NCBI GenBank assembly: GCA_009829735.1 | Contig: CM020619.1 | Location: 31,517,751-31,581,750 of the forward strand | Reading direction: 5' to 3' | From: Pyropia yezoensis | Lineage: Eukaryota; Rhodophyta; Bangiophyceae; Bangiales; Bangiaceae | Length of the DNA: 64,000 bases | Shown: in pieces, positions 1-64,000 of the stretch | How the letters are laid out: each line of letters starts with the position of its first letter | How positions within the stretch are numbered: the first letter of the stretch is position 1 | Notes under the pieces: generated by a model | What the model was told of the DNA's origin: nothing | The model's database searches: none | What the model saw: the letters and a program-made list of their open reading frames with translations, nothing else | Position numbers and translations under genes: made by a program

Positions 1-2190
1 CTCTTCACTCAAGGGGTGGAATACTTGGGACATGTTGTCCGTCCGGGGCGCCTCAGTGTCAACGAGAAGAACTTGAGGGCCATCCGTAAGGCCCAGTACC
101 CCCGGACCCAGACCCAGATGAGGAGCTTCCTCGGGATGTGTAACGCGTACCGACGTTTCACCAAGGGCTTCGCCAAGGTGGCGAAACCGTTGAATGAGTT
201 GGTGAGCTCAACGCTACCGAAGAACCTGCCTCCCCCAAGTCGGGTGGAGCAGGAATCCTTTGACACTCTTCGGGACCTTCTGCTGAAGCCCCCTATCCTG
301 GCTATTCCCAGGTTGGGATGCCCATACATCCTGGATGTGGACGCTAGCTACGACCAACTTGGTTGTGTGTTGCTTCAGCAGCAGCCGGACAAGGAGTACT
401 TGCCGGTGGGATACTTCAGCAAGGGGCTGAACTCGGCCGAGAAGAACTACGGAGTCACCGAGTTGGAAGGACTCGCAGTGGTGTGGGCGGTGACATCACT
501 TCGTCACTACCTGGAGGGTGAGAAGTTCTTCATCCGCTGTGACCACCGCGCGTTGCTGTTCATCTTCAAGACTGACTGCACGAACACTCGTCTCAACCGG
601 TGGAGGGTGCGACTGGCACCCTTCAACTTTGATATTGAGTACCGACCTGGCTGGCAACATGCCCTTGCCGACGGCCTTTCTCGGGTGCCTACCCAGGGGC
701 TGGACACTAACCCAGTCGATGAGGACATCCCCATCGTGGGGATAGTCACGCGCTCGGGTCAGGCGTTGAACCCCATGGCGCCAGGGAACAAGAAGTACTT
801 GCCCCTGTCCCTGGACGAGGTGGTGAAGGCCCAGGCCGAGGACCCCTTCTGCAAGTCGCAGAGGGATACACTGGATACAGTGGCGGAGACGCGGTTCTGT
901 CTCGGAGACGATGGCCTCCTCATGAGGAGGGGGGTATTCCAGGGGACCAAACAACTTGACGTCCCCGCATCCCTCAAGGACAGTGTTCTTGAGAGGGAGC
1001 GTAACGCTCCCATAGGTGGACACCTGGGGTCTAGTAAACTGTACCAGACCCTGAGGACCAGGTACTACTGGCCGTCCATGGTGGTGGACATCTACAGTTG
1101 GGTGGCTGCCTGCACAAGTTGTGCACAGAACCGTCTGATGGAACGGCGGCCTACTACGGCTATGCTACTGTTCCCGGCCAAGGATCCCTTTGCCGCGTTG
1201 GTAATGGACATCCTTGGGCCACTGCCAGTGACCGAGGAAGGCAACCAGTACCTCCTGGTCATCTGTGACCGCTTCACGAAACTTACGCGAGCGATCCCAC
1301 TGGCAGAGATCACGGCCATGTCGGTCGTGTCAGCCTTACTAGATCACTGGGTTGCCGCGCATGGCATTCCGGATAGTACACTATCGGACAATGGACCGCA
1401 ATTTGCGTCTGTACTGTTTCAGGGAGAGCTGTATAGGTTGGGGGTTCAGGCAAACTATGCCACCCCCTACCACCCACAAACTAATGGGCAGGTGGAGCGC
1501 TTCAACAAAACTATTGTTCGGCAGCTGCGCCACTATGTGAGTGAGCACGTGAAAACGTGGGACCAATACATTTTTATTCTTACCACTGCCTACAATTCGC
1601 AGGTTCACTCATCTACCGGGGAAGTACCCCTCGCTTTTGTAACTCCCCGTCGCGTGCGGTCTATCGCCGTGCGGCGGCCGCTCCCAACTAGGGAGGATGG
1701 TGGCAGTACGCCTACTCCTACTGAGAGTAAGGCGGAGTTCGCTGCTAGGCTTGAAATGCTCATCCCTAAAGTCAGGGCTGAGATGGACAAGGCACAAAAG
1801 CGCTACAAGCGTACCTTTGACAAAGAGGTGCGCAATGCTCAGCATGTCCCCGAGCAGGGTGACTGGGTACTGGTACACTCCCACACCCCAACTGGGGGTA
1901 AGTTGGTATTCCAGACGAAGGGACCGTACCAGGTCCTTCGTATCAATGGGCGGCGCTTCACCATCGAAAGTGACGATGGGGTCCGCACAGTGAACGGACA
2001 GGACGTGGTCAAAGTTGCACCACCGCCTGCAGGCGACTCAGCTTGGGCGCGTGCGTGGGAAGCGTGGCGCCTCCCCACACTGCCTGCGGCCAAACAGGGC
2101 CCGCAGGAGTACGTGTTCGATAAGGTCATCGACCACGGCTGGGATGAGGACACTAACCGCCTCATGTTGAGGGTGCGTTGGTTCGGCTAG
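1..2190 (+). CDS. pol: Ty3/gypsy pol, 3' part (element A)
   Basis: This is the C-terminal part of a retrotransposon polyprotein whose frame is already open at base 1. In order it has the end of reverse transcriptase (VEYLGHVVRPGR, then LRSFLGMCNAYRRF), RNase H (LDVDASYDQLG near base 330), an HHCC integrase zinc finger (GGHLGSSKLYQTL to CTSCAQNR), the integrase core (MDILGPLP, SDNGPQFAS, YHPQTNGQVERFN carrying the D, D and E residues), and a chromodomain (RLMLRVRWFG). The chromodomain is cut by TAG at 2188-2190. The frame stays open to 2310 and encodes the rest of the domain (DDTWEYVEDLPAEKV). Element B has TAT (Tyr) at the same position, so this looks like a single nonsense change. It encodes replication and integration functions of the element and is closely related to the pol of element B. 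Confidence 0.93.
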   Translation, partial: LFTQGVEYLGHVVRPGRLSVNEKNLRAIRKAQYPRTQTQMRSFLGMCNAYRRFTKGFAKVAKPLNELVSSTLPKNLPPPSRVEQESFDTLRDLLLKPPILAIPRLGCPYILDVDASYDQLGCVLLQQQPDKEYLPVGYFSKGLNSAEKNYGVTELEGLAVVWAVTSLRHYLEGEKFFIRCDHRALLFIFKTDCTNTRLNRWRVRLAPFNFDIEYRPGWQHALADGLSRVPTQGLDTNPVDEDIPIVGIVTRSGQALNPMAPGNKKYLPLSLDEVVKAQAEDPFCKSQRDTLDTVAETRFCLGDDGLLMRRGVFQGTKQLDVPASLKDSVLERERNAPIGGHLGSSKLYQTLRTRYYWPSMVVDIYSWVAACTSCAQNRLMERRPTTAMLLFPAKDPFAALVMDILGPLPVTEEGNQYLLVICDRFTKLTRAIPLAEITAMSVVSALLDHWVAAHGIPDSTLSDNGPQFASVLFQGELYRLGVQANYATPYHPQTNGQVERFNKTIVRQLRHYVSEHVKTWDQYIFILTTAYNSQVHSSTGEVPLAFVTPRRVRSIAVRRPLPTREDGGSTPTPTESKAEFAARLEMLIPKVRAEMDKAQKRYKRTFDKEVRNAQHVPEQGDWVLVHSHTPTGGKLVFQTKGPYQVLRINGRRFTIESDDGVRTVNGQDVVKVAPPPAGDSAWARAWEAWRLPTLPAAKQGPQEYVFDKVIDHGWDEDTNRLMLRVRWFG

Positions 2191-2406
2191 AAAGCCAAGG
2201 ATGATACGTGGGAATATGTGGAGGACCTTCCCGCTGAGAAGGTCCGGGCATACTGTGCCCGGAATGAGATAGACCATGACAGCCCCTCAACGCGAGGGAA
2301 GGCCGAGTAACAGTGCCAAGAGAGTGCTTCAAGTCGAAGTGGTACGCAGAGTGGCTTTTAACTACAGCCCTAACCCTCACACTCTCACAAGAAAGGCAGC
2401 TGCCAA

Positions 2407-4350
2407 CTAGGCATGCATGCTAGACTCTCCGACCCCACGGCCCTCGCCCTCACGTGGAGGCGAGCGGCGAGACCAACGGCGATAACGCTCCCCACCAGTC
2501 GGCGGGGCCGGCGGCTCCAAGTCGGAACCGTCGCGCCCCTCACGGTCGTGCAAGTGGCGACGACCGCGGCTGCTCTTCTGCTTAGTCTTGCGCGCAAGTT
2601 GGCGACGCAGACGGCGAACTGACTCCGACTCTGACGGAGTAGGGGACTCCGAGACGGAATAAGACAACTCGTCTTCCGACACGGAGGGAGAACGCCGCGA
2701 GCGTCGGCGACGATGGCGAGGAGGCGAGTACGCCCGGCTCCCACGACGTCTGCCACGCCCAAGTGGGGCTGGCTGAGGCACAATAGCTCCAATGCGAGCC
2801 AACTCGGCCGTCATAAACTCCGCCACCGACTCGCAACTCGCGGTCGCCACCGCAGTACGAACGCGCTCCTCAAGTTGAGGAGTCTCAGAAACTTGAAGGG
2901 TTGGGGTCGACGCAGCCAACCAGGAGATGGTGCGCACCATCGTGGTGATCATCATCTCTGAAGTCAGAGGAGTGGCTGGTAACACCAACTTGGGGTATAC
3001 CGTCAGAAAGGTGGCCCCCAAGTTGGGGGACACCGGGGTGGACGACTTTACGGCCACGCTAATCGGGATGTACCCGTGCGGCTGGTAGGGGACAGGAGGA
3101 GGTGGAGGGGCACGCCGAGGTGGCGGTGCCCGGGTGTAACTGCGACCCCTACTCGGGGCCCCCGCAGTGGGCTGAGTCATGTGGTCATCATGCGAAGGCG
3201 CGGCCATCAATATGGCCGTGTCCGTGGGTGGCGCAGTGTGGCGATCCACCCCCGGGGCATACGGGTAGTCCCCGATGCCCAGCCCTTCTCGTAGTACCAC
3301 ACGGCCGTCGTGAAGTTCACGAGCGACCCATACGAACTGGCGAAGTGCGCCATCGTCCTTGGGTCCACGAGTGGGGCGGCGCAACTTGTGCTCAATGCTC
3401 TCCCACTCGATAAACTTGTGGAGGCGGAGCATCTCCTCAAGTAGAGTGAGTTGTCCTAATGAGCACCCCTCAGCAACTAGCTGCGGGGTGAGCTGTTTCA
3501 AACCTTTGATAAGCCGGAGGGGGAGATGCCAGAGCATCCTTCGCCGCTGGACACAGGACACCCAGGTCGACATGACCCCGAGGAGCCACTGGGTGGCCAA
3601 CATGGCCCACAGCCGGTGATCTGGGCTAGCCGTCAACATGACGGAGCCGAAGTGGCCAAGCAACCGTGGCAGCAACGCAGGGAACCCGTAGGGGACCTCA
3701 ACTTGAGGCCACCACTCGGGCTTCTTCGGATAGTACTGCTCGTTACTGGCAGCGGACTGCTGCGAAAACTCAAGTTGAGCCGAGGTCACCTAGTAGGGAC
3801 CTCGCCGGAAGTCCTTTTACATCCGCACATCAAAGTGATGGGTGTGCGGATCAGCCTCGTGAAGGTACGGGGGGCGAGTTGCCACCGCGTCCCAAGTAAA
3901 GGTCGGCAAGTCGCCGGGACCCGGGATAGTTCCCCCGCGGTCCATCATGGCCTTGGCCCGCTGTATGTCTTCGACTTCCTTGTCGTCCAGGAAAGCAAAC
4001 TGGCCTGTCCTGAAGCCGGCAGAGAAACCGACCCTACGGGGATACTTCTCCCGTAGGCGGTCCCATACCCGACCCATCGCTGTGCCAAGTCGGCCACAGC
4101 GAAGAACAGTCAACCCCTCCTCATACAGAGGCCAAGCGGGGTAAAACCACCGCCCCAAGGCCTCACGCGGGACATCTTGTCCCGCCTCCGGGGGAGATCC
4201 CGCCGTCAACTCAAAGGCGGGTGACGCGGGAGTCCCATCCCCCGGAGCGATCGCGGAGCCCCCGCCGGAAGTCCCGGCGGGCGCTGCACCGTAGGAGGTG
4301 TCCTCCATACGTTCATCGAGGGAGTCCGTCTCCACCCCCGGGGTCGCCAT
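2407..4350 (-). pseudogene. Antisense ORF of element A, two in-frame stops
   Basis: A long frame runs opposite to pol and lies between pol and the probable 3' LTR. I start it at the ATG at 4350 (MATPGVETDSLDERMED), which gives about 647 codons, almost the length of the element B homologue. Two in-frame stops, TAA at 3817-3819 and TAG at 3790-3792, break it. The product aligns with the B antisense protein: VWDRLREKYP against VWYRRTRRYP, RPPYLHEADPHTHH against RPYLGGEDAHAQH, VEVPYGFPALLP against VEVPCGFPARIP, then FGSV, LWHLP and REGLG. The C-terminus is rich in Arg and Ser (RHRRRRSRRSP), which suggests nucleic-acid binding or nuclear location. I recognise no known domain. The reading strand is supported by homology to B and C. 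Confidence 0.7.
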
Positions 4351-4674
4351 GGCTCTCCCCAAGTTGTGGAGAGACGCCCGTGCTACAGCCGCACGAGACC
4401 CGCCTCGAGTTGAGGGGGGCTCGGATCGTGGGTAGATGGGTGGCCTCCCCAGCGTGGGGCGGCCCAGGGGAAGGTGAAGGGGATGTGTTGGTGATGGTGA
4501 AGTGGGAACCGGGGAGAGCAAGCTGCCGAATGGGCAAGCTTGAGGAGAGGGGGCGGTCAAAGTGACCGCCTCCACATCCGCGCTACGTACTCGAGGGGGG
4601 ACAGCAAGTCGCGCCCCCAACGCCTAGAGGTGCGTTCACACACCCCCTCACAGGGCGGACCGGGTCGGTCGGAA

Positions 4675-4689
4675 CAGAGGAGAGGGGAG
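4675..4689 (+). promoter_or_regulatory. Candidate polypurine tract of element A
   Basis: A purine-rich run (cagaggagaggggag) lies immediately before a TGTGGCAG that may begin the 3' LTR of element A. Position and composition fit a plus-strand primer. No second LTR is in the window to confirm it. Confidence 0.4.
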
Positions 4690-5182
4690 TGTGGCAGTAT
4701 TGACCCCCAGGTAGGGGGGCAACACGTGCCATGCAAGGGGCGGCAGGCCACCAGCCTGATCCGTGCCTCCCCCTGCATTCGGGTCCGTATTCCCTAAGTT
4801 TGGGATAGTTAGCTTAGTAGTAACTCCAACTTGGATTTGAGGGTTTTCTGCATTTATCGTCTTGAATTTTCGTGTGGCCCGGTGGGCAGGTGCTGGGGTG
4901 GGAGATTCTGAGTGGCGAGATTCTGAGGGGACCCTGGGGGATAAGGGGAGGGACAGCGGGGCTTGGCCCTGCGTCCCCGTCCCGACCAAGAAACTGTTGG
5001 ACCACACACCATCTTCTTGTTTGTCAGTGGGGGGATTGCCACGCAACAGGGATAGAGTGTGTGCGACTTGCACTTCTTCCGGTTCACCCGACACGGGAGG
5101 CAGCCCTTGTACACCGCCCCAACTTGGGTGCTGTGTGTGCGAGAGGTTTTTGTCACACAGTAGAATGGGATTACCTGGCACA
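4690..5182 (+). repeat. Probable 3' LTR of element A
   Basis: The segment begins TGTGGCAG just after a purine tract and can end at TGGCACA near 5182, giving imperfect TG...CA inverted ends. It lies downstream of A's pol and antisense ORF, and base composition changes at both edges. The 5' partner lies outside the window, so neither the end point nor a target duplication can be verified. Confidence 0.4.
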
Positions 5183-5857
5183 GAAGCGTCGTAGGGCGCC
5201 GTGTGGCGCTCAATCGCTAAGACGGCGCCCGCTATTGCCGCAGGCTCCGTCCCCAGCGTGCGGTAGCCCTTTACACGTCTCACGGGCCAGGCAGACAAGC
5301 GCCACGATTCTTCTTCAGCTTCCGACAGCGCGCCCCGGCCTGTGTCCGAAACGACGCCAGACGCCGCACGAGCGCTGTGTGCTGTGAAGCCGCCACACGG
5401 TGCAACGCCCCCGCGTTGAGCGTAAAACTCGCCGGGGACGGGCTCCATGGTGCGCTCAGGCGCCGCGCGTCTGGCAGAAGTCGTCCGGCTGGCGTAAACC
5501 AGGCGGGGCGCACGCCCCGCGTGGCGGTCGTGACTCATTCGATGGAGCGAGCCAGTGACTGGGGAAGTACCCGCACCGGCGGCGAAGCAGAACCCGCCGC
5601 TTCGCCGCCGCCACCCAAGCGTACATCGCGCGCGTGCCCACGAGCGTAGCCGCTGCCGCGCGACCGCGCATAACCGCAACCCAACACATCACAGCCACCA
5701 GATCCACGAGCAGCACCGTGGCCAGATCCACCAGCATCACCGCCACCGCTTGTAGGCGCACCGTCGGAAGGGGCACCAGCTGCTCTGCCGCCGCCACCTG
5801 ACCGCGCAAGTCTGCCGCGCGACCCCGCACCTCAGCCGTCCAACCCCGCACCCCCGC
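5183..5857. other. Flank between elements A and C, no gene recognised
   Basis: About 680 bp of GC-rich sequence lies between the probable end of element A and the target site of element C. It would be continuous with the sequence from 33756 onward if C were absent. I see no recognisable coding region. Confidence 0.4.
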
Positions 5858-5862
5858 CAGCC
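5858..5862. repeat. Target-site duplication of element C, left copy (CAGCC)
   Basis: CAGCC directly precedes the 5' LTR, and the same five bases directly follow the 3' LTR at 33751-33755. This ties the two 363-bp LTRs to one insertion event. Confidence 0.9.
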
Positions 5863-6225
5863 TGTAGCAATATGGTTGGCCGTATTGTGACCCTAATATT
5901 AGGGGGGCTACTTCTAACCCTTAAGTTTCAATTTGATAGTTCGTACTGGTCACGGTATCTATAAATTACGGATGACCAGAGGGACTTGCATCTTGGGGTG
6001 GAGGGTAGTTGGTAGTGTCTCCGAGGGTTTATAACGAGGGGGCCGGCGGCGAATCCACCGCCGGCCATGGTAGAACAACAAACCCCTCCCATTTGGGCTC
6101 CCATCTTGGTCCCGTTGCTTGCGCTCCAAGGACAGCAACCTTGGCCTCCCGGTGACGTTGGTGCCGATCCCCCCTGGTGAGTGTTCCCTGAGAGTGGACG
6201 TGCAGCGGATGCCTATTGTGCCACA
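5863..6225 (+). repeat. 5' LTR of element C
   Basis: It is 363 bp long, starts TGTAGCA and ends TGCCACA. The 3' copy ends TGCTACA, the exact reverse complement of the start. It contains a TATA-like TTTATAA (6028-6034), and a strong hairpin follows at 6041-6066. Confidence 0.93.
6041..6066 (+). other. GC-rich hairpin in the C LTR
   Basis: A perfect 9-bp stem (GGCCGGCGG at 6041-6049, CCGCCGGCC at 6058-6066) with an 8-nt loop lies about 7 nt after the TATA-like box. It is kept in the 3' LTR (33566-33591). It may sit near the transcript start or R region. Confidence 0.6.
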
Positions 6226-6226
6226 T

Positions 6227-6240
6227 TGGTGGAGCAGCAG
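6227..6240 (+). promoter_or_regulatory. Primer-binding site of element C
   Basis: TGGTGGAGCAGCAG starts one base after the LTR. Its complement ends in CCA preceded by a base that fits a tRNA discriminator, so a tRNA 3' end could prime here. The tRNA identity cannot be read from this window. Confidence 0.6.
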
Positions 6241-6262
6241 AGGACGGATATCCGTCACCCTT

Positions 6263-6267
6263 GTGGT
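6263..6267. repeat. Target-site duplication of element B, left copy (GTGGT)
   Basis: GTGGT precedes the B 5' LTR and is repeated at 23441-23445 right after the B 3' LTR. It shows that B inserted in the leader of C about 23 bp after the C primer-binding site. Confidence 0.9.
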
Positions 6268-6806
6268 TGTGGGAGATTGGGCCGGAATTCGGTACCAATA
6301 CTTTGAAGATTCGGGTCAAGTGGACCTGACCGGAAGTCGAAATTCACCCGACCCACGATGGTGAAACTTCTGACTTCTGGACGGAAATTCGACTAGGACT
6401 TCCGACATACTAGAGCAGGGTAATGCTGCTGGTATTTGTTTCTTGGGATTTTTGCACGGGAGCCAGACGGATTTCTACGCTTTGAGTTCTTTGCATGTGG
6501 AGTGATATGATTGGTTTGTTTGAGGGTTCATTTTCTGAGTGTTTTGAGGGGTTGCGTGAGCGTGTGAGGAGGGTTGATAAGGAGGGACAGCAAGGCGGGG
6601 AGGGCCCACCTTGGCTGGCCAAGCAAGAAAACACCGTCTGGCTCCGACACATCTTGTTCGTGCCTTGGTGAGTAGACCCGCTCACCACACGCAAGTTCCG
6701 TGTTCGGCTGTGTGGAGGTGCTTGCTTCCGGTGTCCCAAGTTGGGATATCGGCAATACTCCTCTTCCTTCCCTGACTCGGGGTTGGTGGATGGGAGTACT
6801 GCTACA
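6268..6806 (+). repeat. 5' LTR of element B
   Basis: It is 539 bp long, beginning TGTGGGAG and ending TGCTACA. It matches 22902-23440 along its whole length with no difference noticed, which suggests a recent insertion. Confidence 0.93.
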
Positions 6807-6808
6807 GT

Positions 6809-6824
6809 TGGTGGATCAGCGGGG
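6809..6824 (+). promoter_or_regulatory. Primer-binding site of element B
   Basis: TGGTGGATCAGCGGGG begins two bases after the 5' LTR. It shares TGGTGGA-CAGC with the C site, which suggests the same or a related tRNA primer in both families. Confidence 0.6.
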
Positions 6825-7123
6825 GAGAGGATATCGACTTAGGTACCTCCCTTGACCGGAGACGGGACCAAGTTGGCCCCTCTCCCCCTTCGGCACCGAG
6901 ACTTCCGGTGACACGATCGACTCGCCTACGTTCCGAGCGTTCGCTGGGCGACGAGGTTGGCCACCGTGAGTCTTGGTGGGAGACCCGGAGTTTCGGGAAA
7001 CCTCACCGCCTTCCTAGAGGCAGGTGGAGGGGTGGAACGTGCTCTAGGAACTCCCTAGCTGACGATCCCCGACTCTGGACACCGTTTGGTCGTTTTGGTT
7101 GACTCCACGTGACTCTTGTGGAG

Positions 7124-8887
7124 ATGGCTGGTGAGGGAGACCCCCCCATTGCGCCGAGTGTACCTGGGGAGGGGGAGCGTAGTCCTCCCCCGACGGGCGG
7201 AGTACCACCCAGGCCGGGCAGTGCGGATGTGGTGGGTCCAGAGGTTGGACCCCGACGGCGATCGGCCAGGTTCCTTCCCAGGCCGTCACCGGAAGAGACG
7301 GGCGGAGTTCGCCCTTCTCCGGTGGGAGCGCCGAGCCAGCGTCAGGCTCCGGCAACCTCTTCGGGGAGTGACGACACTCACTTCGGCATGGGACCGCCGA
7401 CCGGCAGAGGTGACGGGACAGGGAGTTCTGTACCCCGGGTTGGTGGGTCCGCGCCACGACTGGTGCCGGAAGGACCGGGTGGGAGCTCGAGTCAAGCTCC
7501 ACCTGGATCATCCGGTATCGTGGATAACTCGGTGATGACTGCCATCGCACAAGTCGTGCGAGAGGAGGTGGGGAAGGCGTTGAAGGGGAGTACCCCTCCG
7601 CCTGAACAGGCCTCGAGGCGTCAGAAGCGACGGGAGATTCGACGTACTCTCCGTCGTGAGGTGGACTCGGAGTCTGAGTCCTCTGCAAGTGGCAAGTCGG
7701 GTGAAGAAGATCTTACTCGACATGGTCGTGTGACTCACACGGACCGTCTTGGGACTAGAGTCGTCCCAGGAAAGATCGTGGTGAATAATCCATTGTTCAA
7801 GGATGTCTTCGACTGTGAGACATATGGGTTGGTCAACAAGTCGTTGACCTACTCAAATAGCCAGGCCCGTACCCTGGGCCGGCGCAAGAAACACGTTGCG
7901 CAATCCTTCGGGGTCCGTTCAGAATGGGACGGGACTCCACCCCTGAAGGTCTTCCAGTTTTTGCGGAAGTTCGCAAAATCCTGCGATGACAATGATGTCT
8001 CTGAAGCTGAAGCGTTTTTCATGCTTCAGGACTTCACCAAGGAGCCACTCCGCTCCGAGGTGATGAACGTCATGCCAAGTCGGCATGGTGGGAATCCGGG
8101 TGAGGTGACCTCCTACCTGGAGTTGGTTAATTGGATCCTTCGTCTTCACGCAGACGAGGCTTCCTTGGCTGTGCAGGTTGAAGAGTTCAACCGCGCCACC
8201 CAGAGTAAGGGTGAAGAGGAACGGGAGTTCGCTGAACGACTCCGTCAGCTGAACGTCCTCTGTGGATTCCTATATCCCCAAGGAGTCATTAAGGGACGCT
8301 TTGTGGAGGGTGTCCACCGAGCAGCTCGAGCGACTGTGCGAGAGCGTAATACTCCGACCATGACTCTGGCGGAGTTGGCACGCATCGCCCAGACTAAGGG
8401 TGATGAGTACCGCTGGCTCGTGTCTGAGCAGCGGAAGGAACGAGAGAAAGAAGTTAAGGGAATGGAAGCAAGTCGCTTCCGCAGAACTGCAAGGATGCCT
8501 TCCTACACGCGGACGTACCCTGCAGTACCTTCGTCCTCAACTCGAGAGACGGAAGGTATGGTGGCCGCCATCCCTGATAAGTCACAGGGAAAAGCGGGGC
8601 CATCGGCGTCGATGAGTGATCGGCCGTGTTGGCAGTGTTCCAAGTCGGGACACTGGGCAGCCCAATGCCCCACTCTGGACGTTCGTTTGAGAGCCCTGTT
8701 GGCTCGTATTGGGAAGCTCGGTATTCCGAGGACTGATTCGGATACCCGGCCACACACCACACGTGTGACGGCCATGACTCAACCTGAGTCAGAGGATGAG
8801 TCCACGCTTGAGAAGGGGGAAACCTCTTCCCCCAGCTCAAGTGGCAAGGATACTCCATCATCCGAGTCGGATGAGGGAAACGCCTAG
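7124..8887 (+). CDS. gag: gag of element B (left, intact reading)
   Basis: This is a capsid/nucleocapsid precursor of about 587 residues. I choose the ATG at 7124 (MAGEGDPP); the frame extends only five codons upstream. A Pro/Gly/Ser-rich N-terminus is followed by a charged segment, a retrotransposon capsid-like helical region (roughly residues 220-440, including FFMLQDFTKEPL and REFAERLRQL), and one CCHC zinc knuckle, CWQCSKSGHWAAQC, in the spacing C-x2-C-x4-H-x4-C. The ORF ends at TAG 8885-8887, four nt after a slippery heptamer that shifts ribosomes into pol. It would assemble virus-like particles and bind the element RNA. The right-hand assembly copy carries four homopolymer indels in this gene. 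Confidence 0.92.
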   Translation: MAGEGDPPIAPSVPGEGERSPPPTGGVPPRPGSADVVGPEVGPRRRSARFLPRPSPEETGGVRPSPVGAPSQRQAPATSSGSDDTHFGMGPPTGRGDGTGSSVPRVGGSAPRLVPEGPGGSSSQAPPGSSGIVDNSVMTAIAQVVREEVGKALKGSTPPPEQASRRQKRREIRRTLRREVDSESESSASGKSGEEDLTRHGRVTHTDRLGTRVVPGKIVVNNPLFKDVFDCETYGLVNKSLTYSNSQARTLGRRKKHVAQSFGVRSEWDGTPPLKVFQFLRKFAKSCDDNDVSEAEAFFMLQDFTKEPLRSEVMNVMPSRHGGNPGEVTSYLELVNWILRLHADEASLAVQVEEFNRATQSKGEEEREFAERLRQLNVLCGFLYPQGVIKGRFVEGVHRAARATVRERNTPTMTLAELARIAQTKGDEYRWLVSEQRKEREKEVKGMEASRFRRTARMPSYTRTYPAVPSSSTRETEGMVAAIPDKSQGKAGPSASMSDRPCWQCSKSGHWAAQCPTLDVRLRALLARIGKLGIPRTDSDTRPHTTRVTAMTQPESEDESTLEKGETSSPSSSGKDTPSSESDEGNA

Positions 8888-8943
8888 CCGCTGGGACTAA
8901 GACTGACCCAAAGGCTCCAGCGGTAATGAAGCGGGTTGCTTCA
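8875..8943 (+). promoter_or_regulatory. Programmed -1 ribosomal frameshift signal (gag-pol, element B)
   Basis: The heptamer G GGA AAC (8875-8881) is in phase with gag and fits X XXY YYZ. A TGA of the pol frame lies directly before it (8872-8874) and the gag TAG directly after (8885-8887), so the frame overlap is only this site. Six nt downstream, CCGCTGG (8888-8894) pairs with CCAGCGG (8917-8923). A second hairpin, TGAAGC/GCTTCA (8927-8932 with 8938-8943), has loop GGGTT, which can pair with GACCC (8905-8909) in the first loop, giving a possible kissing structure. The same signal is at 15811-15879 in the other assembly copy. Confidence 0.85.
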
Positions 8944-11900
8944 CGCTCACCGACCCATGGGAGAGTGAAGGTCCTGACTCGACCTCGAGGGGTGAGACCT
9001 AGGGACAAGGCCCCTCCTCAGAAGCACGACCCGAGTCGGATTGTGTCAGTGCTGGTAGGGAGTAACTACCAGGTCGCAGCTCGACTCTGGCTGCAGGATG
9101 GATATGAGTTTACCTCTCGTGTCATAGTCGACACAGGCTCTGCTGCCTCTCTCATTAGGCAAGACTGATTGCCAGAGGGGACGGATGTGAGCCCCGCCGG
9201 CTCACCCGAGTGGCGTATGTTTGATGTCAATGGGGGACTCCTCCCCATTGTTGGGTCTATTGCATTGACTGTTTGCATTGGGTTCTACCAGACGCAGGTG
9301 AACTTTGGAGTAGTCTCCAATATGTCAGTCCCCGTACTCCTGGGAACTGACTATCTGGACCTCCATGTCCCGGCCGTCTGTGGACCGGAAGGGATAATCC
9401 GAATGCGTAATGGAGAGACTGTCCCCATATTGCGTAAAGGGAGGACTGTTTCCCCTACGACTCATCAACCTAGGGAAAACTCTCCCAAGGGTGGAGGCTC
9501 TACGACCCATGTACGAGTATGTAAGGGTACGGTAGTCCCGCCCCGATCAAGGACCTTTGTGCGAGTACGCACACGGTTTCGAGGGAATGGACTTGTTTCC
9601 CCCGTGGACCGAGTCTATTATACTCACCAAGTGCAAGTTGCTTGGGGCCCCATGACTTGTGGGGATGACCAAACCTGGTGGGTGGAGGTCCTCAACACGT
9701 CGGAGGAACCTCGACGACTCCCCGGAGGCATGAAGATTGCGTCGATCTCTACCTTTGAGGGGAATGTCGTTGCTGTGACTCAACAGCAATGGAAGGATAT
9801 TGGAATGGCAGGCTCTGCCGACCAATCGAGTTCATCGACGGCTAAGTCGCCGACGGTACATCGGGAGAACATCCCGGAGTGTTTACATGGACGACTGGAT
9901 GAGTTAATCCAGAAGCATCACAAGTTGTGGAATGGTGACCTTGGGCTCATCAAGGCCACCGAACACAGAATCGTGTTGAAGCCAGGGGCTAGGCCAGTTC
10001 GCCTGAGTCCCTACCGTATGGGACCAGACTCACGGGAACTCACCCGAGAGCAGGTCCAACGGATGCAAGACATGGGTGTCATTGAGCCTTGCTCAAGTGA
10101 GTGGGCCAGTCCCATAGTCTTGGTGCCCAAGTCAGACGGCACGATGCGGTTCTGCATCGATTATCGTAAGCTAAACGAGCGGACGGTAAGGGATAGTTAC
10201 CCCTTACCCCGTATGGACGATTGCCTTGACTCACTCGGTGAGGCACAGTACTTTTCCACGTTGGACTGCAACGCGGGGTACTGGCAGATACCCATCCGCA
10301 AGGAGGACAGACACTTGACCACCTTCACGTGTCACTGTGGAGTTTATCAGTGTACACGGCTCCCTTTTGGGCTTTGCAATGCACCTGCGACTTTCCAGCG
10401 TGCTATTGACTTGATACTTGCCGGAGTCAAGTGGCAGATCGCCCTGGTGTATCTGGACGATATCATTGTGTTCTCCGGGACTGCCGAAGAACACTTGTCC
10501 CACTTGGACAGAGTGTTTACCCTGTTGGGTGAAGCAGGAGTAACACTCAAACCTACGAAGTGTCACCTCTTTAGTAATGAGGTGGAGTACCTCGGCCATA
10601 TAGTCCGGCCAGGTCGCATTCTGGTCAATGAGAAGAACCTCATGGCCATCCGTCGGGCGAAGTTCCCCCAGACGCAGACACAACTCAGGAGCTTCCTGGG
10701 TATGTGTAACGTATACAGACGCTTTGTGGCGAACTATGCCAAAGTGTCTGCACCGTTGAACCACTTGGTAAGTTCCAAGATGCCCAAGCGCTTGGATGCT
10801 CCCAAACCCCCGGAGCAAGAAGCGTTTGATAGGTTGCGAGAGCTCCTCTGCAACCCACCGGTGTTAGCGATCCCGAGACCGGGGGCTCACTACATCGTTG
10901 ATGTGGACGCAAGTTACGACCAACTCGGTTGTTGCTTACTCCAACAACAGCCTTCGGGGGAGTATTTACCCGTTGGCTATTTCAGTAAGGGACTCTCACC
11001 CGCCCAGAAGAACTATTCTGTGACGGAGGTAGAGGGTCTTGGCGTGGTATGGGCAGTCTCCATGCTACGGCCATACATCGAAGGAAGGAAGTTCCTCATT
11101 CGATGTGACCACAAGGCTTTGAAGTGGATACTCACCACTACAGCCTGTACGAATAACCGACTCAATCGATGGCGACTCTGCCTCGCTGAGTTCGATTATG
11201 ATGTTGAATATCGGCCAGGCCCGAAGCATGCGGTTGCGGACGCGTTGTCTCGCATACCGACGGATGGGAAAGACACTTCCCCTATCCCTGAGGAACTCCC
11301 TCATGTGGCAGTGACCACTCGCTCCGGAACTGTCCTCGACCCGAGGATGCCTGGCATGGCCAAATTATTACCCGTGTCTTTGGATGAGTTTGTCCAGGCA
11401 CAGGAGAGCGACAAACTTTGTCGACGACTCAGGAAGGAGCTCGACCAGGCTCAACCGACTCGGTTCTTCCTGAATGACAACGGCATACTCTGCCGTAAGG
11501 GATATACCCAGGGGGACAAGCAAGTCGTCGTCCCCAAGGAGTTACGCAAGAGTATCCTCCAACGGGAGCACTCCTCACCGTTGGGTGGACACCCAGGGTC
11601 TACGAGGATGTATCAGACCCTACGTAAGAAGAACTATTGGCCCTCACTCGTGGCTGATGTGTACGGATATGTAGCCGCATGCGCGACTTGCGCAAAGAAT
11701 AGACTCATGGAGTCCCGGCAGACTTCTTCCATGAGACTCTTTCCTGCAACAGAGCCGTTTGCAGCGATAGCAGTGGACTTACTCGGTCCACTACCACGAA
11801 CACCTGAAGGATATGAGTACCTTCTGGTGATGTGTGATCGCTTCACTAAGCTCACACGGGTATCCCCACTCAAGGATATCACAGCCGTGGACGTTCTGAG

Positions 11901-12912
11901 TGAGTTACTCGACGTCTGGGTTGCCAGTTATGGCATCCCCGACTCTATCCTTCGGATAACGGACCACAGTTTGCGTCCGTCCTGTATCAGGAGTCATGAA
12001 GATGTTGGGGGTGCAGACGAACTTCGCCACCCCTTACCATCCCCAGACTAATGGGCAGGTGGAACGATTCAACAGGACTCTAGTGCGCCAGTTGCGTCAC
12101 TATGTCCATGACCATGTAGTCACATGGGCTCGTTATGCGTCACTACTCGTGACAGCATACAACTCCCAGGTACACAGTAGTACGGGAGAGGCACCGTTTG
12201 CCTTCGTCTGCCCCCGACGACTTCCGTCAGTAGCTGTGGAGCGTCTCACCCAGACTGAGGGTGAGACTTCGACTCAAACACCGAGTCAGGCGAAAGCCTC
12301 CCTACTCCAGAGACTGGAGGAGATGATACCCCTTGTCCGGGCTACTATGGAGAAGGCCCAAGCCCGTTACAAGAGGTACTTCGATGTCCGAGTCAGACAT
12401 CGTCGCGATCCGCTCCGAGTTGGAGATTGGATTTATGTTAACTCCCACGACAATAAGGGAGGGAAATTGGTCTTCAAGACTCTGGGACCATATCACATCC
12501 TTAAAACGGATGGACGTCGGTTAACCATCGAGAGTGATGATGGTATCCGACAATAAATGGGAATCACGCGACTCGCGCACCCGAACCCCCAGAGGGAGAT
12601 CCCGCTTGGGAAAGGGCTTTGCAAGCATGGAAAGTCCCATCCTTGCCGACCTCTTCCAATAAGCCATTGGAGGCGGTGTTCGACAAGTTTGTCGGGCACG
12701 GATATGATGAGTCGGGGCGACTCATGCTCCGAGTCAGGTGGTTCGGGTATGGACCAACTTCCGACACATGGGAGTTTGTAGAGGACCTACCAGTAGAGAA
12801 GGTCCGTAGATACTGCCAGACTGTGGGCATATCTATACGCCGACGTAGCACTCGTACGTCGGGGGATGAAGTCCCTGCTCCAAGTCAGAGCAGAGCGGCA
12901 AGCCAACCATGA
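8875..12912 (+). pseudogene. pol: pol of element B, left assembly copy (frame errors)
   Basis: This copy of pol matches the intact right copy (15811-19851). It reads from the frameshift site through protease, RT, RNase H and the first part of integrase, then loses frame at three homopolymer sites (near 11959, 11991 and 12549) that are correct in the other copy. The same TGA at 9166-9168 follows the protease motif VDTGSAASLIRQD. The breaks are probably sequencing errors at a contig end, so this should not be counted as a second gene. Confidence 0.85.
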
Positions 12913-13040
12913 GTACAAACACATACCATGGTTCTTCAAAGATTCTCTACTAACAAAGCCGACTATGGCACAATACAAAACGAGAAGAATACCCACCACT
13001 CTTCTCACCAAGGAAAGAACAAGTCGTTCGACCGCTGACT

Positions 13041-13473
13041 CTAGCGTTCCATATGGCCACCCCCACCACTATAGGGACCGCCCGACCACGAACCCCCAGG
13101 GTCGTAGGCCGGTAGCGGAGGGGCGTAACCCACTCGGGAGGGCCCCGGAGTGGAAGCACTGGGAGGGGCCCGCCGACTCGCGGACCCATCCCCGTCGTAA
13201 GATAGATGTCCGGAGGTACTCCCTCCGTGACGCGGAAGCTGCTGCTGAGTCGACAGCAGCCGTTGGACAAACTCGTGTCCAACCGCGAGGCGAGTGACCT
13301 CAGCTGCCAATGACTGTCGCGCCGTGGCTGAGTCGCCCGACGCGAGGAAGTGACTGACACGCCGGGTGACCAAGCCAACGTGTCAAGGGAGGCCACGAGT
13401 GAGGCCTCCACCGTGGCGTCATACATGATGGCTCCCAAGTTGGGAAGCATCTCGCCAACGCCACGCGCAATCG
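13041..13473 (-). pseudogene. Partial assembly copy of the B antisense ORF (3' end)
   Basis: It repeats the C-terminal part of the antisense ORF at 19980-21896 up to the N gap, with one missing base near 13369 and one substitution. It probably represents the same locus. Confidence 0.8.
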
Positions 13474-13973
13474 NNNNNNNNNNNNNNNNNNNNNNNNNNN
13501 NNNNNNNNNNNNNNNNNNNNNNNNNNNNNNNNNNNNNNNNNNNNNNNNNNNNNNNNNNNNNNNNNNNNNNNNNNNNNNNNNNNNNNNNNNNNNNNNNNNN
13601 NNNNNNNNNNNNNNNNNNNNNNNNNNNNNNNNNNNNNNNNNNNNNNNNNNNNNNNNNNNNNNNNNNNNNNNNNNNNNNNNNNNNNNNNNNNNNNNNNNNN
13701 NNNNNNNNNNNNNNNNNNNNNNNNNNNNNNNNNNNNNNNNNNNNNNNNNNNNNNNNNNNNNNNNNNNNNNNNNNNNNNNNNNNNNNNNNNNNNNNNNNNN
13801 NNNNNNNNNNNNNNNNNNNNNNNNNNNNNNNNNNNNNNNNNNNNNNNNNNNNNNNNNNNNNNNNNNNNNNNNNNNNNNNNNNNNNNNNNNNNNNNNNNNN
13901 NNNNNNNNNNNNNNNNNNNNNNNNNNNNNNNNNNNNNNNNNNNNNNNNNNNNNNNNNNNNNNNNNNNNNNNNN
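13474..13973. other. Assembly gap (500 N)
   Basis: Exactly 500 N, a conventional scaffolding filler. The sequences on its two sides overlap each other by 6.4 kb, so the true gap length may be negative. Confidence 0.98.
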
Positions 13974-14061
13974 AACGTGCTCTAGGAACTCCCTAGCTGA
14001 CGATCCCCGACTCTGGACACCGTTTGGTCGTTTTGGTTGACTCCACGTGACTCTTGTGGAG

Positions 14062-15823
14062 ATGGCTGGTGAGGGAGACCCCCCATTGCGCCGAGTGTAC
14101 CTGGGGAGGGGGAGCGTAGTCCTCCCCCGACGGGCGGAGTACCACCCAGGCCGGGCAGTGCGGATGTGGTGGGTCCAGAGGTTGGACCCGACGGCGATCG
14201 GCCAGGTTCCTTCCCAGGCCGTCACCGGAAGAGACGGGCGGAGTTCGCCCTTCTCCGGTGGGAGCGCCGAGCCAGCGTCAGGCTCCGGCAACCTCTTCGG
14301 GGAGTGACGACACTCACTTCGGCATGGGACCGCGACCGGCAGAGGTGACGGGACAGGGAGTTCTGTACCCCGGGTTGGTGGGTCCGCGCCACGACTGGTG
14401 CCGGAAGGACCGGGTGGGAGCTCGAGTCAAGCTCCACCTGGATCATCCGGTATCGTGGATAACTCGGTGATGACTGCCATCGCACAAGTCGTGCGAGAGG
14501 AGGTGGGGAAGGCGTTGAAGGGGAGTACCCCTCCGCCTGAACAGGCCTCGAGGCGTCAGAAGCGACGGGAGATTCGACGTACTCTCCGTCGTGAGGTGGA
14601 CTCGGAGTCTGAGTCCTCTGCAAGTGGCAAGTCGGGTGAAGAAGATCTTACTCGACATGGTCGTGTGACTCACACGGACCGTCTTGGGACTAGAGTCGTC
14701 CCAGGAAAGATCGTGGTGAATAATCCATTGTTCAAGGATGTCTTCGACTGTGAGACATATGGGTTGGTCAACAAGTCGTTGACCTACTCAAATAGCCAGG
14801 CCCGTACCCTGGGCCGGCGCAAGAAACACGTTGCGCAATCCTTCGGGGTCCGTTCAGAATGGGACGGGACTCCACCCCTGAAGGTCTTCCAGTTTTTGCG
14901 GAAGTTCGCAAAATCCTGCGATGACAATGATGTCTCTGAAGCTGAAGCGTTTTTTCATGCTTCAGGACTTCACCAAGGAGCCACTCCGCTCCGAGGTGAT
15001 GAACGTCATGCCAAGTCGGCATGGTGGGAATCCGGGTGAGGTGACCTCCTACCTGGAGTTGGTTAATTGGATCCTTCGTCTTCACGCAGACGAGGCTTCC
15101 TTGGCTGTGCAGGTTGAAGAGTTCAACCGCGCCACCCAGAGTAAGGGTGAAGAGGAACGGGAGTTCGCTGAACGACTCCGTCAGCTGAACGTCCTCTGTG
15201 GATTCCTATATCCCCAAGGAGTCATTAAGGGACGCTTTGTGGAGGGTGTCCACCGAGCAGCTCGAGCGACTGTGCGAGAGCGTAATACTCCGACCATGAC
15301 TCTGGCGGAGTTGGCACGCATCGCCCAGACTAAGGGTGATGAGTACCGCTGGCTCGTGTCTGAGCAGCGGAAGGAACGAGAGAAAGAAGTTAAGGGAATG
15401 GAAGCAAGTCGCTTCCGCAGAACTGCAAGGATGCCTTCCTACACGCGGACGTACCCTGCAGTACCTTCGTCCTCAACTCGAGAGACGGAAGGTATGGTGG
15501 CCGCCATCCCTGATAAGTCACAGGGAAAAGCGGGGCCATCGGCGTCGATGAGTGATCGGCCGTGTTGGCAGTGTTCCAAGTCGGGACACTGGGCAGCCCA
15601 ATGCCCCACTCTGGACGTTCGTTTGAGAGCCCTGTTGGCTCGTATTGGGAAGCTCGGTATTCCGAGGACTGATTCGGATACCCGGCCACACACCACACGT
15701 GTGACGGCCATGACTCAACCTGAGTCAGAGGATGAGTCCACGCTTGAGAAGGGGGAAACCTCTTCCCCCAGCTCAAGTGGCAAGGATACTCCATCATCCG
15801 AGTCGGATGAGGGAAACGCCTAG
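14062..15823 (+). pseudogene. gag: gag of element B, right assembly copy (frameshifted)
   Basis: This is the same gag as 7124-8887, but three missing bases in C/G runs (near 14078, 14187 and 14331) and one extra T (near 14950) break the frame. The second half, including the CCHC knuckle and the end of the gene, is in frame. The left copy reads through all four sites, so these are likely consensus errors near a contig edge. Confidence 0.85.
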
Positions 15824-18800
15824 CCGCTGGGACTAAGACTGACCCAAAGGCTCCAGCGGTAATGAAGCGGGTTGCTTCACGCTCACCGACCCATGGGAGA
15901 GTGAAGGTCCTGACTCGACCTCGAGGGGTGAGACCTAGGGACAAGGCCCCTCCTCAGAAGCACGACCCGAGTCGGATTGTGTCAGTGCTGGTAGGGAGTA
16001 ACTACCAGGTCGCAGCTCGACTCTGGCTGCAGGATGGATATGAGTTTACCTCTCGTGTCATAGTCGACACAGGCTCTGCTGCCTCTCTCATTAGGCAAGA
16101 CTGATTGCCAGAGGGGACGGATGTGAGCCCCGCCGGCTCACCCGAGTGGCGTATGTTTGATGTCAATGGGGGACTCCTCCCCATTGTTGGGTCTATTGCA
16201 TTGACTGTTTGCATTGGGTTCTACCAGACGCAGGTGAACTTTGGAGTAGTCTCCAATATGTCAGTCCCCGTACTCCTGGGAACTGACTATCTGGACCTCC
16301 ATGTCCCGGCCGTCTGTGGACCGGAAGGGATAATCCGAATGCGTAATGGAGAGACTGTCCCCATATTGCGTAAAGGGAGGACTGTTTCCCCTACGACTCA
16401 TCAACCTAGGGAAAACTCTCCCAAGGGTGGAGGCTCTACGACCCATGTACGAGTATGTAAGGGTACGGTAGTCCCGCCCCGATCAAGGACCTTTGTGCGA
16501 GTACGCACACGGTTTCGAGGGAATGGACTTGTTTCCCCCGTGGACCGAGTCTATTATACTCACCAAGTGCAAGTTGCTTGGGGCCCCATGACTTGTGGGG
16601 ATGACCAAACCTGGTGGGTGGAGGTCCTCAACACGTCGGAGGAACCTCGACGACTCCCCGGAGGCATGAAGATTGCGTCGATCTCTACCTTTGAGGGGAA
16701 TGTCGTTGCTGTGACTCAACAGCAATGGAAGGATATTGGAATGGCAGGCTCTGCCGACCAATCGAGTTCATCGACGGCTAAGTCGCCGACGGTACATCGG
16801 GAGAACATCCCGGAGTGTTTACATGGACGACTGGATGAGTTAATCCAGAAGCATCACAAGTTGTGGAATGGTGACCTTGGGCTCATCAAGGCCACCGAAC
16901 ACAGAATCGTGTTGAAGCCAGGGGCTAGGCCAGTTCGCCTGAGTCCCTACCGTATGGGACCAGACTCACGGGAACTCACCCGAGAGCAGGTCCAACGGAT
17001 GCAAGACATGGGTGTCATTGAGCCTTGCTCAAGTGAGTGGGCCAGTCCCATAGTCTTGGTGCCCAAGTCAGACGGCACGATGCGGTTCTGCATCGATTAT
17101 CGTAAGCTAAACGAGCGGACGGTAAGGGATAGTTACCCCTTACCCCGTATGGACGATTGCCTTGACTCACTCGGTGAGGCACAGTACTTTTCCACGTTGG
17201 ACTGCAACGCGGGGTACTGGCAGATACCCATCCGCAAGGAGGACAGACACTTGACCACCTTCACGTGTCACTGTGGAGTTTATCAGTGTACACGGCTCCC
17301 TTTTGGGCTTTGCAATGCACCTGCGACTTTCCAGCGTGCTATTGACTTGATACTTGCCGGAGTCAAGTGGCAGATCGCCCTGGTGTATCTGGACGATATC
17401 ATTGTGTTCTCCGGGACTGCCGAAGAACACTTGTCCCACTTGGACAGAGTGTTTACCCTGTTGGGTGAAGCAGGAGTAACACTCAAACCTACGAAGTGTC
17501 ACCTCTTTAGTAATGAGGTGGAGTACCTCGGCCATATAGTCCGGCCAGGTCGCATTCTGGTCAATGAGAAGAACCTCATGGCCATCCGTCGGGCGAAGTT
17601 CCCCCAGACGCAGACACAACTCAGGAGCTTCCTGGGTATGTGTAACGTATACAGACGCTTTGTGGCGAACTATGCCAAAGTGTCTGCACCGTTGAACCAC
17701 TTGGTAAGTTCCAAGATGCCCAAGCGCTTGGATGCTCCCAAACCCCCGGAGCAAGAAGCGTTTGATAGGTTGCGAGAGCTCCTCTGCAACCCACCGGTGT
17801 TAGCGATCCCGAGACCGGGGGCTCACTACATCGTTGATGTGGACGCAAGTTACGACCAACTCGGTTGTTGCTTACTCCAACAACAGCCTTCGGGGGAGTA
17901 TTTACCCGTTGGCTATTTCAGTAAGGGACTCTCACCCGCCCAGAAGAACTATTCTGTGACGGAGGTAGAGGGTCTTGGCGTGGTATGGGCAGTCTCCATG
18001 CTACGGCCATACATCGAAGGAAGGAAGTTCCTCATTCGATGTGACCACAAGGCTTTGAAGTGGATACTCACCACTACAGCCTGTACGAATAACCGACTCA
18101 ATCGATGGCGACTCTGCCTCGCTGAGTTCGATTATGATGTTGAATATCGGCCAGGCCCGAAGCATGCGGTTGCGGACGCGTTGTCTCGCATACCGACGGA
18201 TGGGAAAGACACTTCCCCTATCCCTGAGGAACTCCCTCATGTGGCAGTGACCACTCGCTCCGGAACTGTCCTCGACCCGAGGATGCCTGGCATGGCCAAA
18301 TTATTACCCGTGTCTTTGGATGAGTTTGTCCAGGCACAGGAGAGCGACAAACTTTGTCGACGACTCAGGAAGGAGCTCGACCAGGCTCAACCGACTCGGT
18401 TCTTCCTGAATGACAACGGCATACTCTGCCGTAAGGGATATACCCAGGGGGACAAGCAAGTCGTCGTCCCCAAGGAGTTACGCAAGAGTATCCTCCAACG
18501 GGAGCACTCCTCACCGTTGGGTGGACACCCAGGGTCTACGAGGATGTATCAGACCCTACGTAAGAAGAACTATTGGCCCTCACTCGTGGCTGATGTGTAC
18601 GGATATGTAGCCGCATGCGCGACTTGCGCAAAGAATAGACTCATGGAGTCCCGGCAGACTTCTTCCATGAGACTCTTTCCTGCAACAGAGCCGTTTGCAG
18701 CGATAGCAGTGGACTTACTCGGTCCACTACCACGAACACCTGAAGGATATGAGTACCTTCTGGTGATGTGTGATCGCTTCACTAAGCTCACACGGGTATC

Positions 18801-19851
18801 CCCACTCAAGGATATCACAGCCGTGGACGTTCTGAGTGAGTTACTCGACGTCTGGGTTGCCAGTTATGGCATCCCCGACTCTATCCTTTCGGATAACGGA
18901 CCACAGTTTGCGTCCGTCCTGTATCAGGGAGTCATGAAGATGTTGGGGGTGCAGACGAACTTCGCCACCCCTTACCATCCCCAGACTAATGGGCAGGTGG
19001 AACGATTCAACAGGACTCTAGTGCGCCAGTTGCGTCACTATGTCCATGACCATGTAGTCACATGGGCTCGTTATGCGTCACTACTCGTGACAGCATACAA
19101 CTCCCAGGTACACAGTAGTACGGGAGAGGCACCGTTTGCCTTCGTCTGCCCCCGACGACTTCCGTCAGTAGCTGTGGAGCGTCTCACCCAGACTGAGGGT
19201 GAGACTTCGACTCAAACACCGAGTCAGGCGAAAGCCTCCCTACTCCAGAGACTGGAGGAGATGATACCCCTTGTCCGGGCTACTATGGAGAAGGCCCAAG
19301 CCCGTTACAAGAGGTACTTCGATGTCCGAGTCAGACATCGTCGCGATCCGCTCCGAGTTGGAGATTGGATTTATGTTAACTCCCACGACAATAAGGGAGG
19401 GAAATTGGTCTTCAAGACTCTGGGACCATATCACATCCTTAAAACGGATGGACGTCGGTTAACCATCGAGAGTGATGATGGTATCCGGACAATAAATGGG
19501 AATCACGCGACTCGCGCACCCGAACCCCCAGAGGGAGATCCCGCTTGGGAAAGGGCTTTGCAAGCATGGAAAGTCCCATCCTTGCCGACCTCTTCCAATA
19601 AGCCATTGGAGGCGGTGTTCGACAAGTTTGTCGGGCACGGATATGATGAGTCGGGGCGACTCATGCTCCGAGTCAGGTGGTTCGGGTATGGACCAACTTC
19701 CGACACATGGGAGTTTGTAGAGGACCTACCAGTAGAGAAGGTCCGTAGATACTGCCAGACTGTGGGCATATCTATACGCCGACGTAGCACTCGTACGTCG
19801 GGGGATGAAGTCCCTGCTCCAAGTCAGAGCAGAGCGGCAAGCCAACCATGA
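15811..19851 (+). CDS. pol: pol of element B (protease, RT, RNase H, integrase, chromodomain)
   Basis: Translation is expected by -1 frameshift at 15811-15817; an in-frame ATG at 15862 is the alternative. Protease has VDTGSAASLIRQD, then a TGA at 16102-16104. The remaining 1,248 codons are open. RT carries the YLDD box in LVYLDDIIVF and the usual CIDYRKLN and PLPRMDDCLDSL blocks. RNase H has VDVDASYDQLG. Integrase has the HHCC finger and the D, D, E core (AVDLLGPLP, SDNGPQFAS, YHPQTNGQVERFN). A chromodomain near the end (LMLRVRWFGYGPTSDTWEFV) suggests chromatin-guided integration. The TGA is the one visible defect: element C reads Thr there (RKDTLPD). It is either a nonsense mutation or a readthrough site. 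Confidence 0.93.
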
Positions 19852-19979
19852 GTACAAACACATACCATGGTTCTTCAAAGATTCTCTACTAACAAAGCCG
19901 ACTATGGCACAATACAAAACGAGAAGAATACCCACCACTCTTCTCACCAAGGAAAGAACAAGTCGTTCGACCGCTGACT

Positions 19980-21896
19980 CTAGCGTTCCATATGGCCACC
20001 CCCACCACTATAGGGACCGCCCGACCACGAACCCCCAGGGTCGTAGGCCGGTAGCGGAGGGGCGTAACCCACTCGGGAGGGCCCCGGAGTGGAAGTACTG
20101 GGAGGGGCCCGCCGACTCGCGGACCCATCCCCGTCGTAAGATAGATGTCCGGAGGTACTCCCTCCGTGACGCGGAAGCTGCTGCTGAGTCGACAGCAGCC
20201 GTTGGACAAACTCGTGTCCAACCGCGAGGCGAGTGACCTCAGCTGCCAATGACTGTCGCGCCGTGGCTGAGTCGCCCGACGCGAGGAAGTGACTGACACG
20301 CCGGGTGACCCAAGCCAACGTGTCAAGGGAGGCCACGAGTGAGGCCTCCACCGTGGCGTCATACATGATGGCTCCCAAGTTGGGAAGCATCTCGCCAACG
20401 CCACGCGCAATCGGCATGGGTACCGGAGTTCGGACCCGTAGCGAACCCAACGCCACGTCGGGGAAGGGCTCGAGGAACTGGAAGGGTGGAGCCTGAGTCG
20501 GCTCCACACCCCCCGAGGTCGGAGTCGCGACCCGCGGGGAAGTCGTCGGCACAGCTCGCCCGCGGCTTCGAGGGGCTCCTCGATGAGCACCACGACGAGT
20601 CGTCGCCGATGATGTCGCCCACCCAGAGCCAGGGGGCGACGTAGAGGGAGTAACCCCCTCTGCGTAGGGAAGGAAAGAGTCCCCCAACCCCTCACGCAAG
20701 AGCAGCTGTCCCTGCACCAGAGTATGGGTGACATGGACGAACTCCCGGGGTGGCTCACTCTCCAACCCCGGCTCTGGACGCTTGTTGCGGCGGAGGAAGG
20801 GTTCCAGCTGCGCCCAATCGAGTCGATTGTGCAGGGTGACCATACCCTTAAGGAGGAACGGAGCCAGGTCCCCCGCGCCCAAGGCTAACCAGTGGAAGCC
20901 AAGGGTTTCCATACCCTCCACCAGAGCCGGTGGGAGGTGCCACAGGTAACCCCGATGGACTACATCGGAGTACCAGCCCCGAGCCACCACGACCACCCAG
21001 TGCGTGGCGAGGTAGGCGAAGACCCGGTTACCCTCCGAGCTGGAGCGTAGCACGGAGCCAAAGTAGGCAACGAGGAGGGGGATCCGAGCCGGAAACCCAC
21101 AAGGTACCTCCACTGTCTCCCACCACCCTGGGAGAAAAGGGTACTGGTGCTCACGCTCCTCCAGAGGTACGTGGGTGAACTCCACCCGCGACCCGTGGAT
21201 GAGGAAGCCCGAGGAGCCCCGGAGTCGGAACTCCTCTCGCACCACGCCGTGTTGGGCGTGGGCGTCCTCTCCGCCCAGGTAGGGACGGGGAAGGGCACAC
21301 CACTCGGTAGACACAACCGCGTGGGTGTCGTCGATCTCCTTGTCGCCCGACCCCAAGGCGAGGGAGGTTGACAACGCCTGGACTTCAGGCGCGTCCGCCA
21401 GGCAGAGTAGCGCTGGTAGGTCGCAGACCACCCCATCAGGTAGAGTCACCTGGTTGGGGTACCGACGAGTCCGGCGGTACCATACGTCGGTCCGCCGTGG
21501 CTCGGGGATGATCAAGTAGACATCCTTGAGCTTGCAGTCGGGAAGCTCCCCGACTGACTTGGGAGGCGCCCAGGCTCGGGGCCCCATAGGAGGACGGGGC
21601 CGCGGCGGGAGTAGCAGCCGTGACTCAGGAAGGCGGGGGATGGGAGTCACATCCCCTTCCGCCACCGGGGTGGAAGTTCCATCCCCCGGTGGGACCACGG
21701 CCGAGGGGGCAGTAGGAGGTGATGGGGCGGGGACGGCTGAGGCGGCCGCCTCCGACCCTCGCCCGGGACGAGTCGTCTCCATGGCCGACCCCCGGCTGAG
21801 AGACTCCTCAGTCCCAAGGGCCTCCTCTCCCGTCCGTCGCTTGTCCGACAGGGACGTCGGAGACGGGGACAAAGGCCGACTCGGCTCACCCGCCAT
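19980..21896 (-). CDS. Antisense ORF of element B, unknown conserved protein
   Basis: An uninterrupted frame opposite to gag-pol ends 128 bp from the pol stop. I place the start at the ATG at 21896 (MAGEPSRPLSPSPTSL), giving 638 residues, close to element A's homologue. The frame is open further, to an ATG at 22646, but that extension is Cys/Pro/Val-rich low complexity. A central region of about 330 residues is shared with A and C: VCDLPALL, RPYLGGEDAHAQH, YFGSVL, LWHLP, VTLHNRLDW. A C-terminal stretch (SLAAEVTRLAVGHE) matches C (TEVTRVIDRRE). Prolines and polar residues dominate both ends. There is no signal peptide and no domain I recognise. Expression would need an antisense promoter, possibly in the 3' LTR. 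Confidence 0.72.
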   Translation of the reverse strand: MAGEPSRPLSPSPTSLSDKRRTGEEALGTEESLSRGSAMETTRPGRGSEAAASAVPAPSPPTAPSAVVPPGDGTSTPVAEGDVTPIPRLPESRLLLPPRPRPPMGPRAWAPPKSVGELPDCKLKDVYLIIPEPRRTDVWYRRTRRYPNQVTLPDGVVCDLPALLCLADAPEVQALSTSLALGSGDKEIDDTHAVVSTEWCALPRPYLGGEDAHAQHGVVREEFRLRGSSGFLIHGSRVEFTHVPLEEREHQYPFLPGWWETVEVPCGFPARIPLLVAYFGSVLRSSSEGNRVFAYLATHWVVVVARGWYSDVVHRGYLWHLPPALVEGMETLGFHWLALGAGDLAPFLLKGMVTLHNRLDWAQLEPFLRRNKRPEPGLESEPPREFVHVTHTLVQGQLLLREGLGDSFLPYAEGVTPSTSPPGSGWATSSATTRRGAHRGAPRSRGRAVPTTSPRVATPTSGGVEPTQAPPFQFLEPFPDVALGSLRVRTPVPMPIARGVGEMLPNLGAIMYDATVEASLVASLDTLAWVTRRVSHFLASGDSATARQSLAAEVTRLAVGHEFVQRLLSTQQQLPRHGGSTSGHLSYDGDGSASRRAPPSTSTPGPSRVGYAPPLPAYDPGGSWSGGPYSGGGGHMER

Positions 21897-22888
21897 CACG
21901 CGACCAACCTTGACCGACTCGGTGAGGTTGAGCACGGGGGGGGACACGACCCGCTCCCCCTCCGACGACAACCAACCTTGACCGACTCGGTGAGGTAGAG
22001 CAAGGGGGGGGGACACGACCCACACCCCCCACCGACAACGAAGAAGCCCGACACAAGGGGCAGCGCGGGGAAGACACAACCCCGCCAACGAGAACAAAGG
22101 GGGGGGAACACAACCCACGCCCCCACCGACAACGAAGACGCCCGACACAGGGGCGGAAGGGGGAAGACACCACCCCAACCAACGACACCAACCGCACGGC
22201 GGGAAGAGACAGACCCGCCGACGCGAGGGAGCAGCGGCGGGAAGGCACACACCCGCCCGCACACACGAAGGGGAGAGAAGACCCCGCACCGGCGGCCGAG
22301 TCCCACCGCCGGCGACCGAGTGCAACACCCCCAACTCGGGGTGCGCACACCCCTCAACCCTGACTAGAAAGGGGGGGGAAGGAGTGAGGAACACCCCGCA
22401 GAGAGCCAGCTGGGGGTGGATCGAGCTGAAGTGGGGGACACAACCCGACCCCCCGAGAGCAACCGTACCCCAACTGAAGGGGCAGGTGCAGGTCGACGTT
22501 CCGAGTGAGAACGTCGACGCCCTACTCCTCCAGTTGAGGGGCAGGGGGTGTGGCGGAGGTACGCCGACACCCAGGTTAGGGGGCTCACCCACACGTGAGT
22601 CCACCCGTGGAGCACCCTGACCAGGTGGGGGACGACTTTCCCCCACACCTGTTTCGCGTGGAGGGGGCTCCTCTACCCAGTGTCAGGGCAGAGAGCGCAC
22701 CCCACGGAGAGGGACTGCCTCTCCCGGAGGGCCCCGCCGGACGCGAGTGCAACCCCGGCGTAACCCTGGTGCACGCTAGACGCCAGCGATGCACCGTACT
22801 TTGCATCTCAACTCGGGAATTGCATCCTCCTCTCCCGGTCACTGCGACTCGCCGCTGATTGGACGTCCACCGGGACGGCTGGACTTTT
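21897..22888. other. Region between B antisense ORF and 3' LTR
   Basis: This is about 1 kb with C-rich runs and short repeated blocks (accttgaccgactcggtgagg occurs near 21908 and 21973, GACAACGAAGA-type blocks near 22035 and 22125). It may be the 5' untranslated region or promoter of the antisense gene. No convincing gene is seen. Confidence 0.5.
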
Positions 22889-22901
22889 GAGAAGGGGGAA
22901 A
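22889..22901 (+). promoter_or_regulatory. Polypurine tract of element B
   Basis: GAGAAGGGGGAAA abuts the 3' LTR start TGTGGGAG, the expected place for plus-strand priming. Confidence 0.8.
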
Positions 22902-23440
22902 TGTGGGAGATTGGGCCGGAATTCGGTACCAATACTTTGAAGATTCGGGTCAAGTGGACCTGACCGGAAGTCGAAATTCACCCGACCCACGATGGTGAAA
23001 CTTCTGACTTCTGGACGGAAATTCGACTAGGACTTCCGACATACTAGAGCAGGGTAATGCTGCTGGTATTTGTTTCTTGGGATTTTTGCACGGGAGCCAG
23101 ACGGATTTCTACGCTTTGAGTTCTTTGCATGTGGAGTGATATGATTGGTTTGTTTGAGGGTTCATTTTCTGAGTGTTTTGAGGGGTTGCGTGAGCGTGTG
23201 AGGAGGGTTGATAAGGAGGGACAGCAAGGCGGGGAGGGCCCACCTTGGCTGGCCAAGCAAGAAAACACCGTCTGGCTCCGACACATCTTGTTCGTGCCTT
23301 GGTGAGTAGACCCGCTCACCACACGCAAGTTCCGTGTTCGGCTGTGTGGAGGTGCTTGCTTCCGGTGTCCCAAGTTGGGATATCGGCAATACTCCTCTTC
23401 CTTCCCTGACTCGGGGTTGGTGGATGGGAGTACTGCTACA
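22902..23440 (+). repeat. 3' LTR of element B
   Basis: It is a 539-bp copy of 6268-6806 and is followed at once by the GTGGT target duplication. Confidence 0.93.
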
Positions 23441-23628
23441 GTGGTGACGCCGTCTTCGGCTCTGGCACACGGATAGGGATCCAGTCCGGCTCTTGTACTC
23501 GTGGTGCTGCGATCTGTTTGATTGTGTTGAGTGGTTGAGTTTGACTTCGATCTACTGTTATCCTCCCCCAACTACCCCCTCGCTCGCTTATTCGTGGTGA
23601 CTGTTAAGTCGGTTGACTGATTGTGACT
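23441..23628 (+). other. Leader of element C (continuation after B)
   Basis: It starts with the second GTGGT and leads to the gag ATG at 23629. No ORF of note. With 6226-6267 it forms the untranslated leader of C. Confidence 0.75.
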
Positions 23629-25836
23629 ATGTCTACCCAAGAGACGGGGAACGCTCAAGATGACGGATCGGCGTCGACGCCGACCCCGGAGCTGAACCCG
23701 GGAACCGGGATCGGTAACCCGATCGACAACATTGAGACGCCGATGCTCTCCGGTGCCGGATCGACGTTTGGTACGGCACGGACGGCTGGAGGCCGTGGAC
23801 CGCCGCAACTGTCCTCTGCCGACCTCACCCCGCCGCCACCTTCACCAGGGGACCCCCTGATGGCATCATTGGCTCGCGTCGAGGCCCGGTTCACCGGGCT
23901 CGACGCCCGTCAAGAGCGTACGGAGGACGCAATGGCTGTGCTGATGTCAGCACGCCATACGACGGTACCCCGTCGTGTTCCTCCCACACCGGTACGGTTC
24001 GAACCGGCCGGACTACTTTCGGAGTCCACCAGGGTCAACCCCGGTGTTGCTACTCCTGGACAACCCCCGGACACGGCGGGTTATGGATCCGACTCGTCGG
24101 CAGAGTTGGAACGTAGCCATACGGAGCGCTACGCTGGGAGCACCCAGAGCGGGCTCCGCGGACATGATCCGGCGGATAGTTACGCCGGAACAGAGTCGGC
24201 AATGAAAGGAGGCGGTACCGTCTCGCATTACCCCATCGACGAAGGGAGCCAGGCAACTCGGGTACCCGAAGCGCCGACGCCGGAAGTTCCAGCGCCACTG
24301 GTTCAAGCGATGACAGCGCAGGTTACTGCGAGCTTACTGAAGCGGATGGAGTCCGATGAGTTTACTCATCAACTGGCCAAGCGACTGGATATCCAGGACG
24401 CGGACACGGAGATTGTCAACGAAGTTTTCAGGTCGGTACTGACTCCGGAACGTTATTGCTTGGAGGACCGATCCACTACCGAATCGGAATCGATGCGTAC
24501 GACCTCTCACCGAGCGATCCGCTCTATGCAGATTCTTATAAAGGGAGTCCCTATGTTCGAGGGCCCTAACGGACGCCCGTTGGCAGTCATTGGCTTCTTG
24601 ACTAGCTTCAAGGCAGCCGCGGACTAGGCGCTCGTCAACGAGGGGCTGGCGCTGGAGATCCTCCCGTTCTTTGTTGACGAACGGGTCCGAGGCATCCTCC
24701 GCCAGGCATCCCCGATGCCCGGAATGAGGGTCGCAGCCCCCCCCATGGATTACCGTGGGATATTGAAGGTGCTGCTTAGCAGCTACCTCAGTGAGGACAA
24801 GTGCGAAGACCACTATCGGGCCCTTCGCACTGCCACCGCCAAGTCCTGGGAGGATGGAGAGATGTTTGGACGCCGGATCCAAGAGCTCGACTACGAGCAG
24901 GGGAAGCTCCTCGGTGAAGGGGCACTACGGGCCATCCTGTTCGCAGGAGTACACAGCTATGTGCGGATATCCGCACGGGGAGCCAATACGGCTCGGACGA
25001 ACTTCAGTTGACTGATGCATATGTGCAAGTCCCTGGGGGACGCCTACCGGGTGCTACACCCGGAAAGCGCCTTGGCCCCGAAGCCCAAGGGTGAGGGAGG
25101 CAAGCACAGTCTTACCCCGGTATCGAGGCAGGAGAAGGTGGAACGTAAGGCCGCACCAGTACTGGTGGCGACCGAACATACCCCTACCGGTGAGGGTGAA
25201 CTTCTAGTCGACCAACAGGGCCACCTGTTGCTACCGGCGACGCCGGTGATTGATGAGTATAATACGGTAGCGTACATCGCCCCGGCTGGGACCCAGTTCC
25301 AGGTTAACGAGGGAGCGGGACGGCGCGTCCCGTATGTGCGGACCACGGGGTATGCCCCGGTTACGGGTAACCCCCACCAACCCCTGCCGACATGGGCAAT
25401 GCGTACGGAGGCACCTCCGCACATCGCTGGTAGAACCAACCGGCTGTGGGAGTCCATGTTCGGGTTGGCACCGGGACCCAAGGCCTACCAAGGGGCAGGC
25501 ACTCGGGCACCCGAGGCAGGCAACCGGACATATGGAGCCAACCCGACGCGTACGCCCGGGACGGCTGGCACGTCCGGGTGTACGTTGTGCGGAGACCCCC
25601 AACACTGGGTGTCCTCATGCCCGCTCATCCCGGAGGAGTCTCGACGGGCAGCGGCGCAACGCAAGGCATCCGTTGGGGGGTACCCCGCCCGAGGCCCGGC
25701 ACCGGGTAGGCAGCAAGCTCCAGGAGGAGTACTGTCCGTCGAGGAGGCACCTCCTCTCCGGATATCCCGGAGGACAGTACCCGGCCGAGCACGGGAAGCG
25801 AGTAAGAGGAAGGACGACACGGGATCGCTGGGGTAA
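23629..25836 (+). pseudogene. gag: gag of element C with two nonsense codons
   Basis: A single frame from ATG 23629 (MSTQETGNAQDD) to TAA 25834-25836 is broken by TAG 24625-24627 and TGA 25009-25011. Reading across them gives one continuous gag-like protein of about 735 codons: a Pro/Thr-rich N-terminus, a capsid-like middle, and one CCHC knuckle, CTLCGDPQHWVSSC, near the C-terminus. Both stops lie in the capsid-like part, so no full product can form without readthrough. The pol frame is +1 relative to gag, unlike B, where it is -1. Confidence 0.85.
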
Positions 25837-28800
25837 CCCTAACAAGCCACCCCGGACTGCCGCGGGGAGAGCCCCACGGAGAGCGCGGTTGAGCCGACGC
25901 CGCATCAACCCCCGGGTGCACCTTCAGGCCCCGACGACACGGCGTGAGGGGATTGATGACCAACCACTAATGTTGGGAGGAAAGGACGGGAAGCCCCGTC
26001 ACATAAAACCAGACAAGGGCCCAGTTCAGGATGCCCGAGCCACATCGGATATCGGTGTAGGCCACGTACTGTTCACCTTGGAGAACTTCAAGGTATCAGC
26101 CACACTGGGGGTTGGCCCCCAGTCGACCCGATCGTGTTACCCCGTACTGGATACAGGGGCTGGACCTAACCTGATCCGGAAGGATACCCTCCCGGACAAG
26201 TGGCTCCCGCGAGTCAGAGGTGCTTGGGGACCCACGATCAAGCATGCGAATGGTCGTCTCATTCGTACGACCGCAGCGATGTCGCTGCAGGTCACCATCG
26301 AGGAGCTCACTACGGAAGTTGACATCCTGGTGTGTGAGATTCTATCTGTGCCCTGCGTACTGGGGTGCACTTTCATCAACGTTCACGTTGGTGCAATCCG
26401 GCCGGGCCGGAGGACCGTCGAGCTGCAAGAGGCCGACGGGACGAAGAGAGGACAGACAGCTATCGTCAGGTACCTGACGCTACACGGGAGCCACGTTAAC
26501 GTGGCTGAGGTATACGCCAGTGTAGAACCGAAGACACTCCGGCTGGCCAAGCCGACTCGCTTTGAGCCGTTATCGGAGACCGTCCTCCCGGTTAACTGTG
26601 ACCTCGCAGGCATCTGCAGAGTCCAGTCCAACCTACGAACCTACAAGCGCCATGGGTTCACCATGGCTAACGGTATCGTAGACCTTCGAGCGGGGGGGTC
26701 ATCACTGCTCGTGATGGCGAACTATCGCCGTAATGCAGTCACCCTCCCGACAGGAGCTATCCTCGGGATTGCCGAGCTCTACGAAGGGGACATCCTTACC
26801 CCTGACAAGGAAGGTCAAGTGGAACTACTTGAGGTGCTGGCGGTCGCCGAGACCACCGAGCGGCAGCAACCCGATGACGGGAAGCCTAACCTATCGGCAG
26901 CTCCGGCGGACATGCCGCAAAAGGACCAAGAAGCCGTGAAGGCACTGGCCGAGGCTGACCTCGACCACCTTCCCCCTTCGGTAGCTGAAGAAGTACGACG
27001 GATGCTAAGAAAGCATGACGTCATGTGGACCGGCGGGGCGCTGGGTACCATTGGGGCAACCCAACACCGTATAGACCTGGTACCAGATGCTCGACCAGCG
27101 CGGTCGCAACCGCATCGCGCGGGACCGATGCAACGAGAGATCGTTGATGGAGAAGTGAAGAGGATGAGCGAAGCTCACTTGATCCGACCCTCGATGTCGG
27201 AGTGGGGCGCCCCAGGCGTTATTGTACCGAAGAAGGATCAAACCCCTCGATTCTGCATCGATTATCGACGCCTCAACTTGGTTACCAAGAAAGACTCCTA
27301 CCCTTTACCAAGGATGGACGAGTGCATCGACTCGCTGGGGGAGGCCACAGTGTTTACTACTATCGACTGCAATGCCGGGTACTGGCAGATCCCAGTTGCG
27401 GAAGAGGATATCCCCAAGACGGCGTGCGTCTGTCACAGTGGCGTGTACGAGTTCCTAAGGATGCCCTTCGGATTGTCCAACGCCCCCGCCACATTCCAGC
27501 GGGCCATCGACATTATACTGTCGGGAGTCAAGTGGCGTAACTGCCTGGTATACTTGAACGACGTCATCGTCTTCTCGCGTAACATGGATGACCATGTGCA
27601 ACATGTCGACGAGTTACTCACCCTCTTGCGGAACGCCGGGGTAACCCTGCGCCTCAAGAAGTGCGCCTTCTTCCAGCAGACAGTCGAGTATCTGGGTCAC
27701 CAGATCACACCAGGTAAACTGGGAGTGCTCGAAGCTTATACCCGGGCACTCCGGGATGCGCGATACCCAACCACCCAGACACAGCTGAAAAGCTTCCTGG
27801 GGATGTGCAACGTATACCGACGGTTCGTCAAGGACTTCGCTCGTATAGCCAAACCGTTAACGGTTCTGACGAGCAGCGCCTTGCCAAAGGTACTTCAACC
27901 TCCCTCGCCCAGCCAGGGAGAGGCATTTGAGCTGCTCAAGCAAGCGCTACTGGCCCCACCCGTGCTTGCGTTGCCGCATAGACGCGGGACCTTCGTCATC
28001 GACGTCGATGCCTGCGACACCCAAGTGGGATGCACCCTGTTACACGGTGAGACCATCATCGGTACCGATAGTGCTATCCCGGACCTACACCCGGTAGGCT
28101 ACTTCAGCCGGACACTCAACCCGGCTGAGCGTATCTATAGTGCCACCGAGCGCGAGTGCCTCGGAGTCATATGGGCAGTGCAACTGCTCCGGCCATACCT
28201 GGAAGGTTCCAGGTTCATCGTAAGGTCCGACAACGAACCTTTACGATGCCTTCTCAACCTTGGTGACAAGGATTCCAACAGCCACGGTCGGCTAGCCCGG
28301 TGGAGGCTGACGATGGCCGAGCACGACTACCGGACCATATTTAAGGCCGGCTCCACCCATCATCTGGGGGACGCACTGTCGCGACTCGATACACCAAGCG
28401 GGGATACCCGACAGGTGGACGAAGACATCCCGGTTGTACCGGTGTGCATGGTGGGTAATGCTACCCAAGGTATGGTTGACCATACCATGGCACACCTTGC
28501 GTGCCCATTGACCCTCGTGGACTTCCGCGAGGCACAGCCCAATGACAATGACTGTAAACGCCATCGTGCTAACCTCCTGGCCGGCACGGCCGGCATCTTC
28601 TCCGAGAATGAGAATGGCCTCATATACCGGCGGGCACCCGCCGATGGACGACATCAGGTCGTGGTTCCCGTGTCCTTGCGGCAAGCCGTCATGGAGCGAG
28701 AACACGGGAACCCCACAGCCGGACACCCGGGGGGTTCACGCATGTTCGCGGCAATGCGAAGGTTCTTCTACTGGCCAGCAATGGCCGTCGACATAATCGA

Positions 28801-29978
28801 CCACGTGCGGGGATGCCACCCGTGTGCACGGAATCGTATGAGTCTTCATAGGCGGGCATCCGCTATGAAACTGTTCCCCCGGATGGCCCCAACCAGCAAG
28901 TCACTATCGACATACTCGGGCCGCTTCCGGTAACGGAAGAAGGGAACAGGTACATTCTGTTCATGTCGGATCGCTTTATAAGCTGTCACGGGCAGTAGCA
29001 ATCCCGAACGATACGGCCTACACCATCATGAACGCAGTGGTTGACCACTGGATCAGTGCTTACGGAGTAATGAAGCAACTCCTCTCCGATAACGGAGCAA
29101 ACCTTACGTCAGCACTCTGCACTAAGGTCCTGGGCATGTTCGGTATCGAACCCCGTCGGGCATCCGACTACCACCCGCAATCCAACGGGCAGGTGGAGCG
29201 GTTCAACCGCACCATCGTCAAGATGCTCCAATGCTATGTGGCGCAGCACACGAAGACGTGGGACAGGCTCCTGTCCGTCCTGACCCTGGCATACAATGCC
29301 AGGCCCCACCGAAGTACCAGCATTGCCCCACTGGAAAGGGTCATGCCGATGGGCGTCGGTAACCTGACGCAGCCACCGGGCAGGTGCACTCGGTACGACA
29401 TACCGAAGGGCCGACCGGCCGAACGGATCCACTTAGCTTGGTTGTCCAGGCTATCTTGGATGATCCCAAAGCTCAGGGGTGCCCTTGACCGAACACAACT
29501 GGGATACAAGAAGAACTTTGACGCCCGACTACGGGTACGCAACGCAACTCTGGTAACAGGTGACTGGGTTTATATCAGACACAAGAAGTTCCGCGGGAAC
29601 AAGCTTATGCAACCGGTCAAATGACCGTACCAGATCTTACACAGAGATGATCACTCTGTCATCCTGCACTCCGATACGGAGATACAACGCATCAACCTCA
29701 ATGATGTGACACCTGCTCCGAAGCCGGAACAGCCTCAGCCGGTACCGGCTGGGTTGCTACATGAAGCTCTTACAACCCACCGGTCAGATGACCCGGTGGG
29801 ACCGGATGGGATTCCATACCAAGTAGAGAGCGTGGTCGGACACACCGATCCAGACCTACCAGGACCCTGGTACGTCAAGGTGATGTGGGTCGGATACGAC
29901 TCACCGACCTGGGAACAGGCGGCAAATATACCCCGCCAACTCCTCATGCCTTACATGAGGCGACGACGCCTACTGTAA
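25835..29978 (+). pseudogene. pol: pol of element C, inactivated
   Basis: The pol frame begins by +1 shift at or before the gag stop (GGG TAA C) and stays open to 28933. It holds protease (VLDTGAGPNLIRKD), RT, RNase H (VIDVDACDTQVGC) and the integrase HHCC finger. The RT box reads YLND (27551-27562): AAC replaces the first catalytic Asp codon. Two frameshifts follow (between about 28900 and 28925, and near 28980) around the first integrase Asp (TIDILGPLP). The core resumes with LLSDNGANL and YHPQSNGQVERFN, then a TGA at 29622-29624, then a chromodomain (YVKVMWVGYDSPTWEQA) ending at 29978. All sites are defects relative to B, so the enzyme set is dead. Confidence 0.92.
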
Positions 29979-30429
29979 CAACCCAACCGACACCGACTTC
30001 GGCTGTTGGGGGGTGAGGCTTATACCTACTAAGTAGGGCGTCACATGGATTGGGCAAGACTTAGGTTCACTAAGTTGGAGCGGACTTAGGCAAACTAAGT
30101 AAGCTACCGACTTTTACAAGTTTACTTGAAGGGGATGACTAACTCGGATAGTTTCAAAGTAACCTGAGGCTTACACCAAGGTAAACCTTCATCCATGGGG
30201 CAAGTGACGTACCAAGGAAGGTTGACCTTCACGAGTATTAACCAACCAGGATGGGTTGGGGGGCGCGGGAAAGAACCGAGGCAGGCCACGGCTATGTCAG
30301 ACGGGGTACTCCCCAATAGCAGGCATCCGGATCATGCAAACGCCCCAGCGGGGGATGAGTTTATACTCACTACTACCCGGCCACCATAAGGGTCGCCGGG
30401 TCCCTCTCCCTCACAAACAATAGCACTCC
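29979..30429. other. Spacer between pol and antisense ORF of element C
   Basis: This is 451 bp between two convergent stop codons, with short repeats of ACTAAGT/ACTTAGG type near 30025-30110. It could hold the polyadenylation signal of the antisense transcript. No gene seen. Confidence 0.5.
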
Positions 30430-32799
30430 TCAGTGGGTAGACCCACTGCCCGAGGGAGGCCACTCGCGCGTAAGCGCGTACACCTCCATGCTCCACCGGT
30501 CGGCAATCTCACGACGGTCAATCACCCGAGTTACCTCGGTGCATAGCTGGACGAGGGTTCTGCGGCCAGCCTCCACGTCCGCCAGAGCGGACTGGAGGCG
30601 GTCCAGCACGCCACCAAAGCAACGCGCGGACCCAACCAGCGCAGCACCTGGAGGGATATCCCCCCAGCTAACAGAGAGACCCTCCCGCATCGCGCGGGCA
30701 ATAAAGGCGTCAACGCCCTCATAACATAGATGAGGACCCCCGTCAGGCATGACAGGGGCGGAAGGTGACACTGGCGCAGCCAGAGAAGCCACAGGAGCCG
30801 ACACGGCTACCACCGGAGCCGGTGGCGCCTGATACGAGGCCCGGTAGGACCCTACTGAAGTGGCTCCACCGTAAACCCGGCGGGGCTCCGCCCGACGACG
30901 GGACACCTCACGCTCCCCACCCGCAGAGCCCCACTCTCGCGGACGACGGCCAACCGCCACCGGTATCGGGTTACCGAACCACGGGGCGAGAATCTGAAGA
31001 GGGTCATGGATAACCATGGGAATACCCAGGTCAGGAACAGCCTCGGGGGACGCCCACCCCCGGCAATTGGGCTCACCCGGCTGAGTACGCCGGATACGCA
31101 ACGAGTGACGAGGCAAGGGGGAAGCCCCAGCCTGCGGGTCCCGGTACGGGGGAAGGGCCAACACCCCTGCCCAGTCCACGGCATCGTGAACAGCCAGCAG
31201 AGCCTCGAACTTCCAGGCCAACCCGGTCTTGGCAGCGATCATGTCCACGCCCAGCTGCCCGATGTGCCGACGGACACCCGTCGGAAGATGAAACAGGCGC
31301 CCCTGCCGGCGGACGGACAGCAAGAAGGAGAAAGCCTGCCCGAGGGTAACCTCAAGGGTGAAGGTCCCCTGCAACGGGTGGATCGGCCGGGAGGCCAATA
31401 CACTCCCGAAGTACCGGAGGCAGGAGCCGGTGTCAAACCGGAAAGCAGGGGCGAGCTCCCACCCCTCCTGCCACAGGGGCGGGCGCACGGCAGTGTACAC
31501 AGGTGCACGACCGTTACCGGTCTGCAACGCACACGTTATATCGGTGCGGAACGCATCCACCATGACACCATGGTTGCGTCGCCAGCTCGACGCCGACTTC
31601 AACCCCGCCATGGGCGGGTACGGAGCCGTCAAATTCAGGTACGGGGATACCCCCGGGAAGTACTCAAACCCGGGATACCGGCCGGTATCGCCCACCGTCT
31701 CCCCAAACGCCACCGGCTCCGCCGCCGACGCCATCCCCCGAGCACTAGCCGGGTAGTCAACCCCCTGCGGCAACGCGGGGGCAATCAAGTCGCATATCCC
31801 GAAGGCGGAGTCGGGGTAGACCTCACCCCGCCCCATCCGGGTGCGCCAGAGCTGCGCATGCCGGTCGTCCGGCTGGCTCATGATCCAATGATGCTCCACC
31901 CGGACCGCGTTCGGCTGGTTGACCAGCCGCACCAGCTCCCACTCCCAACTCGGGTCCACCTTGACGCGCCGGGGGGTCTCTCCAGGAAGACGCGGCTGGT
32001 GGAAGTCCACCCGCATCCGCCCAGCGGAGTCCATCGACTCTTTCACAGTCATGCCTCGAACCCGAGCCACCAAGTCGGACATCGACATGGCGGGTTGACC
32101 TGCCGCAGAGGCGACGCCGCCACCAAACGGGGCAACCCGGGCAGGACCAGGAAGAATCGGGGGTGCCGGGGGGAGGCCCACCGGCAGATGGGCCGGCACC
32201 GGAGGCGCACGGGGCCGAGGAGGAAGAAGAAGGGCGGGCGCCCGCCCGGAGTAACTCCCGGAGTCCACTGCCATCGGGGTAGACACTTCCTGACCACCAA
32301 GCGTCCGCGGCACCGCGGGCAGAGCATCGCCGCCACCCGGGCCCGACGCGGGCACCACGGGGGCAGCAGGGGTAGACCCATTACCCGCCGCCGCGGACAC
32401 ACCAACCGGGAGAGCACCCGCGCCGTCTTGACCCGCCGTCCCGGCCGGGGTGCCGCCACGACCGCCCGACACACCAGCTGCGCCGTCTTGAGGTAGAGCC
32501 GCGCCGGCACCGGCGACAGGAGCCATCCGGGCCGCCGGAGGAGTACGGGTAGAGGCAGCCGCTACACGCGGTTGCCCGCCACCCGACGGAGCCGTCGTGC
32601 CGCTGCACACGGACGACAATCCGCCCGGCGCACCTTCCGGGGCCACACGAACGGTCACCCGGTCGCCTTCGTCCTCCGACAAGCTCTCCAAGAAGCACTC
32701 GGCGGCGGTGGAAGAGACGGGAACGTCGTCCACCATCACCTCTTCCCCCTCCTCAAGCAGGAGGTCGTCCTCGCCCCCGGGTACCTGGGGGTCCGACAT
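30430..32799 (-). CDS. Antisense ORF of element C, unknown conserved protein
   Basis: An open frame of 789 codons runs opposite to gag-pol, from ATG 32799 (MSDPQVPGGEDDLLLEEGEE) to the stop at 30430; the frame itself extends 34 codons further upstream. The N-terminal third is acidic, then Ala/Pro/Gly-rich. The middle matches the B protein: LWRTRMGRGEVYP with VWYRRTRRYP, ICDL with VCDL, SPYL with RPYL, RYFGSVL with AYFGSVL, LFHLP with LWHLP, VHDAVDW with LHNRLDW. The C-terminus has LVQLCTEVTRVIDRRE, as in B. It is open although gag and pol of this element are broken at several places. Function unknown. A 496-codon frame on the other strand (31006-32496) has no comparable support. Confidence 0.72.
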   Translation of the reverse strand: MSDPQVPGGEDDLLLEEGEEVMVDDVPVSSTAAECFLESLSEDEGDRVTVRVAPEGAPGGLSSVCSGTTAPSGGGQPRVAAASTRTPPAARMAPVAGAGAALPQDGAAGVSGGRGGTPAGTAGQDGAGALPVGVSAAAGNGSTPAAPVVPASGPGGGDALPAVPRTLGGQEVSTPMAVDSGSYSGRAPALLLPPRPRAPPVPAHLPVGLPPAPPILPGPARVAPFGGGVASAAGQPAMSMSDLVARVRGMTVKESMDSAGRMRVDFHQPRLPGETPRRVKVDPSWEWELVRLVNQPNAVRVEHHWIMSQPDDRHAQLWRTRMGRGEVYPDSAFGICDLIAPALPQGVDYPASARGMASAAEPVAFGETVGDTGRYPGFEYFPGVSPYLNLTAPYPPMAGLKSASSWRRNHGVMVDAFRTDITCALQTGNGRAPVYTAVRPPLWQEGWELAPAFRFDTGSCLRYFGSVLASRPIHPLQGTFTLEVTLGQAFSFLLSVRRQGRLFHLPTGVRRHIGQLGVDMIAAKTGLAWKFEALLAVHDAVDWAGVLALPPYRDPQAGASPLPRHSLRIRRTQPGEPNCRGWASPEAVPDLGIPMVIHDPLQILAPWFGNPIPVAVGRRPREWGSAGGEREVSRRRAEPRRVYGGATSVGSYRASYQAPPAPVVAVSAPVASLAAPVSPSAPVMPDGGPHLCYEGVDAFIARAMREGLSVSWGDIPPGAALVGSARCFGGVLDRLQSALADVEAGRRTLVQLCTEVTRVIDRREIADRWSMEVYALTREWPPSGSGSTH

Positions 32800-33378
32800 G
32801 GTGAAGCCGGGGTAGCAGGGGCGCCCCGTGCCGAAAAGCCGCAGCCGGCTCGACCCGGTACAAGGAACGCTCGCGCGGACGAGCCAGGGAAGCGCGGGCA
32901 CCCGCGCTTATAGCCACACAGCTCGGCACGAGCGATACGGCAGCGCGGGACGACCCGCGCCAGCCGAGCGACGAGGGCGCTCCATCCAGGCACCTGGATG
33001 GGGGCCACGCTCCCCCACACGGGGTAACCAAGGGGGGTCACCCCCAACCGCCCCCGCGCAACGCGGGCAGCCCCTGCCACCCACTCAATCGTCCCGCGAG
33101 AGGGGCCCCCCCAACCACCAGACGCCTGGTGGCGGATCCGCTTGCACCACCCCTCGGAAAGGGGGGTCGTGAACAGAAACCCGCATCGGGAATTCAACTG
33201 TCCGGAAAACGGATCGTGTGTGTACCACACGAAGGGGGGCACCCCTCTCAGACACCCTCGAAAAGGGGTGTCTGTCGCGACAGGGCGCAAAGCCCCACCC
33301 GACTGGTAAACGGTCACGCGACCCACTTACATTCGGTAACCCGAATGCAACTCGACCCGAGGACGGGCCGAATCTAAC
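32800..33378. other. Region between C antisense ORF and 3' LTR
   Basis: GC-rich sequence that could be the leader or promoter of the antisense gene. It contains a short inverted repeat, GACACCCCTTTTCGAGGGTGTC on the minus strand (33250-33271). No convincing ORF. Confidence 0.45.
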
Positions 33379-33387
33379 GGGGGGATA
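33379..33387 (+). promoter_or_regulatory. Weak polypurine tract of element C
   Basis: GGGGGGATA precedes the 3' LTR. The run is short and ends in TA, so it is a modest match to a plus-strand primer. Confidence 0.45.
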
Positions 33388-33750
33388 TGTAGCAATATGG
33401 TTGGCCGTATTGTGACCCTAATATTAAGGGGGCTACTTCTAACCCTTAACTTTCAATTTGAGAGTTCGTACTGGTCACGGTATCTATAAGTTACGTATGA
33501 CCAGAGGGACTTGCATCTTGGGGTGGAGGGTAGTTAGTAGTGTCTCCGAGGATTTATAACGAGGGGGCCGGCGGCGAATCCACCGCCGGCCATGGTAGAA
33601 CAACAAACCCCTCCCATTTGGGCTCCCATCTTGGTCCCGCGGCTTGCGCTCCAAGGACAGCAACCTTGGCCTCCCGGTGACGTTGGTGCCGATCCCCCCT
33701 GGTGAGTGTTCCCTGAGAGTGGACGTGCAGCGGATGCCTATTGTGCTACA
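33388..33750 (+). repeat. 3' LTR of element C
   Basis: A 363-bp copy of 5863-6225 with exact inverted ends TGTAGCA and TGCTACA, about ten substitutions from the 5' copy. It is followed by CAGCC and keeps the hairpin at 33566-33591. Confidence 0.93.
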
Positions 33751-34273
33751 CAGCCCTTCGATAAAGACCATTGTCGCCGGAGCTCGTACGGCCGCCAGAG
33801 CTCGACGCCGTCGGAATGGCAGCGCCCGCAACGACGTCAGTGGAGCTGTCGGAGTCTTCGCCGTCGGACTTCCTGTGGGGACACTCGATAGACGACTCTG
33901 ACGGAATCGTGTCCGTCGATGCGTCGCTGTCGGTGTCAACGGGCACGAGGGGCCCGCGCACCACCGTTATGCGTGGCGCACCGCAGAGAACAGGCCCCTC
34001 TTCCCGCATGCGAGGCTGCTTCGTGCGGTTGTGCAATCGTAGCACTTTCCAGCACCAGAACAGCTGCACCTCGGCGGGCGGAATACGAACAAATATCTGG
34101 AGCTCAGGCATACAGGTACGATACGGCTTCATGGCGCTTGTCTCTGACCACGGGATGTTGCCTCGCACACATATCTGGCGCGACGGGGGGCCGACCTCGA
34201 CAAGAACGCACAGACCGGTGCGGAGACGGCCAGACCACCACGCCGGCTCCCCCGTCGGCATGATCGTAGACAA
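33746..34273 (-). CDS. Unknown ORF ending inside the C LTR
   Basis: A 175-codon frame whose stop TAG is supplied by the end of the element C LTR. Without C the frame would run only about eight codons further before a TGA near 5841. The product has a mixed-composition first half (FVRIPPAEVQLFWCWKVLRL) and an acidic, Ser-rich tail (DTDSDASTDTIPSESSIE). I recognise no family. It could be an exon of a larger gene hit near its end by C, or a chance frame. Confidence 0.25.
   Translation of the reverse strand: MSTIMPTGEPAWWSGRLRTGLCVLVEVGPPSRQICVRGNIPWSETSAMKPYRTCMPELQIFVRIPPAEVQLFWCWKVLRLHNRTKQPRMREEGPVLCGAPRITVVRGPLVPVDTDSDASTDTIPSESSIECPHRKSDGEDSDSSTDVVAGAAIPTASSSGGRTSSGDNGLYRRAV
33751..33755. 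repeat. Target-site duplication of element C, right copy (CAGCC)
   Basis: It matches 5858-5862 and marks the return to the sequence that C interrupted. Confidence 0.9.
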
Positions 34274-35526
34274 AGAGCGCCCACGTAGATGATGGAGATG
34301 GTCAGCACTGCGACGATGATACAGGCGGGCGGGAAGGGAGAGTTAGGAGAAGCGCGAGGCACAGAGAAGACGGGGAGGGCAGGGGGGGGGGGGACGGGGA
34401 GAGCGGGGGGGGAGCGCGCAGGAGAGGGGGCGCTGGATTGTCAGCACGGTGAATTCGAACGGCAGGTGGAACAAGCGGGGGGGGGGGGGGAGGGGCAGCG
34501 GCCGTGAGAAGAAGCCACGCGGCACAACGCAAGAAAGAGCGAAGCTTAGTCACCGCCGCAGACCGCGTCTTCACACCACATGACAGCCCCCAATAAGGGC
34601 ACGCCCGTTCCAAGCGGCTCATAAAATAATCGAGGGGACGTCCAACATGGTCATTGCAGCCTCTCCGGCGCCGCCCCAGCGCCTGGACGTGGAACGCCGC
34701 GCGGCAGCCTCAATCAGAGACCGTCGTTGTGCATTCAAATTCAGGTAGGGGTGGTGCCCATCACGGCCGCCAGACTCGACCCCGGCTGGGGCGTGAATAA
34801 GGCCGTAAGCGGTAGATGAAGGGCCCATATCAAGGCTGCTGGGAGTCGTCGGCGGTGGCAGCGGCAGCATGGGCGGCGAGAGTGAGCGTTGGTGGGGGGC
34901 GGCACCGAGAGTGCGGTGGTGCACAACCGCGATGTCACAGTCCCGCGCTCTCGAACGACAGGCTTGTCGACATCGAGCCTCCCCTCCACGCACGACAGCC
35001 GGCCATGCGGCTGGTGCTCGACCCAGCTGGCGGCTAGGGCGGAGAATGCCGGCGGCAGGCGCAGGTAGACGTGGGGGCGGGGGGCGGCGGCGTGGGCGCT
35101 CTGCAAAATCGTGAGTGAGGCGGTGGAGGACTCGAAGTTGCTGCAGCCCGCACCCTCGACGCCACATATATGGGAGGCGGCAACTGCGAGCGCTGCTTCT
35201 CGCCTTCACGTGCACCATGGTGACAATTGCGCTACAGCGGTCGTCAGCAGGGGCGCGCCGACAGTGTCGGTGGCGAGCAAGCCGCACTTACGGCGGGGAG
35301 AGCCGCCCGCGGCCACGTCAGTGACGTTGGTGCCGGCCGCACGCGTCCAACCCATCAGGGAAGGAGTGCAGGTGGGAGGTGGACGGCCGGAGGCCGAAGC
35401 CGGGGGAAAAACGCCACTATTCCCCCTCCGACGCGAAGCGGCACACACCTCCGACGAAGTCAACACAAGCGACGCAATGCTCTCCGGAGCAATGTCATCG
35501 ATGCGCCACCTCTCAGGAGGCGCCGC
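34274..35526. other. No gene recognised; G-rich tracts
   Basis: The segment holds G runs near 34381-34392 and 34480-34491 and generally low-complexity purine sequence at 34330-34500. The longest frames look like by-products of high GC. Confidence 0.5.
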
Positions 35527-38500
35527 CTATTGAACCTCCATGACCACATCCGTATCACGCAATACCACGTTGCTCGACGCCATGGCAGTAAGACGCCGAA
35601 GAACCGTTTCTGCGGCCTCCACAACATGAGCGGATTGAACCTTGGCTTGAGAGGCCCACCTGGCGTACTGGGGCGTTTGGGTGCGCATTAGAAAGCACCG
35701 CAGGCTGACGATGTGTTTGCGAATAACAGTCTCGACGACATCAGGAGCGGGCACCTCAATCTCGCCCGGTGACAATGAGCGCACAGTAGCATGCGCTGCA
35801 GGTGTTGCAAGTACATTGTCCAACAGCCACAGTGGAGGCACGGCCTGGCGCACAGCCGGAAGCACCGAGCGCTGTTTTGCCTTCCGAATTTTCACAGTGA
35901 CCTCAGCGGGCCGGGAACCGTTGGACGCAGAGTCTGGAGGGTCTTCACCGCATGACTCAAGATGAGAATCATCTCCAGAGGACGCGCCTGGCCCCGCAGG
36001 GGCTTCCTTGGGGTCCCGAGCGGCCTCAGCAGGTTCCTTGGCGACCCGTAGGGCCTGCGCCACCGGGATGACGACACTTGCATCAGTGCCCACCAGCCTT
36101 CCACAAGTACAGGCATTGATGACCCGTTGCGGTCTGCATAGGCCTCGGCGAAGAAGCTCCTTCTTTCCCGACCGGGACGAGCCCGACGGCTCGACCCGCT
36201 TGGCGCTGTTGGCATCGGCAACATCGTGCAACGGGAGAGTGAAGCACAGCTCTGCTCCTCCTCTCCTTGACTCGACGACAGTGTTCGGGTCCGCTTCTCC
36301 GATGGTCTTCAAAGCCTCAGACTCTGTGGACCCATGGGCTCCCAAGGTCCGCCAGCACTCGCAAACCCTAATGTACTTGGTGTATACAAGGGAGGAGGGT
36401 TGCGAGCGTGGCGTGGAAATCTTGATTGTTGCGTCACAAAGCCCGGCAAGGTCCGAGAGAACAGCCGCCTGCGGCGCATTGTCGTCGTGGTTGTGCGTGT
36501 ACCGGCCCACTCCACGACGATGGCCTTCGATGGCTTCATCAGAGATGTACGCGACCTCAGAGCGCTGGTCGCCGACTTGATTCTGTAGATGCGCAATAGG
36601 TGCGTGCATGTACAGCGTCGGCACGTTGGCGCCCATTTTCCTGGGGACCAGGGGTTTCACCTCTTGATAAAGTGGCCCCATGATGGACGACGCCAGTCTA
36701 GCAATGGATCCAGCCCCGTCTTGTCACGGCCACTTCATCGGTCGGTGAGCCACGCCAGGGGGCGTTGAGAACTGCGCCAGTTGTAGCAACAGGGTAAAGG
36801 TGCAGTCCAGGTCGCGGGAGAAAATCTCTGGGCGAGCAGCTGCACGGGCAACGAGCTCGCGGTGCTCACGCAGGTACAGGGCGTCCATCTGTCCCTTCCC
36901 GGAGATAGCCAATAAGGTCGAGCGCGCGTCGGCCTGCACTGCTTCCGGCAAGCACGCCAGCACGAAGAAATTCATGACCTCGGCGATGTTCCCAGTGCAA
37001 TGCAGTACAGGAAGCTGAATGCGCGACTTCATGTTGCGAAGCAGGGGGTACCCGCGGACACCACCGCACAACGTCCGAGAAGCGTTGATTGCGTCGTCGA
37101 ACGGCGAGCGTGCAATGTCGTGCAGCTGGTAAACCGGATGTCGTTCCCATCGCATTCAGGGCGGGGACACCGAAGGGCGCCGCTGTTGAGAGCCTCACTT
37201 CCGGACACCGCCAGCAGGATCTTGCATGCAGGGCAGCTGATGTACGCCTCGCGTGCGTTAAGCTTGACAGGACAGCGGCTATGACCCATCGTCCACCCCG
37301 CCAGTGTCCAAATGGCCAGTTGCCATTGCTCCGAGACGACCTCGACTGAGCGGTCAGCTACTTGCTGCATATGGCAGCTCGCACGCAGGTACTCGAGCAC
37401 GAGGCACCCGGCGCGGTGGACACATCGCCACTTGTCTCGGCTGCCGGTGAGGCCGTGGACCCAGTGACACATGTTGAAGTCAGCTGTCCGGTTGGTGATC
37501 AGAAGAGAATAAACAGCCCATGAGCAACAGAAGAGAGGAACCACAAGGCAAGCGTCCGTTAGATGCGGGCGCGAGGCCATACCAAGGTGTCGACGACACG
37601 CACACACCGGGCATTAAAGGACGGTAGCCAACGCACACATCGCGACATACAACACGCCAACGTACCACAGACTTCGACCTCGTCACAAAGCTTGATCGGG
37701 ACCCTCGACGACGTGTCTTCGTCCTTCCCGGCTCCATTTTCATCGTCATCGCTACCGTCGCTGGCTGTCGCGTTGGTAGTAGAGCACGACGTTGAGACGC
37801 TGAACTTTGCGTCCATGACGGGCGCTAGCATGTCGCGTACCACAGTGTCTACGAGGTGGTCTACGTCCGTCTCACCTGAGAGTGAGTAGGCAAGAGGTGC
37901 GAGGTCAGTCTTGCCATGCTTCAGATGTGGACACGAGACGCCGGCAGTGAAGGCAGTCACCAACTTGCCACCCACGGTGCCCCCGTCTGCGGCGAACTTC
38001 ACTACCGCAGGCGGGGCAGACGCGGCTGCAACCGCTGTGAGGCCGGTCACCGTCGACAGATCCATAGCCCGCTGCAAAGCTGCGACGGCGTCAAATCCAA
38101 CAGCCATAATTCTCAGCTCCCCGGTGCCGTCATCGTCTTCTAGGTAGGGAGTGCGCACTCAACATGGACAACGCCTCCTTAGGGCGATCTTGGGGTGCAT
38201 AACAGCCCTCCGTCTCCACGTTGTCATTATCGAAGAAAACGCCGTCGTCATCGTTTGAGGACGCGTCGTCGTCCTCGTTCTCAGCCGCAGTTGGGGCCTG
38301 CCAATACTTGCTCGTGTACGCGCGCAGCCGCTTTTCCTCCCCCGTTTCCGATCTGTATCGACGGATGCCGGCAGACCCCGAGCCACGCACATAATCCCAT
38401 CGAACGAGGTCGCCCCCGCGGCGAGTGAAAAAGAAGTGTCGGATGCGGCTGGGATCGTCGAAGGCAGTGCGTCTCTCGAGGCGCAGCTCCTCCTTGGTGG

Positions 38501-39509
38501 GAAGTAGTCGCATTTGGGTCATCCCCAACGACAGCCGGATACGAGTGGCGCGCTTGCCGCTGCCCCTCGATGGGTGCCGGGGCTCGAACTCAAGGACCCT
38601 GTGTAAGGCCGCAACTGTTCCGGAGCCCATCCCGCGCAGCAACTGCCGCCACCGTCCCCTCATGCTCGCTGCCCCCTTGTTTCGGTATTCCTTCACCGCC
38701 CTGCCGGACCGCTGGCGCAGCAGAGCGTTGACCCCTTTCCGGCGCACAGGATCGTCCATGGCAGAACGCCGTTCCACGAGGGCGACGTAGCCGTCTGGTA
38801 TCTTCTTGTTCGACCTTCGGACGGTATCACGCGCCGATCGGAGAACCACGCCAATGTCCGAATCAGATAGCGCGTCCTGGTGGCTAACAACGCGAAAAGA
38901 GCTCGTTGTAGACGATTCGTCCCAAAGCCGGTCAGCCGGTGTGCGGGCTTCAAACACCGCACATATGGACGCGTGCGCGTCCTCGATGCCAACGTAAGTA
39001 CCGGGAACAAGCCACGACATAGAGCGCACATAGAACTCGTGCGGGGGAAGAGGTGCGGCGGCCGATACGGTTGTGAGTGTAGAAAGGCGCCACGCATCAT
39101 CAGAGTAGCCGCGCACGGGTCCACGGATGAGCCACGTGCTGTTCCCGACGGGTGTAGACGACAACGATTCCTGAGGGGGGCAGCCTTGGGAACCCGAATC
39201 GTCTTGAACGCGGGAGATGATGGGGATAGCAAGCGCCTGCGGCCTGCGCCGACGCCGGATGTCGCAAGAGAAGTTTCCGTCGACGTCACGCTCGTTGTAC
39301 AGCACACATGAGTCGAACTTTTTGATGGAGCCACCGCCGTCATCGCCAGAGTTGTCCTCGACAGATGCAAGGGGATCTAGTGCGCCGTCAGCGCCAGGGA
39401 CGTCCTCGGCTGGAGCTGGAGGTGCTGGTACAACACCAGTGCCGTCATCGCCAGGGATTTCCTCGTCGACAGTCGCAGGGGGAGTTTGGACAGCATCGGT
39501 GCCAAGCAT
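35527..39509 (-). pseudogene. Broken multi-frame gene, possibly transposase-like
   Basis: Five successive minus-strand frames overlap or abut: 39509-38130, 38158-37559, 37607-37029, 37155-36724 and 36681-35527. The last two are in one frame split by a TGA; the others need frameshifts or short introns. Read in order they give an acidic N-terminus, a basic region (RRRRRPQALAI, MRGRWRQLLRGMG), a KFAADGGTVGGKLVTAF segment, a Cys-rich zinc-ribbon-like stretch (CPACK, then CPRPEC), and a helical tail (HLQNQVGDQRSEVAYISDEA). The order of these parts is reminiscent of large eukaryotic DNA-transposon transposases of the KDZ type, but I cannot name a family. The long coherent reading in consecutive frames argues that this was once one gene. 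Confidence 0.45.
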
Positions 39510-41156
39510 GACCGTTGAGCCCCTGGTCGTTGGTCGGGAGCAGGGGTTAACGGCACAATCGCAGGTGGAGTGCACGTGTGAAGGGTGTACACACGCAGTG
39601 TGGGTCAGCGTCCGAGATTGTCGAGTGAAGAGAGTGCACAACAGAAGGCCAGTGGAGGGTGGGAGAGCAAGTAGTGCGCCTCTGACGATACCGCCGATAA
39701 TGACTGCACGTGAGAGGGCGACGCAGCACCAGGTCGCAGCAGTGCAACCAGCGCTGCACACATGCGACGTTCAGCGGTGGATGCGCATCTGCGCCACGCG
39801 TGCAGTCAGGTCACGCCACGGACTTGGCTTCAGAACTACTCGGCCGCATGCGGCGGGTGAGGTGCAGCATATTGCACGCGCTCACCGCTCCGCAACGCCC
39901 ACGAGCGCGACACTCGCAGGGGGATGGCGGCGAGACACTCGCAGGGGGTGCGTCGGCGAGACACTTGCGCGGGGGGGCGTCGGCGACACATTCGCAGGGA
40001 GGGAGGGCGGCGACACACTCGCAGGATTGTGAGGAAGGGCCCTGGGAGACGTTCCCCCTTCGAAGGCCACCAAGCGCTCATCGTAGCCCCTGGGCAGCTT
40101 CTGCGCGCCGAGCGCGTGAGATTCATAATGCAACTTTGTGAGGGAGACTGTAACGCACATGAAATGTGCGGCCGACGGCAATACATGTGGAGACTTGCTC
40201 ACATCGCGTGCAGAATGTGCGCGTTTGCGCATGTCCTTTGATCCGAGACGCTTTTCTTCGCAAATAAATGTAAGCAGTCAAACATTGCAGTACAGTGCCG
40301 TGCAGGCACACGCTTGTGCATGTGTACGATACGCAGCACGCCGTGTTTCCTGCAATTCAGTGTCCGCAAAAACGTGCTTGGGGGGTCCGATCTCCGCCGG
40401 AAAAGGTCTGCGAGCTGCCGTTCTTTCTCGAGGAGGAGCACCTTGTCGTCCTTGTCGTGGTCATGAAGAAGGCGAGAAGATCATGGCAACGCCTTCTGTG
40501 TGAGCTCCTTCGGACACGTTTGATGTACACATTTCGGCCTCTACGGGGTCCCTGGGAGACCTTGCGAGATCCTACATCGGCGAATCGGGCCGAATGCGCC
40601 GAAATTACGCCACTGGCGGTTGGCCCCACTGCGCCGGAGCCGCCAATCAGCCACCCCCGCGTGACACGCAATCACCGACGTCGTGCAATCTCGGCCAACC
40701 ATTGGCCATCATCGGACAGCCCATAGCCGCGGCCGTGAGCACACTGCAGCCACGTTGGAATCAGCCACAGACACCTTCGGTCAATTATCGATTTGGGCCG
40801 CGCGATTCACCTTCGTCGAGCCGTTTTTTCGGGGGGGAGACCCAGAGCCGAAATCGGGCTGTGTACAGTGACTGACAAACTGATCCCGGGTTGCCCGCGC
40901 TCGCCTTGGGGGGGTGAGGACCACCGCTGTTGTCATTGGTTGACAGAACACCGACAGCGGCCGTCGTTTCGGTCATCCTGGTGGAGATTCATTGGCATCA
41001 GCCCATCCCCTCGATCAGAAAAGCAAAATTCTGCTCGAGCCGTTCATTTTCGTGGTCGAGCAGGGCAAGTATTTGCACAACGAAGCAAGAGATCTGGCCA
41101 AAATCGGGCTTGTATCTTGACAGGGGATGAGCAGTGCTGGCAGCTCTCTCCAGGCT
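39510..41156. other. Intergenic, no gene recognised
   Basis: Apart from the tandem repeat at 39905-40027 I see no gene. Base composition is less GC-extreme than further right. Many short frames exist in all directions without coherent content. Confidence 0.5.
39905..40027 (+). repeat. Short tandem repeat, about five units of 23-28 bp
   Basis: The units follow the pattern GGCGA(GA)CACTCGCAGGGGG plus a variable G-rich tail. Unit length varies in the G run, so this is a diverged minisatellite. Confidence 0.75.
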
Positions 41157-41268
41157 TGTGCTGCACGCCCAGGGCGTGCACTAAGCTGCACGCCCCGGGC
41201 GGGATTAGGCGTGTTTTAGGGCGTGTCACGCCTGCACGCCCGAGATTTCGGGGCGTGCACTAGGGCGG
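41157..41268. repeat. Cluster of GGGCGTGC/GCACGCCC palindromes, left copy
   Basis: It contains TGCACGCCC-A-GGGCGTGCA (41162-41180), then GGGCGTG-T-CACGCC and GCACGCCC...GGGGCGTGC hairpins. The part from 41207 is repeated in direct orientation at 42771. Confidence 0.75.
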
Positions 41269-41381
41269 GATTGTACTGTCAATAGACTTGCACACGTTCT
41301 GATACTTCGCATCGCGCAATGAAGCCCTAATTGAATGATTGTCAACGGCCCAGCCACAGAGGCCATCCAGTTCGGTATACA

Positions 41382-41496
41382 GTGCGTCCCGTAAAAAGTA
41401 GACGTGCACTTGTCGTGATCTTGTCAAAAATCGGCCACTGGACCAATCAAACCCACACTGCACGACCTATGCACGTCTACTTTTTACGGGACGCAC
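41382..41496. repeat. Small perfect inverted-repeat element
   Basis: Bases 41382-41408 and 41470-41496 are exact reverse complements over 27 bp (GTGCGTCCCGTAAAAAGTAG...), with a 61-nt spacer. Weaker pairing (CGGTAT with ATACCG) continues outward. It could be a MITE-like remnant or a transcribed hairpin. Confidence 0.8.
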
Positions 41497-41568
41497 AATA
41501 CCGGGCGGGAGCAATGCTACGTGGATCCAGTCTGGGATTGCCTGCGCCCAGCTCACGCACATGCCGCG

Positions 41569-42485
41569 CAGTGGGTCTTAACCCATGTACCTAGAATTCC
41601 GCGCATCGGGCCCGCATCTACGAAGCACGTTTTTGCATGGTGGCCCCTGTGGCCTCTGGAGGGCGAAAACCGCGCATAAAAGGTGCGCGAGCACCACCAC
41701 GAGCTGGGAGGTTCTTTTTTCCTACTCGTTTCTTGCGTACGACGACCAGGACGTGAAGAGCTACGTGATCATGGAAGAAGTGAAGCTTGTTGTTCAGTAC
41801 TGGCTGAGATAGCCCAAAACCAACACGTATTTGCAGTGGATTCTCGCATGGAACAATCCGAAATGCACATGTCCCGTGAGAGTCCAAACATCAGTGCGGA
41901 GCAATGTTCTGCAAACGCGCATCAACAATGCAGAATCAAACGAACACTCGATGCAAATTGGTGACCGTCTGCGCATCCTTTCACAAAGGGCGTGTCGTTT
42001 CAGACACGTTTCGCTGCGCACTGTCCGCAAACTGTGCCACAACGGCGCTGACGAAGTGCACCAGGTCGACTACGCGGTGACCGCGCACACCCCGCGGCGA
42101 CGCGGGCGAGGTCAAGCAGCGCTTCCCGCACGAACTGTGCAGACACGTGTATGCCTTGCGCCGACGGGCGGTGCAAGAGGTTGTGGAACGATGGAATCAG
42201 GTGGCCCACGGGTCATCAATGTGCATGCTTCCGGCAAGGGGCCGAAAAAAAAAACATGCATATGCACTCAGGGTGTTTTTTTCTGCTGGATGTGTGGCAG
42301 AATGCGCGCAGAATGTGGGGGAGCGCGCAATGCAAGTGTTTTTTATCGTCTCATGCGTGATCGTTCTCGAACTTGAATCAGGGGTTCGCGGAGGGAACCG
42401 AGGTCGACGGAGACCCAAAACACGCTTTGGCACGTGCTCGCATTGGCATGCGCGAATTTCTAGGTACATGGATTAAGATCCACTG
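41569..42485. mobile_element. Non-autonomous element with hAT-like ends (candidate)
   Basis: The left end CAGTGGGTCTTAACCCATG (from 41569) and the reverse complement of the right end, CAGTGGATCTTAATCCATG (to 42485), match over about 35 bp with few changes, continuing through GTACCTAGA. CAGTGG-TCTTAA is typical of hAT termini. The interior (917 bp in total) has no transposase frame. An 8-bp target duplication is not evident, so the exact limits are uncertain. Confidence 0.55.
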
Positions 42486-42731
42486 CGCTGTGGTTGTCGT
42501 GAGGCCTTCGAAGAAGTCGTGCCGGACGTGGCTGTCTGCTTTCTCGCTTTCATGGCGCAGTGGGGGCCAGAGCAGGCATGTGTGTGCTCCACGGGCGCCG
42601 CCACGATTGACTGCAGCCAGTGCCCCCGAATCTGACAGACAGAGTCGCGACCCAAGGTCCATGGTGGCATCCATGGTGGCAGAGCTTCTTCATAATTTGC
42701 ACTCGTCTGCTAAAATTGTGTTAATGTCTTG

Positions 42732-42824
42732 GGGCGTGCAGGGCGGGATGAACTTTTGAGAGCGTGCTTAAGGCGTGTTTAGGGCGTGTCACGCCTGCAC
42801 GCCCCCGAAATAGGGGCGTGCAGC
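42732..42824. repeat. Cluster of GGGCGTGC/GCACGCCC palindromes, right copy
   Basis: Bases 42771-42824 repeat the left cluster (AGGCGTGTTTAGGGCGTGTCACGCCTGCACGCCC, then a GGGGCGTGCA). With the left copy it brackets 1.5 kb containing both inverted-repeat elements. Confidence 0.7.
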
Positions 42825-43362
42825 ACAAGCCTAGCTATCTCGCTCTGCGCCGAGTTGCCTGCTCGCGGAGCGGGCGCGCCAGCCAAGAACCGCCGCGGCT
42901 CTGCCTGACTGCCACCAAGAAAGAGAAGAGAAAGAGAGAGACGACCGGAAACGGTGCGTGCGGCCCGCGCAATCCATCCATCATCAGCGCAGCCACCCCA
43001 CGGGCACGCCATGGCACGAACAGCGCCGCGCTTGCAACGCCCTCTGTGTAGGGGGAGGCGACGTGGCCCCTGCCGTCCCTGCCAGTTTGCAATGAATGCT
43101 GACCGCATGGCGGGCCGGCTCTCACCCCCTCCACCTTCACCACCCTCTTTGACCTTCTCGAGCGCGTCAGGTCGTCCCCCCGCACTCCTAAAGCTTGGCC
43201 CACCCGCTCCCGCCACCCTCCACACCCTCTTTGCCCATCTTTCCGTTCTCCTTCCACCCCCACCCCCCGGTGGGTATGAACTTCCACCTTGGAACCGCCC
43301 CTGTGGTCGGCGCGTCTATCTCTTACCCTATCCCTCCCTGGGGTTCCCCCCCCCCCGCCCAT

Positions 43363-44433
43363 TCATCGCAATGCCCTGGTGGGCGGTCCTCCTGGTCGTC
43401 CTCGCCGTGGTGGCCGGGTGAGGGTGAGGTCCAGGCCCGGCGCGTCGACGGCGTCATTGCTCAGCCGGAGGAGCACCGCCACCGCCCCGCGGGGGAGGAG
43501 AGGCGCCACCGCCGTCGGCGGGCACCACACCGACCCGTCCCGCGCCTCCCTTTGCCGCCCCCTCCCCCTCCCCGCCACGCTCCACGTGCGCGAGAGGTGC
43601 CAGGGGGGGAAAGAGTCACGAACGGGGACGCCCCTGCGGGCGCGCATGACTGGCAACCCGCACGCACCGGGTGGCGGCGGCGGCAACGGCGGCGGTAGCC
43701 GCCGCAGCCGGGGGGGGAGGTAAGCCCAGCTTGACGGTCAGCCCCCGCACCCGGCGGCTACCAGACGAGCGGCTCTGAACCGCGGGTGGGCGAGCGCCGC
43801 TGGCACCGCCACCGCCGCCGCCACCGCGGCCTTCAGGCCAGGTGTCCACAACCTCGGCGGCAGCGGCGGCAGCGGTGGTGGCGGCGGCAGCGGCGGCGGC
43901 CGCTGCGCCACCCCGGCTGGCCCGCCGACGGGCAGGCGACGGAGGGGGGTGTCATTTGGGACGCCCCCCCTGTGGCAGAGCGCCGCCAGGCGGCGGCAGC
44001 GGCGGCGGCCGGCCGCGCGCGGATGGGGCAGCGGCGGCGGCGGCCGCCCACGCCGCGGCATCGGCGCCGCCAGCGGCCAGCCGCAGAGCGGGCGCGGCCG
44101 CCTGGCCGCCTGGCCGCTATTTTGAACACCTGGTCTCGGGCGCCCGTGACGTCAATGCACGCGTGGTTGAAGCCGTAAAAGTGGGGGTCCCCGGTGCCGT
44201 GCCCGTAGGATACCGTAGGGCGAGTAGTACTGGCGGTTGGTCACCGACGGGTCCTTCACCTTGATCGACAGGGGGAGGTGCGACTCGCGCGCCCCGCGCG
44301 ACGCGAACCGCATATCCTCACCCGCCACCGACGATGTGGTAGTGGTGGTGCCCGCCGCCGGGGGGGGCGCCGCCCCCGGCGGCGGCCGGCCGAGCGCCCA
44401 CAGCAGCGCCATGACGGCCGCGGCAAGGAGCAA
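43363..44433 (-). CDS. Candidate secreted protein with GDPH (VWD-like) motif
   Basis: The likely start (44433) reads MLLAAAVMALLWALG, a signal peptide or membrane anchor, then GEDMRFASRGARESHL and KVKDPSVTNRQYYSPYG. Near 44210 the coherent reading moves to another frame as VSYGHGTGDPHFYGFNHACI, then DVTGARDQVFKIA (to about 44110). GDPH followed by an F..C..D..G..VF pattern resembles the start of von Willebrand type D and related extracellular domains. Further coding-looking pieces lie downstream (VWCPPTAVAPLLPRGAVAVL near 43480) among Ala/Gly-rich low complexity. The frame change is probably a sequencing error or small intron. Exon structure and 3' end are not resolved. Confidence 0.35.
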
Positions 44434-45571
44434 AAGCCAAGGAGGGTGGCCGCCGCGTGGGCCGCGGGGGGGGGGGGGCGCCGGCGGGGGGGCGGCCGCT
44501 GCCCGCCGTGACCGCCGGCCGGCCCGGCGGGGGGGGAGGGGCAGGGCGGGGGGGGAGGGACAAGCGCGGGGACCTCCTCGTCGTCGGCGGCGTCGTTAGC
44601 GGGGGGCGGGGGAGGGGGCGGGGCGGGAGTGGCGGCACGGTCAGGTGGAGGCGATCAGATGGGGAGAGTGAACATCAGAATGGGGGAAGGACCAAGGGAG
44701 CAGAGACAAGGGAAGGGAAGGCCGTTGGACGGCGTGGAGGGCGGCGTTGAGCCTTCGAAGGAACCCAGGGAGCAACAGCGCGTTAAGGCCTGACGTACAG
44801 TACGAGACTGTACTGTACCACGGTCTCCCCACCCATGCCGTCGATTCTGCTTGTCGGCCATCGGCAGGGGCAGGGGGAGCGCTGACGGCTAAGGTGCTGC
44901 GCTGGAATACCCTCCAGTATCATTGTCGCGGCGGGCTGCGGTGCGGGTGGCCAACCTGGCGCCGAGGATGCAGGTGCATGCCTTTGCGTGTCCGTGCGGA
45001 CGGTAACCGATGCCCCGCCTGTTGGCGACACGGTCACCCCCGCAGCAGCTGCTGCCAGTCCCGTCACCACCGCCGCCCCCCCACAGATTCCGCCACCGCC
45101 TCCGCCGCCGCAGCCGCCGCTAACGCCTCGGCTGTACAAGAAAGGGATGGCCCTACTCACGGGGGTAACGGCGACGGGCAGACGCAACAGCAGGAGCAAC
45201 TGTGGGAGGGCGGGCAGTCGGCTGGATGCGCGGGCCGCCGCGGCGGTCGGCCTGCCACGGCAACGGGGGCGGTCGTAAAAGCGGCGACGGCGGGAAAGAC
45301 AGCTGTGCGTACCGTTGCAGTACCAGTATGGAATGTAGCGAAGGCAGCCGCCTCCGCCCCACGGAGTCGCCCTCCCCGCCGCCCCCCTCGTGGCACGCAC
45401 CCGCCCTCCCTCCCACAGTGACGCCCCCCTCGCGTCGCTCGTCACGGATCGGCGACGCCGCCCTCCCGCCAACTCCCGCCTCACCCCGGTCGAATCTGCC
45501 CATTGTGCTCCACACGCGCATCAGCAGCACCAATGCAGTCCCCCCGCCACTCGCCCCCCACGACGAGCCAG

Positions 45572-47897
45572 TCAGCGGCCGCCGTCGCCGTCGTCGTCGT
45601 CGTCCCCCTCCCACTCTCCCTCCTCTAGGGGCGACCAGAACGTGACGCCGCTGCCCGCTGACGCCATCATGGCGTACGTGGGGTTCCACTGCCTCACGCA
45701 CACGCGCCGCCCACGACCGCGACCACCGACCCGCGCACGCCGCCGCGCCGCGGCGCCGTAGGGAAAGACCCAAGGAGGAGGTAAAAAAGTGAAGGAGAGA
45801 AGAGGCAAGGAGGGGGGGGTGGATGAGGTTGGAGGGAGGTGCGCAGGTGGGCCGTCACGGGCGGGCGGGCGGGCGGGCGGGTGGGCCGCCATAACCCCCC
45901 CACGCCCCCCCACAACCCGCCCGACCGACCCGCAGCGGGACGCCATGGAGCAGTGAGGGACGCCCAGAAGAAACTCGCGCGGTCAGTTTGGGCGCCACCC
46001 CCACGCCGGCTGTGGCCATCACCGGGGCTGCACTCGCCTCCTCCGCTACCCAGCGGTAGCATATGGGTGCCGCCGTTGGCCTTCGCCGCAGACTGCGCAG
46101 CAGAAGGCACCGCCGCAGCACGCGCCGAGTCCCCCCCCCTGCCCCCCCATCCCCCCCCTCCTCATTCAAAGACCCTGCTGCATGCGCCCCCCCCTTTCCC
46201 CCCTTCCAACGTACCAGCACACACCCCACCGGTTCTGGGTGCGCCGGCAGGCGCGCCACCTCCCTCTGCCCGCGCACGCTCCACACCCGCACCTCCCCCC
46301 CCGCCGTCCCGCCCAGCACGTACCGCCCGTCGGGCGTAAACACCGCTGGCGCCGTCACGGCAGCAGTGGCAGTGGCGGCGGCGGCGGCGGCGGCGGTGGT
46401 GGCAGCCGCAGCGGCAGCGGCCGCGGCGCCGCCGCCACGCCTTGACCCACTGGCCGCGGTGGGGCGCCCCCCTCCGCCCGCCCCACCTCCTGCTGCCGCC
46501 GCCGCCGCCGCCGGGGGCTCCACCCCCCACGGCGTGCCGGCGGGCGTGCCCGTCAGCGCGTCAAGCAGCTGCACCCCCCCCCCCCAGCTGTGCACCAGCA
46601 CCACCCCCCCGGTGGCCGCAAACGCCAGCGACCGCACCGCCCCCGCCGACGTTGCGTGCGCCGCCGCCGTCGCCGCCGCCGCCGCCGCCGTCGCCGCCGC
46701 CGCCACAGCCGCGGCGGCGGCGGTGGAACGCGCCCGCCGCCCCGAGCCGCCCCCCCCCCCGCCGCGGTGGGGCGGGTCGGCCGCGTCGGCCGCCGGTGCG
46801 GCCGCCGCGGCGGCGGCGGCGCCCCCCCCCGCCACGGGCGGCGGGCGGGGGAGCACCCACGTGGCAAACGCCCCCGCGTCGAGCGCCCGCTCATCGTACA
46901 GCTGGACGGTGGTGGCGGCGGCGGCGGCGGCGGCGGGGGCGGCGGCGGCCGCCCCGCCGCCCCCCCCCCCGGCCCCCGTAGGGCCCCCCGGGTAGGCCAC
47001 CCCCAGCACCACCCCCGCCGGGTCGTACGCGACGGCCGCCCAGCCACGGACGGCGCCCCGCAGCACCGCCCGCTCCCGGGGCGTCGCCTTGTCCCACAGC
47101 CGCACGCTCCCGTCGAGGGAGGCAGACGCAAACGCGGTGGCGCCCGCGCCGCCGGGGCCGCCCCCCCGCCCCCCCCCCGCACCGCCACCACCGCCGCCAC
47201 CCCCACCACCCCTACCGCCGCTGCCGCCGCCGCCGCCGCCGCCGCCGCCGCCCCCGCCGCCGGGGGCTCCCCCCCCCCCGCCGCCCCCACCCCCCCCGCC
47301 GCCCCCACCCCACCCGTCGCCACCCTCCCACGCTGGCAGCGGCGGCGCCCCCCCCGGCGGCCCCACCACCGCCAGCCCCGTGACGGCCGCCCGGTGGCCC
47401 GAAAACCCCCGCACCACCGACGCGGTCCCCACCGCGAGCAGCCGCACGTCGCCGCCCCCCCCCGCCCCCCCCCCCCCCCGCGGGCCCCAGCAGCAGCTCG
47501 TCGGGGGCGGCGGGGAGGAAGGCGGCCACGGGCGTGCCGCCGGCGCCGCGGGGCAGCGCCACCGGCCGCCCGTGGGGGGTGCCCCGCAGGACCGACAGGA
47601 TGGTCAGGTCCGCGTCGGGCGGCGCCTCGACGGGCTGGCGGCGCCCCCCGCTCCGCCCACCCCCCCCACCCGCACCCCCACCCCCACCCCCACCCCCACC
47701 CCCGCCGCCGCCGCCCCCCGTCCTGCCACAAGAAATGGCCACGGCCAAGCTCCCATTGGGCGCCATGGCCATGGCGGTGACCGCCCCCCCCGCGGTGGAG
47801 GCGGGCAGCGGGAAGACCGCCCGCCGGGTCATGGTGGGGAAGAGCCCATCCACCAGCCGCACGGCCAGCGGGCGGGCGAGCAGCGTGGCGGGCCCTC
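45572..47897 (-). CDS. WDR82/Swd2-like WD40 protein
   Basis: WDR82/Swd2 proteins are WD40 subunits of COMPASS-type histone H3K4 methyltransferases and of cleavage/polyadenylation complexes. The exon 1 reading has the family order: AVTAMAMAPNGSLAVAI, VVRGFSGHRAAVTGLAV, FASASLDGSVRLWD, VQLYDERALDAGAFATWVL, LVHSWGGGVQLLDALTG and VFTPDGRYVLGGTAGGEVRV. Exon 1 ends at 46215 before GTACGT. Intron 46214-45689 ends GGCAG, and exon 2 supplies WNPTYAMMASAGSGVTFW and an acidic tail to 45572. The join is in frame and gives the family's C-x-x-W/F-N-P spacing. Long Gly/Ala runs interrupt several loops. A C run near 47455-47480 breaks the frame, probably a sequence error. The N-terminal start is uncertain. 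Confidence 0.75.
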
Positions 47898-48362
47898 CCC
47901 CCCCACCGCCACCCCCACCGCCACCGCCACTCCCACCGCCACTACCCCCACCACCGCCACTACCCCTACCACCCCAACCGCCCCCACCACCGCCGCCGCC
48001 ACCCCCACCGCCGCCGCCGCCACCGTCGGCGGCACCCCCGCCGCCGCCACCGCCGCCCCTCCCGCCGCCCCCCCCACCGCCGCCGCCGCCCCCCATGCCG
48101 CCACCGCCGCCGCCGCCCCCCCTGCCGCCACCGCCACCGCCGCCGCGGCCGCCGCCGCCCCGCGGGGGAGGGGGAACGGGGTGGCGCCGCGGGGGCTGCC
48201 CGCCGCGGGGCGGGTGGGCGGGCGTCCCCGCCATGGGCCGTCCCTCCCCACGGGGGTTGGGGGGAAGACCCACTCCAACGCGCGGGCGACGGGGAGCGGG
48301 GGGGGGGGGGGGGGCGGCTGCGCTCCCGCGTCTGGGGGCGCCCCCGCACGGGGGTGGGGGGT

Positions 48363-48393
<31 letters not shown>

Positions 48394-49648
48394 CGCACGC
48401 GCCGCCGTGCCGCCGCCACGGCCACGGCGCCGCGCGCGGCCGCGACGCGGGGGCGCGCCGGCAGGCGGCGACAGGGCCCCCCCCCCGGGGCGATGGATCC
48501 CGCAACCCCCGCCCGCCAATGCACTGGATTGGTGCTGCGTGTGCCCCCGCGCGCGCCCGCCGCCCGTCATTCGCCGGCCCGGCCCAGCGCGGCAGCCGTA
48601 CGTGTTACTGTATGTAGGTACTGTACATGGGTATTTAATTAGTAGGGACAGCACACGTCCAGGGAGGGGGGACGCCGGTGGCCGGCGTCGGTCGCCCCGC
48701 GGTGGGGGCCGGGTCACCCGTGGAGCAAAAACCGATGGAAGAAAAAAACAAAAGAGTCAGAGCATAGGTGCGAGACGGGCGGGACGAGTGTGCCGCTCCA
48801 CGCCCCCCCCCCCCCCCCCCACCCCTCTCCACCCCCAGGATTCGCCAGCCGACACCCACAGGGGCGCCCACCGCAGCCGCCGGCGGCCGCCGCCGCCGCC
48901 ACCGCCGCCGCTGCCCTTTGTTCCCGTGGGGACGGTTGGACCAGAGGTCCGCCCGCCGCGCTGGTGGTCGTGGCACCCCAAGCGCCACCCTCCTCCCTGT
49001 GCAACGGACCCCCCCCCCCCCCCAACCCCCGAGTGGAGCGGAAGAGCAATGGGGGAAATGCCCGGTGTTGGGCGCGCCGAAAGGCCACCCGCCCGTGTTG
49101 CTGTTTGCGACCGGGGGCACGGGGGCGGGAGGGGGGGGGCGCCCGCCAGACGGAGGCCACGCCGCGGTCGACGGCGGCGGTGGCACTACAAACACAGCGC
49201 GCACCGCGGGTCGTCGCTGACGGGGACGGTGGGGGAGGCCAGAGAGGGACGGAAAGGCAGTGAGCAGCCACTCGTCGCCGCCGCCGCCGCCGCTGCCGCC
49301 ACACCCATCGCTCTCGCTGACGGCCCCATCGTCCAGGCGGCTGCAAGAGAAAAACACAAAAAGAGGCCGCCGCCCCCACCGCCGCGGCCGCCCGTGGCCC
49401 CGTGGCTCCTCCCCCCCACGTGGGATGAGGCGCGCCACTCCTTCCTCGGGTGGCTGCGTCTGTTCCCTTCCCACGCTCCGCTCGCACGGTTTCGCACGCA
49501 GCCCCGCGTTTGCCAGCGGGGGCGCGGCGGGCTCGCCAGCGCGGTCGGACGGCGCCACCGCCCTGCTGGCCGGCCCCGTCCCGACTGGCGGAGGGGGGGG
49601 GGTTCCCCACTGCCCCCGGCGCCTCCCCCCCAGAGCGCCAGCGCAGGT

Positions 49649-49682
<34 letters not shown>

Positions 49683-50299
49683 GTACCCTCCTCTCCCCCC
49701 CGCACAAAAAAGCCACCCCCACGGCCTGCCCCCCCCGCGCACCGCAGCCGCCGCCGCCCCTGCCATCGACACCCTCCCCCCTCCGCTCCCTCTCCACCCG
49801 CGGGCGGCTGCCGCGTTCACGTCAACAAACGCTGCCCTCCCCGGCGCGCCACCGCCAACGCCCTCCGCGAGGGCGGCCGCCGGTTTGGCCGCTGCGGCGT
49901 CCACCGCAGTCGGGGCGCGGACGCCGGGAGCCCCTCTCGCTGCCGCCGCCGCCGCCGGTGGGCGGTGGTCACGGTGGCAGAAGCTCCGCTCAGAGGGGGA
50001 AGGGTGGGAGCAGAGGGGTGGGCGCCGGCCGCCACCGCTCGCACCGCGCCGCGGCTACCGCTGCTGCCCCCATCGCCCGTTGAACAAATACAATGAAATG
50101 TCAACGACCGGCGGGGACCACCGCCGCGGCGGCTGTGCCCGATAAGGCGTTGGGTTGTGGCGAAAAGCTGGTCGTGCTGCTCGAGGTCGACCCCAACAGA
50201 CAGCGCCAGCGGGAATGGAAACAGGGGACAAGAGGGCGGCGGGGGAGCCGCGACCGCCCGCGCGCGGCAGAAGGGTAGGGGTCGCCAAAAGGACGCCGC
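47898..50299. other. Extremely GC-rich stretch, no gene recognised
   Basis: It contains G or C homopolymers of 15 to more than 30 bases (48299-48314, 48367-48395, 48807-48822, about 49648-49680) and CCG/CCA repeats. Very long frames occur on both strands but carry only low-complexity Pro/Gly/Arg/Ala. The upstream region of the WDR82-like gene may contain TACTGTAC at 48619-48626 and an AT-rich patch (TTTAATTAG) at 48634-48642. Confidence 0.55.
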
Positions 50300-52481
50300 C
50301 TACGCGACGTGACCCACCCCACGCTCCTCCACGAGCGCGTCCAGCAGGCGGGGCATCCCCCACGCGGCCACCGCGGCGGCCACCGCCGGCACCAGCAGCA
50401 CCACCCCCAGGGGGATGACGAGCAGCCCCGGCGGCACCCGCACCCCCGCGGCTGCACACGGCACGGTGCGGCTCACCACCGTGTCCATCGCCCGCTGCGT
50501 CAGCCGCGACGCGCGTGCCGCCCGGATGGCCACGTTAATCTCCCGCACCCGCGCCGCCACGGCCGCCGTGGCGGCGGGGGTGGCCAGCTTCCGGCCCGCC
50601 CCGCCGCCCCCGTCGTCGGCGTACATCCAGCCAGTGGTGAAGGAGAAGAGCTCCTCCTCCGAGTCGAGCACCTCCAGCTCGCCGCACAGCTCTGGGTTGC
50701 GCGCAAACGCCCACTGCACCTCGGTCAGCCACGACACGTGCATGTCCATGGTGGAACCCGCGGGGCACGCGGGGTTCCGGTTGGCCGCTCCCACCCGAAC
50801 CGCCTCGTGGCAGTTGCTGGGGAAGTCGCACGACATCCACTGGCGGGGGGTGGTGCCGGCGGTCACGCCCTCCACGTCAATGGGGTCCGATGCCCGTCCG
50901 GAATTGACCAGGTCCAACCAGGCCTGCTCTGTGGCGGTGCCGGGCGTGACCGACCAGACGCACAGCTCCTCATCCGACAACCCGCGCATGGTCTTGGTGA
51001 GGGCGGGGGGGTGGGCGCCCAGAATCAAGGCGGCTTCAAAAAACAGAAGAACGATGGAAACGGCCATAATCAATGCAACCCGGTGGAGCGCGTAGGCCGT
51101 CGCAAAGTGCTCTTCGTGAGGGTAGAGACGGCCGCCACACATGTTTCGAGTACTTTGGGAGAAAGAGCGGATGGGAGGAGCAGGGGGTCAGCGGCGTACA
51201 CAGAGAAGCGACAAGCGGGCACCGCAGTGAGAGATGGTTAGAAAGCCAGACGGATAGTGATGACCAAAGGCAGTCACATCGCCGCGCATCATGGTAGGCG
51301 TTACAGGCAGCTGTGCTCTGTAGAAAAGAAAACAAACAACACCAAGCAAAAGCTGCAAGAGGCATGCAGCGAACGTACAAGTTGAGCAGCCACTGCAGCA
51401 CTATCAGACGGCGCCGCCGAGTGCCGTGGCCCAGCACAGAAGTCGGGCGCCACACCGACAAAATGCCGCTCCACACGACGTACGCACACATCGCCGCCCC
51501 AATGAGTGCCCACGTGCGGCCAGACAGGGGCCACACCAGCGCGCTGAAGCTGGTACCCGCACCAGCCCACAGTCGATTGCTCTTTGGAATGCGCCGAACG
51601 ATTACGAGCTTGTCCTGTGGGAGGGGGGCATCGATCGGAAAGACGCGAACAGAGACAGAGGCATAGCTCGTATGAGTGCATGTCCGTCAAACGCTCGAAG
51701 AAATGGTGCACGACCATCCGTCAGTGAACCGCGTGAAGGAGCACGCCTCACAACCAACGCGGGCGGCACCAAAGCCCACCATCGTGTAGTTCCCAAATCA
51801 ACTGCTGTCGCCATTACGAGCTGGAAGGCTCTCTCGCCGAACAAGGTCCCCAACGCCCCCCCAACGTGCCTCAAACATCGAATCGGACGACGTGCCCAAC
51901 CGCGCCCGCCGCGAGGTAAACGACAGCAGGCCCCCTGCGCCAAGGGCCATCCCGTGGCCCGGATGGCCCGGTCCGCGGCTCTCTGCCAGCAGCTCCACCA
52001 TGCCGTTGAACGTGCAGTCGGGCCCCGCCCACGCACACAGGTCCGTCGGGGCGGGCCAAGCGGTGGCGTGGAGACCAAAGCTCAGGCCGCTGAGGTTGCG
52101 GGCCCCGTACTCGCCGCACGGGAAGGGGCGGCCTGGGTAGAGCGCGCTGTCCGGGTCAGCCCCCGAGTCCAGCCCGCCCGTGTGGATAAAGGGGGGCTCC
52201 GCGAGGAAGAGGAGGCAAAGGGAGCCGTTGCGGCAGGCCGCCCACTCTGCGGGGTGGGATGCGAGCCGGGGGGCGCACGCACCGAGGGGAGCGGGGGCTG
52301 GGGGGGTGGGTGTCGCCCCAGGCACCTCTTGGGCGATAGCGGGCGCCACTACGCTCGTCGCAGCGGTGACTTTCACCGCGTGCGAGGGGGCCACGGCGGC
52401 GGCGGCGGCGGCGGCTGCGGCCGCAAGCAGAGTGCGCCACCACCGTTGCGTACAGCGACGGTGCAGACGAGCAGATAACAT
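50300..52481 (-). CDS. Candidate ionotropic-glutamate-receptor-like channel, multi-exon
   Basis: Three consecutive minus-strand pieces fit this fold. The first (52481 to about 51800) starts with an Arg-rich region and a hydrophobic Ala run (signal peptide) and has a Cys-containing extracellular domain with DCTFNGMVELLAES. The second starts after an acceptor CACAG at 51615 and reads KLVIVRRIPKSNRLW, then VWPLSGRTWALIGAAMCAYV, like the end of lobe S1 and helix M1, followed by hydrophobic pore-region sequence (LQWLLNLYV). The third (about 51140 to 50300) has HRVALIMAVSIVLLFFEAAL (M3-like), LSDEELCVWSVTPGTATEQAW (S2-like), CGELEVLDSEEELFSF, and a last helix GLLVIPLGVVLLVPAVAAAV. The exon limits and some of S1 are not resolved. 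It could instead be another membrane receptor. Confidence 0.42.
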
Positions 52482-53964
52482 GGTCAGAGGGAGTCGGGGA
52501 TGAGCCCGCAGCTGCTACAGTCGAGGGGAAGCGTCACCACGTGGTGCTCGGCGCGGGTTCCTGATGATCGGGGGCGGGTATGCGGCGGCAACGGGGGCAA
52601 AGGCTAGGTGGCCAAGAGGGGGTGACGCTGCCCCATACTCCGTGCTCAGCGCATGCGACGGCCAGCGCCGGGGGACGTATTGACCGCGGAGTGGCATGCA
52701 CTGAAGTTGTAGAGAGAGGAATGACGGGGCGGTGGCGCGCACGGCAAGACGGGGCCGTCCTCGTTGCGACTGGGAAGACACACTGATGCTGCGGGCTGTG
52801 AGTAAGGTGCCCCTCCACCGTCCGAGTGCATTGCTGTCGCCACACGTTCTCCCAAGCGATCGTCACCATCCATCGGCACGGGCCGTGCACGGCAGCAGCC
52901 TGTCACAGCTCGCCCTGTCACAGCTCGCCCATGCAAGCTGACCTCCCCGTATCAGCGGGGCGGACGGCCCAGAACCAAGAAGGCTAGCGATCACGTGGAC
53001 CAATGAAAGAGGACACGATGGCGAGTCTGCCGCAGGAGGTGACGCTCCGATCTGGACCGCCATGATCATCAAATCGAGACAGAAACGGGATCGGATGGGA
53101 GGAAGTAGGGGCATACCCCAGAACCCAGAACAAGGCTTCCCGTCTGGCGGCCATGACTCCCCCCTGCCCGCCCTGATCGGCAGGGAAAGCAACGTCGGCC
53201 GCCGCGCGTCGTTGCCGGCCACGGCAGCAGCTGCAGAGTGGTAGTTGCATGTCTTCCCCCCCCCCTTTTCCCGCCCGCCACACACCCCGAAAAGGGTCGC
53301 TCGGGCCGCTTGGGTGACCACGCCCTGTCACGTCGTGGTGGGGTGTGAGGCGGGTGACACTACCAAAGACACAAGGGCAGTCTGCCCCCAGCAGGCGGGG
53401 AAGGGGCAGCCTGCCATGGGCGACGGCGGGGGCATTGGCGGGTTACTGCTCCCGCGAGCGGCGCACGAAGAGGGGAGGGATGTCGGGTGGGCGCCGGAAT
53501 GAAGTCGTTGTGGTCGACCCGCCTTCATGGACGTGCGAGGGAGTGACGGCCACAGCTGTGGGGGCCCTCGGTCCGCGACTCCCGCTCCTGCAGCGACCAG
53601 GACTTTGCTTCTTGTGCGCAGGCCCAAACTTCAGTCGAGCACATAGTCCCGTACCTGCTGCGTTTTCTAACGCGGAGCCAGCAAACCAGTGCACCTTTTC
53701 ACGCTCCAGCGTGCCATGTCTGGTGCTCGGAGCTCGCAGTCGACGGACGCACGTTCGAGAAACTCCTCTCTGCTACACGTGCGTACATCGTGAGCCGTGG
53801 AGGCCCTGCAGGCTGCATCCGTACCCGCACAGGCCGTCCAGGCTGTGTCAGTACACCGCCAAGGTGTTCACGACGTGTAGGGGAACACGTCGCACGTTTC
53901 GGCTACTGACAAAGTAGAACAGCCACGACCGCGCCAACAGGAGATATCTACAGATGGCGTCCAT
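52482..53964. other. No gene recognised
   Basis: Short direct repeats occur (ctgtcacagctcgcc twice near 52901-52929). Frames up to 190 codons exist but show no coherent content. Confidence 0.5.
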
Positions 53965-53998
53965 GTGATATCCTCCAGCCAACCAATGGGCAACAGCC

Positions 53999-54011
53999 TA
54001 CAGTACTGTAC
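53999..54011. promoter_or_regulatory. TACAGTACTGTA palindrome upstream of threonine synthase
   Basis: A perfect 12-bp palindrome lies about 400 bp upstream of the start codon and is mirrored at 59083-59095 in the other arm. Related TACAGTAC or TACTGTAC sites occur at 44796, 44811, 48619, 59169 and 59254. Confidence 0.35.
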
Positions 54012-54385
54012 AAGCTCAATCGGTGTGTAATTGGTGGCCCACTCGATCTGGCGCAGTCGAGGGGACCGGGGGACGAAACAGTGTTGGACCCCCCCCTTCG
54101 CCGCCCCGTCCGAGACACGCCCTCTCCTTCCCCCTCCTCGGTGCGCGCAGCTCCCGGCCGCACCGCCGCGACGTGGAGCGTGGTGTCGTTTTGGTGTCTG
54201 ACGTGCTGGTGTGCGTGCCGCCTCCTCCCTCTTCCGCCCGTCGCCCCGCATCGCCGCTGCCTGGTGGAAGCTGCAGCCCGTCGCAACACCGGCCGCCCCA
54301 CCCGTCGCCACTCCGCCGCGAGTCCCCCCCGCCCCTCCCTCCCTCCCTCTCCCCCGTTCCCACGCCGGTGGCGTCTGGGGAGTAG

Positions 54386-56011
<1,626 letters not shown>

Positions 56012-56302
56012 GGAGGGGGGTAGGTGTCGGTGGGGAGGGGGGGACGCTGGCGGGTGGGAAGAGCGCGTGCGCGGGTGAGGTTGGTGGAGGGGGGGTGCGG
56101 GGTGAGAGGCAGGCTGGAGCTTGGATGGAGGATGCGTTGGTGAATGGGGGCACATCACTTGGGTGGTGACGAGGACTGCTTGACGTGTGTAATCCTTTTT
56201 TTTTTCGCCGTCCGCCGGTCATTTGTGGAGACGTCTGAGTTATTTCTTTGGTGTCTCTCAGCCAAGTCAAGGGCATGCAGCGGAGCTTGTTGCGGTTCTG
56301 CC

Positions 56303-56791
56303 GGGCCCCGTTTTTGCGCTGGCAGGCGACTCGACTGACCCGTACCCTGGCCTAGAAACCACCAGTCGGTCGCACTCGCCTAGAGCGCCCACGCACCTGT
56401 ACCCAGGCCTAGAAACCATTTGTCAGTCACCTTCGCCCACACCGCCATCTCGCACAGCGCCACGTTTCTGGGCAAGAATAATACAGGCAAGGCCAGTCCC
56501 GGCAGTCTGCCCTTGGTCGTGCAAACACGTGGCGCGAAGCTTCCGACGTCGGCAGCCCCGTATCAGGCAAATAGTAGGACACAGTTGTGGCGGCAACAGC
56601 ATCGTTGACAAAGGCAGTATCACATAAACGCACGTCATCCGACAGACACTATCACTGGCAGCTCATCGAGGAGAGCAGATGCCCTCCCGCGTGCCGCAGC
56701 ACAGGCCCAACAAAATCACAAGAATGAGAACACCAACAAACACAGCAACATGCAACCAATGGCCGTAGAAAAAAAAAGATTACAAAAACGG
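56303..56791. other. Unique spacer of the inverted duplication
   Basis: These 489 bp lie between the two arms. They contain two diverged direct repeats around GTACCC(T/A)GGCCTAGAAACCA (near 56340 and 56398). Just inside the arms, CCCCGTTTTTG and its complement extend the pairing after a 4-nt offset. No gene seen. Confidence 0.7.
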
Positions 56792-59129
<2,338 letters not shown>

Positions 59130-61524
59130 GTGAACAACAGGCGTATCCCGGATTAGCTCGCCCATGCTGTACAGTACACAGCCTGAAGTGTGTGCGTACG
59201 GTGCGCGACGCTGGATTTGTTGGCTGACAAAATAAACCGGGCTATAGACGTATGTACTGGACAGTACAGGTCACGAAATCCTCACGCGGGGACAAGCGGC
59301 GCCGCCGACGAGAAAGGCACTGAAGCGTCCGACGAGACACACCTGAAGGGCTTTGCGGACGGGTGCGGCTCTCGGCCGGACCCGGCTCCGTACCGAGGCA
59401 CGCCGGTGTGCCGCGAACGCCCGCGCGGTCGCCCTCGCGGCGGGCTGCACCCACCCCAGTTCCGCTGGGTAGGGGGATCGGGTGTTGGCCATCCATCGGG
59501 CGGCGCCTGCTGCCCCCCCTCCATACTCTGACACCGACGCCGCCGCCGCCGACGCAGCAAAGAAACAGTGAACCGGACCACAGTACGGCGGGTCTTAATA
59601 GGAGGACCGTGGGGCGTGCGGTGAGGGGGGGAGCTCTCACGGGGCAAGCGCGCGACAGTGCTGTTCGCGGAGAAGGCGCCTTTCGTCCTCTACAGAAGAA
59701 GGATGGCGTCTTCCAGACGACGCCAGCTGCTCGGCAGGGAGCCGCCACCTCTGCGCCTGCTGCGCACGGGACTGTCCGTACGCGCACGGGTGTGGCTGGG
59801 ACGGGCACGGCGCGAGAAAAGGAGGGGAAGCACGGCAGGGGGAGAAGAGGCCTGTCGTGTTCCCAGTCCCACCCCGGGGCGGGTGAGGGGGGGCAGGGGC
59901 CCGAGAGTGCCACCGCCGGAAGTTTCCCGACCAGGCGCCGCCGACGGTGAAGCCCCAAATGAGCAGCTGCCGTGATCCCTCCCGACGCCCCCCCCCCCAG
60001 CCCCGTGGGCAGAGAACAAAGGCGATTGGGGGGTGGAGGGAGGGGGGAAAGGTGGCTTTCACCCTCACCCCTTCCCCCCTCTCCCCCAATGGCGCCGCTC
60101 CGGCCGCCGCGGCCCTGCGCGGAGTGCCGCCCAGCCCACGGCGGCAGGGGCGACGACTGCCGCGGGATCCCCCTTGCCCCAACCTCTCCTGGCTGGGAGT
60201 CGAGCCGCCGGTTGGGGGCCCGCGGGTCTTGCCGCCGCGTCGCCGGCGCGGTGGTCGGCCCCGCGAGTGCTGAAGCAGGGGGTACCCCTGCAGGTTGCCA
60301 GCCGGAGGCGGCTGCAGACGCCTCCGGCCCGAGCTCCAGCCGGCAGCCAAGGGCGTGGCGTCGCTGAGCGGGTCGGCCGCACCGCGGGCGTGCTTTACGA
60401 TCGCGCCGCTCCCACTCCCAGTCCCCATCTTCCCCACTCCCCCCCTCCCCGGGCCGGTCAGTAGCGATTGGTTTGCTGCTCTTGGTACCTAAATAAGCTT
60501 GACCGCTCGGTGGTAAGCATGTGGCGGTCGTGGCTGACCGTCGCGACACGACAACCCCCCCCGCTGCATCGGAGGATGGGACTTTTCCCGCCCCGTCCCC
60601 CCCCCCGCTGGCGGAGGCGGCGTTGGGCTGTCGCGCGCGCGTTGCCCACACTGGCGCTCGTGAGCGTGCGTGGGGGCCCCCCAGCAAACGGGGCGGATGG
60701 CAGGGTGCGGTGCCCACAGACGACAGTCGGGTGCCCGCCCGTGGGCTGCCCTCTGCTACCACCGCCCCCCCCCCCCACCCCTGGTTGACGCCCTTGGTGG
60801 CGGCGGCGCTTGCGGACTGCCTGTGCGTCCGCGGCGGGGGGCAGCGGGCACGCGGGTGGCTACCACCGCCGCCCCGCCCACAGCGGTGGATCCCCCATCG
60901 AGGGCGACTAAAGTTTAGTGGGGCGATTGAAGCGGCGCCGCGCGTGGTCCCCATGACCATCATGACAGCCAAACCCAGCCCACGCCCACCCACCATCACC
61001 ACCACTGACCGCCTCCCCCTGCTGCTTTGTCTCGTCGAGACCCACTGGTTTTGGCAACGGCGCGTGGGCTGTGGCTCTCGACGCGTCTCTGCCCCCGCGA
61101 AGAACGAAAAGATCAAAGGTTTCAATTGGGTCTCAGAAGTGCCGCACACTCGCCTCGGCGCCTTTTCTTTCTACGCCGCAACACTTTTGGGTGCAGAGGC
61201 GTCGTTGGGTAGACTAGTCGGGGGGGCTACAATTGATTCCTCGCGCCGGGCCCGTTATCGGGATCCCCACCGCGGACGGCGGCGTCGTGGCCGACCGCGC
61301 TGCCCGACGCACGCTGCTTGCCCGTTGCCGCCCATGTCTCCCAACCCGTGACGTCCTTCTCCCTTTACCCATTCTTTCCTCCTCCCCCTGCTGATTCTCT
61401 TGCCATCCTCTGGGTGCCATTCAGCACCTGTCTCCGCCACCACCCCCTTTTCTGGCTTCTGTCTGCACCTCTGCCGCCCCTGCCTGCCCTCCCCCCCTCC
61501 TGCCCTCCTGCCCTCCCCCCCTTC
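59130..61524. other. No gene recognised
   Basis: TACTGTAC-type motifs lie at 59169-59177 and 59254-59267. Frames of up to 635 codons on minus and 276 on plus are present but read as GC-driven low complexity. An AT-richer patch at 60470-60520 may be regulatory. Confidence 0.45.
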
Positions 61525-62928
61525 ATGTCGTCCACCACGGCCAAGCGGGGACCCCGCCGGCGGGCCCATGGCCTCGCCGGTGGTCTCCGCGCGGAGCGGA
61601 ACACCCCCATGACTGCCGTGGTGCCAACAGCCCCTGCAACTCCCCTGGTACGTCCCGGCATTGATGCTCTCACGGGCGCCTATTCCGACGGCGGCGGCGT
61701 CGGTGGCGGCAGCGGGGGCAGCGGCAGCAGCGGCGGCGACAGCAGCGGCTCGGACGGCGCCGACGAGGGCCCCACCCTCGCCGACCGGCTGGCGGGCCTC
61801 TCTGCTGCAGGCGCGGTGGACCCCACCACCGGCGCCGCCCCCGCGGGCACCGCCCCCTCCGCCGCGACGGGGGAGGCGCCCCGCCCGGGCGGCCGCCGCC
61901 GGCGTGGCCGCAAGGGCGCGCAGGAAGAAGCGGCGGCGTCGGCAACCGCGGCAGTGACGACGGCGGCGACAGCACAAGGGGACGGCGCCCCGCCAGCTTC
62001 TGCCGCCGTCGCCGCCGTGGACGGCGACGCCGCCGCCCGTGGGGCGGTGGGCACCCTCGCCGGGGCGCTGGAGCAGGCGCTCCGCACGTCGGACGCGGCG
62101 ATGCTGGAGAAGGCCCTCAACGCCACTGCCCGCCGCGGGGCGGCCACCCCGGCCGCCACCGTTGCGGCGCTGCCGCCTGGTGTAGCCACCGCCACCCTCC
62201 TCCCCGCCCTCGTCGCCCGCCTCACCCGCCGCCCCGCGCGGACGGACACGCTGCTCCCGTGGGTGTCGGCCATCCTCGTTGGCCACGCGGCCACCCTCCT
62301 TGCGGCGGGGCCCGACAGCGTCCCGGGGCGGGCGTTGGCCGCGTTGGCGGCGGCGTTTGGGGGACGCGCACGTGGGCGGGCGGCGCTGGTTGGCCTGGGC
62401 GGCCGGCTGGACCTTTTGGCCGCCCGCGCGGCTGCCGCCGAAGGCGCCACCGTCGCGCCCAGCCGGGTAGTGGTGGGCGGGCGCCTACGGGATGTGCCAC
62501 TGGTGCGGTTTGATGTGGAGGAGGTGGTGGAGGGGGGGGTGCAGCGGGAGGATGCCGACGACGGCGGGTGGGAAAGTGGGGACGAGGAGGGGGACGGGGC
62601 AATGGCTAGTGCCGCCGCGGTGCGGCTGGTGGCCGACGCCGCCGACGGGGACGACATTGGCGCCGCGGGGGCGTCGTCGTCTGACGCAGAGGACGGCGAC
62701 GCGTCGGGGGCAGAGAGCTCCGAGGGTGACGGGAGCGGGGGCTCCAGGACAGACGGCTCGGCCGAGTCTGACGACGTCGAGGCCGTGCCCACCGCGGATG
62801 CCGAGCGACCTTCCCAGGCGGGGGACGTGACGAGGGGGGTCGTCGTGGGTGGGACGGCAGAGGCTGCAGGTGGGGGTGTCGGCGGGCGGGACCCGACCTC
62901 TGACGCCGCGATGGACGTGTCGGTTTAG
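61525..62928 (+). CDS. Utp12-domain protein (Utp5/WDR43-like)
   Basis: From ATG 61525 (MSSTTAKRGPRRR) this is a 467-residue protein. The open frame begins further upstream, but that part is low-complexity Pro/Leu. Residues about 175-300 match the Utp12 domain of t-UTP/U3 snoRNP proteins: LAGALEQALRTSDAAMLEKA, ATLLPALVARLTRRPARTDT, LLPWVSAILVGHAATLLA, GLGGRLDLLAAR. Utp12-domain proteins act in the nucleolus in early 18S rRNA processing. The flanks are Gly/Ser and Lys/Arg-rich on the N side and strongly acidic with Ser on the C side (SSSDAEDGDASGAESSEG), as in Utp5/WDR43. The WD40 half usual for that family is absent from this frame, so it may lie in upstream exons or be lost. It converges with the L22 gene 138 bp away. 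Confidence 0.72.
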   Translation: MSSTTAKRGPRRRAHGLAGGLRAERNTPMTAVVPTAPATPLVRPGIDALTGAYSDGGGVGGGSGGSGSSGGDSSGSDGADEGPTLADRLAGLSAAGAVDPTTGAAPAGTAPSAATGEAPRPGGRRRRGRKGAQEEAAASATAAVTTAATAQGDGAPPASAAVAAVDGDAAARGAVGTLAGALEQALRTSDAAMLEKALNATARRGAATPAATVAALPPGVATATLLPALVARLTRRPARTDTLLPWVSAILVGHAATLLAAGPDSVPGRALAALAAAFGGRARGRAALVGLGGRLDLLAARAAAAEGATVAPSRVVVGGRLRDVPLVRFDVEEVVEGGVQREDADDGGWESGDEEGDGAMASAAAVRLVADAADGDDIGAAGASSSDAEDGDASGAESSEGDGSGGSRTDGSAESDDVEAVPTADAERPSQAGDVTRGVVVGGTAEAAGGGVGGRDPTSDAAMDVSV

Positions 62929-63066
62929 CGCCCGCTGCCCTGCCCTGAGCGACCTTTTGTTTGGACGTACGCGGGAGCGTAGGCCTGGCAAGAGTGCAAC
63001 GGCGCCCAAGGTGGGATAAAAAAGAAAAGAAAGCAACCGACGGACAGAGTTTGACGCACGGCCCCA

Positions 63067-64000
63067 CTACGCGGCGCCCGCCGCCGCAGACCCCCCCGCG
63101 CCTTGCTGTTGCTTGGCGGCCAGCCGCTCCCGCAGAGCCGCCGTCCGCCGGTACGTCTCGTAGAGCGTCACGTCCAGCTGACTCCGCACCTCCCACGGCA
63201 GCACCGTGCCTGGCCGCAGCGTGGACGACGGCGCCACAGCCGCGGCCGCCGCCGCAACGGCAGCCGCTACCCCGTCCGAATCCCCGACCTCCCCCCCAGC
63301 GGCACCGCCGTTCGCGTCAGCCCCCTTCTCGAGTGGCCGGAAGCGGCGGTGGACGTAGCCTGGCATGTAGGCCAGCTCCCACTCCTCATCATCCACCTGG
63401 CGAACGCTCAGCACCAGCTGGCTGTGGCGCTTGTGTTCCAACCCAAAACGGCCCTTGCCATGCCACGGCCGGATCCGCTTCGTCACCAGCCCTTTGGTCA
63501 CGTAGCACTCCCCAATGACGAGGCGGCCCAGCGCGGCGCCCCGCTCCTCGACGGCGGTGGCCACCGCCTCGCGGAGGGTGGACGCGACAAAGCGGCGGCC
63601 CTTCTTTTCCACCCCCACCAGCGCCTTGTCCGCCCCCGCAGCGGTCATGCCCCGCACGAGGCGGGCGACCAGGTTGAGCTTGCGCGGGGACAGGGCGATG
63701 CCCGTCCGCTTAACGGTGGTGGTGGTGGGGTCCTCATTTGCGGGAAAGGCCGCCCGCCGGCGCCGCGCCGCGGGTGCCGCGTCGTCATCGCCGGGTGCCC
63801 CCTCCTCAACGGCCGGCCGGTTGAGCACCGCGTGCTTGGCCGGCACGAACTGGGAGCGCAGGGAGGTGGTGGCGCGGCTGCGTATCCCGCGGGCGCCCGT
63901 CGCCGCGGCGGCCGCAACGGGGGTGTCGGCGGTGGTCCAAGGGGAGGAGGCGCTGCCGGTGAGCGCAGCAGGGCCGCAGGAGAGCCCAGCGGGGGATACC
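63067..64000 (-). CDS. Organellar ribosomal protein uL22 (partial, 5' end outside window)
   Basis: uL22 is a large-subunit protein lining the peptide exit tunnel. The L22 core is VKRTGIALSPRKLNLVARLV, GADKALVGVEKKGRRFVAST, EERGAALGRLVIGECYVTKG and TKRIRPWHGKGRFG. The frame stays open to base 64000. Its upstream part is Arg/Ala/Thr-rich without acidic clusters (TGARGIRSRATTSLRSQF), which fits a mitochondrial targeting sequence. Algal plastids, including those of red algae, often encode their own rpl22, so a mitochondrial role is more likely. C-terminal to the core is a lineage-specific extension (VRSQLDVTLYETYRRTAALR) after an Ala-rich linker. The stop is at 63067, 138 bp from the convergent Utp12-domain gene. 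Confidence 0.85.
   Translation of the reverse strand, partial: VSPAGLSCGPAALTGSASSPWTTADTPVAAAAATGARGIRSRATTSLRSQFVPAKHAVLNRPAVEEGAPGDDDAAPAARRRRAAFPANEDPTTTTVKRTGIALSPRKLNLVARLVRGMTAAGADKALVGVEKKGRRFVASTLREAVATAVEERGAALGRLVIGECYVTKGLVTKRIRPWHGKGRFGLEHKRHSQLVLSVRQVDDEEWELAYMPGYVHRRFRPLEKGADANGGAAGGEVGDSDGVAAAVAAAAAAVAPSSTLRPGTVLPWEVRSQLDVTLYETYRRTAALRERLAAKQQQGAGGSAAAGAA

Follow-up and report, generated by a model that had tools for sequence, protein, structure and literature searches.

A putative antisense protein gene under purifying selection, shared by three Ty3/gypsy families of the red alga Pyropia yezoensis

Do the long open reading frames (ORFs) that face gag-pol in three Ty3/gypsy elements of Pyropia yezoensis encode a protein and, if so, what might that protein do? 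The elements, here called A, B and C, lie in the window (the whole stretch of DNA that was analysed, 64,000 nucleotides). An earlier note had placed one such ORF on the minus strand between pol and the 3' LTR of each element, at 2407..4350 in A, 19980..21896 in B and 30430..32799 in C. This position held for all three, and the coordinates and lengths given were correct, with B open over 638 codons and C over 789 codons. For A, the claim of a long ORF stood in part: an open frame of 724 residues occurs in many A copies, and the copy in the window (648 codons including the stop) carries two in-frame stops.

Element C is complete (5863-33750), with plus-strand LTRs of 363 bp at 5863..6225 and 33388..33750 that differ at 10 positions, CAGCC standing before the first and after the second as a 5-bp target-site duplication. 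Element B (6268-23440) lies nested some 40 bases inside the C leader. Its plus-strand LTRs of 539 bp (6268..6806 and 22902..23440) are identical and are bracketed by GTGGT, a 5-bp duplication inside element C. Both LTR pairs have TG..CA ends. Element A is present as its 3' part only, with a plus-strand 3' LTR at 4690..5158 (start taken from the TGTGGCA motif, end approximate); the LTR in A copies has inverted TG..CA ends. Pol lies on the plus strand at 16..2190 in A (3' part; RNase H and integrase), at 16105..19851 in B (RT, RNase H and integrase) and at 25334..29978 in C, where it is broken and continues in another frame after 28933, with a stop codon ending at 29978. A Pfam scan, which covered the 3' part of pol in A and C pol up to the frame break, found RVT_1, RT_RNaseH and Integrase_H2C2 in the Ty3/gypsy order in B and C, and rve in B and A. 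The end of B pol also resembles a chromodomain at a sub-threshold level (PF00385, E 0.0064, 16.8 bits against a cut-off of 25.1); none was found in the 3' part of A pol. The plus-strand gag of B (7109..8887) has a zinc knuckle that falls narrowly short of the Pfam cut-off; the one in C is weaker.

In each element gag-pol and the antisense ORF converge without overlap. By their coordinates, the ORF is separated from the pol stop by 216 bp in A, 128 bp in B and 451 bp in C, and from the 3' LTR by 339, 1005 and 588 bp, respectively. The B spacer between the antisense ATG and the 3' LTR (21897..22901, minus strand) is a candidate antisense promoter or leader. Within this spacer, a 63-bp G/C-rich unit is repeated in direct orientation at 21997-22153; tandem repeats are common in this part of Retand elements too (PMC11963269). 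Elsewhere in element B, 7036-13473 is repeated as 13974-20413 (99.86% identity, 6.4 kb) around 500 N (13474-13973), which probably reflects overlapping contigs left unmerged in the assembly rather than a real tandem copy.

Long frames arise in GC-rich DNA, and one alternative to a gene is that the frame follows from composition, or that a sense gene or an antisense RNA in the same place is what is constrained. We evaluated the first part of this in the stretches from pol to the LTR of B and C, which hold stop-free runs of 900 and 825 codons, respectively. Among 300 order-2 Markov resamples of each stretch, the longest runs reached 766 codons for B and 622 for C, so that the observed runs exceed all of the composition-matched ones. 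The frames are also retained across the genome. Searches in which the best candidates were scored, giving counts that are lower bounds biased towards good copies, placed the B protein at 70 or more sites (59 without a stop), a 459-residue piece of the A protein at 92 or more (71 without a stop) and the C protein at 57 or more (30 without a stop). Most of the best-scoring copies have thus conserved an antisense ORF in the stretch from pol to the 3' LTR, the trait of the class termed aORF-3R. When 30 loci each of A and B were fetched, 15 of the A loci and all 30 of the B loci were open from ATG to stop; the start ATG was retained at 25 and 30 loci, respectively, and the stop codon at every locus of both. 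The other five frames across the same region contain 5 to 28 stops per copy. One A-type copy (L049) stands apart, differing from the remaining 29 at a median of 311 bases, and is possibly old or rearranged.

We then counted synonymous and nonsynonymous differences between pairs of real copies in all six frames, with no consensus built, and compared them with the expectation when the same changes fall at random positions with matching neighbour bases. For A, the ratio of nonsynonymous to synonymous differences in the antisense frame was 0.35 of expectation among 29 of the 30 copies and 0.41 with all 30; the copy left out of the set of 29 was L049 (median of 311 differences, against 47-127 in the others). 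Among 30 near-identical B copies (median 7 bases different) the ratio was 0.53, among four diverged B copies (six pairs) 0.33, and among six C copies 0.48. Five of the C copies had been fetched as stop-free, which makes their stop count uninformative and leaves the codon pattern valid. Two rows of B were excluded for having N in their pol flank. Bootstrapping over pairs gave ranges of 0.31-0.38 for A (14 pairs a round), 0.40-0.82 for near-identical B (15 pairs), 0.26-0.47 for diverged B (2 pairs) and 0.42-0.54 for C (3 pairs).

The LTR and spacer served as a flanking control for A and B. Here the six frames gave ratios of 0.91-1.11 in A and 0.88-1.27 in B, and across the B spacer and most of the LTR none of the six frames was clearly constrained. 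The A value is restricted to the element and replaces an earlier 0.94-1.05 that had included unaligned host flank. On the same scale, the pol end gave 0.66 in A and 0.35 in B. A ratio near 1, which the earlier note had named as the outcome that would speak against a gene, was found in the adjoining non-coding sequence of A and B, whereas the antisense frames lie at 0.33-0.53. These ratios probably understate the constraint acting during replication, since many of the differences will have arisen after insertion, when copies drift.

Consistent with this, changes follow the antisense codons. Distances at codon positions 1, 2 and 3 were 0.031, 0.022 and 0.074 in A (29 copies), 0.036, 0.016 and 0.062 in B (five copies) and 0.050, 0.045 and 0.101 in C (six copies); in all three families position 3 is the most changed and position 2 the least. 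In A, differences that create or abolish an antisense-frame stop amounted to 14.5, half of the 29.1 expected. Overall divergence in A points the other way, since the whole ORF is as diverged as its LTR and spacer (mean pairwise 0.042 versus 0.040), unlike the B ORF, which is less diverged than its own (0.0037 versus 0.0088).

One further frame requires attention, namely the sense frame that shares its third positions with the antisense frame. With a ratio of 0.45-0.66, it is the sole other frame clearly below 1, and it might be taken to indicate a constrained sense gene. Set directly against each other, this echo and the antisense frame gave 0.50 and 0.45 in C and 0.40 and 0.35 in diverged B, with overlapping bootstrap ranges; the ratio alone does not clearly choose between the two frames in these sets. 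The echo frame, however, carries a mean of 23 stops in A, 15 in B and 14-22 in C. Changes that are synonymous in one of the two frames only are more discriminating. Those synonymous in the antisense frame alone were in excess in all four sets (observed versus expected, A 103 versus 65.5; near-identical B 7 versus 5.6; diverged B 19 versus 8.4; C 43 versus 23.3), whereas those synonymous in the echo alone were not (A 42 versus 63.6; near-identical B 1 versus 4.3; diverged B 6 versus 7.0; C 16 versus 18.2). As far as sequences can tell, these results together point to a translated protein. Equal conservation of the sense strand, the other observation that the earlier note had set against a gene, is therefore not what we find: the echo lies below 1, but it is interrupted by many stops and the discriminating changes favour the antisense frame.

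A 496-residue sense ORF at 31006-32496 also overlaps the C antisense ORF, which could be read in favour of a sense gene. Every sense frame, however, holds 5-22 stops in each of the six C copies, so this ORF looks accidental. A chance frame or a sense-strand gene was thus rejected on the codon pattern, the frame-specific changes, the stops and the Markov resamples, and we regard the absence of a gene here as highly improbable. Together these data make it very probable that the antisense frame is a protein-coding gene of about 640-790 codons that was under purifying selection while the families multiplied.

The earlier note had further held the three proteins to be related, and here BLASTP, profile-profile comparison and shuffling agree. 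By BLASTP, A and B share 36% identity over 289 residues (E 3e-37), and C matches A with an E value of 1e-5 and B with 0.004. A profile of three B members, two A members and one member of D, a fourth and broken relative (L069) with 49.6% identity to B over 486 columns, matched a profile of five C members with a probability of 90% and an E value of 1.6e-6 across 212 columns. The cores of A and B scored 91 and 97 against C, beating all 1000 local shuffles (maxima 62 and 79); with full-length shuffles, the score was reached in 0 of 800 for A-C and 3 of 800 for B-C. Ungapped tblastx placed the antisense frame best between A and B, at 123 bits against 61 bits for the matching sense frames; the antisense matches of A-C and B-C did not stand out in this test. 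The shared motif blocks that had been listed for the family were borne out in part: PYL, FGSV, (W/F)HLP and H..(D/E)W occur in all three window copies, and CDL and EVTR in B and C only. FGSV varies among copies outside the window. We conclude that homology of the predicted A and B proteins is certain, and that C is supported as a distant relative of both.

Antisense protein identity is 31-36% for A-B and 20-26% for A-C and B-C, and pol identity is 63% for B-A and 42% for B-C. The order of relatedness is thus the same for both genes, which fits inheritance from a common ancestor of the elements; these comparisons show the putative antisense gene to be common to the three families by descent. 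No confirmed relative was found in a collection of viral contigs searched with the antisense profiles and pol, or in a collection of prokaryote genomes searched with the A/B/D profile, and neither collection says much about other algae.

The proteins resemble no named domain, as the earlier note had stated. Eleven member proteins or pieces searched against Pfam at E values up to 10 gave only sub-threshold, chance hits, all of them in C, and no enzyme domain. NCBIfam gave no match, PHROGs one match at chance level, and a sequence profile search of the PDB chance matches only (best E 0.06). AlphaFold2 models from alignments of 3 and 22 rows had mean pLDDT values of 36.5 and 38.6 with no confident fold, and the best Foldseek match in the PDB (E 0.19) is meaningless given the quality of the models. 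Proline makes up 11-12% of the A, B and C proteins. On the Kyte-Doolittle scale even the most hydrophobic segments of 19 residues reach a mean of only 1.4-1.5, giving no clear membrane span. The A protein has a pI of 9.2 and an arginine-rich tail (arginine/serine-rich, residues ~534-610 in copy L034) that would fit a nuclear or nucleic-acid-binding role. This tail is absent from B and C, where the protein as a whole is not basic (pI 6.7 and 6.6), and a nucleic-acid-binding tail common to the family is accordingly not supported.

Accessory ORFs that run antisense in the stretch from pol to the 3' LTR are a kind already known in plants and reported for the fungal element Boty. One close parallel is the aORF-3R of plant Retand, Grande and RIRE2 elements, which, like the Pyropia ORF, lies antisense between pol and the 3' LTR and is kept in most copies. 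According to PMC11963269, 97% of plant Retand clusters have TRP28 (PF04195) in their antisense ORFs. The Pyropia proteins, from a red alga, differ in having no PF04195: the domain was absent from the 11 proteins and pieces at E values up to 10, in line with the earlier note's failure to recognise any similarity to the Retand ORFs, and PF04195 had no match in the P. yezoensis genome at the same limit, in a search whose positive controls included no plant genome. Retand elements are also non-chromoviruses by description, in contrast to the chromodomain-like, sub-threshold end of B pol. Boty from Botrytis, likened here by description only, is a fungal LTR element with an antisense extra ORF (PMC7264820, in part). 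HTLV-1 HBZ, again likened by description only, is a nuclear minus-strand protein gene (PMC11963269, in part) and lies within a retrovirus, unlike the ORF of the Pyropia LTR elements; in HTLV, the 3' LTR contains an antisense promoter (PMC7264820, in part). The env-like ORF of plant Athila and Bagy2 shares the position between pol and the 3' LTR but is in sense orientation (PMC7264820, in part), opposite to the Pyropia ORF, which also shows no clear membrane span.

Against this background the Pyropia protein family looks new and unrelated to those described, to judge from its sequences, and sits in a red alga. In the literature found, covered through titles and the starts of abstracts with few papers in full, no antisense gene was reported in red-algal elements, and a word search of two Bangiales genome papers (one of them the main text of PMC7423979) returned no description of an 'antisense' gene. 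That this is a new Ty3/gypsy protein family of red algae, unrelated to TRP28 and with an antisense origin independent of plants and fungi, is a stronger claim that we consider rather doubtful. If it is true, minus-strand accessory genes would be a recurrent solution in the Metaviridae; on this reading the product, a regulator or an antagonist of silencing, would act in trans and also mobilise copies from which the gene has been lost.

These data allow us to propose a model in which each element would be a two-gene unit, with gag-pol on one strand and an accessory gene facing it on the other. The accessory gene starts 339-1005 bp before the 3' LTR and ends 128-451 bp from the pol stop; its transcription would begin at a promoter within either the spacer or the 3' LTR. 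Its product may be an element-specific regulator that acts in trans within the nucleus, where it would target expression of the element itself or the element's nucleic acid. We prefer a regulator by analogy with Grande gene23/TRP28, for which such a role has been proposed, given the same position, orientation and retention across copies. The maize Grande gene23 product is reported to be nuclear and the gene to have a promoter of its own (PMC7264820 and PMC11963269, in part), and TRP28 protein is predicted to be nuclear and DNA-binding (PMC11963269, in part); neither of these two reviews, in the sections consulted, settles where the antisense ORFs of LTR elements come from or what they do. Taken by itself, the nuclear trans-acting role is tentative, with a probability somewhat below even. 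The model as a whole, a coding gene together with a nuclear-regulator role, is one that we hold to be reasonably probable.

Three other readings, which overlap in part, would give the product a different task or source. It may counter host silencing of the element by small RNAs or chromatin. The protein diverges faster than pol (36% versus 63% identity between A and B), as might one facing a changing host, and the spread of B has been very recent, the two LTRs of the window copy agreeing at 539 of 539 bases; yet fast divergence fits many accessory proteins, and neither motif nor fold suggests such a function. We consider an anti-silencing factor unlikely. A second structural protein beside gag, acting in the particle or in packaging, is compatible with the size, the proline content and a predicted helical centre. 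The helical prediction is, however, of low confidence, B already has a zinc-knuckle gag on its sense strand (just sub-threshold) and C a weaker one, and a structural protein encoded on the opposite strand would be unusual, making this reading improbable. Finally, whatever its present role, the gene could have begun as a host gene that the elements' ancestor captured. Its GC content at codon positions 1, 2 and 3 (0.68-0.73, 0.55-0.59 and 0.69-0.72) is higher than that of pol (0.58-0.64, 0.43-0.49 and 0.58-0.69), but at the third position it falls well below the 0.86 of two presumed host genes, and no host copy appeared among the best 57 to 150 candidates of each search, where a diverged single-copy relative would be hidden. 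Such a capture also has a low probability in our estimation.

The regulator model can be set against copies that lack most of the gene. A B-type deletion of antisense residues ~261-630 has its junction at ten places, spread over three contigs (for example C2:32219440 and C1:10972582), compared with 90 places intact at that position. One of these places was read (L070) and the other nine were identified by match lengths and by a junction pattern that tolerated up to 2 mismatches; not all need be independent insertions. The junction falls at a GTGGTGGG repeat, of the template-switch type, and reads GGGAG at five of the ten places and GGGGG at the other five, which may reflect one deletion event or two. 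The deleted piece has no GT..AG ends on either strand at the printed junction, and retroposed splicing was rejected as its origin. An apparent fifth family (51% identity to D) proved to be B with this deletion. Ten such places on three contigs suggest that elements lacking most of the gene have been able to spread. Such copies would then either receive the antisense protein in trans or, in some copies or rounds, do without it.

Natural copies that have or lack the gene make the role testable. Selection on a minus-strand protein is seen here directly from sequence, in three diverged families against a matched null, and in a lineage far removed from flowering plants. Repeats make up 48% of the P. 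yezoensis genome and are mostly LTR elements (PMC7423979, main text). Given this share, and given that the word 'antisense' does not occur in that main text, repeat masking may be hiding a real gene family with hundreds of copies.

The window also contains a 2344-bp inverted repeat with arms at 53959-56302 and 56792-59135, which are 100% complementary and separated by a 489-bp spacer, and which represent either a real palindromic duplication or an assembly artefact. Each arm holds one long ORF, whose product we take to be threonine synthase-like.
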